DNA of 64,000 nucleotides. Source: Ardenticatenales bacterium (GTDB taxonomy: Bacteria > Chloroflexota > Anaerolineae > Promineifilales > Promineifilaceae). Location of the stretch: the NCBI GenBank assembly GCA_020634575.1, contig JACKBM010000020.1:28753-92752 (forward strand). Direction: 5' to 3'. The position numbers and the translations under genes were made by a program. Shown here piece after piece: positions 1 to 64,000 of this stretch (positions are counted from its first letter, which is position 1; every line of letters starts with the position of its first letter). The notes under the pieces were generated by a model that was not told the origin of the DNA, ran no database searches, and worked only from the letters and a program-made list of their open reading frames with translations.

Positions 1-3000
1 GCAGTGTCTGGACGATTTCGCCGGACGGGAGCTACGGGCTTTTTGATCTCTACCGGGGTGAGACTTACGATCAGGTCTCGGTCAGTGGCGTGGGGGTGCC
101 GGTTGGCATCAACCAATCGCCGACGTTTTATCTGAACAGTGGCTACGACACCCCGGCCTATGAATGTTGGGGGCAGAACATTCTGACAGTCTGTTATACC
201 GAATCATTGACCGGCACAAATTACGTAAATCTGGGCGACAATCTATTCTATGATGTCTTCCCGGCCACGTTGAGCCAATTTGTCGCCCTTGATTGGGCGG
301 GTGATTACCAGGCATTTCCGCCGCAGATTGACCGGGACGGTGACGGTCAGCCGGCCAATGGACTTGATCCGGACGACACGACCTGGGACGTGGATGGGGA
401 CGGCCTCCCCGATGGTTACGAACTTGCGCTGCGCGGATACAGCCGGGAGGATGGCGGTACGCCTATCTCCTATCTGTCGCGCGACACGGACGGCGATGGC
501 TTGTGTGACGGGGACGAGATCCGGGCGGGCACTGATCCGGCCGGTCGCGACACTGATGGCGATGGCCTCACCGACGCGGAGGAGATCTGGCATCAGGATT
601 GCGCCAGCGGCGCCTGGACAGGCGGCTGGATGTTTACCTACGCGCTGGCGGCTGATACCGGTGACGGCCAGGACCACAGCCGGCGCATCTTCTCCGATCC
701 GCTCAAAGCGGATGCTGACGGCGACGGCTTTTCAGATAAGGTGGAAATGTTGATCCACCTGGCTGATCCGGCCACCTTCCCGTTCCATCCTGATGTCTAC
801 AACGACAGTCCGGGCGGCCTCTACCCGGAGACAAACGAGGTGGACGGTGTGCTGGCCCCCGGACAGACCCTGGCCTATACCCTGACGGTGCGCAATAACT
901 TTCCGCAACCTTATTGGGTTTATGGCGGTGTGACGGTCACTGTGCCGGCGTTGCTGGGCGGCGGTGTCTTCAACGAAGTCTCCTATGACCCTGATGGCCC
1001 CGGTGGCGAGGGCCCCATCACCGATACGATTTTCAACCTTTATCCGGATAATCGGGCGACGCTGGCCCGCCAGTTACAGGTCGACGCTGGGGCCGGCAGC
1101 GTTGAGGTCAGTATCGCGAATGACCTGCGTGCTCAGCTCAATGGGAACGGCGACATCAGCTATGATTGGGTTTTGGACCGGACGGCGTTGACGTGGGATC
1201 AGTCACCGGCCGGTTACCTGCCCTTCGCCATGGATCTGGCGGCTACCCCCGCCGGCACCGGCTGGGGCACCCCCTTTGTCGCCGCCGTCATTGAGGCCGA
1301 TGATTTAATCGACCCGCTGGAGTTTGAAGTCGTCCTCTATGAACTGGACGACGGCGTGGCGGACCGGACCGTGCTCCATTCCTTCACCATGGAGCCGGAC
1401 GACCTGGATGGCTACGGCACGCCGACCGCCGCTGTGGTTTGCGCGGACGATGGTCACTGCCTGGTCGTTTATAGTTACTTTGAGATCGACAGTGATGCCA
1501 ACCTGGAAGGGATGCAGATTGGCGGCGTCCAGGTGGCCCCGGCCGGTGTTGTGGCGGGCACCCGTTTCTCCATCGGGCAGCTGGCGGACACGGACACCAG
1601 CTACAACAACGATGTGCGCTTGCCCGTGGCGGCGACTGACGGCAGCCGTTTCTGGTTGGCGTACACGGCGGAAAGTTACACGTTACCCTCGCCTGAGTGG
1701 CTGCACCCGCTCCTGGCGCGCCGGGTCAACGACAACGGCAGCCTGGGGCCAGTCCACCGCATTGATCAGCAGGATCTGGGCGCCAACAGCATTGAAGCCT
1801 CGCTGGACATCGCCTGGATGGGTGGGGAGCAGTTGATCCTCACCTGGAGCACCCCGGCCGGCGACTACAACAATATCCACAAAGCGTTGCTAGCCGCCGA
1901 CGGCAGCCTGGTGCCGGGCTCCTATGCGCTGGTCGCTACCCAGGGGGAGACGCCCCAGATCGCTTACGAACCCGGGATTGGCCGGGGGCTGCTGGTTTAC
2001 CGTCAGCATGGCCCGAACGGACAACGTATTCGAGCCTACTTTGTCGAAGCCGGGACGATCGGCAGCGGTTTCCAACCGGCCGGTGGTCCAGACCCGGATG
2101 ATGTCGTGCACAGCCCCACGGTGGCGTATGACCATTTTAACGAGGGCTGGATCGTCGCCTGGCTGGGCCAGACCGGCAATGCGGCCACACTTTATTACAC
2201 TAGCTACAACGGGGCTGATTCACAGGCCCGCCTCGTCCGGCAAGCCGTTCCCTTGAGCGGAATCTTGCCACCGGCCGGTCTGACCGCCGCCTGCCAACCG
2301 CAACCAGCGGTGACCAACCTGACCGACTGTCGCGTCGGCGGCCACGAAACGGCGGCGAACACCGGCAGCGGGGCGCTGTTCTGGCAAGAGGTTGTCCTGG
2401 AATATGACAGCCCCTTTTATGGCGCCTACAACAATGAGACAACCTTGCCGCTCATCATCGACGCTGACGCCCCAGACAGCCACTTCGTCAATCTGCCCGC
2501 TTATGTGCGCCCGGACGAACTGATCATCATCGGCGGTGAGGCAACCGACCCAACCAGCAGTGTCGCTCGCGTGGAGATTAGTGTGAATGGCGGCCCCTTT
2601 GAGCCGGCCACTGAAGGGGCCAGCGCCGCCTCCTGGGTCTATGCGTTGGCCACCGGCCCGGCCGGAATCCTGAACCTGGCCATTCGGGCGGTGGATGCAG
2701 CCGAGAATATCCAGGTTGGCCTGACAACCGCGACTATCATCGTAGATGGGTCACCACCTGAGGTGAACATCAGCCTGAATAATGGCGCCATCGTCGCGCC
2801 GGTTGAAGAGGCGGATGGCGCCTGGATCTTGCCCCTCAGCGGCACGGTGACGGACCCGACCGTCAGCGGGCAACCGGGCAGTGGGGTGGCGTCGCTGGCC
2901 ATCAGTCTGAGCCCGGCCGGCAGCCTTGGTGGGGCCTGGGTCCCCTTGACGTGGGCTGGCGCTGGCGCCTGGCAGGTCGATTACCCGCTGGCGGATGCGG

Positions 3001-6000
3001 CCACCAATCGAACACCGTATGATCTGACCGGCAGCTACGATTTACGCGTGCGGGCCACAGATCAGTTGGGGCAGACGCGCGAGGCGCTGCTCGCCACGAT
3101 CGGTCTGGATAACCGGCCGCCGCAGGCGACGCTGGATCTGATCGCCGGCACGGAGGTGACGGTGACGACGCTTGTCACAGCGCACCCGCTGCTGGCGGGC
3201 ACTTTTATCACGACTCAAATTGGTATCCCAACCGTGATCACGCAGACGGTGCCTTTCAGCGGTCGTGTTTATGAACTGGGGCCGGTGACCAGCGGCATTA
3301 ATGAATTGGCCTATTCCTTTACTCCCTTTGATTTTCTGACCAGCCCATTCCCGGAGACGGCGCCGGCAAATCCGTTCTGGCTGACGGCTCCCCTGACGGT
3401 AATTTCAGCCACACTCAGTGGCTGGGAAGCCACTGTGCCGGAAGGTCTGGAAGGGTTCTTCAGCATCGATCTGCGGGCCGTGGATGGCCTGGGCAATGTC
3501 GAGGAGGCGCCGGCCAGCTACCGCCAATGGCTTGGTGAAATTGATACCAACACGCCGCGGGTCGCTGTAGATGTTAACTTCGCCGGCTGGGATCTGACGG
3601 CGCGCACCGAATATGCTCTGACGGTAACCGATCTTAACCTGGTGGAAGAGGGCTTTACCTTTGCTGTTTGCCTGCCGCCCGGCCAGGAGGTGAGCGGCGT
3701 TGAGCGCCTGTACTACAGCTCTGCCTGGGCCGACGCCTTTTTGCCTGAACAGCGGCTGGCGGGACTGAATGTCTCTTGCCTCCTGCCAGGGTTGAATACC
3801 CAGGCGTTCCGGGTGCAGGCGTGTGACGCCTTTGGCCATTGCACCGGGCAGGATTTTGACCCGGACTTCAACCTGTATGTAGCCGGCAATAGCGAAACCC
3901 TGACGCGAACGAACAGCCTGGGCGCAGCAGCTGAGACGGCGGCGCTGCTGGCCGGCTTCAACCGGCCGGTCTATTCAATCGACGACGGTCAACTGACTTA
4001 CGTACTCCACAATGACACCCCGGCCGCTGCCGTCTACCAGAGCAATCTGGACGGCAGCGACAATCAACTCCTGGCTCAGCTGCGGCCCGGCACGGGCTCC
4101 GCCGACGTCCTGCCTCTCAGCGCCGACGATGGCCATTTTACAGACGATTTTGGTGCGGCTGTCGCTCTCAGCGCCGATGGGAACACGCTCGTCATCGCCG
4201 ACGACAGCCCCGTCGATCCCGGGCTGGACGGCGCCTATGTCTTTGAGCGCAGCGGCGCCGGCTGGATTCAGACAGCCACGCTGAACTACGAACTCGACGA
4301 CGGTGACAACCTGGCCTTCCTGGACGCTGCTGACGACGTCGCTATCAATGCGGATGGCTCTATTATCGTGCTTGGCACCACCGCCTATGACACTGGCGGA
4401 GCGACTAGTGCTGGCGCGGTGATTGTCTATGAGCGACCCGGCGGCAACTGGGGCAGTGGCGCGCCGGTCAACTTCCCGGCACCGGTGGCGCGTCTGGTGG
4501 CCAGCGATGCGGCCTCGAATGGACGGCTGGGCAACAGCGTGGCCATCAATGGCAACCTGATTGTGGCCAGCCCCCTTGGCGGGGCTGTGACCTATCTCTT
4601 CGTCGAGCCGGGCGGCGGCTGGGTCAGTGGCACGGAGAGCGTACAGCTGGCCTTACCGGCCGGTGGCCTGGAACATGAAGTGGCCAGCACCGGTAACTGG
4701 CTGGCCGTCGCTCACAGTACCGCCGCCTACGTCTACCATTGGGATGGCGCCAACTGGTTGCTGGACACCACGCTCGTCGGGGCGACCGGTCCCGCTCTGG
4801 CGCTGAGCGAGGATACGTTGATCGCCGGCAATCGCGTCTACGTTCACGATGGCAGTAGCTGGCTGTTGCAGGCAACGCTGCCGGTTCTGGCCGATAGCGC
4901 GAGCCTGGCCGGTGATCTGGCCATCCTGGGCGACACGGCGGGTGGTGTCGCCGGGCAGGCCCACGTTTTCCTGCGGCTGTCTGGCGCCTGGGTCAGACAG
5001 TTGACGCTGAGTCCGGCGGATGGTGCAGCCGGTGATGCCTTTGGCAGCGGTGTAGCCGTTGCCGGCGATACGGTTGTGGTCGGTGCGCCGGATGGCGGCG
5101 TTGTTGGTGAGGGCCGCGTCTACCTGCACCAGGTTGGCCTGGAAGGATTGGTTTTACCGCCGCCGACCGCCGAAAACCAGGGCGCCCATTACGGTCGGGC
5201 GCTGGCAATCGATGGGGATACGATGGTGGTGGGCGCGCCGCTGGGGCAGCGCCCTGGCACCATCGACGTCAACGGCGTGGCGACGGTCTTTGTGCGCCGG
5301 GACAATGTCTGGTACCCGGAGCAAACGCTCTTTGCCGCTGATGGGCAATCAGCGGATCAGTTTGGGGCGGCTGTTGCCATCCAGGGGGACACCATTGTGG
5401 TGGGCGCCCCGCAGGCGCTGGATAACGGCGTGCGGAAGGGGGCAGTCTACTTCTTCACCCGTAGCGGTGGTGTCTGGACCGAGCAGGATAAGGCGCTTAA
5501 TGGCCGCAGCGATCCGGGCCAATTTGGCCTCAGCATCGCTTTTGCCGGCGCCACCACGGTGGTGGGCGCGCCGGGCAACAATGGGGGTGAAGGGCAGGTT
5601 TATCTTTACGCCCGCAGCGGCAACAGCTGGAGCTATCAGGCGACCCTTGTCAGTACCGATGCGTTGGGCGGCGCCACCGATGGCTTTGGCCACGAGGTGG
5701 CGGCTGAGGGTGATCTCATCGCTGTGTCTTCCAATGGCGCTGCGACGGGCTTTGTCTTCGTGCGGCCGGGCAGCGGCTGGACCAGCGCGACCGAGACAGC
5801 CCGTCTGCAAGTGGCCGGCGCCGGCCTGAGCCAGGTGGCCCTGAGCGGTGATCTGATTGCCGTGGCGGGGGATGGGGTGCATCTGTTCACGCCGTCGGGC
5901 GCTGGCTGGAGCGGCACCCTGGCGCCGCAACGCTCGTTTGTCTATGCCAATGTGCGCGATCTGGCCCTGGCTGGCGACCAGCTTGTTGTGGCCACAATTG

Positions 6001-9000
6001 GCGAGCTTTTTGTCCATGTTCGCGACGGGGATGGTGTCTGGAGCAGCGCGGCCCCCCTGGCGGCCAATGCGCCATTCTCGGTTGATTTTGGTCGACAGGT
6101 AGCCAGCAGCGCCGGCACGATCATCGCCGCGGATGAATCTTTGCAGGGGGGCACGGGCGCTGTCTACGCCTTTGATACGGTCAGCGTATCGGCCGTGTCG
6201 TCGGCGGCCGGCGCGACGGTCTGGGCCGAAGCGACCCGCGCCGGGCAGGCGATCCGGCGTCATGATGGCGGCGCCGCGCCGTGGCAAAGCGTGCCGCTGG
6301 TGGGGCCAACGCCGGACCAGCGCTATGTTGACCTGGTGGTGAACGAGGCAGGCACGCTGTTGTACTGGAGTGAGTATGATGTGGCCGCGCCGGCGCAGGG
6401 CCGTGTTCTGCGGGCCACGGTGGCCCATGGCAGCAACGTCACCATAATTGTCCCGACCGGGCCGCGGCCGCACGGCCTGGCGCTCAACGAGCTGGCCGGC
6501 ACGCTCTACTGGACGACGGACAACGAAGGTTCAATTTACGAGGCTGATCTGGATGGAGGCGGGGCCGCTGCGCTGTACACGGGCCTGGCCGGGCCAACTG
6601 ATCTGGCGCTGTTACCGGCCGAAACCGCTCTGTACTGGGTGGAACCGGCCGGTGGCGCCACCGTCTGGCGCGGTCAACTCAACGGCGGTAGCCCGACCCC
6701 GGTCTATACCATGACAACAACGCTGGCCGGCATCGCTGTGGACCAGAACTATCTGCCCGTGGCCGTCGACCAGAATTTGACGACGCCGCTAAACGAGCCA
6801 CTTTTTATCACCCTGGATGATTATGATCCGGATGGCGACAGCCTGACCTATACCATCCTCGCCGGGCCCGCCAACGGCCAGCTTCAGGGCGCTTTGCCCG
6901 CTGCCTACTACGTCCCCGATGACGATTACAGCGGCCCCGATAGCTTTACCTACCAGGCGGCTGACGGCCGGGGGGGCACGGCCCAGGCAGTGGTCAGCAT
7001 CGCCGTAGGCGGCTCAGTGCCGGCGCTGGGTGTGACGCGAACCTTCACCGAAGGGACCAATCTCATCATCAATATGCCCAGTCTGGCTGATTACACGCCG
7101 CCGCCCAGCGATTCGATTATCTTCACGCCGGCGTCGGGTGCGGTGATAACTTCAGCCGGCACCATTACAGTCAGCGGAGCTGCCTATGCCTTCAATGGGT
7201 TACAGGGGCTGGCGTTCTATGTGGATGGCAGCCTGACTGAGGCGCTACCCTACAATGGTGTGATTACCCGGACCAACTGGGCGGTGGCCTGGACACCGGC
7301 CGGTGATGGTCTCTACGAGCTGGTGACCCAGGCTGAAGAGAGCGGCGCCGGCCTGGAAGCCGAGCTGACACCGGTTACGGTGATAGTCGATACGGCCCCG
7401 CCATCGATCACGATTGACAGCCTTAATCTGACACGCGATCAGCTCCTTGCCGGCGCCTTGCTGGAAATCACCGGCATGGCGAGCGACGCGGCTGGCGTCG
7501 TGGCTGTCGCCTTGAGCTATGAACTGCCAGGGGGTGGCTTTAGCGACTGGCTGCCAGCGGCGTATGACGCCACGACTGGTCAATGGCGCTATGAGCTGGC
7601 GGCGGGTAGCCTGATCGAGCGCAGTCAGCTGGTCCTGCGGGCGCGCGCTACCGATTATGCCGGCAATGTGACGTTGTTCAGCGATCTGGCTGAACTCGAT
7701 CTGGTGCCGCCGGCTGAGGTAACGTTGACCGTCAGCCATGACGGCACCCCGCTGGCCCCGGGCGATCTGGTCAGCGCCGCTCAGGCAACAATGACGGTCA
7801 ACTGGACAGCCAGCAGCGATGCTTCTGACCCAATTAGCTATGAGGTCGGCCTCAGCGCTAGTGCCGATCCGGCGCTGCCCTGGTTGGCCAGCGCCAGCCA
7901 CAGCGGCGCCGGCCAGCAAGCGTTCCTGGTTGCTGAGGCTCAGGCGCTCTATGTCCATCTGCGACTGACCGATTTTCCGGGCAATCAGCGCACGCAGACT
8001 GTCGGCCCATTTTTTGTGGATGGCCCGCTGACGCCGGACCTGATCCAGGATCTGGGTTACGCTGGCTGGCAGGCGAGCGGCAACAGCTTGCTCAGCGCTG
8101 ACTACGCCAGCCGCAACGCCACCGCCTCACAAGCGGCGTTGCACCAGCCACAACAGCTTTATGGCAGCTGGAACGAAAACGCACTGCGTCTCACCTGGCA
8201 GGGCGCGGATTGGGACAGCCATGGTGATCTCTTTATCTATCTCGATTCGGCGCCGGGCGGGGCGACAGTGGCCTATGATCCATTTGTACCGGCCGGTCCG
8301 CCGCTCAGCTTGCCTGGCGGCTTTGGGGCGGATTACCTGGTTCATGTCGCCAGCAGCAGCGCCGCCACGCTCCAGAGCTGGAATGGCAGCAGCTGGACGA
8401 TGGTCCAGGAACTCGATTCGGCTGCGTTTCGGGTGACCGGGCCGGCCAGGCTGGATCTGCTGCTGCCGTTTAATCTCCTGGGCATTAGCGATCCGGCCGG
8501 TAGCAGTCTGGCGCTGTTGGCGCTGGCGACCGAAGAGGGGGCGTTGCGTACCTGGGCGGCGGCGCCGGACCAGAACCCGTTGAACAGCGACCGGGTCATT
8601 GGGTCGCTGGCGGCAGGCCACACGGCGGACGGCTATGCCCTGACTCAGGTGATCGCGTGGCCCTCGCTCGGTAGTGGCGTGGCGCCCAACGGTGGTTTAC
8701 AACCGGGCAGCGATCTGCAGGTTACGCTGCAGGTTACGCCGGCCGGCCCCGGCGTTGGCTACCTGGCAAGCGACTGGCTCGATTTGCTGCTGCCCGGCGG
8801 ACGGCTGGATGCGGATCTGGATGGCGAGTTGGATCTGCCATTGCCGCTGGCGCCAGCGCCCCTGCCTCTGGGCAACGGCGTTGGCGTGAGTTATGCGGTC
8901 CATATCGTCAATGACGGGGACGAACCGGCTAACGGGGTGACGGTGGCGTTTACGCCCTACGGCGCCCTGACGCTGGCGACAGCGAATCCGGTACTGGTCG

Positions 9001-10226
9001 GAACCCTTGCCCCTGGCGAGCAGATCACGGTCACGATTGCCGGCGTTATTAATACGGCCCTGGCGGGCAACGCGGCTGAGCTGGCTGGCGTCATCAGCGA
9101 TGATCGGCACGGCCCCTTTGAATGGGTCTGGGCTCATCATCCGGTGGATCGGGAGCCGCCGGCGGGTCTGGCGCTGACTGCGCCGGTTGAGTACGTCCAG
9201 CCGTTTGTCAATACGATTGCCGGCGTGGTCGATGATCCGGCCGGTGTGCCGACCATTGACATCCTGATTCGCCCCATCCCGGGCGACGAGGAAGGCTTTG
9301 CCAGCTGTACTGATCCCACGCCATACGACGGGGTATTTAATTGCCCCTTGGATTTGGGTGAACTGGCGGGCAAAACGGCGGTGGATCTGCGCGTCCGGGC
9401 CACGGACAGCTATGGTCACACATCCGCCTGGACGCCTTACCAGCGCTTTGCGCTGGACCGGACGGCGCCGGAACTCAGCCTGTTAACTGATCTGGACCTG
9501 CTGTTGCAGGATGGCTTCCTGAGTGAGAGCGAGGGGCTCTGGGTGGGGTTGCTCACGGACGATAGGGCCCCGGCCGGTGTAACAGCCTGTCTGGATGGCG
9601 CTTGCCGCCAGGGCGCAGCGCCGCTGGGTAATTGGCAACTCGCGCTGCCTCTGCCGGAGGCGGATGGCGTCAGCGCCACGGTCATCATAACGGGCACGGA
9701 TGCGGCCGGTAACGCCAGCCAACCCCTGACTCGTACCGTGATAGTAGACACTGTGCCGCCGGTTCTTACTGTGGCTACGCGGGTGCGTGAAACGCCGCTG
9801 ACGGGGGCACAGCCGTTGGTGGTTCTGGCCGGCAGCTATGCCGATGGCGGGGGCGTGGCGGAAATCTACGCCCGGCTACAGGGACCGGCCGGTGATTTCT
9901 GGACGACAGCTGAGCGGCAGAATGGTCAATGGACCCTGGCGCTGGCGTTGGAGACGGTTGGCGCTTACCAGATCACCCTGCAAGTGTATGACCGGGCCGG
10001 CAATGGGCGTGACTACGGCCCATTCCCGCTCATCGTAACGTTGCATAAGCGTTATCTGCCGGTTGTGGTGCATGATGCGGCTGGGCCAACCGCTGCTGTT
10101 GGGCAGCCTGCAGCGCCGGCCGACCTCGCTGGCAATGGAGCGGCAACCGTTGGGGTGGTGGCGATTCGGCCGGCGGCCGTCTGGCTTCGGGAGCGCCGCT
10201 GGCGCGTCATGGCCGGCGCAGGCTAG
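1..10226 (+). CDS. Giant secreted multidomain repeat protein, 5'-truncated by the window edge
   Basis: The frame is open from base 3, so the true start lies upstream and the N-terminus and signal peptide are not visible. About 3,400 residues are present. In order: thrombospondin type 3-like calcium repeats (DxDGDG motifs, about 325-760); a CARDB/DUF11-like stretch (about 840-1010); bacterial Ig-like segments with repeated VDxxPP-type starts (about 2450-3900); FG-GAP/beta-propeller repeats with GDTIVVGAP-like blades (about 4130-6180); YWTD/LDL-receptor-class-B-like repeats (about 6180-6740); a cadherin-like DPDGDSLTYT domain (about 6750-7010); and more Ig-like domains to the end. Near the C-terminus is KRYLPVVV (about 10046-10069), followed by about 50 low-complexity residues. 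No catalytic domain was recognised. By family knowledge such proteins are cell-surface adhesin or matrix-like; the ligand is unknown. Domain calls are good, biological role is inference. Confidence 0.85.
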   Translation, partial: SVWTISPDGSYGLFDLYRGETYDQVSVSGVGVPVGINQSPTFYLNSGYDTPAYECWGQNILTVCYTESLTGTNYVNLGDNLFYDVFPATLSQFVALDWAGDYQAFPPQIDRDGDGQPANGLDPDDTTWDVDGDGLPDGYELALRGYSREDGGTPISYLSRDTDGDGLCDGDEIRAGTDPAGRDTDGDGLTDAEEIWHQDCASGAWTGGWMFTYALAADTGDGQDHSRRIFSDPLKADADGDGFSDKVEMLIHLADPATFPFHPDVYNDSPGGLYPETNEVDGVLAPGQTLAYTLTVRNNFPQPYWVYGGVTVTVPALLGGGVFNEVSYDPDGPGGEGPITDTIFNLYPDNRATLARQLQVDAGAGSVEVSIANDLRAQLNGNGDISYDWVLDRTALTWDQSPAGYLPFAMDLAATPAGTGWGTPFVAAVIEADDLIDPLEFEVVLYELDDGVADRTVLHSFTMEPDDLDGYGTPTAAVVCADDGHCLVVYSYFEIDSDANLEGMQIGGVQVAPAGVVAGTRFSIGQLADTDTSYNNDVRLPVAATDGSRFWLAYTAESYTLPSPEWLHPLLARRVNDNGSLGPVHRIDQQDLGANSIEASLDIAWMGGEQLILTWSTPAGDYNNIHKALLAADGSLVPGSYALVATQGETPQIAYEPGIGRGLLVYRQHGPNGQRIRAYFVEAGTIGSGFQPAGGPDPDDVVHSPTVAYDHFNEGWIVAWLGQTGNAATLYYTSYNGADSQARLVRQAVPLSGILPPAGLTAACQPQPAVTNLTDCRVGGHETAANTGSGALFWQEVVLEYDSPFYGAYNNETTLPLIIDADAPDSHFVNLPAYVRPDELIIIGGEATDPTSSVARVEISVNGGPFEPATEGASAASWVYALATGPAGILNLAIRAVDAAENIQVGLTTATIIVDGSPPEVNISLNNGAIVAPVEEADGAWILPLSGTVTDPTVSGQPGSGVASLAISLSPAGSLGGAWVPLTWAGAGAWQVDYPLADAATNRTPYDLTGSYDLRVRATDQLGQTREALLATIGLDNRPPQATLDLIAGTEVTVTTLVTAHPLLAGTFITTQIGIPTVITQTVPFSGRVYELGPVTSGINELAYSFTPFDFLTSPFPETAPANPFWLTAPLTVISATLSGWEATVPEGLEGFFSIDLRAVDGLGNVEEAPASYRQWLGEIDTNTPRVAVDVNFAGWDLTARTEYALTVTDLNLVEEGFTFAVCLPPGQEVSGVERLYYSSAWADAFLPEQRLAGLNVSCLLPGLNTQAFRVQACDAFGHCTGQDFDPDFNLYVAGNSETLTRTNSLGAAAETAALLAGFNRPVYSIDDGQLTYVLHNDTPAAAVYQSNLDGSDNQLLAQLRPGTGSADVLPLSADDGHFTDDFGAAVALSADGNTLVIADDSPVDPGLDGAYVFERSGAGWIQTATLNYELDDGDNLAFLDAADDVAINADGSIIVLGTTAYDTGGATSAGAVIVYERPGGNWGSGAPVNFPAPVARLVASDAASNGRLGNSVAINGNLIVASPLGGAVTYLFVEPGGGWVSGTESVQLALPAGGLEHEVASTGNWLAVAHSTAAYVYHWDGANWLLDTTLVGATGPALALSEDTLIAGNRVYVHDGSSWLLQATLPVLADSASLAGDLAILGDTAGGVAGQAHVFLRLSGAWVRQLTLSPADGAAGDAFGSGVAVAGDTVVVGAPDGGVVGEGRVYLHQVGLEGLVLPPPTAENQGAHYGRALAIDGDTMVVGAPLGQRPGTIDVNGVATVFVRRDNVWYPEQTLFAADGQSADQFGAAVAIQGDTIVVGAPQALDNGVRKGAVYFFTRSGGVWTEQDKALNGRSDPGQFGLSIAFAGATTVVGAPGNNGGEGQVYLYARSGNSWSYQATLVSTDALGGATDGFGHEVAAEGDLIAVSSNGAATGFVFVRPGSGWTSATETARLQVAGAGLSQVALSGDLIAVAGDGVHLFTPSGAGWSGTLAPQRSFVYANVRDLALAGDQLVVATIGELFVHVRDGDGVWSSAAPLAANAPFSVDFGRQVASSAGTIIAADESLQGGTGAVYAFDTVSVSAVSSAAGATVWAEATRAGQAIRRHDGGAAPWQSVPLVGPTPDQRYVDLVVNEAGTLLYWSEYDVAAPAQGRVLRATVAHGSNVTIIVPTGPRPHGLALNELAGTLYWTTDNEGSIYEADLDGGGAAALYTGLAGPTDLALLPAETALYWVEPAGGATVWRGQLNGGSPTPVYTMTTTLAGIAVDQNYLPVAVDQNLTTPLNEPLFITLDDYDPDGDSLTYTILAGPANGQLQGALPAAYYVPDDDYSGPDSFTYQAADGRGGTAQAVVSIAVGGSVPALGVTRTFTEGTNLIINMPSLADYTPPPSDSIIFTPASGAVITSAGTITVSGAAYAFNGLQGLAFYVDGSLTEALPYNGVITRTNWAVAWTPAGDGLYELVTQAEESGAGLEAELTPVTVIVDTAPPSITIDSLNLTRDQLLAGALLEITGMASDAAGVVAVALSYELPGGGFSDWLPAAYDATTGQWRYELAAGSLIERSQLVLRARATDYAGNVTLFSDLAELDLVPPAEVTLTVSHDGTPLAPGDLVSAAQATMTVNWTASSDASDPISYEVGLSASADPALPWLASASHSGAGQQAFLVAEAQALYVHLRLTDFPGNQRTQTVGPFFVDGPLTPDLIQDLGYAGWQASGNSLLSADYASRNATASQAALHQPQQLYGSWNENALRLTWQGADWDSHGDLFIYLDSAPGGATVAYDPFVPAGPPLSLPGGFGADYLVHVASSSAATLQSWNGSSWTMVQELDSAAFRVTGPARLDLLLPFNLLGISDPAGSSLALLALATEEGALRTWAAAPDQNPLNSDRVIGSLAAGHTADGYALTQVIAWPSLGSGVAPNGGLQPGSDLQVTLQVTPAGPGVGYLASDWLDLLLPGGRLDADLDGELDLPLPLAPAPLPLGNGVGVSYAVHIVNDGDEPANGVTVAFTPYGALTLATANPVLVGTLAPGEQITVTIAGVINTALAGNAAELAGVISDDRHGPFEWVWAHHPVDREPPAGLALTAPVEYVQPFVNTIAGVVDDPAGVPTIDILIRPIPGDEEGFASCTDPTPYDGVFNCPLDLGELAGKTAVDLRVRATDSYGHTSAWTPYQRFALDRTAPELSLLTDLDLLLQDGFLSESEGLWVGLLTDDRAPAGVTACLDGACRQGAAPLGNWQLALPLPEADGVSATVIITGTDAAGNASQPLTRTVIVDTVPPVLTVATRVRETPLTGAQPLVVLAGSYADGGGVAEIYARLQGPAGDFWTTAERQNGQWTLALALETVGAYQITLQVYDRAGNGRDYGPFPLIVTLHKRYLPVVVHDAAGPTAAVGQPAAPADLAGNGAATVGVVAIRPAAVWLRERRWRVMAGAG

Positions 10227-10646
10227 TTGCTACTTGCGGGGCCTCGCCCAACAGGGCTTCCGGCGTGACATATGTTGTTGCGCCGGGAGCCTGCCGCTTC
10301 TATATCCATCCATATCATGAATATATACCTGGATACATTGTGTTTTGGGCGAAGTTCTGTTAGGCTGAGAGCAGTGCAAAAAGTGTAATTTAGACAGCAA
10401 AGGAAATTCATTCTGTATCATCAATTCGCGAATTGGCAATTACCAGGACAACAACGAACGCCGGCAACGGCTCCTCTTTTTTGGGACCTCAACCCTTTTT
10501 CAGTTAATTGATCGCGATACCAGAATATTTGGCTGATAGACGCTGTAAGCACAGACGTCTACTTTGCTTTAAGGCTGTGCCAGGCGCCACAACCATGGAT
10601 GGGGCGTATGTTTGCGTTGAAGGTGGTACGGCAAGGAGTGTGTTTT
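10227..10646. other. 420-bp intergenic region upstream of the DksA/TraR-type gene
   Basis: No coding sequence could be supported here. It is noticeably more AT-rich than the flanking genes and contains a perfect palindrome at 10422-10435. A weak -10-like TGTAAT lies at 10384-10389 without a convincing -35. It presumably holds the promoter of the three-gene regulator cluster that follows. Confidence 0.5.
10422..10435. promoter_or_regulatory. 14-bp perfect palindrome, possible operator
   Basis: CAATTCGCGAATTG is a perfect palindrome in the gap before the DksA/TraR-CarD-S1 cluster. Its core ATTCGCGAAT recurs in the spacer of the tRNA-Val promoter (25176-25187). Operator function is inference. 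Confidence 0.3.
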
Positions 10647-10982
10647 ATGATCCCAGAATTAACTCAGGACGAGATTCGTCAGCGATTGGTGACGGAACTG
10701 GCTCGGTTGAGCGATGGTGGCCCGGGGCCGGCACGTGAGCAGGGCGGGCTGGTCAACCTGGACAAAGATGACCGGGCTCACAATTTTGCGGCGCGGGAAC
10801 GGCGCCTGGCTCTCGAGGATTTAGATGCCCAAAAGGTGGCGCAGATAGAGGCGGCGCTGGAGCGGCTGGATGAAGGTCGTTATGGCATCTGTGCAGATTG
10901 CGGGGAGCCGATACCGGCCGGTCGCCTGGAAATCATCCCTTATGCCACCCATTGTGTTGCCTGCCAGCAGGCGCAGGCTTAG
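10647..10982 (+). CDS. DksA/TraR-type C4 zinc-finger regulator
   Basis: A 111-residue protein with an N-terminal helical region and a C-terminal four-cysteine zinc finger, Cys-x2-Cys-x17-Cys-x2-Cys (CADC...CVAC), characteristic of DksA/TraR/YocK-like proteins. These bind in the RNA polymerase secondary channel, often in stringent or stress responses. The ATG at 10647 is chosen because AAGGAG (10633-10638) lies 8 nt upstream; an in-frame ATG at 10599 has no such site. It lies 17 bp upstream of a CarD-type gene, another RNA polymerase-binding factor, suggesting an operon. It is shorter than E. coli DksA (about 151 residues), so TraR-like or YocK-like is the safer label. The family call is firm; the physiological role is inferred. 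Confidence 0.85.
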   Translation: MIPELTQDEIRQRLVTELARLSDGGPGPAREQGGLVNLDKDDRAHNFAARERRLALEDLDAQKVAQIEAALERLDEGRYGICADCGEPIPAGRLEIIPYATHCVACQQAQA

Positions 10983-10999
10983 TCCAAGGAGTTTGTTTA

Positions 11000-11599
11000 G
11001 TGATAGTTAATTACAGTCAAGGTGACTGGATTGTCCATGCTGAGTATGGGCTTGGGCAGATCAAAAAGGTTGTCGAAAAGGAGATTAGCGGCGAAGCCAA
11101 ACGTTATTTTCGCATTGCCGCGGCCAACAGCACGTTCTGGGTTCCGGTTGAGCAGATGGACGGCGAGCTAATCCGACCTTTGTCAACTGAAGACGAAATG
11201 GCGGACGCGCTAGCCCTTTTTGACAAGTCGGCCAAAGAGATGTCGACCAATTACAAGGTGCGGCAAAAGCGGATCCGCGAGGCACGCCGTCGCAACACGC
11301 CCCGAGCAATAGCTCGGCTGCTACGGGACCTGCGGGCGCACTGGCGTAATAAGCGGGCCACCAATGTAAGTGAGCGGCGTGTCTATCAAACATTGAAAGA
11401 GCGTCTGGCACGCGAATGGGCCATAGTGGCCGGCGGTCGGGCTGAGGCAATGGAAGCACGGATTGACAGGATGCTAAACCCGCTCATGGCCACCAGCGGC
11501 GCCAGCGCTCTGGATGTGCCTGTGCCCCAACCAGAGCCCCATACAACCGGCGGCTCGCGCTGGCGTGTCTGGCGTGGTGGCCAGACGCTAAATCGTTAA
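11000..11599 (+). CDS. CarD/CdnL-type transcriptional regulator
   Basis: A 199-residue protein starting MIVNYSQGDWIVHAEYGLGQI, a typical CarD/CdnL/TRCF RNA polymerase-interacting domain (residues about 1-65), followed by a basic helical C-terminal domain that in known CarD proteins contacts promoter DNA. Family members bind the RNAP beta subunit and stabilise the open complex, especially at stable-RNA promoters. The GTG at 11000 is preferred because AAGGAG at 10986-10991 is 8 nt upstream; the longer in-frame reading overlaps the zinc-finger gene. The last 35 residues are Pro/Gly-rich and probably disordered. It sits between a DksA/TraR-type gene and an S1-domain gene, consistent with a growth-rate or stress-control cluster. 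Confidence 0.85.
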   Translation: MIVNYSQGDWIVHAEYGLGQIKKVVEKEISGEAKRYFRIAAANSTFWVPVEQMDGELIRPLSTEDEMADALALFDKSAKEMSTNYKVRQKRIREARRRNTPRAIARLLRDLRAHWRNKRATNVSERRVYQTLKERLAREWAIVAGGRAEAMEARIDRMLNPLMATSGASALDVPVPQPEPHTTGGSRWRVWRGGQTLNR

Positions 11600-11630
11600 T
11601 TTATTTTCCAACATTCAATATAGGAGCAAA

Positions 11631-12815
11631 ATGTATATCGCAGAAAACGAAAAACAAGTCAACACAAACGAAATTCCCGCTGAGAACCTGTTCGCCACGT
11701 TGCTGGCCGAATACGAACCCGTCGTGCCGCATAAGGGGCAGTTCCTGGCCGGCGAGATCGTGCAGATCGAAGATAACATGATCCTCGCCAATGTGGATGC
11801 CAAGCGGACAGCGGTCGTGCCGCCGCAGGACCTGGCCCGGCTTGATGAAGCAGACCTCGAAGCGCTCGAGGTTGGCGACGAGGTCACTCTTTATGTCCTG
11901 CATACGCCGATCGGTGACGAAGACCTGCTGGTCTCGCTGAATCGCGGCCTGGAGCTGCGCGACTGGGAGAATGCCGGCGACTACATGGCTGACGAAGAGG
12001 TCGTTGAGTTGGAAGTTATCGGCCATAACAAGGGTGGTCTGCTGGTCGCCTTTGGCCATTTGCGCGGCTTTGTGCCAACTTCCCACGTACCGTCTTTGCG
12101 GCGCCTGCAAAATCGGCGTGAGTTGGCCAGCCTGAAAGAAGATATGGTGGGCGAAGAGCTGCCGCTCAAGGTTATCGAGGTGGATCCGCAGCGCCGGCGC
12201 CTGATCCTGTCGGCCACCAAAGCGCAGACCGAGGTCAAGGCACAGCGCCTGCTGGAGCTCAAGCTCAAAGAGCATGAAGCTATCAAAGGCACCGTGACCA
12301 ACCTGGTGAAATTTGGCGCCTTTGTCGACCTGGATGGCGTTGAAGGGTTGATTCATCTCTCGGAACTGGCCTGGACCCATGTGCGGCAACCGGCCGATGT
12401 TCTAGCGGCGGGTGATGAAGTTGAAGTGCTGATTCAGGCGGTTGACCTGGAGCAGGAGCGCATCAGCCTGAGCCGCAAAGCGCTGTTGCCCAGCCCCTGG
12501 GACAGCTTCATGGCCAGGTACGAGATTGGCGAGCTCATCGAAGGCACCGTGACCAATGTGACGGATTTCGGCGCTTTTGTCAGCCTGGCTGACGGCATCG
12601 AAGGGCTGATTCATGTCAGTGAGATGCATGGCGGGCGTGATCTGGAGCCGAAGGATTTGCTGAGCCGAGGCGATCAGGTTTTGGTGCGCATCTTGCGGCT
12701 GGAGCCGGAGCGTGAACGGATTGGGCTGAGCCAGCGCCAGGTCAGCCAGTGGGAAGAGACCGAATGGATCTTCCAGCAGCAGCAAGAGGCTGAGGCTGAG
12801 GCTGTCGCAGCCTAA
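11631..12815 (+). CDS. rpsA: S1 RNA-binding domain protein (ribosomal protein S1-like)
   Basis: A 394-residue protein with four S1 OB-fold repeats at about residues 35-105, 118-190, 213-282 and 298-366. The last two are the most canonical (GTVTNxxxFGAFVxLxDGxEGLIHxSE). Four-repeat S1 proteins replace the six-repeat E. coli form in many Gram-positive and Chloroflexota-type bacteria. They help mRNA binding to the 30S subunit, though some homologues act in RNA metabolism instead. The start ATG at 11631 has AGGAGC about 8 nt upstream. The C-terminus is a Glu/Gln/Ala-rich tail. A strong intrinsic terminator follows at 12842. The gene symbol is by homology to the S1 family and not proven. Confidence 0.8.
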   Translation: MYIAENEKQVNTNEIPAENLFATLLAEYEPVVPHKGQFLAGEIVQIEDNMILANVDAKRTAVVPPQDLARLDEADLEALEVGDEVTLYVLHTPIGDEDLLVSLNRGLELRDWENAGDYMADEEVVELEVIGHNKGGLLVAFGHLRGFVPTSHVPSLRRLQNRRELASLKEDMVGEELPLKVIEVDPQRRRLILSATKAQTEVKAQRLLELKLKEHEAIKGTVTNLVKFGAFVDLDGVEGLIHLSELAWTHVRQPADVLAAGDEVEVLIQAVDLEQERISLSRKALLPSPWDSFMARYEIGELIEGTVTNVTDFGAFVSLADGIEGLIHVSEMHGGRDLEPKDLLSRGDQVLVRILRLEPERERIGLSQRQVSQWEETEWIFQQQQEAEAEAVAA

Positions 12816-12841
12816 AAATCCGCGCTCTTTGTGAGCAATAA

Positions 12842-12869
12842 AAAAAGACCGCCACGGCGGTCTTTTTTT
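12842..12869. terminator. Intrinsic terminator, probably bidirectional
   Basis: A GACCGCC/GGCGGTC stem is flanked by a run of A on the left and a run of seven T on the right, 27 bp after the S1 gene. The symmetric A and T tracts let it act on both strands, so it could also end the tiny minus-strand ORF at 12893-12949. Confidence 0.9.
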
Positions 12870-12892
12870 GTTGCATGTTACAGGTCTGGGGA

Positions 12893-12949
12893 TTACATGC
12901 CTGTGAGGATGCCGCGCAGTTCGCTGGCATGTTTAGCCTCAGTTGACAT
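12893..12949 (-). CDS. Possible 18-residue small ORF
   Basis: On the minus strand ATG is preceded by GGAG with 5-nt spacing, and encodes MSTEAKHASELRGILTGM before TAA. The ORF lies directly in front of the bidirectional terminator at 12842-12869, so SD, ORF and terminator form a compact unit. No family was recognised. It could be a real small protein, the relic of a larger gene, or chance. Only conservation or transcription data could decide. Confidence 0.3.
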   Translation of the reverse strand: MSTEAKHASELRGILTGM

Positions 12950-13084
12950 AGATACTCCATGTCCCCCAATACAAAGGCGGGTTAGGCGCGAGATATAAGA
13001 TGAGGCAGAGCAAAATTCTGGTATCCTTGACGGGTATCGAGGACAGCTGTCCCTGTCGAAGCACAAGTAAGAGGCAAAAGAAAA

Positions 13085-14944
13085 ATGAACACCAATTTAG
13101 CGGCTCGTGAGGAGCTGTTGCGGCAAGAATCCAACCTGCTGATAACCAGCGGCGATGTGACCTTTCGTGATCTCAACAAAAACGGCCGTCTGGACATTTA
13201 TGAGGATCCGAACCGGCCGGTGGCTGAACGGGTCGAGGATCTGCTCAGCCAGATGAACCTGGCGGAAAAGGCCGGTATGCTCTTCATCAATGGCGCCATC
13301 GTGAATGAGGATGGCTCTCTGGCCGAGCAACCGAATGGCCCAGGGCATGGGCAGATAGCCATCCAACTCATTAAGCAGCAAAAGATGAACCACTTTAACC
13401 TCTGGCAAATCCCGGCGGCGACGGTGGCGGCCCATTGGCATAACAACCTGCAGCGTTACGCTGAGCAGACCCGGCTGGGCATCCCGGTCACGATCGCTTC
13501 CGACCCGCGCAACCATTTTAGCCAGAACATCTTTGCCATGGCGGCGACCGACTTTTCGCAATGGTGTGAGACGCTGGGCTTTGGCGCCCTGGCCGACGCC
13601 GGCCTGGTGGAGCAGTTTGCCGACATGGTGCGGCAGGAGTATGTCGCGGCTGGCATTCGGGTGGCGCTGCATCCACAGATCGATCTGGCCACGGAGCCCC
13701 GCTGGTCGCGCATCAGCGGCACCTTTGGCGAGGACGCCCACGTCTCGGCTGAGCTTGGCGCCGCCTACATTCGCGGTTTCCAGGGCGAAGCATTGGGACC
13801 TGAGAGCGTCGCCTGCATGACCAAGCATTTTCCCGGCGGCGGCCCGCAGAAAGAGGGGCTGGACCCCCATTTTGAGTTCCAAAAAGGGCAGGTCTATCCT
13901 GGCGATAATTTTGACTATCACCTGATCCCGTTTGAAGCGGCCCTGGCAGCGGGCACAGCTTCAATGATGCCCTATTACGGCATCCCGGTGGGGCAGACGG
14001 ATGAGGATGTGGCCATGTCCTACAACAAGGCGATCATCACCGGGCTGCTGCGGGAGAAATATGGCTTTGAAGGCGTGATTTGTACAGATTGGGGTCTGAT
14101 TACGGACCGGCCGATTGCCGATACCATCTGGCCGGCGCGCGCCTGGGGGGTTGAGCATTTGAGCGAAGTGGATCGGGTGCTGAAAGCGCTGGAGGCTGGT
14201 GTGGACCAGTTTGGCGGCGAACACCGAACGGAACTGGTCCTGGAACTGGTCGAAAGCGGCCGTCTGTCTGAGGAGCGAATCAATGCGTCGGTGCGCCGGC
14301 TGCTCCAGCAGAAATTTGAGCTGGGGCTGTTCGACAATCCATTTGTGGATGAGAGCCAGGTGCCGGTAGTGCTGGGCCGGACGGCGCATCACGAGGCGGC
14401 GGCGCTGGCGCAACGGCGGTCGTTGACCCTGCTCAAAAATGAAGACCAGGCTTTGCCGTTGTCGGGCCAGCCGAAACTTTACGTCAAAAATGTGGCGGCG
14501 GACGTGGCGGCAGCGTACGGAACAGTGGTAGCAACGCCAGCAGAGGCCGACTTTGCCATCCTGCGGTTGTCGACGCCCTGGTATCCGGTCGAGACCCAAA
14601 ACCCGTTTGCCCGCAATTTCCATCATGGCGATCTGGATTTTAAGGGCGAGGAACTGGCTGAGATCCTGGCCTTGCTGCGGGAAGTGCCGACGATCGTCGT
14701 GCTGTATCTGGACCGGCCGGCGGTGATCCCGGAGATCAATGCGGCGGCGCGAGCGCTGCTGGTGGAGTATGGCGCCAGCGATGCGGCGGTGCTGGATGTG
14801 ATTTTTGGGCAGACCCGGCCGGAAGGGAAACTACCCTTCGAGCTACCCTCGTCGATGGCCGCCGTCCGGGCGCAAAAAGAAGATTTGCCCCATGATTCGG
14901 AGAATCCGCTCTACGCATATGGCTTTGGCCTGAGCTACGAATGA
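13085..14944 (+). CDS. Glycoside hydrolase family 3 (beta-glucosidase-like)
   Basis: A 619-residue GH3 enzyme. The N-terminal FRDLNKNGRLDIYEDPNRP region is typical of bacterial GH3 proteins. The TIM-barrel domain follows (about 50-400), with the KHFPGGG motif and the nucleophile aspartate in ICTDWG (Asp335). The alpha/beta sandwich GH3-C domain ends with the usual YGFGLSYE. No signal peptide is seen, so it probably acts in the cytoplasm on imported oligosaccharides. Family substrates include beta-glucosides, xylosides and N-acetylglucosaminides; the specificity here cannot be read from sequence alone. Its stop overlaps the start of the sulfatase by 4 bp (ATGA), indicating translational coupling and a shared pathway, possibly breakdown of sulfated glycans. 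Confidence 0.9.
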   Translation: MNTNLAAREELLRQESNLLITSGDVTFRDLNKNGRLDIYEDPNRPVAERVEDLLSQMNLAEKAGMLFINGAIVNEDGSLAEQPNGPGHGQIAIQLIKQQKMNHFNLWQIPAATVAAHWHNNLQRYAEQTRLGIPVTIASDPRNHFSQNIFAMAATDFSQWCETLGFGALADAGLVEQFADMVRQEYVAAGIRVALHPQIDLATEPRWSRISGTFGEDAHVSAELGAAYIRGFQGEALGPESVACMTKHFPGGGPQKEGLDPHFEFQKGQVYPGDNFDYHLIPFEAALAAGTASMMPYYGIPVGQTDEDVAMSYNKAIITGLLREKYGFEGVICTDWGLITDRPIADTIWPARAWGVEHLSEVDRVLKALEAGVDQFGGEHRTELVLELVESGRLSEERINASVRRLLQQKFELGLFDNPFVDESQVPVVLGRTAHHEAAALAQRRSLTLLKNEDQALPLSGQPKLYVKNVAADVAAAYGTVVATPAEADFAILRLSTPWYPVETQNPFARNFHHGDLDFKGEELAEILALLREVPTIVVLYLDRPAVIPEINAAARALLVEYGASDAAVLDVIFGQTRPEGKLPFELPSSMAAVRAQKEDLPHDSENPLYAYGFGLSYE

Positions 14945-16377
14945 GGATCGGCCGGCGCGAGTTTTTGAAGCGGGCCGGCCTGGCTGGTGGGGCGTTGGCC
15001 GCAACCGGCCTGGCGGCCCGCTTATACCGCAACCGGGTCGGGCGGGATTATGATTCGGCACGGACGGAACAGCTGTTAAACGCCGTGCCGCCGGCGGCAG
15101 ATCCGGCCGGTCTGCCCAACATAGTCGTGATCATGGCTGATGATCTGGGTTACGGCGATCTGGGGGCGTACGGCGGCGAGTTGATTCAGACGCCGGCCAT
15201 CGACAGCCTGGCCGCGGCCGGGGTGAAGCTAACCAACTTCTACGCCTGCGCGGCAGTTTGTACGCCGTCGCGGGCCGGTATGTTGACCGGCCGGTACCCC
15301 ATCCGCACCCTGCTGACGCTGCCGCTCTACCCCAAAAACCATCCGATGGAGTACGTCCTCAAACTGGTTGATCGTTACCAGTATGACGTGACCGGCATCC
15401 CAACTGACGAGGCGACCCTGGCAGAGCTACTGGGACGGCGTGGTTACCGCACCGGGTTGGTCGGCAAATGGCACCTGGGCGACCAGCCCGGCCATCTGCC
15501 GGCCGATAATGGGTTTGATTCGTTCTACGGGGCGCTGTACTCCAATGACGTGGAGAAATTTGCCATCTGGCGCGATGATGCGATCGACATCCCGGCGCCC
15601 GTTGAGCAGAGCCAGCTCACCCCTGCTTACACGCGCGAGGCCATTGATTTTATTCGGGCCAGCGCTGACGGTCCCTTTTTCCTGTACCTCTCCCACACTG
15701 CCGTCCACGAGCCGCTCTTTGTGGGCGATGAATTTCGGGGGAGCTCACCGGCCGGTCTCTATGGCGACGCAGTGGCTGAGCTGGATTGGAGTACGGGCCA
15801 GATTCTCGAGACGCTGGCGGAACTGGGGTTGGCGGAGAACACCCTGGTCCTGTTCACCAGCGACAATGGGCCCTGGTGGCAGGGCAGCCCGGGTGCGTTC
15901 CGCGGGCGCAAGAACAACATTGCCGATGGCGGTTTGCGGGTGCCGCTGCTGGTGCGCTGGCCGGCGGGCTTACCGGCCGGGGCCACCAGCGACGAACTCG
16001 CCGTCAACTTCGATATTTTCGCCACCTGCCTGGCGCTGGCCGGCGTGGATACGCCTTCAGATCGGACCATCGACGGCCGGGATATCCTGCCGCTGTTACG
16101 CGGCGAGGCGGCCAGCCCTCATGAGCAGTTCTTTTACTACGATGGCCCCATCCTGGCCGCCGTCCGCGACCACAAATGGAAATACCAGCGCCGCCACATG
16201 TCCGACAACGGCGGCTACCCCATCTTCAACCAGGGCCCCTTTCTCTTCGACCTGGAAAACGACCCGGCCGAATCTTACAACCTCATCGAGCATTTTCCGG
16301 AGGTCGCGGCGGAGATGATTTACCAGCTTGACGCCTGGGAACTGGCGCTGGCGAGCAACCAGCGGGGCTGGCTCTAG
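14941..16377 (+). CDS. Tat-exported arylsulfatase-type sulfatase
   Basis: A 478-residue sulfatase of the alkaline phosphatase superfamily. The N-terminus has a twin-arginine signal (RREFLKR followed by a hydrophobic stretch, residues about 4-30). The core begins at about residue 60 with NIVVIMADDLGYGDLG, whose aspartates bind the metal. The formylglycine motif is Cys-Thr-Pro-Ser-Arg (Cys107) followed by AGMLTGR, so activity requires a formylglycine-generating or anSME enzyme, not seen in this window. KWHLGD and FTSDNGP motifs are also present. It hydrolyses sulfate esters; the natural substrate is unknown. Overlap with the GH3 gene suggests joint degradation of a sulfated oligosaccharide, although the GH3 enzyme looks cytoplasmic and the sulfatase exported. 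Confidence 0.92.
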   Translation: MRIGRREFLKRAGLAGGALAATGLAARLYRNRVGRDYDSARTEQLLNAVPPAADPAGLPNIVVIMADDLGYGDLGAYGGELIQTPAIDSLAAAGVKLTNFYACAAVCTPSRAGMLTGRYPIRTLLTLPLYPKNHPMEYVLKLVDRYQYDVTGIPTDEATLAELLGRRGYRTGLVGKWHLGDQPGHLPADNGFDSFYGALYSNDVEKFAIWRDDAIDIPAPVEQSQLTPAYTREAIDFIRASADGPFFLYLSHTAVHEPLFVGDEFRGSSPAGLYGDAVAELDWSTGQILETLAELGLAENTLVLFTSDNGPWWQGSPGAFRGRKNNIADGGLRVPLLVRWPAGLPAGATSDELAVNFDIFATCLALAGVDTPSDRTIDGRDILPLLRGEAASPHEQFFYYDGPILAAVRDHKWKYQRRHMSDNGGYPIFNQGPFLFDLENDPAESYNLIEHFPEVAAEMIYQLDAWELALASNQRGWL

Positions 16378-16656
16378 TCCTCAACCTATGGCCACTATCA
16401 AGGTAGACGGATACCAGCTCGGTTCGGGTCCATTGGCGCCAACATTGCTGGCGGCAAAAATCGGCAAACACACCCGGAGAAAGAGCGCTGGCGTAAGCCG
16501 AACCTGCGTCAAAAGTCTGATGCACTCCAGCTCTGCCTGGCTTAAAATGCGGAGATGAAGCGGCAAACCTGACCACGAGCTGGTTGGCGAAACAAGCTCC
16601 TGGCCATTTATCTGTCCCTTGGCCGCTAAGGTGATGTCTGCATGGAGATGAGCGCG

Positions 16657-17340
16657 ATGAAACGGGTAATGCAAATTGCTGGCATGATGATAGGTTCAAC
16701 TCTGGTATTGGCGATTCTGCTGACGATCATTCTTTTCTGGATAGTCCCTGGCCAAAATTCGTTAGCTGCTTCCTCGGCCCCAGACTCACCTGTTAATGGA
16801 CCAGACCTGGACGGCCCAAGCGGAACACCGACCGGGGAGATGTTGGGCGACGAACTGCCGCCGACCAATGCTGGTATTGGGCTGGACGCAGCCAGTGCCT
16901 TGCCAACACCCATTCCTGGTGAGACTTTGCTCTATTTTACGCCTACTGATAGTGATGCTACGGCTACTGTTCTGTACCTTACCAATACGGACTCAGCTGC
17001 ACATATCGTGGCGCTGCGCGGTTTCAGCTACAACGGCGTTCTCGTCTATTCGCTCAATATAAACGTCGGGGCAAATAGCTTCTTGCGTTTGGCCAGTGAT
17101 TCCATCGTCGCTGCGCCGCCGCCCAGTTGGGCAACCCCGGCGCCTATCATCACGAACTTCACTGATTTTACATATTTCGCCAGCCTTTCATTGCCTGCCG
17201 GTGTGCATGCAGAAGGCTACGTCCTGTTTAATCCCGGGACAGGCACAGTGGATCCGCGTAAGGATCAAGGGGCCATCCCGTTGCGTTTCACCACCGATCC
17301 ATCAACTCTTTTTCTGCCAACAGTGCCTTCTAATCCGTAG
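16657..17340 (+). CDS. Membrane-anchored or secreted protein of unknown function
   Basis: About 227 residues. An N-terminal hydrophobic helix (residues about 5-32) acts as signal peptide or anchor, followed by a Pro/Ser/Asp-rich linker. A beta-rich domain at about 85-200 resembles the extracellular proteins that handle a short-lived scaffold of 'YSLNINVGANSFLRLASDS'-type strands. It ends with LFLPTVPSNP, a short motif reminiscent of the YLPVVV near the end of the giant protein at the left edge. The ATG at 16657 is chosen because GGAG (16644-16647) lies 9 nt upstream; in-frame ATGs also occur at 16642 and 16648. No family was recognised. It lies 279 bp after the sulfatase and is probably a separate unit. 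Confidence 0.65.
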   Translation: MKRVMQIAGMMIGSTLVLAILLTIILFWIVPGQNSLAASSAPDSPVNGPDLDGPSGTPTGEMLGDELPPTNAGIGLDAASALPTPIPGETLLYFTPTDSDATATVLYLTNTDSAAHIVALRGFSYNGVLVYSLNINVGANSFLRLASDSIVAAPPPSWATPAPIITNFTDFTYFASLSLPAGVHAEGYVLFNPGTGTVDPRKDQGAIPLRFTTDPSTLFLPTVPSNP

Positions 17341-17397
17341 ACTACGAGGCATTTGTAAAACTATTTGACTTGGGGCAAGCGGCAGCGGCCGTGCCAC

Positions 17398-18216
17398 CTA
17401 GTTCAAACTTGCCAGGAAGGCGCGCAGGTGCGTCATGTAGGTGCCGTAATCCTCAAAGCGGACATGGTGGCCGGTGCCCGGAATGTGGACGATGGTGCAG
17501 CCCGGATTCAGCTCGCCGACCCGGGCGGCGACCTCTGGCGTGACGATGCCGCCGCGTTCGGGATCGGCCGTGACCAGCAGCGCCGGCACGTCGATTTTGG
17601 CGACGTTATCGAGCCAATCGGTGCCGCGGATGCTCAGGATGGAGAGGATGTTTGGGTCCAGCTCCTTTTTGGCCGGGCACCAGGTGTTGATGACCCATTC
17701 CGGCCAGTTTGGGTGCTCGACGCGGGTGTCGGCGATGAGCTGATCCAGCGGCGTGTTGACGCAGGTATCAACCCAGGGGGCCATCGGGTGTTCGGCCGGC
17801 GGCTCGACCGGGGCGCCAGTGGGCGGGACGAACCAGGGCGGGTCTTCCAGCAGTAAGGCGCGGGCGATTTCCGGGAAGCGGACGCCGATCTCATAGGTGA
17901 TCATGGCGCCCATCGAATGGCCGCCGACGATGGGGTTTTCCAGCTCCAGCGCCTTGATGAGGCCGGCCAGGTCTGCGGCCATGTCGACTGCTTTGCCCGG
18001 TTGAATGCGCTCGGATTGGCCGTGGCCGCGGGCATCGGCCATGAGGATGTCGTATTGCTCTTCCAGGTCGAGGGCGGTTTGCAGCCAGCAGAGGGCGTTA
18101 TCGGAAAAGCCATGCTGCAGGACGAGGGCGGGTTTGTCGCCGTTGCCGGTGCGCCAGTAATGCAGGGCGACGCCGTCGACGGTGAGGGTGTTTTCAGTCC
18201 AGTGTGAAGGGATCAT
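17398..18216 (-). CDS. Alpha/beta-fold hydrolase
   Basis: A 272-residue alpha/beta hydrolase. The oxyanion region is LQHGFSDN (about 33-40), the nucleophile elbow is GGHSMG (Ser101), the acid is probably an aspartate in the second half, and the histidine is His250 or His251 in PGTGHH. It resembles cytosolic esterases and epoxide- or haloperoxidase-like hydrolases; the substrate cannot be assigned. No signal peptide. Its start lies 8 bp after the stop of the upstream MBL-fold gene on the same strand, so the two are likely cotranscribed and may handle a common substrate. Confidence 0.88.
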   Translation of the reverse strand: MIPSHWTENTLTVDGVALHYWRTGNGDKPALVLQHGFSDNALCWLQTALDLEEQYDILMADARGHGQSERIQPGKAVDMAADLAGLIKALELENPIVGGHSMGAMITYEIGVRFPEIARALLLEDPPWFVPPTGAPVEPPAEHPMAPWVDTCVNTPLDQLIADTRVEHPNWPEWVINTWCPAKKELDPNILSILSIRGTDWLDNVAKIDVPALLVTADPERGGIVTPEVAARVGELNPGCTIVHIPGTGHHVRFEDYGTYMTHLRAFLASLN

Positions 18217-18224
18217 GGTTGTGC

Positions 18225-19094
18225 CTACTCTTCGCGGATACCGGCCGGATCAAACGAGATACTCGTCCGGCCAATGGTCACGATATGCTGTTTGGGCGCA
18301 CCGGGGAAGGCCGATGGCTTGAGTTCGATATTGGCCGTGCCCGCGACAATCTGCTCGAGGGCGGTGATGGCGTCCGGCAGCGCGTCGGCGCCCAGCGGCT
18401 CACCCAGGGCGCGGAAATCATAGTGACCGTTGTAATACTGGTCATACTGGTCGCGCATGTCGTAAAGCCGTTTGAGATAGAAAAGCGCCTTCTCAATGGA
18501 GACAAAATTGGGCGTACCGCGCATTCGGGTGCAGAACAGCCCCAGGTTGCAGTTGCAGGCATCGCCCAGGAACAACGTGCGCGTGTTTTCATCCAGGAAG
18601 GTGATGGAGCCGGCGGTGTGGCCCGGACAATCGTAAACCGTCAACTTCCGGTTGCCGAGGTCGATGACATCGCCATCAACCAGCGGGTAGAGCGTGGGTT
18701 CCGGTCCCCACTCGCCGACATCGACCGACAGGTCGTACGGATAATCCCCTTTCTCCCGCTCGGCGATCCATTGGATGTAGCCGACACGCTTGGCCACATC
18801 GAGGCCCAGGCCGCCACCGGTGTTGAAGTCGGCCATGTCGCGGGGATGGATGTAGCCGTGGTCAAACTGGCCGGCGTTACCGACGTGGTCGACGTGGTTG
18901 TGGGTGTAGCAGATCATCAGCGGCTTGTCGGTTAGCGTCTGCACAAAGCCTTTCAGGTCGCCGATGCCGACGCCAGTATCCATCAGCATCGCCTTTTCCT
19001 CGCCAACGATCAGAAAGACCGAGGCGCAATCAAACTCCCCGATTTCAAACGTATTCGGGGCAAACTCCTTATAAGGATAAGCTTGGGTTTTCAT
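18225..19094 (-). CDS. MBL-fold metallo-hydrolase
   Basis: A 289-residue metallo-beta-lactamase-fold protein. The metal motif THNHVDH gives His65, His67, Asp69 and His70; further ligands are in the PGHTAGSITFLD region and near the C-terminal half. Family members hydrolyse lactones, thioesters or glutathione conjugates; the sequence does not discriminate. The ATG at 19094 is preceded by GAGG with good spacing, and a TATAAT -10 lies about 36 nt upstream at 19131-19136. It is the first gene of a two-gene unit with the alpha/beta hydrolase. Confidence 0.88.
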   Translation of the reverse strand: MKTQAYPYKEFAPNTFEIGEFDCASVFLIVGEEKAMLMDTGVGIGDLKGFVQTLTDKPLMICYTHNHVDHVGNAGQFDHGYIHPRDMADFNTGGGLGLDVAKRVGYIQWIAEREKGDYPYDLSVDVGEWGPEPTLYPLVDGDVIDLGNRKLTVYDCPGHTAGSITFLDENTRTLFLGDACNCNLGLFCTRMRGTPNFVSIEKALFYLKRLYDMRDQYDQYYNGHYDFRALGEPLGADALPDAITALEQIVAGTANIELKPSAFPGAPKQHIVTIGRTSISFDPAGIREE

Positions 19095-19130
19095 CGTTTC
19101 CTCTTGGGGTGTGAAGCCAAATCAGGATTG

Positions 19131-19136
19131 ATTATA
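19131..19136 (-). promoter_or_regulatory. -10 box upstream of the MBL-fold gene
   Basis: On the minus strand TATAAT, with TG just upstream, sits 36 nt before the ATG of the MBL-fold gene. No clear -35 was found at 16-18 bp, so this would rely on the extended -10. Confidence 0.5.
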
Positions 19137-19180
19137 CACCTGCCAATGGTGAAATCGCGACTTTTGGCGGGTAGGCTCGG

Positions 19181-19474
19181 TCAGGTGGCGGCGTTACTGC
19201 GACCGTACCGGAAAGCATCGGCATAGGCTTCCAAATCAATAGCCGGTGCGTGGGCCTGGCCCACGGCCCGTCGGTACATGCCGTCAACCATCAGCGGTGC
19301 CAAAAGGGCGGACAGCGTGTTCTGCGGCGGCTCCGGCTTCAGGCGGCCCTCGTCCTGGTGGCGTGCCAGGATAGCGGCTACGGCTGCCAGGTTGGCCAGC
19401 GGCGTCTACTGGGTGTGGCTTAGCTCGGGATGCCGGGGAAGTTCAGCGAGGAGCATTGGCATGATTTCGCCGCG
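19181..19474 (-). pseudogene. TetR-family regulator remnant (C-terminal part only, with internal stop)
   Basis: Reading the minus strand from about 19474 gives EIMPMLLAELPRHPELSHTQ, a TAG stop at 19406-19408, and then about 74 in-frame residues (ILARHQDEGRLKPE...LMVDGMYRRA) to TGA at 19181. This matches the C-terminal ligand-binding and dimer region of TetR regulators. The N-terminal helix-turn-helix is absent: upstream sequence switches abruptly to a plus-strand nitroreductase fragment. It is therefore a pseudogene by both truncation and nonsense mutation. Family assignment rests on the pattern of conserved positions by eye. Confidence 0.6.
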
Positions 19475-20084
19475 CGTTGCGGTCGAGGCCATGCGCCTGG
19501 GTTTGGGAACCTGTTGGATTGGGCCCGGCGCTGATCAAACAAGCGTAGCCCGCCACCTTGGGGACCGTTTTGACCCGGCAAAGGATCATATCATCTGCGT
19601 CTGTGCGATTGGCTACAAATCATGGTACCTGCCGACCATCGTCCGCCTTATGAATCGGCAATTCCACCGGCGCCTGCCTCTTAGCGCACTTTTCTTCGCC
19701 GCTCCGTGTTTTCCGCAGCCTTTGTCCGTTGCTGCAGCGCCTTTCAATCAGTTCGGGCGCGCCTACGAAGGCTGCCAATGGTCACCTTCGTCCTATAATG
19801 GGCAAACGACACGTTGTGCGGGTATTGCCCTGCCTTCGGTCGAGCCTGACGCCCGGCGCCGGTGCCGCTTTGACTTTTATGCTGCCACCGCCTCTCGTTA
19901 CTATGCCGCTGTGGCTCTGGGGATCTGGTGCGCTAACTGGGAAATGGGGTGTGAGGCGCTGGGCATTACCGGGCGTCTGGACGTGTTAGCGGCTGAAGCG
20001 CGTGACGCCGCCCCCGCAACTGGGCCGCATCTGCCGCGATATGACATGAGCTGCGTGCAGACGGCAGTTCATTCATTGATTTGA
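19475..20084 (+). pseudogene. TM1586-type nitroreductase remnant, N-terminus missing
   Basis: The plus frame from about 19475 reads VAVEAMRLGLGTCWIGPGA..., then a linker with RRLPLSALFF, then the second half with WSPSSYNGQTTR and LGIWCANWEMGCEALGI, ending at TGA 20084 (about 200 residues). This is the order of the TM1586-type nitroreductase family, which begins with about 100 further residues not found here. The frame stays open upstream only through sequence that encodes the TetR remnant on the other strand. Together the pair looks like a divergent regulator/enzyme locus whose middle was deleted. A functional shortened protein is possible but unlikely, as no Shine-Dalgarno or plausible start is visible. 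Confidence 0.6.
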
Positions 20085-20193
20085 CCGGCCTGGTGGTTTT
20101 TCCGAGTTCCCCTAACGGGCATCCTAATCTTGGTGGAAATTGTTAGCAATGAGAGGGTTGGCTGGCTGTGTGGCAGGCTCTGTGCTTTAAGAA

Positions 20194-23100
20194 TTATGGG
20201 GATATGCTCTGTCTCTCTGAGAGATCGCGCCCAGATAGCGCCAGCGCAACTGCATCTTCCAGATCTATACCCTGTCCGGCCGCATACACAATGGCAAACT
20301 GATTTTCACCGATCCTCTCACGGATAATGGCTAGCTCCTGGTCTACCGCCTTTTGCTCCTGCGGCGGACGGGGGTTTTCCAAGAGCGCACGGGCAGAATC
20401 TCCCCAGGCAATGATGGTCAGGGCCTTCTCGAGCTGCGCTTGCCTCACAGCGAGGCTGGCCAATCCTTCCAGGGCAAAGACAACACCGATTTTGACCCCT
20501 GTCTTGTAAAACGCCTGCTGCGCTTCGATGAGTAGCGATTTCGCCTTGCCCGTCTTGCCCAGTTGCAAAAGAACATGTCCCAGATGGGCGGCTGCCCAGT
20601 TACCATAGTGCAGTTCGCCTACTTGCTGCAGGAGAGCGATGCCTTTCTCAATATAATGGCTCGCTTTTTCATAGTCGCCCCGAGCAAAATAATACCGCCC
20701 AAAATCGCACAACCCAATGCCAGTTGGTCTGGGCCCCAAAGACTTCTGTATGGCCAGGCTCTCATGCAACATCGCCTCCGCAGAGACAAAATCCCCTGCA
20801 ATGATGGCAGCGTCTGCGGCCCAACTCAGAGCATCAGCGAGGGAGGCCAAATCGCCCATCTCACGAAGCAGAGAGGCGCTGTCTTTGGCATAGACCAGAG
20901 CTTGATCATAATCATTTCGCTCCCGCGCATAAGTGGCTCTATTTAGCAACACACCAGCTATGCCTAACCGGTCTCCCAAAGTCTGGAAAATGGTCAAACT
21001 CTCATCTAGAAAGGCCAGACCTTCAGCTTGCCCCAGCGCTATGTTTCCGCGTAGTTGCGCCATTACGGAAAGAGTCCAGGCAATTCCTGTCTGGTCGCCT
21101 AAATCTCGATATAAAGCCAAACTCTCTGAAATCAATGAATGGGGGCGCCCGCCGACGCCCAAATGATAACTGATTTGAGACCACACCCACAAAGCTCTGG
21201 CCTTGAGAGGTAAGGATATTCCCTTTTCATCCGCCAGGAAATGAGCAAGATAACTGTTTCCTTCCCGGAGGTAGCCGTCCCGCCAAAAGCGCCAGATGGC
21301 GATGGTGAGTTTCAGGCCAGCCTCACGGTTGGTATGTTGAGCCCAGTTCAGCGCGGCCCGTATATTGTCCAGTTCCCGTTCTAAATGGGTCCTCCAGGCT
21401 ACCTGGTCCGGCCCTATCAAGGCCTCGCCGGCCTGCTCGGCCATCTGAAGAAAATAGGCCAGATGGCGATCCTGCATAAGAGCTTGCCGACCGGCCTCGG
21501 CTAGTTTTTCTTGAGCAAATTGCCGGATGATGATCAACAGGTGATAACGTTTTTCAAGACCCGGCTGGCGTTCGGCAACGACCAGAGATTTCTTGACCAA
21601 CTCATCCATCAAATCCAGTAGTTCAAAACGGTCAAGCATCTCATCGGCACAAACAGCTTCCACCGCTGCCAGACTCATGCCACCGGCAAAGACGGATAAG
21701 CGCTGTAGGAGGTGCTGTTCGGTAGCCGTTAATAATGACCAGCTCCATTCAATTGAAGCGCGTAATGTTTGCTGACGGGGCAGTGCCGTACGGCGGCCGC
21801 CGGTGAGCAATTGGAATCGCTCATCCAGACGATTGGCAATTTGGGCAACCGTCAATACTCTCACTCTGGCAGCCGCCAATTCGATCGCCAATGGCAGGCC
21901 GTCCAGCTGCTGGCAAATGTGAACCAACGGCCTGACATTGTCTTCATCTAGCTGAAAATCTGGAATCATGGCCGCGACCCGGTCCACAAACAAAGTTAAC
22001 GCCTCATATTGGGCCCAATTGGCCAGCGTTAAGGAAGACGATTGCTGGCGGCTAGGCAACGAAAGCGGTGGTACCTGATAAAGTCGTTCGCCCGGAATGG
22101 TGAATGCTTCCCGGCTGGTGGCCAGGATTTTCAAGCCCGGACATCTCTGCAATAATGTCTCGACAAACCTGGCGGCCGTGTGAATCAAATGCTCACAATT
22201 GTCCAGGATCAACAAACCGGATTTCTGCTGCAAATGGGAAAGCAACCTTTCAATAACAGGTTGGTCACCTGAATCTCTTAAGCCCAGTGCATAGGCGATC
22301 GTTTCGGCCACATAGTCCGGATTGGAAACCTGTGCCAGTTCAATCAGCCACACCCCATCGGCGAAGTCGGCCAGCAAGCGGTGCCCGACCTGGATAGACA
22401 GGGTCGTCTTGCCGATCCCGCCTACGCCGGTCAATACGACCAGCCGGTGACTTGAAATAAGGTCTGCGATATCGACCAGCTCTTTCTCCCGACCGATGAA
22501 GGTAGTGAGCAGCCGCGGCAGGTTATGCACTGGGGCTTCAGAGTTATTAACTGGTAAGTCGGGCGTAACTAATTCATCAGCCAGAATCTGTTCGTATAAA
22601 GTCAGCGTTTCTGTTGCCGGTTCGACGCCTAGCTCCTGCCATAATAACTCCCGACTGGTCTCAAATTGGGCCAATGCCTCGGCCCGCTGGCCGTTGTAGA
22701 TGAGAAGTCGCAACAACTGGCGCACGGCTGCTTCTCGATAAGGATCCAGTTGCAGCAACTGCCTTACCGACCGCAGCCCCGAGCTGTAGGGACCGTGATC
22801 CAGGTACCAGGCGCCGAGCTGTTCTAACGTGTCACCCACTCGCTGCTGCCAGCGTTCCCTTTCCCGGACTAGCCAATTGTCAAAGCCGGCGCTGTCGCCG
22901 GCATTAAAACCTTGCAGGAAAGGCCCCTTATAAAAGGTTAAGGCTGTTTCCACCTGGGCTAACTCTGACGGTGAGTGGAAACTGCTGCTGTCGGATATGT
23001 CGCGTAATGCCGCTCCCAGGGCGTCCGCATCCAGCCAGATACGCTCAGGCACAATGGCAACGGAATCGCGGCTAATGGTCAAATAATCACCAACGTGTCG

Positions 23101-23337
23101 GCGCAAATCGTATAGGACACGGCGCAGGTTGCCGAGGGTTTGTCCCTGACTACGTTCCGGCCATAGCAATTCAGCCAGCACCTCACGCGCAATGGCCCGC
23201 CCCTGAACAGCCAGATATACCAGCAGCGCCTCGGCTTTGCGAGATCCCAGGCTGCTGATAGGTGCTTGATCCAACTTCAAGGTGAGTCCACCAAACGTGG
23301 AGATAGATAAACGCGCGGGTGATTCCGATTGACTCAT
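20194..23337 (-). CDS. BTAD/SARP-type transcriptional activator with NB-ARC ATPase and TPR repeats
   Basis: About 1,047 residues. The N-terminal winged-helix DNA-binding domain (OmpR-like, about 15-90) and bacterial transcriptional activation domain (about 95-240) are as in AfsR/SARP regulators. An NB-ARC/AAA-type STAND ATPase follows, with Walker A GVGGIGKTT (22407-22440) and Walker B-like LLILDNCEHL. The last 450 residues are helical TPR-like repeats. STAND regulators switch on when the TPR part senses a ligand or partner. The ATG at 23337 is chosen because the winged-helix domain begins soon after; an upstream TTG at 23379 is also in frame. Neither has a clear ribosome site. It is divergent from a secreted repeat protein and a lipoprotein, which are plausible targets by position only. 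Confidence 0.88.
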   Translation of the reverse strand: MSQSESPARLSISTFGGLTLKLDQAPISSLGSRKAEALLVYLAVQGRAIAREVLAELLWPERSQGQTLGNLRRVLYDLRRHVGDYLTISRDSVAIVPERIWLDADALGAALRDISDSSSFHSPSELAQVETALTFYKGPFLQGFNAGDSAGFDNWLVRERERWQQRVGDTLEQLGAWYLDHGPYSSGLRSVRQLLQLDPYREAAVRQLLRLLIYNGQRAEALAQFETSRELLWQELGVEPATETLTLYEQILADELVTPDLPVNNSEAPVHNLPRLLTTFIGREKELVDIADLISSHRLVVLTGVGGIGKTTLSIQVGHRLLADFADGVWLIELAQVSNPDYVAETIAYALGLRDSGDQPVIERLLSHLQQKSGLLILDNCEHLIHTAARFVETLLQRCPGLKILATSREAFTIPGERLYQVPPLSLPSRQQSSSLTLANWAQYEALTLFVDRVAAMIPDFQLDEDNVRPLVHICQQLDGLPLAIELAAARVRVLTVAQIANRLDERFQLLTGGRRTALPRQQTLRASIEWSWSLLTATEQHLLQRLSVFAGGMSLAAVEAVCADEMLDRFELLDLMDELVKKSLVVAERQPGLEKRYHLLIIIRQFAQEKLAEAGRQALMQDRHLAYFLQMAEQAGEALIGPDQVAWRTHLERELDNIRAALNWAQHTNREAGLKLTIAIWRFWRDGYLREGNSYLAHFLADEKGISLPLKARALWVWSQISYHLGVGGRPHSLISESLALYRDLGDQTGIAWTLSVMAQLRGNIALGQAEGLAFLDESLTIFQTLGDRLGIAGVLLNRATYARERNDYDQALVYAKDSASLLREMGDLASLADALSWAADAAIIAGDFVSAEAMLHESLAIQKSLGPRPTGIGLCDFGRYYFARGDYEKASHYIEKGIALLQQVGELHYGNWAAAHLGHVLLQLGKTGKAKSLLIEAQQAFYKTGVKIGVVFALEGLASLAVRQAQLEKALTIIAWGDSARALLENPRPPQEQKAVDQELAIIRERIGENQFAIVYAAGQGIDLEDAVALALSGRDLSERQSISP

Positions 23338-23456
23338 AGGCGACGGACATATGCGCTGTCGGTCACTAAGGGTCACCAAAGCACAATGAGAATGTAAGCA
23401 GGCTTGTTGTCTGCTGTAGCGATGAATAGGCGGTGCGATTCGTCAGGCTGGCAACC

Positions 23457-23465
23457 AGTATAGCA
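23457..23465 (-). promoter_or_regulatory. Extended -10 promoter for the BTAD regulator
   Basis: The minus strand reads TGCTATACT about 120 nt upstream of the ATG at 23337, within the 248-bp divergent gap. No good -35 is seen at normal spacing. The predicted leader would be about 110 nt. Confidence 0.4.
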
Positions 23466-23585
23466 CAAGGCCGTTTCAATCGAGTTGCCGATCTGTAACG
23501 TTTTCGGATCGATCGCCAAACGTCCATTCCTTAATGTTAGAGCCATACAGATATTCAGCCGGTTTCAACCGCAAAGGAGAGCAAA

Positions 23586-24107
23586 ATGTTTCATGAAGAA
23601 ATGGGAAATGATGCTTCTGCATCATGTCATCAGGCCAAAAAGACAAGGCGGGGGGCTCTTGGGTTTGGCGGACTTATTTTTTTGGTTGCCCTGGCACTAT
23701 TGCCGGCAATCGCCCGACCCGAATTCAGCCAGGTCCTTCTCGATGCAGAACCAGGTGCCATCAATGAGGCGGCAGAGACATCCTGGGTCGCCCTGGCTCC
23801 GGATGGTTCGACCGTATATGCCAGACAAACCCTTTCAGCCGAACTGATTGGCTCACAGTCTGTGACCGAGACGGCGGCTGAATCCAGGGCGCCGCATTGG
23901 GTACCCGTGGCCCCGGCGGGCTCGACTGTTTACGCCAGGCAATATGTCAGACCCGAACTGATTGGCGGATCACGTATGACAACTGATGTGGCAGCCGTGA
24001 CTGGTGCGGCTGACTGGGTCGCCCTTGCTCCCGTCGGTTCAACCATCCGGGCGAGACAGTATTACAACCCCGTGATCCACAGTGAGGTCACTACGGGCGA
24101 GCGATGA
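23586..24107 (+). CDS. Secreted or anchored protein with three internal repeats
   Basis: 173 residues. A basic N-terminus is followed by a hydrophobic helix (about residues 22-42), probably a signal peptide or anchor. The exported part is three copies of an about 38-residue unit with the core W-V-x-x-A-P-x-G-S-T-x-x-A-R-Q, starting at 23781, 23895 and 24012 (periods 114 and 117 bp). AAGGAG at 23574-23579 supports the ATG at 23586. No known family was recognised. It lies 33 bp upstream of a lipoprotein gene, so the two probably form an operon, and both face the BTAD/NB-ARC regulator. A surface or cell-wall role is inference. Confidence 0.75.
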   Translation: MFHEEMGNDASASCHQAKKTRRGALGFGGLIFLVALALLPAIARPEFSQVLLDAEPGAINEAAETSWVALAPDGSTVYARQTLSAELIGSQSVTETAAESRAPHWVPVAPAGSTVYARQYVRPELIGGSRMTTDVAAVTGAADWVALAPVGSTIRARQYYNPVIHSEVTTGER

Positions 24108-24140
24108 ATTCAGTATTTAGCTGTTTTAAGGAGGTCTATG

Positions 24141-24824
24141 ATGTTAAGAGATCGATTCACGAAGGGCTTAGCAGCCATTTCCCTGGTATTTTCTTTCCTG
24201 GCCCTTGTGGCCTGTCAACCGGAAGCAACAGTGGAAGTCACGCGTGAAATTGAGGTCGAAGTGACAAGGGAACAGCTCGTCGAAGTAGAAGTGACCCGCG
24301 AAGTTGAAATTGTGAGAGAAGTCGAGGTCACACGTGGGGTCGAAACCGAGCCCGTCAATACGGTGGCAACCGTACGGACATTGGCGGAGAAGATGGCAAA
24401 CGCCATGAGCGCCGCGCCGACGCCAATCGCGTCAGACGCAACCCTTCTGGACTACCCAAAGGAATGGCCGGGGAACTGGCCTGAGACGGTCGCCCCTGAG
24501 CTGCTCGAGCTGCGCGCCGGCAGCAATGGCTGGACCTGTATCGTCGACCGGCCGGATACGCCGGGCAACGATCCAATGTGTTTAAACGACGTCTACCTGG
24601 AAGTGCTGCTGTCGCAGTATAAACTGGTGGATGCGCCGTCCAGCGGTATTGGGTTTGGCTACATGCTTCAGGGTGGCGGACCGGTAGGCAGCCCGCCCCA
24701 CATGATGGTCTTTGTACCGGAAAGCAACGCCAGTTTGGATGCTTACGGCACCGAGCCAGGGCCGTTCCCGTGGATCATGTTCCCGGAGACCTCGCAGCAG
24801 CATCTCATGGTGCTGGCGCACTGA
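24141..24824 (+). CDS. Lipoprotein with charged VEVTRE-repeat linker
   Basis: About 227 residues. A lipobox LVAC lies at the end of the hydrophobic signal (Cys about residue 26). It is followed by a low-complexity linker of VEVTREVEV-type repeats (about 31-68), a spacer often seen in Chloroflexota lipoproteins. The C-terminal domain (about 95-227) contains three cysteines or fewer and many Pro/Gly; it was not assigned. AAGGAGG at 24128-24134 suits the ATG at 24141 (6-nt spacing) better than the adjacent ATG at 24138. It probably follows the triple-repeat gene in one transcript. Confidence 0.8.
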   Translation: MLRDRFTKGLAAISLVFSFLALVACQPEATVEVTREIEVEVTREQLVEVEVTREVEIVREVEVTRGVETEPVNTVATVRTLAEKMANAMSAAPTPIASDATLLDYPKEWPGNWPETVAPELLELRAGSNGWTCIVDRPDTPGNDPMCLNDVYLEVLLSQYKLVDAPSSGIGFGYMLQGGGPVGSPPHMMVFVPESNASLDAYGTEPGPFPWIMFPETSQQHLMVLAH

Positions 24825-24921
24825 TATTACGGGGCAACAGGCTTTAGTGCCGCTGACGGTCCTTAAGATCGGAAAAACCCATTTAACTTGAACTGAGTCC
24901 GATCAATAAATAAGTTCTGTT

Positions 24922-24956
24922 AGAATCCTGGCTCGAACACAGTGAGCCAGGATTCT
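24922..24956. terminator. 13-bp perfect hairpin, probable terminator
   Basis: AGAATCCTGGCTC pairs perfectly with GAGCCAGGATTCT around a 9-nt loop, followed by a short T-rich stretch (GCGTTTCCTTT). It lies 97 bp after the lipoprotein gene. The T tract is interrupted, so efficiency is uncertain. Confidence 0.55.
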
Positions 24957-25082
24957 GCGTTTCCTTTGGCTGGCTTGCCCTCATTTCTTTTCTGTGGCAC
25001 TGGCCTGGATATCAAAGGAGCGACGGCAAAAGATATCGATATATGGATATGGGGCTGGCTTGTTAGTAAAAAGGAGAAAAGG

Positions 25083-25156
<74 letters not shown>

Positions 25157-25168
25157 GAAGGAATGGGG

Positions 25169-25197
25169 ATTATAACATTCGCGAATGGGGGTAGCAA
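25169..25197 (-). promoter_or_regulatory. Promoter of tRNA-Val
   Basis: On the minus strand TTGCTA (25197-25192), a 17-bp spacer and TATAAT (25174-25169) preceded by TGT end 12 nt before the tRNA. The spacer contains the 12-bp palindrome CATTCGCGAATG (25176-25187). Confidence 0.7.
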
Positions 25198-25202
25198 GAA
25201 GA

Positions 25203-25376
25203 AGCTGTTAGCTGATAGCTTTTAGCTGTTAGGGGGCGGGTAGTCAGCCGTCAGTACGGGCCGGTGGCCCTTTCAGCCATCAGTGGCGCTGAAAGCAGCG
25301 CAGCTGCGTACTGACGGCTGACTGCTGAAAGGAGCACAGCTCCGTACTAACAGCTAAAAGCTAATAGCTAACAGCT
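25203..25376. repeat. Nested inverted-repeat element, MITE- or cruciform-like
   Basis: Outer 30-bp arms 25203-25232 and 25347-25376 match as inverted repeats at 28 of 30 positions. Inside lie perfect 15-bp arms GTCAGCCGTCAGTAC (25243-25257) and its complement (25308-25322), and an inner 8-bp pair CTTTCAGC/GCTGAAAG (25270-25277, 25288-25295). The element has no coding capacity and sits between tRNA-Val and an SDR gene whose -10 box begins 12 bp after it. The outer arms are themselves AGCTGTTAGCT-like short repeats. Confidence 0.8.
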
Positions 25377-25387
25377 AACAGCTCCAC

Positions 25388-25393
25388 TATAAT
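25388..25393 (+). promoter_or_regulatory. -10 box of a probable leaderless promoter (SDR gene)
   Basis: TATAAT ends 7 nt before the ATG at 25401, so transcription should begin at or next to the start codon. No ribosome-binding site is present (CCTCCCC intervenes), and no -35 match is seen at normal spacing. Confidence 0.5.
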
Positions 25394-25400
25394 CCTCCCC

Positions 25401-26486
25401 ATGAAAATCTTCATCACCGGGGGATCCGGTTTCATTGGGAGTCGATTGGTGGAGCGGTTGGTGGCGCAGGGGGCTGAGGTCGTGGCGCTGGCCCATTCGG
25501 CGCGGAGCCAGCGGCTGCTGGCGAAGCTGGGTGCCAGAGTGGTCCCTGGCGACATCATGGATGTGGCCAGCATGCGCGAGGCGATGGCTGGCTGTGACCT
25601 GGTCTACCATCTGGCGGCTATTTTTGAACTGGGCTATGCCGCACCGGTGCAGATGGAGCGGATCAATGTGGCCGGGACGCGTAAAGTCCTTTCGCTAGCC
25701 CATGAACTGGGCGTGCCGCGCATCATCTACACCAGTACCCTGGCTGTTTTTGGCGATACGCAGGGGGAACTGGCGACCGAGAGCTATAGTCCCGCCAGCC
25801 CCTTTCTCACCGAATACGATCGCACCAAATGGCTGGCCCATTTCCAGGTGGCGCTGCCACTTATTGCCAAGGGGGCGCCCATCGTCATACTGATGCCCGG
25901 GGTTGTTTATGGCCCCGGTGATGAGAGTATTCTCGCTCAGATGATGGCCCGGTTCTATTTTGGCAAGCTGCCCTTTGTGCCGGCGCCGAACTCTGCCTAC
26001 ACCTATGCCCATGTGGATGATGTCGTAGAAGCGCATATGCTGGCGGCGGAAAAGGGGCGGCCAGGTGAAAGTTACATCGTGGCTGGCCCGGCCGTGGCTC
26101 TGGGCGAATTGCTGGGGTTCTGGTCTTACCTGACCGGCAAAAGCCGGCCGCCACTCACTCTGCCAGACTGGCTGCTCCGCCCGGCGGCACCGCTGATGAC
26201 CGCGCTCAGCCGTTGGGTGAACTTGCCGGAGTTTTATCGCGGTGAGGCGCTGGCGATGAGTGGGGCGACGTATATCGGTAGCTCGGCCAAAGCAGAAGAG
26301 CAGCTCGGCTGGAAGCAGCGTTCGCTGCAGGCGGGTATGCGGGAGACATTTGACTGGCTGGAAAGCCAGCGCGCGGAGCTGGAACCGCCCCTGATCGAGG
26401 AGCAGCAGCGCCTGTTGGCCGGCGGCGTCGCCGGCCTGGCTCTGGTTTCCCTGCTGATTTATCTGCTTACCCGTAAGCGTCGCTAA
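25401..26486 (+). CDS. NAD-dependent epimerase/dehydratase (extended SDR) with C-terminal membrane helix
   Basis: 361 residues. The N-terminal Rossmann fold has GGSGFIG (7-13), and the catalytic YxxxK is Tyr139/Lys143 (YDRTK). The family covers dihydroflavonol reductase-like and nucleotide-sugar epimerase enzymes; substrate is unassigned. Unusually, residues about 335-357 form a hydrophobic segment followed by RKRR, so the enzyme is probably tail-anchored in the membrane facing the cytoplasm. It has no visible ribosome site and a TATAAT 7 nt before the ATG, pointing to leaderless translation. It is convergent with the M50-type gene 46 bp downstream. Confidence 0.88.
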   Translation: MKIFITGGSGFIGSRLVERLVAQGAEVVALAHSARSQRLLAKLGARVVPGDIMDVASMREAMAGCDLVYHLAAIFELGYAAPVQMERINVAGTRKVLSLAHELGVPRIIYTSTLAVFGDTQGELATESYSPASPFLTEYDRTKWLAHFQVALPLIAKGAPIVILMPGVVYGPGDESILAQMMARFYFGKLPFVPAPNSAYTYAHVDDVVEAHMLAAEKGRPGESYIVAGPAVALGELLGFWSYLTGKSRPPLTLPDWLLRPAAPLMTALSRWVNLPEFYRGEALAMSGATYIGSSAKAEEQLGWKQRSLQAGMRETFDWLESQRAELEPPLIEEQQRLLAGGVAGLALVSLLIYLLTRKRR

Positions 26487-26531
26487 GTAAGGTCTGGGCT
26501 ATTGGCCGAATGTGCGAGCAGCCTTTCCGCG

Positions 26532-27764
26532 CTATTGACGCAAGTCTGCTTGTTGGCTTTGAATGCCGTCAACTTCCTGCTGGTAGAGCTGATCGGTGCC
26601 ATCTATTTGCAGCTGGTTGCCCGCCTGGCGGAAGCGGTCGAGATCGGCCTGGGCGGCAGCCAGGTCGCCGCGCTGGCGAAGCTGGCGCTGGCGGCGGAAG
26701 TAGAGGGTGTGGAGTAAGCGCAACTGATGGGGATCGCCCTCAGCCAGTACGGCAATGGCCTGATTGAGATGTTCCAGCGCCTGTTGCGGGTCGCGCCCGC
26801 TGAAGAACTGGGCCAGCATCTCATGGGCGGCGGCTTGCTGCAGGGGCGTGAGTGTGTTGTGGGCCAGCGCCTTTGTGGCCAGGTCCCTGACCTGGACAGG
26901 TACGGTTTGTTTGTCAGTCATGTCGAGGCGGGCCTGGATAAGGAGACCGGCCGGTTCCTCCGGAAACGCCGCCCGATACTTCGCCAGCAACGCCTCCGCC
27001 CGCCGCAACGAGCGGCCCACCAGTAACGCCTCCACGGTCGCCAAAACTTGCTGCGGCTGCGCTTCGACTGGTTGCTGCCCGTTCATCACCGCTTCGTATA
27101 GCTCGGCCAGCTCACCTTGCAGGGCGCTGACATCATAGAAGCCGCGCCGGTCAGCCCAATAATGGGCCAGCAGAATAAGTGCGTGGCAAACAGCGGTAAT
27201 GCCGCTCAGAAATGGCGTCTGGCCAAACGCATAAATCGTGCGCCAATCCCCTATTGGGAAAAAGATGGTGAAGATGGGATAAAAAATGAGGCCAAAGTAG
27301 ACTTGAAAGCGCAGTGTGCGCAACCCCAGGAAGCGCAACGTGCTGGATGCCTGCCCCCGGCTCCACTGCCAGACTGCCAGGCCGAATAGCAGATTGCCAA
27401 AAGTGCCGGCCAGGGCGATAAACCAATATTGGTCGATGGTGAATTGACCGGCCGGTTGCACATACCCCCAGAAAAAAGCATACCCCACATCAACAATCTG
27501 ACCGCCAAACAGCCAGGTAGCCAGCGCATGGAAAAATTCGTGTAGGGCCACGGCGAAGGGGACCATCACGAAGTAGGCGACCTGTTCTGTGAGCTGCTTC
27601 TTCCTGGCGGTCAGCGGCTCAGCGACATATTGGGCCCAGTTCTGCCACAGATTCTGGCCCAGTTTGAAGCCAGTCCAGGCATACCGCAGCGAGAGGAGGG
27701 TCATCAGGATCATGAAGCCGGAAAGGACGCCGGCGGGATTGCGAAAAATACCAAAGAAAGTCAT
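26532..27764 (-). CDS. M50-type site-2-protease-like membrane metalloprotease with TPR-like C-terminus
   Basis: 410 residues. About five hydrophobic segments fill the first 220 residues, with the zinc motif HEFFH at 75-79 inside a membrane segment and a GTFGNLLFG segment that may stand for the second conserved motif. This suggests an intramembrane metalloprotease of the M50/S2P or related DUF3267-like group. The last 180 residues are soluble and helical with TPR-like composition. The third zinc ligand is not securely identified, so activity is inferred only. On its 5' side the gene is followed by a perfect long palindrome and the cNMP-binding gene. Confidence 0.75.
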   Translation of the reverse strand: MTFFGIFRNPAGVLSGFMILMTLLSLRYAWTGFKLGQNLWQNWAQYVAEPLTARKKQLTEQVAYFVMVPFAVALHEFFHALATWLFGGQIVDVGYAFFWGYVQPAGQFTIDQYWFIALAGTFGNLLFGLAVWQWSRGQASSTLRFLGLRTLRFQVYFGLIFYPIFTIFFPIGDWRTIYAFGQTPFLSGITAVCHALILLAHYWADRRGFYDVSALQGELAELYEAVMNGQQPVEAQPQQVLATVEALLVGRSLRRAEALLAKYRAAFPEEPAGLLIQARLDMTDKQTVPVQVRDLATKALAHNTLTPLQQAAAHEMLAQFFSGRDPQQALEHLNQAIAVLAEGDPHQLRLLHTLYFRRQRQLRQRGDLAAAQADLDRFRQAGNQLQIDGTDQLYQQEVDGIQSQQADLRQ

Positions 27765-27808
27765 TGTTCAGATAGCCTCACACCAACTGTATCACAGCGG
27801 CGTTGATA

Positions 27809-27870
27809 GGGTGAGGGGTTGGCGGACCCGTCGGGTTGCCCAACCCGACGGGTCCGCCAACCCCTCACCC
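27809..27870. repeat. Perfect inverted repeat, 30-bp arms with 2-nt spacer
   Basis: The arms 27809-27838 and 27841-27870 are exact reverse complements with only CC between them. It lies between two divergent genes (M50 protease and cNMP-binding protein). It lacks a T tract, so it is not an ordinary terminator. It may be an interspersed palindromic repeat or a DNA cruciform. Confidence 0.9.
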
Positions 27871-27896
27871 GTTACTCATCCTTCACTCGCCCCTTA

Positions 27897-27926
27897 TTGC
27901 CAGCGTTATGTAAAATCTGTTAAAAT
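27897..27926 (+). promoter_or_regulatory. Promoter for the cNMP-binding/PH-domain gene
   Basis: TTGCCA (27897-27902), an 18-bp spacer, and TAAAAT (27921-27926) preceded by TGT as an extended -10. It is 79 bp upstream of the chosen ATG at 28006. Confidence 0.55.
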
Positions 27927-28005
27927 TCCGGCCATGGTTTAGTGGGTGACGGGAACCGGCCGGTCTCTCCTGAACGGCAACAGACAGCCCATAGGCAGTA
28001 CCCGG

Positions 28006-29865
28006 ATGGATAACAGCGCTTTCCTCAAATCAGTCAACCTGTTTCAGGACTTCGACGAAGAAGATCTGGCGCTGTTTGTCGCCATCAGCCGGGAACTGGT
28101 CTTCAGCGCCAATGATGTGGTCGCTTATCAGCGGGATGTGGCTGACCGGCTTTTCATTGTTAAATCCGGCCGGCTCGCAGCGGTGCGCACGGAACGGGAT
28201 GGCCACAAGACCCAGGTGGCCAGCTATGGCCCGGGCGACTTTTTTGATGATCGCTGGCTGTTTACCGCCGGCACGCACCAGGCCATGATCACCGCCATGC
28301 GTGATTCGCATGTTCTGGTCATCCACAGTCAGGCGTTCCTCAATCTGCTCAATGAATATCCGGACCTGACTCAGGACCTGAACCTGACGCCGCCGGCGCG
28401 TGGCGAGATGCGGCGCAATCGGGTCACCCTTTCCCGGCGGCGCTATGGCGCCATCCGCCTGGCCCCTAACGAACAGGTTCGCTTTGAAGCCCGGCGTAGC
28501 TACTGGCTGCTTGTCCTGCGCTCCATCTTTCCCGTGCTGGGCATGTTTGTCCTGCCTGTCCTCATTTACCTCGGGTTGAATGCAACACTGGGCTTCCAAT
28601 CGCTGGGTTTTATCGGCATTTTTCTGGCGCTGTTGCCGATTCTCATGCTGGGGATGTGGATCCTCTTCATTATCCTGGACTGGTCCTACGATTGGTTTTT
28701 AGTGACTGACCAGAATGTGATCCATTATGAACTGGATCTGCGCCGCTTCTCGACTTCCATCAGCAAATCGCCCGTCAATCAGATCCAGAGCGTGGAGATC
28801 GATACGCCCAATATCTTTGCCTATATGTTTGGCGTGGGCACCGCCCGGATCACGACGGCAGCACAGGATACCCAGATCTATTTTGACTTCATCGATCGGC
28901 CCAATGATGTGCAAACCATCATCAATGAGCTCCTGGAAGCGTATCAACAGCTGGACGAAGGCCGCGAACAGATGGTGCTGCGCGAATCCATGGAGCGTCA
29001 TTTTGAGCTGCCGCCCATGGGCAGGCCATTCGCCCCGCCGCCGCCCGATTTCGAAGACGAAGATGATGAAGATGATGATGACGAGTATGAGGACGATGAA
29101 CCCACCTTCTTTGGCTCACTCTGGGTGCTGATTCGGGATTACCTGGCTACCTTCCACGCTCGTACCGAAGAAAGCGGCGTTATCACCTACCGCAAACATA
29201 TCTTTGTTCTCCTGGGTGATGTCAAATGGCCGGTAGCGGCAGCCCTGATGAATATCATCGTCTATTTTGTCCTGGCCCGATTTACTGACCGCAATGCCCT
29301 GGTCACACTGTTGCCGTTGGCGCTGATTTTTGCCTGGTTTGTCTGGCAGTTGGAAGATTGGCGCAATGATACCTACCAGCTAACGGACCGTTACGTCATT
29401 GATATTGACCGTCAGCCGTTCGGTTTCCGGGAAAGCCGGAAGCAGGCGGAGCTGAGCAATGTGCAGAACGCGACGGCGGACAAGCCCACATTCCTGTCGA
29501 ATATCCTGAATTATGGCTCAGTGACGGTGGAGACTGCCGGCAAGACGGCCGACATCACTTTTGAAAATGTGGCCGACCCAATCCGAGTGCAAAGTGATAT
29601 ATTTGGGGCGCGCAACGCCTATCAGCGTAAGCAGGCCCGCCTGGCGGAAGAAAAGCGCCGGCAAGAGTATGCGGTCTTACTCGATGTTTATAAACAGGCG
29701 TCAGAATTGAACCGCATTCCCAACCGAACCCCATTTGGCGAGCTGGCTATCGTGAATGAAGAGCAGGTCAACAACGCCAATGGTGACACGGTTAATATCC
29801 AGGATGATTACGGAGCAGACGATTACGATCTGGACGACGATATAGACGACTATGACGGTTCTTGA
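28006..29865 (+). CDS. Membrane protein with N-terminal cyclic nucleotide-binding domain and two PH-like (bPH2) domains
   Basis: About 619 residues. The CNB domain (about 5-120) includes the FxxGDFFDDRWLF phosphate-cassette-like segment. It is followed by two units, each of a pair of transmembrane helices and a bPH2/YdbS-like domain (first unit about 160-320, second about 405-545), separated by an acidic linker rich in Asp and Glu (about 340-370). No DNA-binding domain is seen, unlike CRP/FNR proteins. Role: probably a membrane sensor responding to a cyclic nucleotide. The ATG at 28006 begins the CNB fold; a GTG at 27946 is in frame. The 3' end overlaps the deformylase gene by 14 bp. Confidence 0.78.
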   Translation: MDNSAFLKSVNLFQDFDEEDLALFVAISRELVFSANDVVAYQRDVADRLFIVKSGRLAAVRTERDGHKTQVASYGPGDFFDDRWLFTAGTHQAMITAMRDSHVLVIHSQAFLNLLNEYPDLTQDLNLTPPARGEMRRNRVTLSRRRYGAIRLAPNEQVRFEARRSYWLLVLRSIFPVLGMFVLPVLIYLGLNATLGFQSLGFIGIFLALLPILMLGMWILFIILDWSYDWFLVTDQNVIHYELDLRRFSTSISKSPVNQIQSVEIDTPNIFAYMFGVGTARITTAAQDTQIYFDFIDRPNDVQTIINELLEAYQQLDEGREQMVLRESMERHFELPPMGRPFAPPPPDFEDEDDEDDDDEYEDDEPTFFGSLWVLIRDYLATFHARTEESGVITYRKHIFVLLGDVKWPVAAALMNIIVYFVLARFTDRNALVTLLPLALIFAWFVWQLEDWRNDTYQLTDRYVIDIDRQPFGFRESRKQAELSNVQNATADKPTFLSNILNYGSVTVETAGKTADITFENVADPIRVQSDIFGARNAYQRKQARLAEEKRRQEYAVLLDVYKQASELNRIPNRTPFGELAIVNEEQVNNANGDTVNIQDDYGADDYDLDDDIDDYDGS

Positions 29866-30403
29866 CATCATTACCCCCGATGTACCCCTCTTGCGCCAGA
29901 AAGCAAAACCGGTTGGCAAATTTGACGACGACCTGCAAAGCCTCATCGACGACATGATTGAGACAATGCGGGCGGCCAATGGTGTGGGCCTGGCGGCGCC
30001 CCAGATCAACCAATCGTTGCGCCTGGCCGTCATCGAAACGCTGCCGGATGAAGATGAAGAGGGCAACGTTATCGAGGGCAGTCGCAAACTGTACGTCATC
30101 ATTAATCCCCAGATTAGCTGGTTCTCGCGCAAAACCGTTGACGGCATTGAAGGCTGTCTTTCGATCCCTGGTTATCTGGGCGAAGTTTCCCGGGCCCAAT
30201 CAATCCGGGTTAAAGGCTTGGACCGCTACGGCAAGAAGCTGGACCTGCGCCTGAAAGGGTGGACAGCGCGCATCTTCCAACACGAGATCGACCATTTGGA
30301 TGGTGTTTTGTTCATCGACAAGTTGACTGCAAAGGAAAACTTCTGGCGCGAAGAGGATTATTACGCATCCGAGGAAGATGACGAGGACGAAGCCGAAGAA
30401 TAG
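29852..30403 (+). CDS. def: Peptide deformylase
   Basis: 183 residues with all three deformylase motifs: GVGLAAPQ (44-51), EGCLS (100-104) and HEIDH (144-148). The Cys and two His bind the metal and Glu145 is catalytic. It removes the N-formyl group from nascent proteins. The C-terminus carries a short acidic tail. The start overlaps the upstream gene by 14 bp, so translation is probably coupled. The symbol is assigned by motif; other def paralogues may exist elsewhere. Confidence 0.93.
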   Translation: MTVLDIITPDVPLLRQKAKPVGKFDDDLQSLIDDMIETMRAANGVGLAAPQINQSLRLAVIETLPDEDEEGNVIEGSRKLYVIINPQISWFSRKTVDGIEGCLSIPGYLGEVSRAQSIRVKGLDRYGKKLDLRLKGWTARIFQHEIDHLDGVLFIDKLTAKENFWREEDYYASEEDDEDEAEE

Positions 30404-30407
30404 CTGA

Positions 30408-30436
30408 TTGTCGCCCCTGATCCCCTCTGTTATAAT
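30408..30436 (+). promoter_or_regulatory. Promoter for gatC/gatA
   Basis: TTGTCG (30408-30413), a 17-bp spacer, and TATAAT (30431-30436) with the TGT extended -10. It lies 41 bp upstream of the gatC start. Confidence 0.7.
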
Positions 30437-30477
30437 TTCCCCGATCAAATCAGGTTGTGACCAGAGGGTAAAGCACC

Positions 30478-30768
30478 ATGGCGCTAAGTCGCGCAGAAGT
30501 AGAAAATATCGCCCAGCTAGCCCGGCTGACGCTGACAGAAGAAGAAAAAGCGCTCTATCAGCAGCAGCTTTCCGAGGTGCTCGCCTACGCGGAGCGGCTC
30601 AACGAGCTTGAGCTGGGTGATGTGCCACCAACAGCGTATGCTGTGCCCCGGCAAAATGTGATGCGTGACGATGTCGCCCGGCCGGCCCTGCCGGTTGAAG
30701 ATGTCCTCTTCAACGCCCCCCAGCAAGCTAATAATCAGTTTCTGATCCAGACTGTACTGGAAGATTAG
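30478..30768 (+). CDS. gatC: Asp-tRNA(Asn)/Glu-tRNA(Gln) amidotransferase subunit C
   Basis: 96 residues of the GatC type: ALSRAEVENIAQLARLTLTEEE at the N-terminus and the VPRQNVMRDDVARP segment that wraps around GatA. It stabilises the GatAB complex, which converts mischarged Glu-tRNA(Gln) or Asp-tRNA(Asn) to the correct aminoacyl-tRNA. A promoter with a full extended -10 is directly upstream, and a hairpin at 30798-30823 separates it from gatA. Confidence 0.93.
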   Translation: MALSRAEVENIAQLARLTLTEEEKALYQQQLSEVLAYAERLNELELGDVPPTAYAVPRQNVMRDDVARPALPVEDVLFNAPQQANNQFLIQTVLED

Positions 30769-30797
30769 GGCGCCTGGCAATTTGAGCTAAAAGTTTC

Positions 30798-30823
30798 ACA
30801 GCAGGGCCCCAGGGTCCTGCTGT
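30798..30823 (+). other. Hairpin between gatC and gatA
   Basis: ACAGCAGGGCC pairs with GGTCCTGCTGT (one G-T pair) around a 4-nt loop, followed by TCTGTTTG. It could be a weak terminator or an mRNA-processing or attenuating stem that sets subunit ratio. It ends 22 nt before the gatA ATG. Confidence 0.5.
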
Positions 30824-30845
30824 TCTGTTTGTGCAGGATTGGCTG

Positions 30846-32303
30846 ATGGATTTTGCAGAATTGAGTTTGACCGAGTTGCGGCAGAAATTGGTTGCCGGTG
30901 AGATTAGCAGTGTCGCGGTGACTGAAGCGATGCTGGATCGCATTGCCGAACGGGACAATGAGATCAAGAGTTACCTGACGGTAACCGACGAGCTCGCCCT
31001 GGCCCAGGCTGCTGAAGCCGATGTCCGCCTGGCCGCTGGCGAGCGTAGCCCTCTGCTGGGTGTCCCGATCGCTGTCAAGGACATTATCTGTGTTCAGGGG
31101 GTAGAGGCGACTGCCGGCAGCAAAATCCTGGAAGGGTTTGTCCCGCCGTATGACGCCTTTGTGGTGCGCCAGCTCAAGGCGGCCGGCGCTGTCATCCTGG
31201 GCAAAACCAACACCGACGAGTTCGCCATGGGCTCGTCGACCGAAAACTCCGCTTACGTGACCACGACCAATCCCTGGGACATGAGCCGGGTACCTGGCGG
31301 CAGCAGCGGCGGTAGCGCCGCCGCCGTCGCGGCCGGTATGGCCTATGCGGCGCTGGGCACGGACACCGGCGGCAGCGTACGCCAACCGGCCTCGTTTTGC
31401 GGCCTGGTCGGGTTGCGGCCGACTTATGGGCGGATGTCCCGTTGGGGGGTGATCGCTTTTGCCTCGTCGCTGGACCAGGTGGGCACCTTTGGCCGCACGG
31501 TGGCGGACACGACGGCGCTGTTCCAGGTAACGGCCGGCCACGACGCCGAAGATTCGACCTCGCTGGAGGCCGCTGTGCCGGATTATGAAGCGGCCCTGAC
31601 GGGCGACATTCGTGGTCTGCGCATTGGCGTGCCGCGCGAATATTTCGGCGCTGCCGGGATGGAACCGGCCGTAGAAGCGACCGTACGGGCGGCGATTGAC
31701 AAGCTGACCGAACTGGGGGCAGAGGTCGTGGAGATCAGCCTGCCGCATACCAGCTACGCCCTGCCTGCTTACTACCTCATCGCGCCGGCCGAAGCCAGCG
31801 CTAACCTGGCCCGCTATGATGGCGTCCGCTTTGGCCAGCGGCTGGATGGGGCTGACGTCATCGAGACGACCAAGAACAGCCGCTCGCTGTTTGGCCCGGA
31901 AGTGAAGCGGCGCATCATGTTGGGCACGTACGCTCTGAGCGCCGGTTACTACGATGCTTACTACGGCCGGGCGCTGAAGGTGCGCACCCTGATTCAGCGA
32001 GATTTCAAGGCCGCCTTTGAAAAGGTCGATATCATCGCCGCGCCGACCACGCCGACCACCGCGTTCAAGATCGGCGAGAAGACGCAGGACCCGCTGGCGA
32101 TGTACCTGGCGGACATTTTCACCCTGGCGCTCAACCTCAGTGCCAGTTGTGGGCTGTCGCTGCCGTGCGGCTTTGATGAGGCGGGGCTGCCGATTGGCCT
32201 GCAGTTGATTGGCGACACGCTCCAGGAAGCAACGATATTGAACGCCGCCTACGCCTACGAGCAGGCGACGGATTGGCACAAGCGCCATCCAACCGGTTAC
32301 TAA
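30846..32303 (+). CDS. gatA: Asp-tRNA(Asn)/Glu-tRNA(Gln) amidotransferase subunit A
   Basis: 485 residues of the amidase-signature family. The Ser-cisSer-Lys triad is Lys78 (VAVKD type, here IAVKDI), Ser153 (GGSSGGS) and Ser177 (DTGGSVRQPA), matching GatA numbering. It hydrolyses glutamine and delivers ammonia through a channel to GatB. The ATG at 30846 fits the N-terminus of GatA; a GTG at 30831 is in frame. Transcribed with gatC. gatB is separated from it by two unrelated genes and repeats, so the operon is broken up. Confidence 0.95.
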   Translation: MDFAELSLTELRQKLVAGEISSVAVTEAMLDRIAERDNEIKSYLTVTDELALAQAAEADVRLAAGERSPLLGVPIAVKDIICVQGVEATAGSKILEGFVPPYDAFVVRQLKAAGAVILGKTNTDEFAMGSSTENSAYVTTTNPWDMSRVPGGSSGGSAAAVAAGMAYAALGTDTGGSVRQPASFCGLVGLRPTYGRMSRWGVIAFASSLDQVGTFGRTVADTTALFQVTAGHDAEDSTSLEAAVPDYEAALTGDIRGLRIGVPREYFGAAGMEPAVEATVRAAIDKLTELGAEVVEISLPHTSYALPAYYLIAPAEASANLARYDGVRFGQRLDGADVIETTKNSRSLFGPEVKRRIMLGTYALSAGYYDAYYGRALKVRTLIQRDFKAAFEKVDIIAAPTTPTTAFKIGEKTQDPLAMYLADIFTLALNLSASCGLSLPCGFDEAGLPIGLQLIGDTLQEATILNAAYAYEQATDWHKRHPTGY

Positions 32304-32315
32304 AGGTTCTCAACC

Positions 32316-33314
32316 ATGAGCGTCATTATCCTCCTCAACGGGCATGAAGAAGCGATGCGGCCGCAAACGGCGACCATGCCGTGGCCGCTGCTGGAGGTCG
32401 CCGGCGGGACGCTGGCGAGCTATCTGCTGCTGTTTCTGGCCGAGGTGCTGGACGGGCAACCGATCTTGCTGGTGTTGAGTGAGGGGAACCGGCCGGTTGG
32501 CGAGCAACTGGTCGCGGCTTATCCTGATTACGCTTTCACCCTCATTCAACTAGACGAACCGCAGACCGATTTGCAGGCGCTGCTGCGCTGTCGCCCCCAT
32601 TTGCGGCCGGATGAGCCGGTTTTTCTGGTGGACGGGGCCGCTATCTACAAGGCGGATTTCCCGGCGATGGCCAACGGCGCAGACGGCGCCATCCTGACCC
32701 ATGCGGCGGATGCTGACCATGTGGGCCACTTTGCCCTTATTACGGACGAAGATGGGGCGGTAACGGCAATGGGACCGGCCGGTGGCGGCGAGCAGGCCGC
32801 CGGCAGCGAGCAGGCGGTCGGCGCCTATTGGCTGCCCTGGGCCGAGCAAATGTTGGAGGCGGCCGAGGCGGCTTTGGCGACGGACCCGGCGGCCGGCTGG
32901 CTGGCGCTCTGGCAGCAGATCCTGGCGGGCGGCGCCCAACTGCGCACGGTGCCGGCCCAGGAATGGGAACAGGGATTGACGGCGCCTGGCCTGCTGCGCA
33001 TGAATGCCCGCCTGCTGGCCAACAATTTTGGCCGCAGCAACGCCCTGGAGCGCAGCTTCGGCGAGGGTTTCACGGTCCTGACGCCGGTCTACCTGGCGGA
33101 TTCAGCTGAGGTCGATGGCGCTGTGCTGGGCCCATATGTTTCGATCGGCGAGGATGCGTTTGTCAAGGACGCCGTCCTCGCAAATTGCGTCATCAGCGCC
33201 GGGGCCCATGTCGAGGCGGTGGTACTGGCCGATTCCCTGATTGGGCCAGGCGCCCGAGTAGTTGGGGAACGGCATGAGCTGTTTTTGGGCGAGGGCGAGA
33301 CGAAAGAGCTGTAA
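32316..33314 (+). CDS. Degenerate sugar-nucleotidyltransferase-like protein with beta-helix tail
   Basis: 332 residues. The N-terminal region aligns by eye with GlmU/RmlA-type nucleotidyltransferases, but the signature is broken. Where the family has GGxGTRLxPLT, this reads LNGHEEAMRPQT; where it has PKPLL, this has PWPLL, so the Lys is Trp. The phosphate-binding loop and catalytic Lys are lost, so classic activity is unlikely. Residues about 250-325 have hexapeptide-like repeats (ADSAEVDGAVLGPYVSIG) forming a left-handed beta-helix. It starts 12 bp after gatA and may be cotranscribed. Role unknown: possible regulatory or scaffold protein. Confidence 0.65.
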   Translation: MSVIILLNGHEEAMRPQTATMPWPLLEVAGGTLASYLLLFLAEVLDGQPILLVLSEGNRPVGEQLVAAYPDYAFTLIQLDEPQTDLQALLRCRPHLRPDEPVFLVDGAAIYKADFPAMANGADGAILTHAADADHVGHFALITDEDGAVTAMGPAGGGEQAAGSEQAVGAYWLPWAEQMLEAAEAALATDPAAGWLALWQQILAGGAQLRTVPAQEWEQGLTAPGLLRMNARLLANNFGRSNALERSFGEGFTVLTPVYLADSAEVDGAVLGPYVSIGEDAFVKDAVLANCVISAGAHVEAVVLADSLIGPGARVVGERHELFLGEGETKEL

Positions 33315-33628
33315 GGGACGACCTTTGATGCAGCCAAAGATATGTTCCGATGAACTTCCCTGGATTCCCGCATTCGCGGGAATGACGTCGAAAAATGGGC
33401 GTTCATCGAGCTTGCATAATGGACCCAACCATTTTCTTGCGTCGTCATTCCTGCGAAAGCAGGAATCCAGCGCGTTTATCAAGTCAAGCGCTAAGGGACC
33501 TTGTTCCGGAATCGCCGTGATTCACGGTGGGGTCCCTCGCCCTTTCCAGATAGGCGCAATGCCCCATCCAGGAGGCTCGGGATGACGTCAGGTTTAGGTT
33601 TTGGATATGAGGCAATCGGGCTAAAAAG
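33315..33628. repeat. Intergenic cluster of REP-like inverted repeats
   Basis: The 314-bp gap has no gene. Two 27-bp repeats in inverted orientation occur at 33361-33387 and 33443-33469. They match at 24 of 27 positions, and each is itself a small hairpin (ATTCCCGC/GCGGGAAT and ATTCCTGC/GCAGGAAT). A third hairpin with AGGGACC/GGTCCCT arms (33494-33500, 33531-33537) and an inner CCGTGA/TCACGG follows. Near 33570 there is a partial copy (GGGATGACG). This resembles REP/BIME-type repeats. Confidence 0.75.
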
Positions 33629-34792
33629 ATGAACAAATACATTTCTCAACGCGTGAACGCCACACCGCCCTCGGGCATCCGCAAATTTTTTGATATTGCT
33701 GCCACGATGCAGGATGTCATTTCGCTGGGTATCGGCGAGCCGGATTTTGTGACGCCGCGGCCCATTCTGGACGCGGGTATCGCCTCTCTGCAGGCGGGCC
33801 AGACCGCTTATACCTCCAACAGTGGCACGATGGAGCTGCGCGCGGCGCTAAGCCGCAAGCTGAACCGGCTGTATGGCGTCAGCTACGATGCCGTCGATGA
33901 GATCCTCATCACGGTGGGCGTCAGTGAGGCGCTGTACCTGGTGATGACGGCCCTCATCGACCCGGGCGATGAGGTGATTATCCCCGAGCCCTGTTTCGTC
34001 TCTTACGCGCCGGAGGTGCAGTTTTCCGGCGGCGTACCGGTACCGGTGGCGACCTACGTGGCCCATGATTTCCAGGTTACCGCGGCGGACATCGAAGCGG
34101 CGATAACGGACAAAACCAAGGCGATCCTGCTGGGCTACCCCAACAACCCGACTGGGGCGGTTATGTCCCGCGAGCGGCTGGCCGAGATCGCCATTGTCGC
34201 CGAGCAGCACGATCTGCTGATTATTTCGGATGAGATTTACGACCGGCTGGTCTACGGCATCGAGCATGTCTGCGTGCCGACGCTGCCGGGCATTCGCGAC
34301 CGGACCATCCTGCTGGGCGGCTTCAGCAAGGATTACGCCATGACTGGCTGGCGCGTTGGCTACGTCTGCGCCCAGCCCGAGCTTCTGGCGGCGATGCGCA
34401 AAGTGCACCAGTACACCATCATGTCCGCGCCGACGATGGGGCAGGCGGCGGCCGTGCAGGCGTTGGCGGATAGCTCGGATGAATATGTGGAGCAGATGCG
34501 GCTGGAATATGACCGGCGGCGCAAGCTAATTGTGAGCGGTTTTAACACGTTAGGCATGGATTGTTTTGAGCCGCGCGGCGCATTTTACGCCTTCCCCTCG
34601 ATTGCCCGCACCGGCATGAGCAGCGACGAGTTTGCCATGCGGTTGCTGGATGAGGAAGAGGTGGCGCTCATCCCGGGCGACGCCTTCGGCCCCAGCGGCG
34701 CCGGCTACGTCCGCGCCGCTTATGCCCAGGCCTACGAAAAGATCGAAGAAGCGCTCAACCGCATCGAAAGCTTCATGCGCCGCCATGGATAG
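33629..34792 (+). CDS. PLP-dependent class I/II aminotransferase
   Basis: 387 residues, fold type I. The PLP lysine is Lys234 in GGFSKDYAMTGWRVGY; Asp201 and Tyr204 of SDEIYDRLVY contact the cofactor; YPNNPTGA (170-177) is conserved. The specificity is probably aspartate, aromatic or LL-diaminopimelate-like; the sequence does not decide. It stands alone between two repeat-bearing gaps, with no clear ribosome site before the ATG. Confidence 0.9.
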   Translation: MNKYISQRVNATPPSGIRKFFDIAATMQDVISLGIGEPDFVTPRPILDAGIASLQAGQTAYTSNSGTMELRAALSRKLNRLYGVSYDAVDEILITVGVSEALYLVMTALIDPGDEVIIPEPCFVSYAPEVQFSGGVPVPVATYVAHDFQVTAADIEAAITDKTKAILLGYPNNPTGAVMSRERLAEIAIVAEQHDLLIISDEIYDRLVYGIEHVCVPTLPGIRDRTILLGGFSKDYAMTGWRVGYVCAQPELLAAMRKVHQYTIMSAPTMGQAAAVQALADSSDEYVEQMRLEYDRRRKLIVSGFNTLGMDCFEPRGAFYAFPSIARTGMSSDEFAMRLLDEEEVALIPGDAFGPSGAGYVRAAYAQAYEKIEEALNRIESFMRRHG

Positions 34793-34801
34793 GAATTTTG
34801 C

Positions 34802-34893
34802 CACGGATTTGCACGGATTGGGCACGGATTTTTCTTTTTTGAAGAGCAGTTTCTAGATTGAAAAAAAATCCTGCAAATCCGTGTTAATCCGTG
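34802..34893. repeat. Short CACGGATT repeats flanking an inverted copy
   Basis: CACGGATT occurs three times at 10-11-bp spacing (34802, 34812, 34823), and its complement AATCCGTG twice at 10-bp spacing (34876, 34886). The two arrays can pair across a T- and A-rich centre. It fills the gap before gatB and lies just upstream of its ribosome site. Confidence 0.7.
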
Positions 34894-34914
34894 TCCACTC
34901 TTCACAGGAAAACA

Positions 34915-36372
34915 ATGGATACGAGTAAGTATGAGGCAGTAATTGGGCTTGAGGTCCATGCGGAGTTGATGACGAACTCCAAGATGTTTTGTGGTTGTCC
35001 CGTCGTGGACAGTGTGGAGGCAGAGCCGAATACGGCGGTTTGCCCGGTTTGCCTGGGGATGCCGGGGATGTTGCCGGTGATCAACCGGCGGGCGGTTGAG
35101 TTTGCCATGAAAGTGGGGCTGGCCCTGAACTGCACCATCGAACATTACAACGTTTTTGACCGCAAAAATTACTTTTATCCAGATCTGCCCAAGGGGTACC
35201 AGGTTTCCCAGTACGAGCTGCCGCTCTGCCGCCATGGCCAGGTGGAGATTGAGCTGGAGGATGGCAGCACCAAGGTGATTCGGGTGCGGCGCGTCCATAT
35301 GGAAGAGGACACCGGCAAGCTGACCCACCGGCCGGAAGGCGGCTCCCTCGTCGATTACAACCGCTCCGGCGTGCCGCTGCTGGAGATCGTCTCCGAGCCG
35401 GACATCAGCTCCGCTTACGAGGCACGGGCCTACGCCATGAAATTGCGCCAGCTGCTGCGCTACCTGGAGGTCAACAGTGGTGACCTGGAGAAGGGCGTGC
35501 TGCGTGTCGAGCCGAATATCAGCATCCGGCCGGTTGGCAGCACGGAATTTGGCACCCGCACCGAGCTGAAGAACCTTAACAGCTTCAAGGTGCTGGCGGA
35601 CGGCACCGATTTCGAACTCAGCCGCCAGGCCGCCATCCTGGATGCGGGCGGTGAAGTGGTGCAGGAGACGCGTGGCTGGAACGAGGATCGGCGTGAGACC
35701 TTCAGCCAGCGCAGCAAGGAAGATGCTCACGATTACCGCTATTTCCCTGAGCCGGATCTGCCGGAGTTACAGATCGAGCCGGCCTGGGTGGAAGCGGTCC
35801 GGGCGTCACTGCCGGTGCTGCCCGACGTGCGGTTGGCCCGGTACCGGGATGAGTTGGGCCTGTCGGCTTATGAGGCGCGGTTGTTGGCGGAGGACCGGCC
35901 GGTTTCAGACTGGTTCGAGGCGGCGCTGGCGGCCGGCGGCGACAGCAAATTGCTGGCCAACTGGCTGCTTAACAATCTGTTCACCATCCTCAACGAGCGC
36001 AAACTGGATATCAACGCCATTCCGCTGGCACCGGCTGGCCTGGTCGAACTCATTAACCTGGTTCAGGACGGCACCATCAACAACAACACGGCCAAGGATG
36101 TGCTGGCCGAGATGGTCAGCACCGGCGCAGCGGCGGCGGAGATTGTGGCCAGTAAAGGGTTGGCCCAGATCAGCGATCCAGCGGCGATAGCCGCCACCAT
36201 TGACCAGATCCTGGCTGACAACCAGTCCCAGGTCGACGCTTATCTGGGCGGCAAGGATAAGCTGCGCGGTTTCTTCGTCGGTCAGGCCATGCGCGCCTTT
36301 CAGGGCAAGGCCGACCCGGCCCTCGTTAACCAGGTTTTGAGCCAAAAACTGGACGATCTCAAGGCAAATTAG
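34915..36372 (+). CDS. gatB: Asp-tRNA(Asn)/Glu-tRNA(Gln) amidotransferase subunit B
   Basis: 485 residues. N-terminal cradle domain with [13 protein letters not shown], the CxC...CxxC zinc-like region ([13 protein letters not shown]), the [15 protein letters not shown] motif, and the YqeY-like C-terminal tail domain (about 335-480). GatB phosphorylates and amidates misacylated tRNA. The ATG at 34915 is chosen because AGGA lies 6 nt upstream and it matches GatB N-termini; an earlier in-frame start at 34891 falls inside the repeat. Confidence 0.95.
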
Positions 36373-36438
36373 GGGACTATTTTCCCACAATAAATAGAGT
36401 AGTAGTAACGTATTGTTCACACGGGGTGGGGGGTTTTA

Positions 36439-36447
36439 TGGTATCAT
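36439..36447 (+). promoter_or_regulatory. Possible extended -10 promoter of the GAF sensor run
   Basis: TGGTATCAT lies about 120 nt upstream of the GTG at 36567, in the 194-bp gap after gatB. TTGTTC at 36413-36418 is too far (23 bp) for a good -35. No terminator is visible after gatB, so read-through cannot be excluded. Confidence 0.35.
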
Positions 36448-36566
36448 CTCCCATACTGTATTGGATTTTTTAAGATACTGGTTCTCTTCTCTTTCAACCT
36501 GAGCCGGTTGAGAAGCTAAAGCTGTCTCAAATTGTATAGGTATCCATTGTCTCGGAAGGAGGGACC

Positions 36567-39065
36567 GTGGGTAGAGTATTTGGTTTGACTGAACAACGGA
36601 CTGCGGTCTGGAATTCTTTTCTACTTGTTAGCGTACTGTTTGTCGCGGGATTTGTAGGCATTGCAATTTCCTACAATTTTTCGCTGGAGCCTGTGCTGAT
36701 TTATGGTGCCTGCCTGGTGGGGATGGGCATGGTCAATTTTGTGGCCGGCCAGCTTATCCGCCGCGAACGGTACTCGATTGGCTTTCTGCTGCTTACGCTG
36801 GTCATCAGTGCCCACCTTGTTATAACCAGCTTCTTCATTCGCGACGCCTCCTTTGTACTGCTTGGCTTTGATATCCTGATCATCTGGCTCATTTCTCGCG
36901 AGCATGTGAATACGCGCTGGCAGGTCGCGCTGATGGTCGGTACCGCTGTGATTGGTACCGGCATGGTGCTGCTTGATTTCTATGTTTTGCCCGAATACCG
37001 GGCCTACAGCCGTTTTGGCCAGCTGCTCATCGCCGCGATCGCCAGTATCTCCCTCCTCTATGCGCTCTGGCGCATTTTTCATGAATATCGGGACTATCCA
37101 CTGCGCAGCAAGCTGATTACGGCGACACTGTTTGCAGCCGTTGTTTCGATCGGGGTCAACATTTTTATTCAGGTGCAGTTAAGCTCCGCCGCACTGACGC
37201 AAGACATCGGGCAGGACCTGGAGCGGTTGGCCGAGAGTGAGGCATTGGCGGTCAGCGAGTTTATGGCCCGCCAGATCGATGTGCTCAATTCGCTGACCCT
37301 TAACGGGACGCTGCGGGCAACTCTGGGCGCATCCAACCAGCTAGTGACGCTGCCCAGGCAGAGCGATGATCCAGTGGCGCAGGGTGAGTTTGTCAACTCG
37401 CAATGGGCCGCAGCGACCGATAATGACATCATTGTTACCTCGCGACTGCAGAATGGGGCGGCCAACGCGTTGCTCCAGTTCCAGGAGTTTTTTGGCTTGC
37501 ACCGTGAGCTGTTGGTGACGGACCTGGAAGGCAACCTGGTGGCGGCCACCCAACGCACCGACGTCTTTTATTTTGGCGACGAGGCCTGGTGGCAGAGCAG
37601 CTATAACGAGGGTCAGGGCGGCGTGTTTATCGGCGACCCGATCGTGGGTGATAATCGCACGGTCCTCTGGGTCCACCTGGCGATGCCGGTGCGCGATCCT
37701 AGCAGTGGCGAGATGCTGGGCATTCTGCATTCCCGCTATGACCTGGAACAGCTTCTGGACGTGCTGGCCGAACGTGGCGAGGATCGTACGTCCGGTTCGA
37801 TTGATTTGCTGGTATCCGGCCGGTTATTCGACACCTACGACATTACCGGCATTGTCCCCAGTATCGAATTTGAGAACCTGGTCGACGTTTTAGGCCCGAC
37901 CACAGTTAGCCTCGACGAATTCTTCATCACCACCTACGAGGGCGAGCGGAGTTTTATCGCCATTGCCGGGCTGGACACATTGGGCCACGTGCCGGCCATC
38001 GATGCGCTGGATTGGGGCATTCTGGTGCACCAGTCGGAAAATGAAGCGCTGCTGCCAGTGCTGCGCCAGACAAGGGCGACGATCCTGGTCGGCTTCGGCA
38101 TTCTGGCCTTCACCACGATTATTGCGGCTTATGTGGCCGGCCTTATCGCCCGGCCGATTGTCCGGCTGACCGAGACAGCGGTCCAGGTTGCCGGCGGCGA
38201 CCTGACGGCGCGGGCGGAGGCCACCACCAGCGACGAGATGGGTGTGCTCTCGGCCTCATTCAACACGATGACCCAGGAGCTGCAGCGTTCTGTGCAGGAG
38301 CTGGAGTTGCGTGTAGCCGAACGGACACGCGCATTGGACCTCAGCGCTCAGGTTGGCCGGAAGCTGACCACGATCCTGGATACGGACCAACTGTTGCAGG
38401 CCCTCGTCGAGGAGCTGCAATCGGCTTTTGGCTACTATCATGTTCAGGTTTACTTGCGCGAAGGTCATACGAACCGGCTGATGCTACGCGGGAGTAGTGG
38501 TGAGGTCGGCCAGAAGCTGCTGGAACGGGGTCATACCCTGCTGCTGGGCCAGGGCATTGTCGGGCAGGCAGCCGCCCGGATGGCGGCCCTGGTCGTGCCG
38601 GATGTCAGCCGCAATTCCATGTGGTTCCCCAATGAATTGCTGCCCAGCACCCGGGCCGAAATGGCGGTGCCAATCACGGTTGGTGAGCAACTCATGGGTG
38701 TCATCGATATTCAGCATGACCTCGTCAACGGGTTGACCAATCAGGATGTCAGCACAGTGGAATCGATTGCCGCCCAGGTGGCAACGGCCTTGCAGAATGC
38801 CCGTTCTTACGAGCGGGCGCGCAGCCAGGCGGCCCAGGAAGCGCTGATCAATGAGATTGGCCAGAAGATTCAGAGCACGACCGATGTGGATCGGGCCATG
38901 CAGGTGGCGATTCGGGAGCTGGGCCGGGCGTTGGGCAAGGTACCGACGCGGGTCACGCTTTATCCGCGCCAGCCGGAAGCAGACGAGGCTGATGAGCTGG
39001 CAAACGACCGGCCGGTTAATAGAGCGATGAACGGCATTGGTTCACAGGATGGGCATCGTTCATGA
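36567..39065 (+). CDS. Membrane sensor: 6-TM-like region, Cache-like domain, HAMP, GAF; no output domain
   Basis: 832 residues, GTG start with strong site GGAAGGAGGG (36554-36563). Residues about 10-175 carry six hydrophobic helices. Another helix (about 180-200) precedes an extracellular Cache-like domain (about 205-510, with WWQSSYNEGQGG and LGILHSRYDL). A helix (about 512-535), HAMP (536-590) and coiled coil lead into a GAF domain (about 600-755) containing FGYYHVQVYL and NELLPSTRAEMAVPI. The C-terminus has the shared tail INEIGQKIQSTTDVDRAMQ. There is no kinase, receiver, cyclase or methyl-accepting domain. First gene of the sensor run; its stop overlaps the next start by 4 bp. Confidence 0.88.
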   Translation: MGRVFGLTEQRTAVWNSFLLVSVLFVAGFVGIAISYNFSLEPVLIYGACLVGMGMVNFVAGQLIRRERYSIGFLLLTLVISAHLVITSFFIRDASFVLLGFDILIIWLISREHVNTRWQVALMVGTAVIGTGMVLLDFYVLPEYRAYSRFGQLLIAAIASISLLYALWRIFHEYRDYPLRSKLITATLFAAVVSIGVNIFIQVQLSSAALTQDIGQDLERLAESEALAVSEFMARQIDVLNSLTLNGTLRATLGASNQLVTLPRQSDDPVAQGEFVNSQWAAATDNDIIVTSRLQNGAANALLQFQEFFGLHRELLVTDLEGNLVAATQRTDVFYFGDEAWWQSSYNEGQGGVFIGDPIVGDNRTVLWVHLAMPVRDPSSGEMLGILHSRYDLEQLLDVLAERGEDRTSGSIDLLVSGRLFDTYDITGIVPSIEFENLVDVLGPTTVSLDEFFITTYEGERSFIAIAGLDTLGHVPAIDALDWGILVHQSENEALLPVLRQTRATILVGFGILAFTTIIAAYVAGLIARPIVRLTETAVQVAGGDLTARAEATTSDEMGVLSASFNTMTQELQRSVQELELRVAERTRALDLSAQVGRKLTTILDTDQLLQALVEELQSAFGYYHVQVYLREGHTNRLMLRGSSGEVGQKLLERGHTLLLGQGIVGQAAARMAALVVPDVSRNSMWFPNELLPSTRAEMAVPITVGEQLMGVIDIQHDLVNGLTNQDVSTVESIAAQVATALQNARSYERARSQAAQEALINEIGQKIQSTTDVDRAMQVAIRELGRALGKVPTRVTLYPRQPEADEADELANDRPVNRAMNGIGSQDGHRS

Positions 39066-40402
39066 CAGTTGCGGAGCGGGTGATGCAACCATTGGTCGAT
39101 ATCGGCCAGGCGCTGGATCAGCGGCGGGAGATCGTTCTGCGCTGGGTTCTGTGGGGTGCTCTGCTGCTGCTGCCGCCTATTTTGCTGCTGCAATATGAGC
39201 TGATATTGGCCAGACAGCCGCGCCTGCTTTATGTGGGCGGCGGGCTTGCCCTGCTGTCCGGCATTCTCCTGTTCTTCCGGCGCATTCCCTACCGCTTCAA
39301 GGCTGGTTTACTCACGACATTGCTGATTATTACCAGCTGCTACAATTTGCTCGCAATCGGGGTGAACAGCAGTAGCCTGTTGACCATTTTTGTCGTTTTG
39401 TTGCTGGTATTTGCCTTTATGGGCTTGCGGGCCGGCCTGGCGGCGACATTGCTTTTTGCCGTGGCGATTGGGGGGATGGGGGCTTTGATGGGGACCGGCC
39501 GGTTCTCTGTCCCTTCTGCCCTGGAAATTTACGTTGGCCCCACCTGGTATGGCCTGGCTATTCGCTATGGTCTGCTCTCGACCATTGTGCTGTTGATGAG
39601 CCTTAGCTTTGTCCGCGTGATCTCGCGGGCCCTGCATGATCAGCTGGCCCTCACTGATCGCCTGGCCGCGGAGCGCAGCGCTCTCCTGGGCCGGGTCGAA
39701 GAAAGTACCAAGGCCTTGACGCTGACGGCGGAAATCAGCCGCCAGTTGACCACGATTCTGGATGCTGATGCCTTGCTGGATGCGTTGCTTGGCCAGATTC
39801 AGACGATGTTTGGCTACTATTACGTCCAGGTCTACTTGCTCGAAAAAGAGACCAATATGCTGACTCTCCACGGCGGTACCGGCCAGCCCGGTGTCAATGT
39901 GGCGGGTTTGCCCGGCCGGCAGGTGGTTCCGCTGGGTGTGGGCATGGTAGGCCTGGCCGCGTCCCGCGGCACGTCCATTGTGGTCAACGACATTTCGGAG
40001 AGCAACATCTGGTTGCCCAACCCCAACCTGCCCAAAACCCAGGCTGAGGTTGCGCTGCCCATCGTTTTGGCGGATGAGGTGATCGGCGTTTTGGACGTCC
40101 ATCATCACCAGCTAAACGGGCTGACCGAGTCAGATCTGGCCACCCTGGAGACCGTTGCCTCGCAGCTGGCAACCGCTCTGAACAATGCCCGCCTGTTCGA
40201 GCAAGCTTTCCAACAGGCTACGCATGAGGCTCAGATCAATCGCATCGCGCAACGGCTGGAGGCCAGCACGGACGTTTATTCGCTGGTGCAATCAGCGGCT
40301 CGCGAGATTGGCCAGGCGCTGGGTGCGCAAGTCATGGTGGATATCAATCTCGGGGAACTGCAATCACAGGTCCTTAAAACCGACATAGGGCGGCTACGAT
40401 GA
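39062..40402 (+). CDS. Multi-TM GAF protein without output domain
   Basis: 446 residues. About five or six hydrophobic helices in residues 20-190, a short coiled segment, one GAF domain (about 220-385) with FGYYYVQVYL and AEVALPI, and the shared C-terminal tail from INRIAQRLEASTDVYSLVQ. There is no catalytic domain. Starts and stops overlap neighbours by 4 bp on both sides (ATGA), so it is translated in a coupled manner. Likely a membrane component that passes a signal to the kinase encoded later; this is inference. Confidence 0.85.
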   Translation: MTVAERVMQPLVDIGQALDQRREIVLRWVLWGALLLLPPILLLQYELILARQPRLLYVGGGLALLSGILLFFRRIPYRFKAGLLTTLLIITSCYNLLAIGVNSSSLLTIFVVLLLVFAFMGLRAGLAATLLFAVAIGGMGALMGTGRFSVPSALEIYVGPTWYGLAIRYGLLSTIVLLMSLSFVRVISRALHDQLALTDRLAAERSALLGRVEESTKALTLTAEISRQLTTILDADALLDALLGQIQTMFGYYYVQVYLLEKETNMLTLHGGTGQPGVNVAGLPGRQVVPLGVGMVGLAASRGTSIVVNDISESNIWLPNPNLPKTQAEVALPIVLADEVIGVLDVHHHQLNGLTESDLATLETVASQLATALNNARLFEQAFQQATHEAQINRIAQRLEASTDVYSLVQSAAREIGQALGAQVMVDINLGELQSQVLKTDIGRLR

Positions 40403-41724
40403 GCACAGGGATAATGGGCGAAATATTGCCCCTGACCAGCGAGCATCCCCAGGCTCGCCGCCTGATGGCCGAGTCGCGCCGCCTGATTAGCCAGCGCATG
40501 GCGCGCTTGCTGGCTCTATTCCTGCCGGTGCTCCTGTTCCCCACGATCCGGACGGCATTTTTGGCCGAGCAGTGGCCTGTGCTTTTCAGCTTTTTGCTCG
40601 GCCTGGTGCTAATCGCCTATGCAGCTTTAGCCGTGCGTTTGCCCCATCAATTGCGTTCTACCACGCTGATATTGGCGCTGGAGCTGCTTATTGTCGGCGA
40701 AGTGGCGGCGCATGGGCTCATCGTTGATGCCCTGCCCTACGCCCTTCTGGCCCTCATCCTGGCCACAACCTTGCTGGACGTCTGGGTGGGCATCGGGATA
40801 TTCCTGGTCAACCTGGCTGGCACGATTGGCGCAGCTTCATTGACACAAAACGGGCTTGTCGACACCAGTAGCCCGCTGTTGCTTGAATATCTGGCGGGCA
40901 ACCTGTGGCTCTGGGTGACCATTAAATTCGCCATTCTGCTGCCGCTTATGGTGATGCCTTTCCTCTGGCTGCTGGATGACACGGGCCATTCTCTGGGCCA
41001 GCAGCGCGATCTGTCGCGGGCCCTGCGCCAGGAGCAACAGCTGTTGACACGGCGGATCGCGACGAGGCGGCAGGCGCTGGAGACCAGTCTGCAAATCAGC
41101 GCCAATCTGGCCACGTTGCTGAACGTAGATCTCCTGGTTGACGAGGTCGTCCAGCAGATACACCGCTCCTTTAACTACTACCACGTGCAAATATATCTGC
41201 TGCGCAAGACGAAGCCGGAGCTGGAGCTGCGGGGGGCTACTGGTACAGCAGGCAAGGAATTGTTAGCCCGTGACCATGCGGTTGGCCTGGGCGAAGGCAT
41301 GGTGGGCCGGGCTGCCCGTGAACGCGAGCTGCTGCTGGCCTCTGATGTGCGCCAGGATCCCCATTGGCTACCCAACGAATTGCTGCCGGATACGCGCGCC
41401 GAAATCGCCATTCCCATTGTGGCAGGCGAAGACCTGATCGGTGTGTTGGATGTGCAGCATGATTTGCTGGAAGGTTTGACCGCGGATGACCTGGTGGTGC
41501 TGCAAACGATAGCCAACCAGGTCGCCATCGCCGTTCAGAATGCCTCCCTGTTCCAGCGAGCCCAAAGGCGTGCGGAAACGGTGGCCATGGTGAACCGGGT
41601 TGTGACCACGATCCGGCATGAGTCAGACCTGGACCAGGTGTTGAAAATGACAGTGAAGCAGATGGGCGAACTGGTGAGTGCCCGTGAAGCGCAAATTGTA
41701 CTGTCGCTTGATAAGGAAGATTAA
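40399..41724 (+). CDS. Multi-TM GAF protein without output domain
   Basis: 441 residues, built like the previous gene product: hydrophobic helices over residues about 35-195, one GAF domain (about 230-385) with FNYYHVQIYL and NELLPDTRAEIAIPI, and a tail VNRVVTTIRHESDLDQVLK of the shared type. The similarity and 4-bp coupling suggest tandem duplication within the operon. No catalytic motif. Followed by a 54-bp gap. Confidence 0.85.
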   Translation: MSTGIMGEILPLTSEHPQARRLMAESRRLISQRMARLLALFLPVLLFPTIRTAFLAEQWPVLFSFLLGLVLIAYAALAVRLPHQLRSTTLILALELLIVGEVAAHGLIVDALPYALLALILATTLLDVWVGIGIFLVNLAGTIGAASLTQNGLVDTSSPLLLEYLAGNLWLWVTIKFAILLPLMVMPFLWLLDDTGHSLGQQRDLSRALRQEQQLLTRRIATRRQALETSLQISANLATLLNVDLLVDEVVQQIHRSFNYYHVQIYLLRKTKPELELRGATGTAGKELLARDHAVGLGEGMVGRAARERELLLASDVRQDPHWLPNELLPDTRAEIAIPIVAGEDLIGVLDVQHDLLEGLTADDLVVLQTIANQVAIAVQNASLFQRAQRRAETVAMVNRVVTTIRHESDLDQVLKMTVKQMGELVSAREAQIVLSLDKED

Positions 41725-41778
41725 TCGTGAGATTTGCTGCAAATAATCTCAAGCGTCAAAAAGCGACCAGGGGGTGTC

Positions 41779-44379
41779 ATGCATACGCCATTTCATAGCA
41801 GCCTGACCTGGCGCAACTCAGTTGCCTTGTTCGTGCTGAGTGTCGTGGCTTTTATCTGTTTTGCCATGATGAAGCAGACGGTTGTCGCGCAGCAGGACAA
41901 TGCGGCGCGGCTGGTGCTTGTCAGCCAGCAGCCCCAGTTGGCCGACAGCATCGCGGTGGCGGCATTGGAGCTGGTCTATGGCGCCACACCCCAGCAACGG
42001 GACGCGGCGCGGGATAGCCTGGCCCGGGCCATCAACCAATTTGAAGAAAATCACCGGACCCTGACCCGGCCGGATCTGGCCAGTGGCGAGCTGCCGCTGA
42101 CCAGTTCAATGAGCAATCTCTACTTCAATGATCCGTTTGATCTGGACGACCAGGTTCTGCAATATCTCGAAGCAGCAGTCCAGCTTCAATTCACCTCTGA
42201 TCCTGATTTGACGCCGGATATGCCCGCGTTGACCTATCTTCTGGAACAGCGCGAAGGGCGCCTCATGAGCAGCCTGCAGGGTGCTGTCAATTTGCAGCAA
42301 GCCAGCAACGAGGCAGAAGTGCAGCAACAGGATGTGGTCTTGTGGGCAGCCATCGGCGCCATGCTGTTGTCGCTGGCACTGGTAGGCCTCATTATTTTTG
42401 TGCCGCTGCAGCGATTGGTCCGGCAACGCAGTGAAGAGCTGATCACAACCAATCAGCGGTTGCAGGGCCAGAATGAGGCCGTTGGCAACCTGACGCGAGA
42501 CATGGAACTGGCTGCTGAGATTGGCCAGGTCGTCACCGAAATTCAGGACCTGGATGCGCTGTTGATTCGGGCGGTAGATCTGGTCCGTTCCCGTTTTGAT
42601 CTCTATTACACCCAGATTTACATGACGGATCCGAACCGGCGCAGCCTGCTCCTGCGGGCTGGTACCGGCGAAGTGGGCCGAACCTTGATGGACAGAGGGC
42701 ATCGCCTGGCGGTGGCGCCGGACTCCATCAATGGCATCGCCGCCTATGAGCGGCGTTCCCTGATCGTGGCAGACACGGAAGCCAGCGCGGCTTTCCGGCC
42801 GAATGTGCTGTTGCCGGAAACACGCTCCGAAATGGCCGTCCCTATCCTGTATCAGGATGAAATCCTGGGTGTGCTGAATCTGCAGAGTGCGGTTGTCAAT
42901 GGCTTGAGTTCGGCGTCATTGCCCGCCTTTGAGGCGATTGCCGGTCAGCTGGCTGTTGCCATCGTCAACGCCAATCTGTTTGAGGTGACGCGCAACGCGC
43001 AGGAAGAGATGGCGCTGCAAGCCCGCCGCCTCACGGAAGCGGGCTGGTCTGATTTCCTGAATGCGGTGGACCGCGGCGAAACCATTGGCTATGTCTATGA
43101 TCAGTCTGGGCTGAAGAGTATGAATCACCGCCCGCGGCGGGCCAGCCATTCGGTCAACACTTACTCCAGCCGGATTGCGATCGCTGGCACAACCATTGGC
43201 CAGATTCAGCTTACGGCCGACCCGGATGTGAGCTGGAGTGAAGAACAGCTTGAGCTGGTCGATGCCATTTCCCAGCAGGTGGCACGCCAGCTCGATAACA
43301 TTCGCCTGTTGGCCGAGGCGGACCGCTATCGGGAACAGGCCGACCTGGCGCTGCGCCGTCTGACGGGCGAGGCGTGGTCAGGTTATGCCAAACAGCGGCA
43401 GCTTTCCAATTATCTGTACGATGGCCAGAAGATCTCCCTGCTTTCGGGGTCGGATTCAGGGGATACAAGCCTGCCCACGCTGGTTGAACCGCTGGAAGTG
43501 CGCGGCGAAATCATCGGCGAAGTTGCCGTCAATGAAAACAGCGACATGGATGAGGATGCGCCGGACCTCATCGCCGCCGTGGCGGAGCGGTTGAGCAGCC
43601 ATCTGGAGAACCTGCGCTTGAATGAGCAGATGGAGCGGGCGCTGAATGCGTCTGAGACCCAGGCAGAGCGGTTGGTACAGTTGAATGAGTTGGGCGCCTC
43701 CCTCAGTAATGCCCGCACGTTGGAAGAGGTTTTGACGCTGGCGGCGGTGCAAACCAAGGAGCTGGTCGGCGGCCAGCGGGCCAGTCTGGCCCTCTTTAAT
43801 CCCAGCACCGGTGTGCTGACTATCCATGACCTGGATGATGAGGTGACCGCCTCGATCATGCGGCGGGAGATGGCAGCTGCCGGCACGGCGATGGAAGAGG
43901 TGTTGATGACCGGTCATGTGTTGAGCTTCGCTGACATTCGCCACTCAGAGTTTGTCGACAATGTCGGCCTGCGTGAGCTGGATATCCGGTCCCGGGCCAT
44001 TGCGCCGCTGATTACCCAGCAAGGTGTGATCGGCACCATTAATGTGGGCAGTGTCGTGATCAATGATTTTGACCAGACCGATCTTTCCTTGATGCAACAG
44101 CTGGCCAGCTTGCTGGCAGCGACCATCGACAACCGGCGGTTGTTGAGTGATGCCCAGCGCCAGGCGTATCGGGAGCGGATGGTCAACCAAATTACCCAGA
44201 AAATCCAGGGAGCGCGCACCATCGATGGGGCGCTGCAAACTGCGGTGGAAGAGCTTGGCCGTACCTTGAAGGCGCGCCAGGCGCGTGTGCAGCTTGGTTC
44301 AGCAACGGTGAATGGTACCAATGGAACCAGCAACGGCCGGGTTGACGGCTATGAAGAATTAGGCAATGGCGTGCCTTAA
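41779..44379 (+). CDS. Two-TM sensor with two GAF and two degenerate GAF-like modules; no output domain
   Basis: 866 residues. TM helix about 10-32, an extracytoplasmic helical part (about 33-185), second TM about 188-210. Then a GAF (about 235-400; YYTQIYM, LLPETRSEMAVPI), two degenerate modules (about 405-510 and 515-620) starting AGW-SDF and EAWSGY with a YxYD motif, a further GAF (about 625-785) and the shared tail NQITQKIQGARTIDGALQ. ATG at 41779 with AGGGGGTG nearby; an earlier TTG at 41734 is in frame but lacks support. No catalytic domain. Confidence 0.85.
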   Translation: MHTPFHSSLTWRNSVALFVLSVVAFICFAMMKQTVVAQQDNAARLVLVSQQPQLADSIAVAALELVYGATPQQRDAARDSLARAINQFEENHRTLTRPDLASGELPLTSSMSNLYFNDPFDLDDQVLQYLEAAVQLQFTSDPDLTPDMPALTYLLEQREGRLMSSLQGAVNLQQASNEAEVQQQDVVLWAAIGAMLLSLALVGLIIFVPLQRLVRQRSEELITTNQRLQGQNEAVGNLTRDMELAAEIGQVVTEIQDLDALLIRAVDLVRSRFDLYYTQIYMTDPNRRSLLLRAGTGEVGRTLMDRGHRLAVAPDSINGIAAYERRSLIVADTEASAAFRPNVLLPETRSEMAVPILYQDEILGVLNLQSAVVNGLSSASLPAFEAIAGQLAVAIVNANLFEVTRNAQEEMALQARRLTEAGWSDFLNAVDRGETIGYVYDQSGLKSMNHRPRRASHSVNTYSSRIAIAGTTIGQIQLTADPDVSWSEEQLELVDAISQQVARQLDNIRLLAEADRYREQADLALRRLTGEAWSGYAKQRQLSNYLYDGQKISLLSGSDSGDTSLPTLVEPLEVRGEIIGEVAVNENSDMDEDAPDLIAAVAERLSSHLENLRLNEQMERALNASETQAERLVQLNELGASLSNARTLEEVLTLAAVQTKELVGGQRASLALFNPSTGVLTIHDLDDEVTASIMRREMAAAGTAMEEVLMTGHVLSFADIRHSEFVDNVGLRELDIRSRAIAPLITQQGVIGTINVGSVVINDFDQTDLSLMQQLASLLAATIDNRRLLSDAQRQAYRERMVNQITQKIQGARTIDGALQTAVEELGRTLKARQARVQLGSATVNGTNGTSNGRVDGYEELGNGVP

Positions 44380-44402
44380 GCACTGTGTTGGAGTAGCCAG
44401 CA

Positions 44403-47400
44403 ATGGCCGAAAATAAGCGTAGAAAAAGTTTCGAATTGACAGATGCAGAATGGAGTTTTGAGCTCAATCCGCCGGGCCTGCACCCAATGGCCGGCAACGT
44501 CGAGTTCTTTTTCGATTTTGCGCGCGAACTGTACGTCATACTGGATGCGACCGGCAACGTCCATCGCATCAACGAGGCGCTGGCCCGCCTGGGTGGTTGG
44601 GAACCGGCCGATTGCGCCGGCCAACCCTTTGCCAATCTCATTGCCCCGGACGACCGGCCAGCCGTGGCCGCCATCCTGGCTGAGAACGCAGCCGCCGGTC
44701 CAGGGGCTGATTTTACCGCCGCTTGCCTCACGGCAGACGAAACGACGATCCCTATCGCCTGGCGGCTTTCAACGCAGCCCAGCGGTATGCTTTATCTGGC
44801 CGGTGTGCCTGCGGCGCAACCAGCCCCAGCGCCAACGCCGGCACCTGAACCGGCCGAACTGCCGGCGCCGGTTGAGCCGGCCCAGACCGAGCCAGCGGTT
44901 GTCGCAGCCGAGGCGCCCCCCAATCTGTTTCAGACCATTTTTGAACAGCTACCTGAACCCTGGTTGCTGGCCTCAGCGGAAGGGTTTGTGGATGGCAACC
45001 AGGCGGCGCTGGCCCTGCTTGGCCTGGCTGATAAAGAGGCGTTAATTGGCCGGCAATTGAGTGATCTGTCACCGTCTCATCAGGCTGATCACGTGGCTTC
45101 TGCCGACAAATTTGCCAACGCCCTGGCCCGTCTGGAGCAGAAGAGCCAGCACGAGTTTGATTGGCTACTGACGGGCGACGAGGGGGCGGACCGGCCGGTC
45201 CACATCCACCTCAGTCGCAGCGCCGCCCTGCCGGACCTATACCTCATGCGGCTCCGCTTGGCCGCTACTGAGCCGGATTACGCGACACTGAGCAGCCGCC
45301 GCGTCCGCGAACTCGGCCTGCTGGCCGAAGTGGCCGCGACGATCGCCCGGGTCTCCGATCCTGACCAACTGCTGGACGACGTTGTGAATCTGACCAAGGA
45401 TCTTTTCGTGCTCTATCATGCGCAGCTTTTCCTGCGCAGCAGCTTTGGCGATTGGCTGGAACTGCGTGCCGGCGCTGGTCCCGAAGGCGAGCAGTTGGTC
45501 CGTCAGGGTTTCCGGATTGGCGTTACCGAACACGACAACATCATCTCTTTTGCGGCCATGATGCGCGAGACAGTGCTGGTGAGCGATATCCAGTCCAGCG
45601 AACAGTTCCGGCCGGTGGCTATCTTGCCAGAATCTCATGGCGAGATGGCGATCCCTATCCTGGTGGACAACGAGCTATTGGGTGTGCTTGATTTGCATTG
45701 CCTGCGCCCGGATCGCTTTGCCGGTGAGGAAGGGAAGGTGTTTACCAGCCTCGCCGTCCTGATCGGTGTGGCCCTGCAGAATGCGCGCAACATGGATGAG
45801 GCGCTGCGCAGCCGCGAAGAGCTGGCCCGCCTCTCTGCCCGCTACGCGGAACAACGGCGCACCAATGTGGTTGACCGTATGGGGCAGCAAAATCAGTTTG
45901 ACTACCAGGATCCGGAAGCGGACGAACAGTTCCAGACAGATTTTAACGGCCGGCTGGCTGAGGTCCGTCAGCTAGAACGCCCCCTGACCCTGCAGGAGCA
46001 AAACCTGGGCTCCCTGACCGTCCTGGATCCTCAGGCTGATCCCGAGGATGCTGAGCTGATCATCGACGCCGTCCTGACCTCGCTTTCGGCGCATCTGGAG
46101 AACCTGCGGCTCACGGCGCAGACTGAGGAAGCGCTGGGCGAGACCGAGCTGCTGTATCATGTCAGCGCTCGCCTGAACGCGGCGACGTCGGTGAGTGAGG
46201 TGCTCCAGGCGGTGGTTGAGTCCGGCCTGGCGCATCAGATGACGGCGGCGACGCTGATGTTGCTGGAGCTGGATGAGCAGGGGCAGCCGGAATATGCTGT
46301 GGTGTCTGCCAGCTGGGGCAACAGCGAGCTCACGACGACCCCCATCGGCCAGCGCTATTACCTGCCTGACCTGCCCTCCTCGTCCGTCTGGATCGAACGG
46401 AAAGAAGACGCCGTGCTCATCGAGGATATTCGCCTGGATGTGCGGGTGGATGAGGCGACACGCCAATTCTTTGAACAGCTGCAGGTGCGCAGTATGGTGC
46501 TGTTGCCGCTGAACTATCGCGGTCGCTGGATTGGTATTTTGACGATCACCTGGGCGGAGCCGCACCGCTTTGAGAGCAATGAGCAGCGGGCTTACCAGGC
46601 GTTGACGGTGCAGATGACCACGGCGGTCAACAACCTGATGTTGTTGGATGAGTCACAGGTTCGGGCGACGCAGCTGGAGAAGCTGAGCCAGGCGGAGACC
46701 GATCTGTCGCTGGCCAACGATGAGGATGCGATCCTGCTGGCGTTGGTGCGCCAGCTGCCCAGCCGCTGGCTGCGCAAGGCGACGCTGAGCTATCTTGATG
46801 ATTCTGGGGCTGAGCTGATGCAGCAGTTGGTGAGCCATTGGACACCGGCCGGTTTCCAGGTCACTGATTTTTCTGACCTCACGCAAGAGGTGGTCAACCC
46901 CAACGGCCTGGCCCAGCTATGGCTGCAATACGCCGGTGAAGTTCTCAGCATCGCCGATGTTCAATCAGATTATCGCCTGCCGCCCGCCGTCAAGGTGATG
47001 GCGGAGGAAGAAGGCTGGGCCGCCGTCACCATGTTGCCGTTGCGCAGTGCCAACCGCTGGCAGGGCGTTCTGGCCCTCTACTGGACCACGACAGATGAAC
47101 TGGGCGACGATCAATTCTTCCTCTTCGACCGGTTGATGGAGCCGATTTCGGCCGTTGTGGCCAGCCGGCGCGCCCAGCTGGAGCAGCAGCAGGCGGAGGC
47201 CGCTGAGCGTGCCGCCCGGCGGGAGACAGAAAGCCTCTATATCGCCAGCCGGCGCATCAATGAAGCGCAGGATCTGGAAAACATCCTGGCGGCGACGGTG
47301 GAAACGGCCGGTGTGACCGACTTTAACAGCGGGATCATCGTTATTTTCGACGAGGACATTCGCGACGGTGAGCTGGACATCCAGATTGTCGCCAACTGGC

Positions 47401-47903
47401 ATAGCGGCGCCGGCCGGCCGCCAGAACATGTCGGTACGCATCAGGTCATCTACTCACCCACCGCCGCCGGCTTCCTGATGCCTGATGAGATTGTTTTTGT
47501 GCACAGCCTGCAAACGGATCCCCAGGTTCCCTTGCAGGTTCGCAGCAACTTTTTTGGCCGGCAGGGCGCGGAAGCCTGTCTTCTGCTGCCGCTGCTGGCC
47601 GCCGGGCGCAAATTGGGCGCGATGATTCTCACCAGTGAGAAGCCCCACGAATTTAGCGACCGGGAGAAGCGGGTCTTTGCCTCGCTGGCGCCGCAGATCG
47701 CCATCGCCATTCAGAACAAGAGCCTGCTTGAGGCGGCTCAGAATCGGGCGCGGCGAGAAAAGATTTTGCGGGAGATTACGGCTCAGGTCCGTAGTTCCAA
47801 TGACGTCGATACGATTCTACAGATCGCGGCGGAGCAGGTGGGCCGGGCCTTCGGCCGGCCGGCCTTTGTGGCGCTGGAATCGGCGCAGAAACAGAATGAG
47901 TAA
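44403..47903 (+). CDS. Soluble PAS/multi-GAF protein without output domain
   Basis: 1,166 residues with no TM segment, so cytosolic. PAS-like region (about 25-140), a Pro/Ala-rich linker (about 140-180), second PAS (about 180-280), then GAF (about 300-465; LILPESHGEMAIPI-type), a degenerate GAF-like module (about 470-580) and three more GAF domains up to about 1,100, ending with the shared tail LREITAQVRSSNDVDTILQ. Twenty-three bp after the previous gene, with GGAG upstream. It could act as an adaptor that connects the membrane sensors to the kinase. No catalytic domain recognised. Confidence 0.83.
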   Translation: MAENKRRKSFELTDAEWSFELNPPGLHPMAGNVEFFFDFARELYVILDATGNVHRINEALARLGGWEPADCAGQPFANLIAPDDRPAVAAILAENAAAGPGADFTAACLTADETTIPIAWRLSTQPSGMLYLAGVPAAQPAPAPTPAPEPAELPAPVEPAQTEPAVVAAEAPPNLFQTIFEQLPEPWLLASAEGFVDGNQAALALLGLADKEALIGRQLSDLSPSHQADHVASADKFANALARLEQKSQHEFDWLLTGDEGADRPVHIHLSRSAALPDLYLMRLRLAATEPDYATLSSRRVRELGLLAEVAATIARVSDPDQLLDDVVNLTKDLFVLYHAQLFLRSSFGDWLELRAGAGPEGEQLVRQGFRIGVTEHDNIISFAAMMRETVLVSDIQSSEQFRPVAILPESHGEMAIPILVDNELLGVLDLHCLRPDRFAGEEGKVFTSLAVLIGVALQNARNMDEALRSREELARLSARYAEQRRTNVVDRMGQQNQFDYQDPEADEQFQTDFNGRLAEVRQLERPLTLQEQNLGSLTVLDPQADPEDAELIIDAVLTSLSAHLENLRLTAQTEEALGETELLYHVSARLNAATSVSEVLQAVVESGLAHQMTAATLMLLELDEQGQPEYAVVSASWGNSELTTTPIGQRYYLPDLPSSSVWIERKEDAVLIEDIRLDVRVDEATRQFFEQLQVRSMVLLPLNYRGRWIGILTITWAEPHRFESNEQRAYQALTVQMTTAVNNLMLLDESQVRATQLEKLSQAETDLSLANDEDAILLALVRQLPSRWLRKATLSYLDDSGAELMQQLVSHWTPAGFQVTDFSDLTQEVVNPNGLAQLWLQYAGEVLSIADVQSDYRLPPAVKVMAEEEGWAAVTMLPLRSANRWQGVLALYWTTTDELGDDQFFLFDRLMEPISAVVASRRAQLEQQQAEAAERAARRETESLYIASRRINEAQDLENILAATVETAGVTDFNSGIIVIFDEDIRDGELDIQIVANWHSGAGRPPEHVGTHQVIYSPTAAGFLMPDEIVFVHSLQTDPQVPLQVRSNFFGRQGAEACLLLPLLAAGRKLGAMILTSEKPHEFSDREKRVFASLAPQIAIAIQNKSLLEAAQNRARREKILREITAQVRSSNDVDTILQIAAEQVGRAFGRPAFVALESAQKQNE

Positions 47904-47918
47904 GTATTGGATTGGGGA

Positions 47919-47963
47919 GGCTTATTCCGGCTAAGGGATAAGCCGGCCCGGACGCAGAGCGTC
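47919..47963 (+). other. Two adjacent RNA hairpins before the histidine kinase gene
   Basis: CCGGCT (47927-47932) can pair with AGCCGG (47941-47946), and GACGC with GCGTC around AGA (47951-47963). They fill most of the 79-bp gap between the soluble GAF gene and the kinase. Effect on expression is unknown. Confidence 0.35.
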
Positions 47964-47982
47964 TGCTGGTAACAGGTACGGT

Positions 47983-50900
47983 ATGGATACACCAGTAACA
48001 GCAAATGAAGCCCTTCGGTTGGCGACATTAAAGCGTTATCGAATCATGGATACGGCACCAGAGATGGTGTTCAATGAGCTGGCGCAACTGGCCACAAACT
48101 TGTTGGCTGCGCCTATGGCGGCGATCGCCTTCATTGATGAAAATCGCATCTGGTATAAGGCCCGCGTTGGTCTTGAGGACGAAAGCAGCCCACGCGAAGA
48201 GAGTTTGTGTACCCATACGCTCTATTCCCGCCAGCTGCTTTTGATTCCCGATACCCGCCATGATGAGCAATTTAAGGGGCATCCTGCAGTGGTGCGGGAG
48301 CCTTATGTCCGTTTTTACGCTGGCATCCCGCTGCGGGCTGCGAATAATCAGCCGCTGGGTGTGCTTTGCGTCATGGACCATTCGCCGCGCGAGATCAGCG
48401 ATGGCCAGATGAATGGCCTGCGCCTGATCGGCCGGCAAATCATGCTCCAGTTGGAGATGCGTCTGCGCCAGATTGAGCTGCAGCAACAGGTGATGCGCAA
48501 TCAGTCAGCGCTGAATGACACCAAGGAACAGCTCCGCACGGCCATGACCGGGCAACTCAATGCCCGCAGCGAGGCGGATGATACGCGGGAGCGTTTCCAG
48601 TTCCTCACCGAAAACTCCAATGACCTGATTACCCGTCACAGCCTGGATGGCACGTTTATCTACCTCTCGCCGGCCGTGACCCATCTGCTTGGTTATGGCG
48701 AGGATGAACTGCTGGGCCATTCGCCTTACGAATATTGTCATCCGGCCGATCTGCCCATCATGCGTGAGCAGTTCTCGCTGACCCTGGAACAAGCGGAGTC
48801 CACCACCTACACCTATCGTTTTCGCCAGCAGGATGGTAACTACATCTGGCTGGAAACGATCACCCGGACGATTTTGGATCAGACGACCGGCGAGCCGGCT
48901 GAACTGATCGCCAATTCGCGCGATGTCTCGGCGCGTGTGGTTACCGAACAGGCGTTGCGCGAGAGCGAGGCCCGCTTCCGCCGCGTGGTTGACCAGGCGG
49001 CCGACGCCATGTTCCTCTTCGCCCCCAACGGCCGCATCCTGGATGTGAACCAGGAAGCGTGCCACTCGCTGGGCTACCGGCGCGATCAGCTGACGCGGAT
49101 GGTCATGGCCGATGTCGACCACGATTATGACGAGCCGCGCTATCATGCCATCGGCGAGCTGGAGCTGGGCGACAGCGCCACATTTGAAACGCAACTGGCC
49201 CGCAAGAACGGTGAGCTGTTTGCCGCCGAGGTGCGCATCGGCCGGCTGGATAGTGGCGAATACCTGGCGCTGGCCCGCGATATTTCGCAGCGTAGTGCCG
49301 AGCAAGAAGCGGTGGCCGCTACGGCGCGGCAGTTCCAACTGTTGGCCCAGAACTGGCCTGATTATCTGCGCGTCATTGACCTGGCTACCATGCAGACACG
49401 GTTTAGCAATCGTCAGGAATTTGCCGGTCTGAGCTCTGCCGATTGGCATCCGCAGCAGCTGGGCTCGCGTGTGCACCCGGACGACCACGATGCCGTCACC
49501 GCCCATGTGGCGCGTCTAGCCGACGGTGATCTGGGCACGGACATGAACATCGTTTACCGCGTGAAGCATCCGGACGGCCATTTTGAATGGGTCAACGAGC
49601 GCGTTATCCCCTACGCCCGCAATGAGAACGAACAGATTGTTGAGGCGATTATCCTGGTAGCATTGGTTACCGAGCAGGCGCAGCTACAGCGGCAGGCTGA
49701 TGACAGCCTGCACCGCCGGGAACGGGAAGTCTCCATTTCCCGGCGTATCGCCCTGGAGATTGCCCGTCAGCCGAACCTGTCCGAGCTTTACCGCAACACG
49801 ATAGATCTCATCAAAACCGAGTTTGCCTATTACCATGTGCAGCTTTTTGGCCTGGACTCGTCCACAGATTCGGTCCAGCTCCTGTACGGCCACGGTGACG
49901 TTGGCCAGCGGATGGTGGAGATGAACCATACCATCCCGGTCGGGGTGGGGCCGGTTGGCGCCGCGGCGATTACGCGCGAGGCGGTACTGCTACCGCGTTT
50001 GAGTATCGCACCGGCATCGCCGCCGCACCCGCTCCTGAGCAGAGCCCGGGGCGAGCTGGCTGTGCCGATCATGATCGGTAATCAGCTATTGGGCGTTCTG
50101 GACGTGCTCAGCGAACGCGATGATGAGCTCAGCGATGAGGACCGCGTGGCCATGGAAGCGATCAGCAACCAGCTGGCCACAGCTATCGACAGTACACGTT
50201 TGCGCCGTGAATTGGAAGGCCAGCTGCGCGAGCTCAATCATCTGCAGCGGCTGATGAGTCGGGAAGGGTGGGAAAGCTTCCAGCAGCAACGTCGCAGTGA
50301 GAATCTCGGTTACTATTTTGACCGACGCACCGTCTTCCCCATGCAAAATGGCGCGGCCAATGGCGCCGCCCCGGTCTTGCCGGAAGGCAACGAAAAGATG
50401 GTGACCCAGCCGATCGCCATTCGTGGTGAAGTTGTGGGCCAATTAGGTCTTCAGGATCTTGAAGATGCCCCGCTGAACGAAGAAGACCGCGAGCTTTTGT
50501 CAGCCATCTCCCAACAGGTGGCTGAGGCGATGGAAAATGCCCGTCTGCTGGAGCAAACGCAGAAACGCGCGGTTGAGCTGGAAACGGTGGCCCAGGTAAG
50601 TTCGGCGACCGCCAACATCCTCGAATCACACCAATTGTTGCAGGCAGTGGTTGACCTGACCCGGCAATCGTTTGACCTGTACCACGCCCACATCTACCTG
50701 TTGGATATGGATGGCCGGGACCTGGTGCTGGCCGCCGGCGCCGGCCGGGTAGGGCGGCAAATGGCTCAGGAAGAGTGGCGCATTCCGCTGCATCAGCCGC
50801 AATCACTGGTGGCGCGGGCAGCCCGGGAACGCAAGGGTATCATCGTCAACGACGTGAATAAGGACCCGACCTATCTGCCCAATCTTCTCCTGCCCGATAC

Positions 50901-51813
50901 GCGCTCGGAGCTGGCTGTACCCATGATCGTCGGTACCAACCTGATCGGGGTACTGGACGTGCAGAGTGACGCCCTGAACGCGTTTACCCAGGACGATGTC
51001 AAAATTCAGAGCTCGCTGGCCAACCAGATCGCGGTCGCGCTGCAGAACGCTTTCCTGTTTGAGGAGCAGTTGCAGACGGCTGACCAGTTGCGCGAGGTCG
51101 ACCGGCTTAAGTCTGAGTTCCTGGCCAGCATGAGCCACGAGTTGCGTACACCGCTCAACTCCATCATCGGCTTTGCCGATGTCTTGTTGGAAGGGCTGGA
51201 TGGTGAGCTTAACCCACGTATGGAAGAGGATGTCCGGCTGATCCGCTCCAGCGGCGCCCATCTGCGCGACCTGATCGGCGAGATTCTGGACATGTCCAAG
51301 ATCGAAGCCGGCAAGATGGAGCTGCGCTACGAAGAAGTCGACTTCCCCCATCTGGCTTACGAAGTCCTGGCTGGCGCGGAGAAATACGCGGTCACCCATG
51401 AAAAGACCCACCTGGCGATCGTGGCGGATCTGGACGACGACATCAAATTTGTCTCCTGTGACCGGACGCGCATGGTGCAGATCCTGAACAACCTGGTCAG
51501 CAACGCGATCAAGTTCACCGATGACGGCAGTGTGACGCTGAAAGCATCACTTGTGGGCGAAAATATGCGTGTCTCTGTTGAGGATACGGGAATTGGTCTT
51601 AGCAAAGAAAATGCCGAAATTGTTTTTGAGCAGTTCCGGCAGGTTGATGTGACATTGACCGGCCATGGTGGCAGCACCGGTTTGGGGTTGCCCATCACCA
51701 AGAGTCTGGTGGAATTGCACGGCGGTGAGATTTGGGTTGAAAGTGTTTTGGGCCGGGGTAGTCAATTCATTTTCACCATTCCGCTGGTACAGCCCCAGCC
51801 GGAAGTCCAGTAA
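47983..51813 (+). CDS. PAS/GAF histidine kinase, class HisKA-HATPase, soluble
   Basis: 1,276 residues, no TM. GAF (about 10-165), three PAS domains (about 200-330, 325-445, 450-570), GAF (about 580-740), a degenerate GAF-like module with GWESF and LGYYFD (about 745-850), GAF (about 865-1020), HisKA with phospho-His1052 in SHELRTPLNSI, and HATPase (about 1150-1270) with N box NNLVSNAIKF, G1 DTGIGL and G2 GLGLPI. No receiver domain is fused. It lacks the shared tail found on the five upstream proteins. It is the only enzyme in the seven-gene run and probably integrates their signals. Confidence 0.93.
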   Translation: MDTPVTANEALRLATLKRYRIMDTAPEMVFNELAQLATNLLAAPMAAIAFIDENRIWYKARVGLEDESSPREESLCTHTLYSRQLLLIPDTRHDEQFKGHPAVVREPYVRFYAGIPLRAANNQPLGVLCVMDHSPREISDGQMNGLRLIGRQIMLQLEMRLRQIELQQQVMRNQSALNDTKEQLRTAMTGQLNARSEADDTRERFQFLTENSNDLITRHSLDGTFIYLSPAVTHLLGYGEDELLGHSPYEYCHPADLPIMREQFSLTLEQAESTTYTYRFRQQDGNYIWLETITRTILDQTTGEPAELIANSRDVSARVVTEQALRESEARFRRVVDQAADAMFLFAPNGRILDVNQEACHSLGYRRDQLTRMVMADVDHDYDEPRYHAIGELELGDSATFETQLARKNGELFAAEVRIGRLDSGEYLALARDISQRSAEQEAVAATARQFQLLAQNWPDYLRVIDLATMQTRFSNRQEFAGLSSADWHPQQLGSRVHPDDHDAVTAHVARLADGDLGTDMNIVYRVKHPDGHFEWVNERVIPYARNENEQIVEAIILVALVTEQAQLQRQADDSLHRREREVSISRRIALEIARQPNLSELYRNTIDLIKTEFAYYHVQLFGLDSSTDSVQLLYGHGDVGQRMVEMNHTIPVGVGPVGAAAITREAVLLPRLSIAPASPPHPLLSRARGELAVPIMIGNQLLGVLDVLSERDDELSDEDRVAMEAISNQLATAIDSTRLRRELEGQLRELNHLQRLMSREGWESFQQQRRSENLGYYFDRRTVFPMQNGAANGAAPVLPEGNEKMVTQPIAIRGEVVGQLGLQDLEDAPLNEEDRELLSAISQQVAEAMENARLLEQTQKRAVELETVAQVSSATANILESHQLLQAVVDLTRQSFDLYHAHIYLLDMDGRDLVLAAGAGRVGRQMAQEEWRIPLHQPQSLVARAARERKGIIVNDVNKDPTYLPNLLLPDTRSELAVPMIVGTNLIGVLDVQSDALNAFTQDDVKIQSSLANQIAVALQNAFLFEEQLQTADQLREVDRLKSEFLASMSHELRTPLNSIIGFADVLLEGLDGELNPRMEEDVRLIRSSGAHLRDLIGEILDMSKIEAGKMELRYEEVDFPHLAYEVLAGAEKYAVTHEKTHLAIVADLDDDIKFVSCDRTRMVQILNNLVSNAIKFTDDGSVTLKASLVGENMRVSVEDTGIGLSKENAEIVFEQFRQVDVTLTGHGGSTGLGLPITKSLVELHGGEIWVESVLGRGSQFIFTIPLVQPQPEVQ

Positions 51814-51914
51814 GGAAGTTGGTTGAGTGAAGAGCACGTGCAACTGTCTTGAATTGTCGATCTGGATCGACTACACTTAACCGACGAGCGATTTGGTGGA
51901 AGGATTGAGCAGGC

Positions 51915-52310
51915 ATGGCAACTGAAAAGACAGTCCTATGCATAGAAGATAACATCAGCAACATGACGCTGGTGGCCCGCATTGTAGAAGCTGAGGGTCA
52001 CCGGCTGATTCGGGCTGAGGATGGGCCTCTGGGGCTGGAAACTCTGTCGCGGGAGCGGCCTGACATCATCCTTCTGGACATCAACATTCCTGGAATTGAT
52101 GGGTTGACCCTGGCCCGGCTTATCAAGGATGATGAGGCGATCGCCAACATTCCTGTGATTGCCACCACCGCCAACGTGCTGGTCGGCGACCGGGAGCGTT
52201 GCCTGGAAGCGGGCTGTGACGATTACCTGCCCAAACCATTGGACATTCGTCGCCTGCGCCAACTCCTGCGCCAATATTTGACGGAACCCGAATCGACAAT
52301 GCCGGAATAG
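51915..52310 (+). CDS. Stand-alone response regulator receiver (DivK-like)
   Basis: 131 residues containing only a receiver domain. Glu11 and Asp12 bind Mg, Asp55 (LLDINIPG) is the phosphoacceptor, and Thr and Lys of the switch are in ATTAN and PKP. No output domain, so it must act by protein contact or pass phosphate on. 101 bp after the kinase gene and followed by a terminator, so it closes the operon. It is the most likely partner of that kinase. Confidence 0.93.
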   Translation: MATEKTVLCIEDNISNMTLVARIVEAEGHRLIRAEDGPLGLETLSRERPDIILLDINIPGIDGLTLARLIKDDEAIANIPVIATTANVLVGDRERCLEAGCDDYLPKPLDIRRLRQLLRQYLTEPESTMPE

Positions 52311-52339
52311 GCGTTGGCCATAGAAGCTGATTTATTTTG

Positions 52340-52366
52340 AAGCATGGCTCTGGCCGTGCTTTTTTA
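52340..52366 (+). terminator. Intrinsic terminator of the GAF/kinase operon
   Basis: AAGCATGGC pairs with GCCGTGCTT (one G-T pair) around TCTG, followed by a T run. Thirty bp after the receiver gene, directly next to the end of the convergent methyltransferase gene. Confidence 0.85.
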
Positions 52367-52368
52367 TT

Positions 52369-53556
52369 TCAGGGGAGTGGCTGGCCGAGAATGACAATGG
52401 GCTGGCCGGCCGCCTGGGTGAGGAATAGGGTGGCTTCTTCATCCCCTTTGAGCCGGAGCTGTTGCTCCAGCCGGGCCACATCCAGCGGCGAACCCCGTTT
52501 CTTGATGGTGACCCGGCCGATTCGATGTTCGCGCAGGAATTGGCGCAACCGCTTGAGCTGGAAAGGAAAAGCAGCGGTCACGCTGAATGCGCGGGCAAAG
52601 GGTGTGGGCTGCCAGGCATCGGCTGTCAGGTAGGCAATCTGGGGATCGATTTGCGCGGCGTTGAGCTGGCTGCCCAGCTGGGTTACCAGGCCGGCCCGCA
52701 GGATGGCCGGATTAGGTTCGTAGAGATAGGGGCCAACCGGCCGGATCGCCCCCCCTTCTGCTACACCATCGGCCTCTGTGAGCGTGGCGCCAGCCGGCAA
52801 AATGGTCGCCCGCCGCGTAACCCCGCTCCGCAAGCCGCCGTACCAGGCAACGGCCTCCTTCAGCTCATAATCCAGGGCGATAAACTCCAGCTCTGTCTCC
52901 GCCAAATCGGGCACATCTTCGTAGGCGATGCCCGGCGCCAGTTTGACGCCGGCATGGGGCACGCGCCCGCGCCAGGTGCTGAGCAGCGAGAGGGGTGGTT
53001 CGTAGCGGGCCGGGTCCCGCTGGCGCCGGCCCTGGGCGTCGCGCCGCGCCGGGTCAAAAAAGAAGGCGGCCACGGGCAGCGGCGCCAGCTCGCGCAGGTC
53101 TGCCTGAACCGGGTGAAAGCGGCCTGGCGCGTACAGCGCTACGTTGTGGCGCGCCAGGAGCAATCGCTCCAGATCCATCTCCAGCCCCAGCACCGGGCCA
53201 ACCGTCGCCAGGCTCAGGGCATCGCCGCCGATACTACAACCAAGGTCAGCCAGCCAGCGGCCGGCAAACGGGCTGAAGCGTGCCGCCCGATGCTGGCTGA
53301 TCTGCTCGCCGGACGCCTGTTCCAGCGCCGTCCGTTCAAAGAACATCTGGCCCGCCCGGCTAAACTTGGTCGCCCCTTTCTGGCGCAGCAGCGCCTGGTC
53401 CAGGAGTGCCTGGGCTTCAGCCGGGGCAAACTGCTGGCGCAAGGCCATCGCCAGGGTCAGGTGATTGTCGGCGTTGATGGGTGTCTCGTGGAGCTGGGCG
53501 AGGGCAGCCTGGGCGAGGTCAGATTGCAGAAAGGTGAGCCGATCCCGCGGAGTCAC
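52369..53556 (-). CDS. THUMP-like class I SAM-dependent methyltransferase
   Basis: About 395 residues. SAM-binding region LADLGCSIGGDALSLA with a downstream acidic motif GLEMD, and FFDPARRD in place of the NPPY/DPPY-type motif. The family has a THUMP-like C-terminal region and is thought to methylate RNA or protein, but the substrate is not established. The GTG at 53556 is chosen since it lies just after the stop of the upstream nuclease gene with GGAG 9 nt before it; a longer frame reads into that gene and gives an Arg/Gly-rich shadow. Probably translationally coupled to the nuclease. Confidence 0.78.
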   Translation of the reverse strand: MTPRDRLTFLQSDLAQAALAQLHETPINADNHLTLAMALRQQFAPAEAQALLDQALLRQKGATKFSRAGQMFFERTALEQASGEQISQHRAARFSPFAGRWLADLGCSIGGDALSLATVGPVLGLEMDLERLLLARHNVALYAPGRFHPVQADLRELAPLPVAAFFFDPARRDAQGRRQRDPARYEPPLSLLSTWRGRVPHAGVKLAPGIAYEDVPDLAETELEFIALDYELKEAVAWYGGLRSGVTRRATILPAGATLTEADGVAEGGAIRPVGPYLYEPNPAILRAGLVTQLGSQLNAAQIDPQIAYLTADAWQPTPFARAFSVTAAFPFQLKRLRQFLREHRIGRVTIKKRGSPLDVARLEQQLRLKGDEEATLFLTQAAGQPIVILGQPLP

Positions 53557-53561
53557 CAGGG

Positions 53562-54380
53562 TTAACTCCAGGTTGGTTCCAGGGAGCTGTCCGGCCCGGC
53601 GTCTTCGTCTGCATCCAGCCAGCCTTCGGCCATCGCAACGGGCACTGGCCCGTTTGTGGCCACATCCTGCCGGCCGCAGTAGATCTGGTAGGGACAGGGC
53701 CCGCATAGGTTGAGGTTGTCAGTTAGCGGCCAGATCAGCTCACCGTCGGCCAGCTGCTCGTCTAGCTGGGTTATCAAAGCGCGCAGCGCTGCTTCCTGCT
53801 GGTCATGCTCGGCACTGGTGTAGGAGAAGGTGACTGTTTTCTCAGGCGCCTGGGCGAACCAGTAGGTGAGGCTGACCTGCTCCGGCCGGTACAGTTGCCC
53901 GCCCAGCGCCGCGCTGCCGTTGACCGCCAGCAGCAGGTAAAGCCGCGTCTGCCAATCCTGGCGCAGGATGTGGGCAGGGCGCGGTTGCTGCTCCGTTTTC
54001 CAGTCGTAGAGGTAGAGCCGGTCCGGGGTGCGGATGACTAAGTCAAACCGGCCGGTCAGCCGCTGCTGCCCGAGTGGAATGGTCAGGGTGACTTCAGGCA
54101 ACTGGTCGCCGGCCGGCAAGGTTGGCCCTTGCCGTTGAAATGCCTGCCACCAGCGGCCCAGATCCTCATCCTGCCCGGGTGCCGGCTCAAGGCCCAGAAA
54201 GTGCTGGGCCAGCAGCTGATGAAACTGCTGGCCGTGCCGAGCCGCCAGCGCCAGCGTCGCCGCCAGTGGGGGCTCGGGCCAGGGGAGCCGTTCCAGGTAG
54301 CGCAGTTGAAAGCGCCGCTGGCAGGCCAGAAAGGTTTCCAGACGCCCCCGGGTTAGCGGAGGCAGGGCATCATACGTCAT
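53562..54380 (-). CDS. PD-(D/E)XK nuclease with Cas4/AddB-like Fe-S cysteines
   Basis: 272 residues. A RecB-type nuclease core: FDLVIRTPD and YDWKT (the D...D/ExK motif, about 130-150). Four cysteines, Cys20 and Cys226, Cys229, Cys235 (C-x2-C-x5-C), match the 4Fe-4S arrangement of Cas4, AddB and Dna2-type nucleases. No CRISPR array or cas gene is present, so it is probably a DNA repair exonuclease-like protein. Its stop is followed by the methyltransferase start with a 5-bp gap. Confidence 0.82.
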   Translation of the reverse strand: MTYDALPPLTRGRLETFLACQRRFQLRYLERLPWPEPPLAATLALAARHGQQFHQLLAQHFLGLEPAPGQDEDLGRWWQAFQRQGPTLPAGDQLPEVTLTIPLGQQRLTGRFDLVIRTPDRLYLYDWKTEQQPRPAHILRQDWQTRLYLLLAVNGSAALGGQLYRPEQVSLTYWFAQAPEKTVTFSYTSAEHDQQEAALRALITQLDEQLADGELIWPLTDNLNLCGPCPYQIYCGRQDVATNGPVPVAMAEGWLDADEDAGPDSSLEPTWS

Positions 54381-54442
54381 CTACAGATCCTGCTAACAGT
54401 TGCTGACAGAAGGGTAGCAGAACCAGGCAGGGTGGGCAAAGG

Positions 54443-55375
54443 TTACTCGGCAATTTCCGGCAACAGGGCAGGCGACTCTGCGTTGACGAGGCCGAGCACT
54501 TTGCGGGTCATCTTTTGCAGACTGCTCTCGCCATATTCGTCGGCCAGCCGCTGCGCCAATTCAACCAGGGAACTGGTTTCACCCAGCTGTTCCGTGAGGG
54601 CCTGGCGATGTTTTGAGAGCCAGGCGAAAAGGTCCGCTTCAGTTCGGCCGCTGAAATTATCCAGCAGATCGCTCTCGCGAATAATTTGCACCGTCGGCAG
54701 ATAAACCATCTCGTACCAGGCCGGCACCGCCTCGGCAAACGACCACTCCTCGTCATCTATGAGCGATAACGTCTGGCGCATCTCCTCGATCTGGGCGACC
54801 AGTTCCCGGTGGCGGCCCGGCGTGGTGAACTCGATGCCGTGCGCTGGATAATGGTCCCGTAGCCGGGTTAACTCCAGAAAGCGTTCTTCGCTGAGGGAGA
54901 TCAGCATTTCGTCCAGGGTCTGATCCGGCCGGATCACCGCTTCCGTACTGAATTCCATCACATAGGCTTCGATGGTGCTGTTCCCTAGCTGGCGCCCGAC
55001 AGAGACCCGGTGATTGCCATCATCAACATAATAGGTTTCGCCGATCTTATACAGGTTGACCGGCGGCCAACCTCTGCTGGCCGCCAGGGTGTCTACAGCT
55101 ACCCAACGCTCTTTCAGACTATCGTCCAGCGGTAGAAACTGGCGGTTGAACTCCCGGTAGCGACCCACGCTGCCGATAATCCTATCCAGCGGCACCTGCT
55201 GTAAACCCAGGCTACGCGGATTGCGCTGCAAGATTTCGGCCCTGATGGTCTCAAACGGGATCAGTTTGTCCGGCCGGCCAATAAGACGGTCGGTTATCTG
55301 GGATAGATTGGCCCGGCGACGGGCCCGGTTAAATTCGTTTAGCGCCAGCCGGCGCAGGTGAGTTTCTTCAATCAT
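54443..55375 (-). CDS. ParB/Srx-fold domain protein (DUF4032-like)
   Basis: 310 residues. The N-terminal half contains a ParB-like fold with the motif YYVDDGNHRVSVGR (the DGNHR motif, about 120-133), similar to the ParB/sulfiredoxin superfamily. The C-terminal half is helical and unassigned. ParB-type CTPase motifs may be present (DGNHR is the GxxR-like box) but its partner DNA site was not seen. AAGGAG precedes the ATG with good spacing. It is not part of a parAB pair here. Best regarded as a ParB-fold protein of unknown function. Confidence 0.72.
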   Translation of the reverse strand: MIEETHLRRLALNEFNRARRRANLSQITDRLIGRPDKLIPFETIRAEILQRNPRSLGLQQVPLDRIIGSVGRYREFNRQFLPLDDSLKERWVAVDTLAASRGWPPVNLYKIGETYYVDDGNHRVSVGRQLGNSTIEAYVMEFSTEAVIRPDQTLDEMLISLSEERFLELTRLRDHYPAHGIEFTTPGRHRELVAQIEEMRQTLSLIDDEEWSFAEAVPAWYEMVYLPTVQIIRESDLLDNFSGRTEADLFAWLSKHRQALTEQLGETSSLVELAQRLADEYGESSLQKMTRKVLGLVNAESPALLPEIAE

Positions 55376-55899
55376 GGCAGACTCCTTGTCTGGTTGTTGT
55401 ATATGGTCTGCGGTCTGCTTTTTTATTTTTCATCGATCCCACAGTTTAGTGGGAAGCCCGGCCAAATAGCATTGGACGATTTCACCAATATCGCGCCATT
55501 TATTGTGCGCGAAACTACCCGGCGGCCAGCTGCGAACCCGACATGATGCCCCATCTCAGTTAATTTTGCGTAAATGGTGCCTGGACTGGATACTTGTTGG
55601 CGGGCCGGGTGCTATAATAGGAAATTCTGGCTTGTCTCACTAGAGACAGCCCCTTCCCTGAAGAAGCAAACGGTGTTTTCTACAACTTTATACGAGTAAT
55701 TAACCTCAGTACCAGACACTAAGTCCTGTTGACAATAGCTGGTGAAAACGGCTAACGTTTACGTGGGAAGTTATCAACAGATTGATAGCGCACTGGTAAT
55801 TATTCGATACATTTACGGCATGGCAGGAAGTGGATTGGCTGACCACCACCGTGACGATCATCCTGTGGCGCCCCGCTATCTATTTGTGGGCATGGAGCG
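55376..55899. other. 524-bp intergenic region before the orphan histidine kinase
   Basis: No ORF could be supported. The right two-thirds is AT-richer than the genes. It contains the extended -10 at 55611-55619 and, at 55729-55734, a TTGACA with only a weak -10 partner. The predicted leader from 55626 to 55899 is about 270 nt, long enough to hold RNA structure, but no riboswitch class was recognised. Confidence 0.5.
55611..55619 (+). promoter_or_regulatory. Extended -10 promoter of the orphan kinase gene
   Basis: TGCTATAAT is a perfect extended -10. The -35 region is not canonical (TTGTTG at 55595-55600 is only 13 bp away). Confidence 0.6.
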
Positions 55900-57399
55900 A
55901 TGACAAAGGGAAAAGAGATCGCTAACTCAATTCGCACCGAGTATCGCCGCCTCGTTTGGGGGGTGGGGTCTATTTTTGGGTTGGCGCTGATTTTGGGTGG
56001 GTTGTTTTTCTACGGCCTGACCCGATTTGAGGCAACGGCCACCTGGTTTTCCAACTGGCTGTTTGTCTTTTTTGCCATGGCGGCCCTGGTTATCCTGGCG
56101 ACAGGATTGGCCTGTGCTTACATCCTCATGATCGCTGATCGTAGCAGCGATAAAATCCTCGATTCTATTCGTGACGAAATGCGTCAGCTCCGGGTGGCCA
56201 ACAACCGGGCCAAAGCACTGCAAGAGATGGCTTCGACGTTGCGGGCCACGCTTAGCTTCGAGCCGGTCGTGGAATCGGCGCTGGATGTCTGTAGCCTCGC
56301 CCTGGAAGAAACCGGTATTCCCAATCGGGCCCTGGTTGGCGCAGTGTATTTGTATGAGAACGATGAGCTGGTACCGGTGGCCGCCCGCCGTATGCCGGAT
56401 CACGACTTGCGCGTGCCGATTTTCGGCCAGCAGGGCATTGTGGCCGATGCCATGCAGAAGGCGGAGCCGGTGGTGACCCACAAGCCGAGCAATGATCCAG
56501 AACTGGGTCATTTTGGCACATTCCAGCAATGTGAATCGGCTATCTGTATTCCCCTGCGGGCCGGCTTCCAGATTTATGGCGCCATGCTCCTGGGAATCCG
56601 CGTCAAGACCCGTCTGCATAGTGAGCAGATTGATCTGTTTGAATCGGTGGCCGATCAGGCGGTCATTGCCTTGCAAAACGCCCAGCTTTACCAAACGCTC
56701 CGCATGGAGAAGAAGCGCATCATCGAGACTGAGGAAGAGGCGCGCAAAGAGCTGGCGCGCGATCTGCATGATGGCCCGACGCAGAGCATCGCCGCCATTG
56801 TCATGCGCCTCAATTTTGTCACCAGCCTGATGCGCAAGGACCCGGCTGCCGCCCTGGATGAGTTGCGCCGCATCGAGAAGTTAGCCAAAGACACGTCCAA
56901 AGAGATTCGCGGTATGCTGTTTACCCTGCGGCCGCTGGTATTGGATTCTGAAGGGTTGGCCGCCGCCATTGAGCGGGTTATGGACCAGTTGATGGATAAC
57001 TCCGGCATCCGGATGCAGCTGGTTGGCGGCGAGTATGGCGAGCTACTGACAGAAAAGGCGCAGGGCGTCGTCTTCTACATCGTGGAAGAAGCTTTGGGCA
57101 ACGCCAGCAAACATTCCCAGGCCCATCTGATTGAAGTCCGGCTCTGGCAGGAGGATGACCTCTTTGTCTGCGCCATTCAGGACGATGGTGTCGGTTTTAA
57201 TGTCGATGCCGTGAACGAAAATTATAATTCGCGCGGCAGCCTCGGCATGATCAACATGCGTGAACGCGCCGACCTCGTGGATGGCACCCTCAAAGTCACT
57301 TCCAAACCAGGTGATGGCACTCGCATCACCTTGATTGTTCCCCTGGATAAAGCGGGCAAGACCATGCCTATGATCGGGCGGCAAGCCGGCCGTTTTTGA
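55900..57399 (+). CDS. GAF-containing histidine kinase, NarX/DegS type
   Basis: 499 residues. Two TM helices (about 20-45 and 52-75), a GAF domain (about 105-270), HisKA_3 dimerisation domain with phospho-His290 in RDLHDGPTQS, and HATPase with VEEALGNASKHSQA, DDGVGF and GSLGMINMRERA. This is the NarX/LiaS/DegS class, which usually pairs with a LuxR-type receiver. No such gene is adjacent, so its partner is elsewhere. Preceded by a long leader. The ATG at 55900 has GGAG only 3 nt before it, a short spacing. Confidence 0.9.
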   Translation: MTKGKEIANSIRTEYRRLVWGVGSIFGLALILGGLFFYGLTRFEATATWFSNWLFVFFAMAALVILATGLACAYILMIADRSSDKILDSIRDEMRQLRVANNRAKALQEMASTLRATLSFEPVVESALDVCSLALEETGIPNRALVGAVYLYENDELVPVAARRMPDHDLRVPIFGQQGIVADAMQKAEPVVTHKPSNDPELGHFGTFQQCESAICIPLRAGFQIYGAMLLGIRVKTRLHSEQIDLFESVADQAVIALQNAQLYQTLRMEKKRIIETEEEARKELARDLHDGPTQSIAAIVMRLNFVTSLMRKDPAAALDELRRIEKLAKDTSKEIRGMLFTLRPLVLDSEGLAAAIERVMDQLMDNSGIRMQLVGGEYGELLTEKAQGVVFYIVEEALGNASKHSQAHLIEVRLWQEDDLFVCAIQDDGVGFNVDAVNENYNSRGSLGMINMRERADLVDGTLKVTSKPGDGTRITLIVPLDKAGKTMPMIGRQAGRF

Positions 57400-57424
57400 T
57401 CACTCTTAGGCGGCACGGTATGAT
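57396..57424 (+). promoter_or_regulatory. Promoter of the GT-C gene, probably leaderless
   Basis: TTGATC (57396-57401), 17-bp spacer, TATGAT (57419-57424), then 6 nt to the ATG at 57431. The -35 overlaps the stop codon of the kinase gene. Confidence 0.6.
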
Positions 57425-57430
57425 CGGGTC

Positions 57431-58876
57431 ATGCTTGCCGCCCTGCGTCGTTTACCCCTCTGGAGCCTGGCTCTTATCAGCGGGATCATTTACCTGATCT
57501 TCGCTCTCTGGTTTCCCCTGACAGCCCATTACAATCAGGCGCCGCTGGCAGACGTATACTCCCTGGGCAAGGCGTGGTGGCAGGGATTGCTTTACGGGCT
57601 GCTGCTGACGGCGCTTTTCGGCGCCTATGGCCTGGCCTGGTGGCGGGTAGAGGCAGGGGACCGGCCGGTTCGCACCATCTGGCTGGCTGCCATCCTCTTT
57701 ATCCTTTTGCTCCTCTTTGTTTTCCCCATCAACGCCACCGACATCTACCGCTACTTCATCCGTGGTCGGGTGGCCTCCTTTTACGGCGAGAGCCCCTATC
57801 TGTTTGCCCCGGATCAGTTCCCCGATCCCTATTTGCCTCTGGCTGGTGAATGGCAAAGTTTCACTTCGCCCTACGGGCCGCTGTGGGAGATGGTGGCTTT
57901 TGGGGTGACGTGGCTGGTGCAATGGCTGGCACCGGCCGGTCGGGTGCTCCTGACTGGTCTACTGGGCTTCAAGCTTCTGGCGGCTGGGCTATTCCTGGGT
58001 AGCGGCTACTTGCTGAGCCGCGACCGCGGGCCGGCCCGTCTGCTGCTTTGGCTCTGGAATCCGGCGCTATTGCTCACCTTCATCGCCAACGGTCACAATG
58101 ACAGCCTGATGCTATTCTGGTTTATGGCCGGCTGGCTCTGCGTCCGCCGGGAAAAGCCTTATCTGGCCTGGTTTTTGTTTATGCTGGCGGTATTGAGCAA
58201 GCCCATCGGGCTGCTGGCGCTGCCTTTTCTCTTTATTTATCTGTGGCGGCGCGAGGTGGGGACCGGCCGGTGGCTCCAATTTGCCGGACTGACGACATTG
58301 ATGTCACTGCTGCTGGTCTGGCTGCTGTTTTTGCCGTTTGGCTCACCCCTGGACCTCGGCAGACGCTTGCTCACCGAGTCAACCGGCTTTCCCGGTTTCT
58401 CCCTTGTTACCCTCATCATTCTGGCTCGGAACCACATCCTGGGGCCAACCCCATATGGTGACATCACCCGCATCGCCCTGGTCCTGTTTGCCCTGGCGAC
58501 CCTGGGGCTGCTCTGGCTGGCCTGGCGTGGCCGTGCCGCCCAGCGTAACGTGGCCGACATCTTCTTCCTCTATGTGTTGCAGGCCGCCAGCTTCCGCATC
58601 TGGTATGCGAGCTGGCTCTGGCCCTGGTTACTACTTGATGAGGGGGAAGATGGGAAAACCGGCCGGCGCCTGCTGGCTGGTGCGCTCTACCTGTACCTGA
58701 CGCAGCTATCCGTCGTCATTTATGCCCATCTGCGTACTGACCTATTGGCCGGCGAGCAGCTCTGGGCGCACGCGCTGGCTATTCCCCTGGTTTTTGGTCT
58801 GCCGCTTAGCGTGCTCTGGGGGGGAGGCCGTGCCGTAGCCGGTGCAGATTCACATTCAGATACGCACCCAGCATGA
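57431..58876 (+). CDS. GT-C fold polyprenol-dependent glycosyltransferase-like membrane protein
   Basis: 481 residues with about 11-12 TM helices. Conserved-looking loop motifs are FPINATDIYRYFIRGRV (about 98-114) and TSPYGPLWE (about 144-152), as in GT87/mannosyltransferase-like GT-C proteins that use lipid-linked sugar donors. The donor and acceptor cannot be inferred. The C-terminus is soluble and overlaps by 71 bp the 3' end of the convergent YihY gene. Probably leaderless: -10 box 6 nt before the ATG. Confidence 0.8.
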   Translation: MLAALRRLPLWSLALISGIIYLIFALWFPLTAHYNQAPLADVYSLGKAWWQGLLYGLLLTALFGAYGLAWWRVEAGDRPVRTIWLAAILFILLLLFVFPINATDIYRYFIRGRVASFYGESPYLFAPDQFPDPYLPLAGEWQSFTSPYGPLWEMVAFGVTWLVQWLAPAGRVLLTGLLGFKLLAAGLFLGSGYLLSRDRGPARLLLWLWNPALLLTFIANGHNDSLMLFWFMAGWLCVRREKPYLAWFLFMLAVLSKPIGLLALPFLFIYLWRREVGTGRWLQFAGLTTLMSLLLVWLLFLPFGSPLDLGRRLLTESTGFPGFSLVTLIILARNHILGPTPYGDITRIALVLFALATLGLLWLAWRGRAAQRNVADIFFLYVLQAASFRIWYASWLWPWLLLDEGEDGKTGRRLLAGALYLYLTQLSVVIYAHLRTDLLAGEQLWAHALAIPLVFGLPLSVLWGGGRAVAGADSHSDTHPA

Positions 58877-59693
58877 AAATAATGCCGCTGAAATAGGACC
58901 AGGTCAAAAAGGCGATAATGGTTGCGACCGAGCCATAAACCAGGTTGCTACGGGTCAGATAGACAGCCACAAAATTGAGGAAACCGCGCTTGGCCAGCTC
59001 CCACAGGAAGCCGGCGCCAACAGCCCCGGGAATCACATCCTGCCAATCCGCCTGGCGATGGGGCAGGAAATAGTAAAACGCAGCAAAGGCAACCGCATTG
59101 ATGCTGGCGCCGATAAAACCATTGGTGTAAGTAATCACCCTTGGACTAAGCCCTACTGGCAAGGTAATGGCCTCACGGGCCGTAGCCACAAAGCCGCCAA
59201 TAAACATGGTTATCAGCAAGATCGCGCTCAATACCAGCGCCCCCGCCATGGCCAGGCCACGATGCCGCCAGGCCGATCGTTCCTCCCTGATCAGCCAGAC
59301 CCGGTTCAGACCACGCGTGATGATGTTGAAGATATTGGAAGCGGACCAGAGCACGGTCAGGAAAGCCAGACCGCTGACCGGCGCTCGGGACTGGATGACA
59401 TAATCGATATTTTCGCCCAACAACTGCTGCAGACCGGGTGCAATAAACTCCAGCCGTTGCACCAATTCTGCTTCGGCCATCGAGGCATCCAGCCAAATAC
59501 TGGCCAGGGCGACGGTCAGGAGTGTCAGGGGAAAGAGCGAAAGGAGGGCAAAATAGGCGATGGAAGCCGCCATGAGAGAGGCTTCCGCTGATAGGCCCGC
59601 CCTCGTCGTGTTGATCAGGAGAGCCGGGATGCCGAGGCTCTGGCTGTTTAGCCAGACCCACCAGCGATAACTTTTCTCAGTCCAGGACCACAT
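58806..59693 (-). CDS. YihY/BrkB-family inner-membrane protein
   Basis: 295 residues, about six TM helices. The N-terminal LMAASIAYFALLSLFPLTL motif is characteristic of the YihY/virulence factor BrkB family (formerly mis-called RNase BN). Function is not established; transport or envelope roles have been proposed. It is convergent with the GT-C gene, overlapping by 71 bp. The start ATG at 59693 is only 6 nt after a TATACT box. Confidence 0.88.
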   Translation of the reverse strand: MWSWTEKSYRWWVWLNSQSLGIPALLINTTRAGLSAEASLMAASIAYFALLSLFPLTLLTVALASIWLDASMAEAELVQRLEFIAPGLQQLLGENIDYVIQSRAPVSGLAFLTVLWSASNIFNIITRGLNRVWLIREERSAWRHRGLAMAGALVLSAILLITMFIGGFVATAREAITLPVGLSPRVITYTNGFIGASINAVAFAAFYYFLPHRQADWQDVIPGAVGAGFLWELAKRGFLNFVAVYLTRSNLVYGSVATIIAFLTWSYFSGIIFMLGAYLNVNLHRLRHGLPPRAR

Positions 59694-59699
59694 ACGGTA

Positions 59700-59708
59700 A
59701 GTATAACA
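59700..59708 (-). promoter_or_regulatory. Extended -10, probably leaderless promoter of the YihY/BrkB gene
   Basis: The minus strand reads TGTTATACT ending 6 nt before the ATG. No -35 consensus and no ribosome site are seen. Confidence 0.45.
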
Positions 59709-59794
59709 AAGAGTGCGGCGAATACGGGATGATTTAATAGGACTACCGACCTAAGATTTTGCCTGAATATCTTCCCATACGCTCCGAAATATCT

Positions 59795-59800
59795 ATAATT
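59795..59800 (+). promoter_or_regulatory. -10-like box upstream of the SET genes
   Basis: TATAAT lies 92 bp before the small ORF at 59892, in the divergent gap between YihY and the SET genes. No good -35 partner at normal spacing. Confidence 0.35.
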
Positions 59801-59891
59801 ATGCGTTGGCGTGCCCATAGCATCCCGGAGTCGCCCTCAAGGCACCGGCCGGCGCACCATCCCTTACTGTTTGACATTCATGGAGTTTTAT

Positions 59892-59981
59892 ATGAACGCG
59901 CGTAAACATTTTCAGCCTGTCAACTATATGCAAAATCTGCAGTACACGGTGAAGACCAAAGGTGGTGCAACGAATGGCTAG
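59892..59981 (+). CDS. Small 29-residue ORF overlapping the first SET gene
   Basis: ATG with GGAG at 59882-59885 (6-nt spacing) encodes a 29-residue basic peptide (MNARKHFQPVNYMQNLQ...) ending at TAG 59979-59981, 8 bp past the start of the SET gene. This arrangement could be a leader peptide coupling translation to the SET gene. No family recognised. Confidence 0.35.
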   Translation: MNARKHFQPVNYMQNLQYTVKTKGGATNG

Positions 59982-60516
59982 CTTCCCTTTACATTTTTTG
60001 ACCGACAAAGTATCCCTCATCGACCGCCCCGACACCGGTACTCACGGTGTTATCGCCAACGACTGGCTGGCCCCCGGCGAAATTGTCTCCATCTGGGGCG
60101 GAAACATCCTAACTGCTACTCAACTTGAAGAAATGCCCTCGACTGAACAATGTTATGCTGTTCAGGTTGAGGAGAACCTCTATTCAGTCTCGTTGAGTGG
60201 TCCCCAAACCTCTGATTACATCAACCATAGCTGCGATCCCAACCTGGGTCTGAGCGATTCCATCACCCTGGTCGCCATGCGTCTGATCGCCCCGGGCGAG
60301 GAAGTTTGCTTCGACTATGCCATGGCTGATGGCACGCCCATCGACGAGTTTGCCTGCTCCTGCGGCAGCGAGCGTTGTCGCGGCCGCGTTACCGGCGATG
60401 ATTGGCGCCTGCCTGAGCTATGGCGACGCTACAATGGTTTCTTCTCACCCTACCTGCGGCGGCGCATTGAGCGGCTCAAGCAGCAACAAAAGCATGGTGA
60501 GGCCATTCGGCTATGA
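59974..60516 (+). CDS. SET domain-containing protein
   Basis: 180 residues. SET core with GVIANDWLAPGEIV, NHSCDPNLG (the NHxCxPN box that binds SAM), GEEVCFDYA, and a post-SET-like CSCGSERCRG cysteine cluster. These are SAM-dependent protein lysine methyltransferases; bacterial substrates are seldom known. Start ATG 59974 with AGGTGG 8 nt upstream; a GTG at 59962 is in frame. Its stop overlaps the next SET gene start by 4 bp. Confidence 0.88.
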   Translation: MASFPLHFLTDKVSLIDRPDTGTHGVIANDWLAPGEIVSIWGGNILTATQLEEMPSTEQCYAVQVEENLYSVSLSGPQTSDYINHSCDPNLGLSDSITLVAMRLIAPGEEVCFDYAMADGTPIDEFACSCGSERCRGRVTGDDWRLPELWRRYNGFFSPYLRRRIERLKQQQKHGEAIRL

Positions 60517-61106
60517 TTCACCCGGCTACTGAGCTGCGGTACGTGAATCCCCAAATCGGATTTGGTGTCTTTGCCACCGAGTTTATCCCTGAAGGGACGA
60601 TCGTTTATGTTCATGATTCTCTGGAAATTGTCCTGGCCCCTCATGATGAGCGTTTGGGGCAAGAGCCGTACCGGCGCGTCTTTGCCCGGTATGCGCACAC
60701 CGACCCGGATGGTAGCCAGACTTTGAGCTGGGACATCGCCCGATATGTGAATCATTGCTGCCAGGCCAACACGTTAAGTACTGGCTACGGCTTTGAGATT
60801 GCCGTGCGTGACATCCTGGCCGGAGAAGAAATCACGGACGAATATGCGCTGTTTATGTTCGGTGTGGGTATGCCCCTGACCTGTTCCCGAGAGGGTTGCC
60901 GCGGCACGATCACAGTGGATGATCTGGCGTTAAATGGCGACCATTGGGATGGGCAGATTCAGGCGGCCCTGCGCTTTGTTCGGGCAGTCCCTCAGCCCCT
61001 CTGGCCGTACCTGGACACGGTCAGTCAGGAGCAGGTGGACCTGTATCTGGATACCGGCGTGGGTTACCCGTCCGTGCATACGCTCAGACCCGATTCCCCA
61101 CAATAA
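60513..61106 (+). CDS. SET domain-containing protein
   Basis: 197 residues. It begins with LRYVNPQIGFGVFATEFIPEG, has NHCCQANT in place of the NHxCxPN box (Pro to Ala), AGEEITDEYA, and a post-SET-like CSREGCRG. The C-terminal half is longer than in its neighbour. It is translationally coupled to it by ATGA overlap. Two tandem SET genes suggest paired or heterodimeric methyltransferases. Confidence 0.86.
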   Translation: MIHPATELRYVNPQIGFGVFATEFIPEGTIVYVHDSLEIVLAPHDERLGQEPYRRVFARYAHTDPDGSQTLSWDIARYVNHCCQANTLSTGYGFEIAVRDILAGEEITDEYALFMFGVGMPLTCSREGCRGTITVDDLALNGDHWDGQIQAALRFVRAVPQPLWPYLDTVSQEQVDLYLDTGVGYPSVHTLRPDSPQ

Positions 61107-61120
61107 AACAACCCATTGCT

Positions 61121-61154
61121 AAACCGGGAGCGTCAGCCGGCGCTCCCGGTTTTT
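61121..61154. terminator. Strong intrinsic terminator between the SET and acyl-CoA dehydrogenase genes
   Basis: AAACCGGGAGCG pairs perfectly with CGCTCCCGGTTT over an 8-nt loop, followed by TT. It lies between two convergent genes and can serve both strands because the arms are bordered by A and T. Confidence 0.9.
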
Positions 61155-61157
61155 ATC

Positions 61158-62309
61158 TTATATGAACGCCTTCAGGCCAGTTTGCTGGGCTGAGATGACC
61201 AGTTTCTGAACCTGTGAGGTGCCTTCGTAAATCGTGTACACGCGGGCATCCCGGTACAGCCGAGCAACCTCATACTCCTCAAAAAAGCCATAGCCACCAT
61301 GACATTGAATAGCACGCTCCGCGTTCCGATTGGCGCTTTCGGTAGCGTAATATTTGGCCATTGAGGCAGGCTTGGTGAAGCGCTCCCCGCTGTATTTGGC
61401 GCTGATGGCTTTATAGGTCAGCAAGCGGGAGGCCTCCGTTTCCACCACCATATCCGCCAGCATATCCTGAATCAATTGAAAGCTGCCGATTGGTTTGCCA
61501 AATTGCTCCCGCTCCTGCACGTAGGCGGTGGTCAGATCGACGCAGGTCTGGCTGGTGCCGACGGCGGCGGCGGCCAGGGAGATACGGCCATTGTCCAGGG
61601 TGTACAGGGCGATCTTGAACCCTTCGCCAATCTCGCCCAGCCGGTTTTCATCCGGCACCCAGACATCTTCGATAAACACTGTGCCCGTGTCTGAAGCGCG
61701 CAGCCCCAACTTGCCTTTTAGTGGTGTGGTGCGGATGCCGTCCTTGCGCTCTACCAGGAAGGCGGTGATCGCCCGGCTCTGCTGGTCTGATGGCGCCGTC
61801 CGGGCAAAAATGATGAACAGATCGGCATGGCAGGCATTGGTGATAAAGATCTTCTGCCCATTTAACCGCCAGCCATCGCCGTCACGGACAGCGCGGGTTT
61901 GCAGGCTGCCGGCGTCGGAGCCGGAGCTGGGCTCGGTCAGGCAGTAACTGCCGAGGATGGCGCCGCTGGCCAGCTGAGGCAGATAGCGTTCCTTCTGAGC
62001 CGCGCTGCCAAAGCTCAGTAGCGGAGTACAGACCAGGCTTTGCTGCGCCGTCGCCGTCGCCCGCAGTGAGCCATAACGGCCAAACTCTTCCAGATAGGCG
62101 GCGTAGGCCCAATAATCCAGGCCGATGCCGCCGTACTCCTCCGGCACGATGATACCGAAGAAGCCGAGGTCACCCATTTTGCGGACCAGGTCCATGGGTA
62201 GCTCTTCTTCCTTCTCGTATTTCTCCAGGACCGGCCGGATCTCCTTTTCCCCAAATTGCCGGACCAACTGCCGAATATCTTCATGCGGGTTAACGTCTAC
62301 AAATTGCAT
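61158..62309 (-). CDS. Acyl-CoA dehydrogenase
   Basis: 383 residues, FAD-dependent. N-terminal helical domain, beta domain with EPSSGSDAGS and KIFITNACHADL, C-terminal helical domain with RxQFGKPIxxFQ and the catalytic Glu362 in IYEGTSQVQ. Catalyses alpha,beta-dehydrogenation of acyl-CoA; chain length unassigned (short or branched-chain subgroup possible). It follows the truncated membrane gene upstream by 16 bp on the same strand, likely one operon. Confidence 0.93.
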   Translation of the reverse strand: MQFVDVNPHEDIRQLVRQFGEKEIRPVLEKYEKEEELPMDLVRKMGDLGFFGIIVPEEYGGIGLDYWAYAAYLEEFGRYGSLRATATAQQSLVCTPLLSFGSAAQKERYLPQLASGAILGSYCLTEPSSGSDAGSLQTRAVRDGDGWRLNGQKIFITNACHADLFIIFARTAPSDQQSRAITAFLVERKDGIRTTPLKGKLGLRASDTGTVFIEDVWVPDENRLGEIGEGFKIALYTLDNGRISLAAAAVGTSQTCVDLTTAYVQEREQFGKPIGSFQLIQDMLADMVVETEASRLLTYKAISAKYSGERFTKPASMAKYYATESANRNAERAIQCHGGYGFFEEYEVARLYRDARVYTIYEGTSQVQKLVISAQQTGLKAFI

Positions 62310-62325
62310 AAGCTCTTGCTCCAGA

Positions 62326-64000
62326 TTATTGATCCGGTGCCGTGGGCAGGATCACGATGGGGCGTAGATATAGCTTGTCATCCACTGGCAGACCGGGTTG
62401 CTGAACCAGCAGACGTACGCCGGAATCAGCGATAAATAGCCCCACTTCCAGTTGGTATTCGCCCGGACCCAGGTCCGCCGGCAGCTCAATGAGATATTCA
62501 TCGACCACAACCTCATCCTGTAGCCAGCTTGAGGTTGGGTAGCTACCTTGCCGGGGCATGAGATCAGCCTGCCAGAGACAACAGCTGCCGTCACGGTCCA
62601 GGAGGTGGACAAAAACGGTGTAGTCACCGGCCGGTTGGCGCTCCGCTTGCCAGACCAGTCGCAGCAAATAACGGCCGTCTTCCTGCCTGTCCAGATCATA
62701 GCCCCGCAGGTTAATCTCCTCGCCCAGTACCGCCGCCAACGGCGTCTCGACGCGTGGCGCCGTGAACTCGCGCTCACTGGCCTCGACCGAAAGCGGGCCC
62801 AGGTCGGTCAGGAAGATTGAGTTGGCGCCCGGGTCCAACACGCGCAACCGGAGCCGGTAATTGCCCGCTTCTACCGTGATTGGCACCTGTACTTTGATGT
62901 GGTCGATAAGAAATTGGGGCACCGACCAGGTACTGGGAGGATAGGTGCCATTAACCGGATAACTGCTGCCCAAAATGATGCCAGTGTTGTCTGGCCGTAC
63001 CAGTTCCAGCCGTATCAGGAAATCAGGCAACGCCGCCCGATTGAGCCACCAGAGCGCCACACCGACCGTATCGCCGGCGCCTACCTGATAGAGGTCCCGC
63101 TCATACCCTGTCAGCCACAGCCCCGCCATAACTTCCCGGTCCAGGGGAACGGGGGCTATCGGCAGCGGGTTGGGCAGAGGGCCGGGGGCGATATTGATAT
63201 TCGCCAAAATCGCCTGAGTGCCAATATAGCGACCGGCATTGTCCAGCCGTGGTAGTTGCTGGCCACTGTCACTGGCGAAAAAGCCAGCTCTCAGCTCGTA
63301 GGGTTGGGGTGGGGCACCGGCCGGTACCGGCATATCCAGATGGATGATGACGGTTTCACCCAGTGACCATTGCTCGGACGGATAAGCAAATGGCTCCAGC
63401 TGGCTCCAGCGCCGTCCGGATTCATCCACCAGATGCAGGAACGGCAAAAAGCTGGTCCCCGCCTGCCCGATGATGCGCCAGGCCAGGGTCACGGGCAGCG
63501 AACCACCGGCAACACCCCTATCCGCCGCCAGCTCCAATAGATTTGCCTGGTAGCCAAAATTGCCGTCTGTGATGGAGAAGTCCGCCGGTGCGTCTGTCGC
63601 CGGTACGAAGAGCGCGACAAACGTCGGGGCGCCGTCGGGACCGAGTGGACCCGTCACAGTCTCGGCCGGCTGCAGATAGCGCTGGGTCCATTCTGGCTGG
63701 GGGCTGGCATGAGGGAATACGTACCAGGCATCGCGCTCGTCCGGGATGGCGATGGCCTGGCTTTCCGGCAGCCACTTGAGTTGATCGTAGAGCCTGGCCT
63801 GCAATGCCAGGGAAGGGTGACGGTAATGGGGCGAAGCGACATAAATGACCGAATCCCCAAACTCCCGCTCATTGAGAAAGGCAGCGACTTCGCTCAGGTC
63901 GGCCTCGGTCTCATAAAAAACATCCACGCGCTGGGCCCATTGCCCGAAGTAGAGCTGCGCCGTCCAGCCAGCCATCAGCAGGCCCAACAGCAACAGCAGG
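62326..64000 (-). CDS. C-terminal part of a large membrane protein, probably GT-C/GT39-like (cut at the right edge)
   Basis: At least 557 residues; the frame is open to the window end, so the start lies outside. The first visible residues form a TM helix. The rest is a soluble beta-rich extracellular region with repeated PxPYxL-type strands and Trp-rich loops (for example residues reading WSLGETVIIHLDMPVP). Such long C-terminal domains follow the TM core of Chloroflexota ArnT/GT39-like glycosyltransferases, but the catalytic part is not visible, so the call is tentative. Confidence 0.6.
   Translation of the reverse strand, partial: LLLLLGLLMAGWTAQLYFGQWAQRVDVFYETEADLSEVAAFLNEREFGDSVIYVASPHYRHPSLALQARLYDQLKWLPESQAIAIPDERDAWYVFPHASPQPEWTQRYLQPAETVTGPLGPDGAPTFVALFVPATDAPADFSITDGNFGYQANLLELAADRGVAGGSLPVTLAWRIIGQAGTSFLPFLHLVDESGRRWSQLEPFAYPSEQWSLGETVIIHLDMPVPAGAPPQPYELRAGFFASDSGQQLPRLDNAGRYIGTQAILANINIAPGPLPNPLPIAPVPLDREVMAGLWLTGYERDLYQVGAGDTVGVALWWLNRAALPDFLIRLELVRPDNTGIILGSSYPVNGTYPPSTWSVPQFLIDHIKVQVPITVEAGNYRLRLRVLDPGANSIFLTDLGPLSVEASEREFTAPRVETPLAAVLGEEINLRGYDLDRQEDGRYLLRLVWQAERQPAGDYTVFVHLLDRDGSCCLWQADLMPRQGSYPTSSWLQDEVVVDEYLIELPADLGPGEYQLEVGLFIADSGVRLLVQQPGLPVDDKLYLRPIVILPTAPDQ

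Follow-up and report, generated by a model that had tools for sequence, protein, structure and literature searches.

Seven genes on the plus strand lie downstream of gatB in the window, i.e. the 64,000-nucleotide stretch of contig JACKBM010000020.1 of an Ardenticatenales bacterium analyzed here (Table 1). Five of them encode proteins with GAF, PAS or Cache sensing parts, the sixth a histidine kinase and the seventh a stand-alone receiver. Along the array, two 4-bp overlaps are followed by gaps of 54, 23, 79 and 101 bp. A hairpin with a T run, resembling an intrinsic terminator, closes the array, and of 23 terminator-like sites listed between positions 35500 and 53500, none falls in its intergenic gaps. 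Four promoter-like sites were seen versus 5.9 expected from shuffles, i.e. there is no enrichment over shuffled sequence. For gene 4, the ATG start was preferred over the TTG at 41734 of the mechanical open reading frame; a purine-rich AGGGGGTG run precedes this ATG. The strand, the limits of the genes, their spacing and the terminator all agree with the preliminary description of this DNA. The single Rfam match in the window is a tRNA at 25083-25156.

Table 1. Features of the array and its surroundings (positions in the window).
Feature	Position	Strand	Remarks
gatB	34891..36372	+	upstream neighbour of the array; synteny reference
Gene 1	36567..39065	+	832 aa; membrane sensor: weak dCache, HAMP, GAF, C-terminal tail
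Tail of gene 1	38823..38969	+	alignment seed
Gene 2	39062..40402	+	446 aa; membrane sensor: MASE11-like (just under cut-off), GAF, tail
Tail of gene 2	40211..40363	+	tail alignment
Gene 3	40399..41724	+	441 aa; membrane sensor: GAF, tail; AlphaFold2 model
Tail of gene 3	41566..41715	+	tail alignment; helix-turn-helix in AlphaFold2 model
Gene 4	41779..44379	+	866 aa; membrane N-terminus, GAF-GW-GW-GAF-tail; AlphaFold2 model
Two GW modules of gene 4	43003..43632	+	approximate limits
Tail of gene 4	44149..44322	+	tail alignment; helix-turn-helix in AlphaFold2 model
Gene 5	44403..47903	+	1166 aa; PAS-PAS-GAF-rich, no predicted transmembrane segment, tail; adjoins kinase gene
Tail of gene 5	47733..47882	+	tail alignment; LREI subtype
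Gene 6	47983..51813	+	1276 aa; GAF/PAS histidine kinase, no predicted transmembrane segment; GW module, HisKA, HATPase_c
GW module of gene 6	50218..50568	+	approximate limits
HisKA phospho-acceptor domain of gene 6	51109..51312	+	Pfam
HATPase_c domain of gene 6	51460..51789	+	Pfam
Gene 7	51915..52310	+	131 aa; stand-alone receiver domain
Terminator-like hairpin and T run	52339..52362	+	closes the array

Pfam places a GAF domain in each of genes 1-6, HAMP in gene 1 and PAS in genes 5 and 6, while the dCache_1 match of gene 1 stays under its cut-off (33.6 versus 45). HisKA and HATPase_c, both above their cut-offs, are found only in gene 6, and the receiver gene beside it carries Response_reg, i.e. 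the two parts that characterize a two-component system. No output domain is found in any of genes 1-5. It had been read from the sequence that five products lack a catalytic domain, that the sixth is the sole kinase and that the seventh is a receiver without output, and Pfam bears this out.

All five sensors share one C-terminal tail of about 45 residues. The tail profile matches columns 1-40 of the 155 columns of GAF (probability 90%, E 1.6e-6), and in the AlphaFold2 models of genes 3 and 4 the tail is a helical hairpin, made of two helices and no sheet. With these columns only and no sheet, it is not a complete alpha-beta GAF fold. The 50 Foldseek matches listed for the gene 4 model are GAF-bearing or GAF-like structures, e.g. 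1ykd and 1mc0. A GAF domain cut by a frameshift or a contig end was ruled out because a stop codon follows the tail, a median of 16 residues downstream, in the 82 closed proteins of our first set. A piece of a kinase dimerisation domain or an S-helix was judged a less likely origin, given the match of the tail profile to the start of GAF. The S-helix is likewise a short helical connector, of about 40 residues, beside sensory domains, but in the part of its description available to us it lies almost always between two domains (PMC1592074), whereas the tail is C-terminal. A scan of genome contigs with the gene 5 alignment gave no matches.

The tail and an output domain do not occur together in any of the 240 homologues listed: 90 have the tail without an output and 148 an output without the tail (126 called by our own profiles, plus 20 ANTAR and 2 HATPase by the Pfam column). 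The remaining two have neither, P0137 being named partial and P0134 ending inside a GAF domain. In one homologue search, the 120 listed of 543 matches were used. The tail motif is conserved in related genomes, with 171 distinct tail proteins in the fetched loci, none of them with an output or receiver domain and 136 with at least two predicted transmembrane segments. The profiles detect neither tail nor output in five closed GAF proteins from the first set and in eight from the class set; three of the former five show a diverged tail by eye. Certain proteins continue the same GAF-GW-GW-GAF architecture with a kinase core, namely single-chain histidine kinases with several GAF domains from Chloroflexota and elsewhere, and others continue it with the tail. 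This identity of modules up to the last GAF domain could mean that the tail proteins are decayed kinases which lost the catalytic core, the tail being a leftover. Such an origin is very improbable, as the tail matches the start of GAF, occurs in that many distinct proteins and is followed so closely by a stop codon, in genes that are tightly packed. Between paralogues, tails are 33% identical and GAF domains 31%, with the tail higher in 73 of 113 pairs, so tails appear only slightly better conserved. R-type tails are found mostly in proteins with no or one transmembrane segment (12 of 17) and N-type tails in proteins with at least two (48 of 69). One tail subtype per gene position is only a tendency.

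Relatives repeat this gene order: a run of one to eleven GAF genes without output precedes a GAF kinase gene, and a receiver gene comes last. Since this order recurs in other genomes, it is more than chance, and the preliminary reading is not refuted on the point of conserved order, although an array after gatB is lacking at 19 of the 45 gatB loci read. No tail gene was seen in 19 of 40 class loci. In 17 of the 45 gatB loci such genes directly follow gatB, as in the window (the set comprised 49 genomes, of which G001, G022, G041 and G048 were left out for a contig end within about 1.3 kb). A walk rule was used to count upstream tail genes. The loci read, picked because they contain matches and not independent in sequence, yielded 79 distinct GAF/GW kinases, 49 of which have 1-11 tail genes upstream. 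A receiver gene directly follows 41 of these 49, versus 8 of the 30 kinases without tail genes, and is missing after the other eight. Twenty-five of the 41 receivers are receiver-enzyme fusions, and 20 of the 79 kinases came from loci chosen for this fusion; when these loci are excluded, the counts are 25 of 33 versus 5 of 26. Gaps between tail genes have a median of 6 bp (17 of 42 overlapping) and those between tail gene and kinase gene a median of 1 bp (8 of 16 overlapping).

Such runs might also be a neighbourhood without function, in which GAF genes multiplied by duplication and each protein serves other kinases. Of the 199 genomes of the class, 184 do contain GAF-family matches (E<=1e-25), and some tail genes have no kinase called downstream (L149 and, in the class set, L173, L176, L177 and L185; at L177 and L185 the kinase is located before the tail gene). 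The gene overlaps and an order that repeatedly closes with kinase and receiver argue against it, as does grouping by position: in the tree, a 10-row clade (support 92, not among the starred ones) consists of the second tail genes of nine arrays. We therefore regard a functionless neighbourhood as improbable. In the same tree, which omits L158_6 and L126_6 (last GAF not scorable), the label "last gene" requires 10 changes versus 13.2 in shuffles, with 2 of 500 shuffles as low. Window genes 1-4 belong to no starred clade.

In arrays of a second class, the last gene encodes a fusion of a threonine-synthase-like enzyme with a receiver (ThrC-REC). A separate tail protein and a kinase are present at 16 of 20 ThrC-REC loci. 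At two others, L240 and L243, one membrane GAF kinase-receiver stands in place of sensor and kinase, and the L240 protein shares 44-50% identity, over its N-terminal GAF domain, with the final GAF domain of four tail proteins. This replacement by a single chain points to a direct link between sensor and kinase.

The GW module is a short GAF-like unit without the GAF N-terminal part. It is present in 31 of 32 array kinases versus 10 of 34 other kinases. The tail profile does not match the GW profile (probability 1.5%), as expected because tail and GW correspond to different parts of GAF. One GAF domain literally split at the junction of tail protein and kinase was ruled out, because about 190-340 residues precede the kinase GW module in four ThrC-REC cassettes; docking in trans is conceivable. 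At least two transmembrane segments are predicted in 8 of 49 kinases with tail genes and in 11 of 30 without, a weak hint that kinases of arrays with numerous sensors may shed the membrane part they would otherwise have.

The array is a variant of two-component signalling that would work like a chemoreceptor array or a stressosome but is neither of them. Chemosensory arrays (MCP, CheW, CheA, CheY) also combine many output-less receptors, which end in a helical hairpin, with one kinase and one stand-alone receiver. However, Pfam shows no MCP signalling domain, CheW or CheA-type kinase in any of the seven proteins. No MCP signalling domain is matched in genes 1-5 at E<=0.1, and neither CheW nor Hpt is among the 14 Pfam families of gene 6, whose product is of the HisKA type, rather than the CheA type, with its own GAF/PAS sensors; the tail, moreover, resembles a GAF fragment. 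Three NCBIfam chemotaxis-protein matches in gene 1 are far under cut-off and cover only residues ~504-580, the HAMP part. The stressosome (RsbR paralogues, RsbS, RsbT) is described, in the parts of the reports available to us, as one complex of several paralogous sensors with one kinase (PMC9765535, PMC9237128); in the array, by contrast, most sensors are membrane proteins and the kinase is a histidine kinase, with no RsbT-type kinase and no Pfam match to STAS in genes 1-7. By the same logic the tail proteins could form their own large mixed assembly, with the tail serving sensor-sensor packing and the kinase merely sampling its state. Up to eleven paralogues per kinase with a common tail, the stand-alone receiver, as in chemotaxis, and a SpoIIAA/STAS-like gene in related arrays would fit. 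Nevertheless we find this assembly rather unlikely: 25 of the 49 tail-associated kinases have a single tail gene (16 of them at a ThrC-REC locus), the single-chain replacement points to a direct sensor-kinase link, and none of the seven proteins of the array has a STAS domain.

In the NreA-NreB-NreC system, NreA is a small stand-alone nitrate-binding GAF protein and NreC a transcription factor. According to the portion of the report available to us, NreA is a separate GAF protein that controls the histidine kinase NreB (PMC8774646), a precedent for tail proteins acting as accessory regulators that lock the kinase in one state and are not upstream sensors. This role is possible, if somewhat doubtful. 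There is one GAF protein in that system, compared with up to eleven larger multi-domain proteins with a shared tail here, and sensing fits better with the membrane segments predicted in most tail proteins and with the substrate-binding proteins found among them in some arrays. No NreA model, if NCBIfam has one, is among the NCBIfam matches of genes 1-5. A literature search of titles and abstract openings gave no account of such arrays, of the tail or of a threonine synthase-receiver fusion.

The array is probably one multi-input signalling unit, in which the tail proteins serve the co-encoded kinase as input subunits and connect to it through their tails. The preliminary idea of five proteins feeding a single kinase is supported in part, at the level of comparative genomics, by the recurring order, the mutual exclusion of tail and kinase core and the single-chain replacement in two loci. 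We infer the following scheme. Genes 1-5 would encode sensor subunits in which the conserved tail takes the place of the kinase core. Each sensor would dimerise via the helices leaving its last GAF domain, and its tail hairpin would pass the signal, of putative nature for each input, to the GAF/GW stack of the single soluble kinase (gene 6). This kinase would integrate the inputs and phosphorylate the stand-alone receiver (gene 7), which may act by binding a target or by handing on the phosphoryl group. A more specific version, which we hold to be speculative and on balance unlikely, is a cartridge system: the tail, as the GAF N-terminal part without the sheet, would dock in trans on the kinase GW module, the unit devoid of that part, and complete it, so that any tail-bearing sensor could be plugged into the same kinase. 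The second class would likewise drive the threonine-synthase-like enzyme via its fused receiver.

The usual picture of two-component signalling is a single sensor kinase paired with a single receiver. The arrays put up to eleven separate sensors ahead of one kinase, without known chemotaxis-family parts and with a recognisable connector tail, and look like a plug-in way of feeding many inputs into one switch. If the tail is such a plug, it would explain how these bacteria, rich in GAF proteins, could gain inputs by gene duplication without extra kinases. It would also be a sequence tag by which a partner kinase can be assigned to many "GAF domain-containing proteins" whose role is unknown, and would provide a testable module for kinases with several inputs.

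All seven genes of the array lie where the preliminary description had placed them, with 4-bp overlaps between genes 1 and 2 and genes 2 and 3 and gaps of 54, 23, 79 and 101 bp between the others, as it had described (4-bp overlaps, gaps of 23–101 bp). The announced terminator is seen as a hairpin followed by a T run, and the 23 terminator-like sites listed all lie outside the intergenic gaps of the array. For gene 4, an ATG at 41779 is a better start than the mechanical TTG at 41734. Pfam agrees with the earlier domain assignment: sensing domains in the first five products, a kinase in the sixth only and a receiver without output in the seventh. The kinase and the receiver look intact: gene 6 contains the motif HELRTPLN and gene 7 an aspartate within DIILLDINIPG. 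Between gene 5 and the kinase gene lies an inverted repeat without T run, a possible site of processing or attenuation. Some 3.6 kb beyond the downstream end of the array is the gene for a second GAF histidine kinase (HisKA_3 type); upstream of the array is one for a protein with cNMP-binding and bacterial PH domains.

Features of the array, its surroundings and related loci (L, locus; G:C, genome and contig)
Feature	Location	Content	Source
Array, genes 1–7	window 36567–52310 (+)		
Genes 1–6		GAF domains in each	Pfam
Gene 1		HAMP; dCache below cut-off	Pfam
Genes 5 and 6		PAS	Pfam
Gene 6		HisKA and HATPase_c, each found in no other gene of the array	Pfam
Gene 7		lone receiver	Pfam
Inverted repeat	window 47919–47944	GGCTTAT...ATAAGCC	
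Terminator	window 52339–52362		
cNMP-binding/PH protein	window 27946–29865		
Second GAF kinase	window 55900–57399		
ThrC-REC fusion	L122:18069–19787, L174:10167–11825, G185:C49, G167:C2 and others	PLP enzyme PF00291, C-terminal receiver PF00072	Pfam on L122 and L174 copies
SpoIIAA/STAS-like protein	L158:9781–10146 (reversed locus)	121 residues	Pfam
Receiver with TCAD9 and Trans_reg_C	L123:4536–6557 (−), G002		

All five sensors end in a tail of about 45 residues, approximately R..ILREI...V.SS.DVDTIL..A..E.GRALG....V.L, and the stop codon lies a median of 16 residues beyond the tail profile match (82 closed proteins, first set). Domain profiles were built for this analysis, apart from the Pfam/NCBIfam scans. 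Among the 240 homologues listed (41, 79 and the best 120 of 543 from three protein searches, a few being the window's own proteins), scored with our profiles for kinase, PP2C, HD-GYP and GGDEF outputs, 90 have a terminal tail without output, 126 an output without tail, 24 neither and none both. The 24 comprise 20 proteins with ANTAR and two with HATPase (precomputed Pfam), P0137, which is named partial, and P0134, which stops within a GAF domain. Neither output nor receiver was found in any of the 171 distinct tail proteins of the fetched loci. Closed GAF proteins with neither tail nor output numbered five in the first set and eight in the class set; inspection by eye showed a diverged tail in three of the five. 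Some proteins close a GAF-GW-GW-GAF series (GW being a short GAF-like module without the N-terminal part of GAF) with a kinase core, others with the tail: as read from these sequences, the tail is in the position of the catalytic core.

The GW modules of genes 4, 5 and 6, of about 105 residues, are named for their REGW motif. Columns 48–103 of the GW profile match columns 100–155 of a 155-column GAF profile (probability 98%, E 4e-15), which was made from 149 full GAF domains of the same loci as the tails, and the 82-tail profile matches its columns 1–40 (probability 90%, E 1.6e-6). Tail and GW thus resemble opposite ends of GAF, which suggests that the tail may dock in trans on the GW module. 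AlphaFold2 models of gene 3 (mean pLDDT 79.5, pTM 0.47, 23 aligned sequences) and gene 4 (76.6, 0.34, 26 sequences), single chains and as such uninformative on partners, both show in the tail region a long helix out of the last GAF followed by a short second helix (362–406 and 411–425 in gene 3, 766–810 and 815–830 in gene 4; block means about 64–76), with no sheet. GW in the gene 4 model consists of four strands flanked by long helices, and the second N-terminal helix is absent. GW is present in 31 of 32 array kinases, but among the other GAF kinases in 10 of 34 (Fisher p 4e-9, indicative only since the sequences are related).

The gene order is found again in relatives, though not at every gatB locus. 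The window gatB, located upstream of the array, is 67–70% identical to its four nearest counterparts in the species collection and 71% to that of one same-order genome. We surveyed the order of one near relative, with gatB in 49 of 56 genomes and 45 loci read: a tail-bearing GAF gene occurs within the next four genes after gatB in 17 loci, three have a GAF kinase alone, two a GAF gene running off the stretch, 19 none of these, and four less than 3 kb downstream. Hand counts from the gene strings of these and other loci of the set cover 19 tail runs whose right border is visible: 18 terminate in a kinase (the exception is L149), followed in 16 of the 18 by a receiver, alone or fused. Three loci (L126, L128 and L158) repeat the window layout with a HAMP-GAF membrane protein in first place, which has eight predicted transmembrane segments by a simple hydropathy rule in L126 and L158 and six in L128, where it is cut. 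Tail genes are also present in 21 of 40 class-wide loci, hand-picked from the list top, one per genome, outside the 56. The longest arrays, for which flanks were fetched, have eleven tail genes ahead of one kinase, unbroken in G167:C2 and with other genes interspersed in G185:C49. P0004, a partial protein whose name refers to an Anaerolineales MAG, matches a part of gene 5 at 100% identity.

The loci read encode 79 distinct GAF/GW kinases, 49 of them preceded by 1–11 tail genes. A receiver gene directly follows 41 of these 49 versus 8 of the 30 without tail genes, or 25/33 versus 5/26 when the 20 kinases from loci fetched for their receiver-enzyme fusion are removed; all loci read were selected by hits, on MAG contigs that are short, and their sequences are not independent. 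To the contrary, tail genes without a called kinase after them occur in L149, L173, L176, L177 and L185. ORFs were called longest-first with rough starts, so that a long opposite-strand ORF may displace a real gene, as for the fusion gene of L230.

A second array class is closed by ThrC-REC, a threonine-synthase-like enzyme fused to a receiver. This fusion was met in 11 earlier loci, directly 3' of the array kinase in nine, and near-full-length matches (64–100% identity) occur in 22 of the 56 genomes. It seems very unusual for a receiver to have an enzyme as its output, and our literature search of titles and abstract starts found no account of a threonine synthase-receiver fusion. Sixteen of the 20 loci of the order that were read have a separate tail protein and kinase, adjacent or one gene apart; across the 20 loci, the sets of 16 closed tail proteins and 20 closed kinases share no member. 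The contig ends before the expected tail gene in L228 and L230. In L240 and L243 the tail gene is absent and the slot is filled by a single membrane GAF kinase-receiver. The N-terminal GAF of the L240 kinase shares 44–50% identity with the last GAF domains of four tail proteins, while the remainder matches their kinases; in L243 a tail aligns at about residues 435–476, between a GAF (278–433) and a GAF piece (534–601). GW is found in 19 of the 20 kinases, the exception being this tail-less one-chain kinase of L243. Such one-chain replacement is the strongest sign that a tail protein and its neighbouring kinase may act as one unit.

In a quick tree of 84 last-GAF-plus-tail segments with many open forks, some clades track array position: one joins four first tail genes (support 100), and nine of ten segments in another are second tail genes (support 92). 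Gene 5 forms a pair (support 92) with the kinase-proximal protein of L128, and genes 1–4 are in none of the starred clades.

Related arrays also contain interspersed genes for substrate-binding lipoproteins (ABC_sub_bind, Bmp, SBP_bac), FIST, SpoIIAA-like proteins and SAM methyltransferases, which fits a collection of inputs. Stand-alone lipoproteins lie amid sensor genes in L137 (two), L118, L154 and L164 by Pfam, and in L132, L141 and L002 by look alone. The methyltransferase adjoining array genes, which Pfam assigned to Methyltransf_19 (PF04672) in the L115 copy and of which the loci read contain 18 similar copies, lies between tail protein and kinase in L224, L225, L226, L227, L232, L236, L237, L238 and L241, and might be an adaptation enzyme, by analogy with the adaptation enzyme CheR. 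Two tail genes flank the SpoIIAA/STAS-like gene of L158; L126 has a copy alike by eye and L128 a gene of similar size at this place. In L123, a receiver with TCAD9 (ternary complex associated) and Trans_reg_C DNA-binding domains is encoded downstream of a multi-GAF kinase.

The window array is alike in logic to chemoreceptor arrays and to the stressosome but is neither by membership, because Pfam found no MCP, CheW/CheA or STAS domain in the seven proteins. A literature search of titles and abstract starts gave no account of such arrays or of the tail. The nearest precedent met for kinase control by a separate GAF protein is NreA-NreB (PMC8774646). In the array, the membrane, Cache and PAS/GAF parts of proteins 1–5 would take in signals, which would run along helices into the tail and onward to the soluble kinase of gene 6, and this kinase would then transfer a phosphoryl group to the receiver of gene 7.
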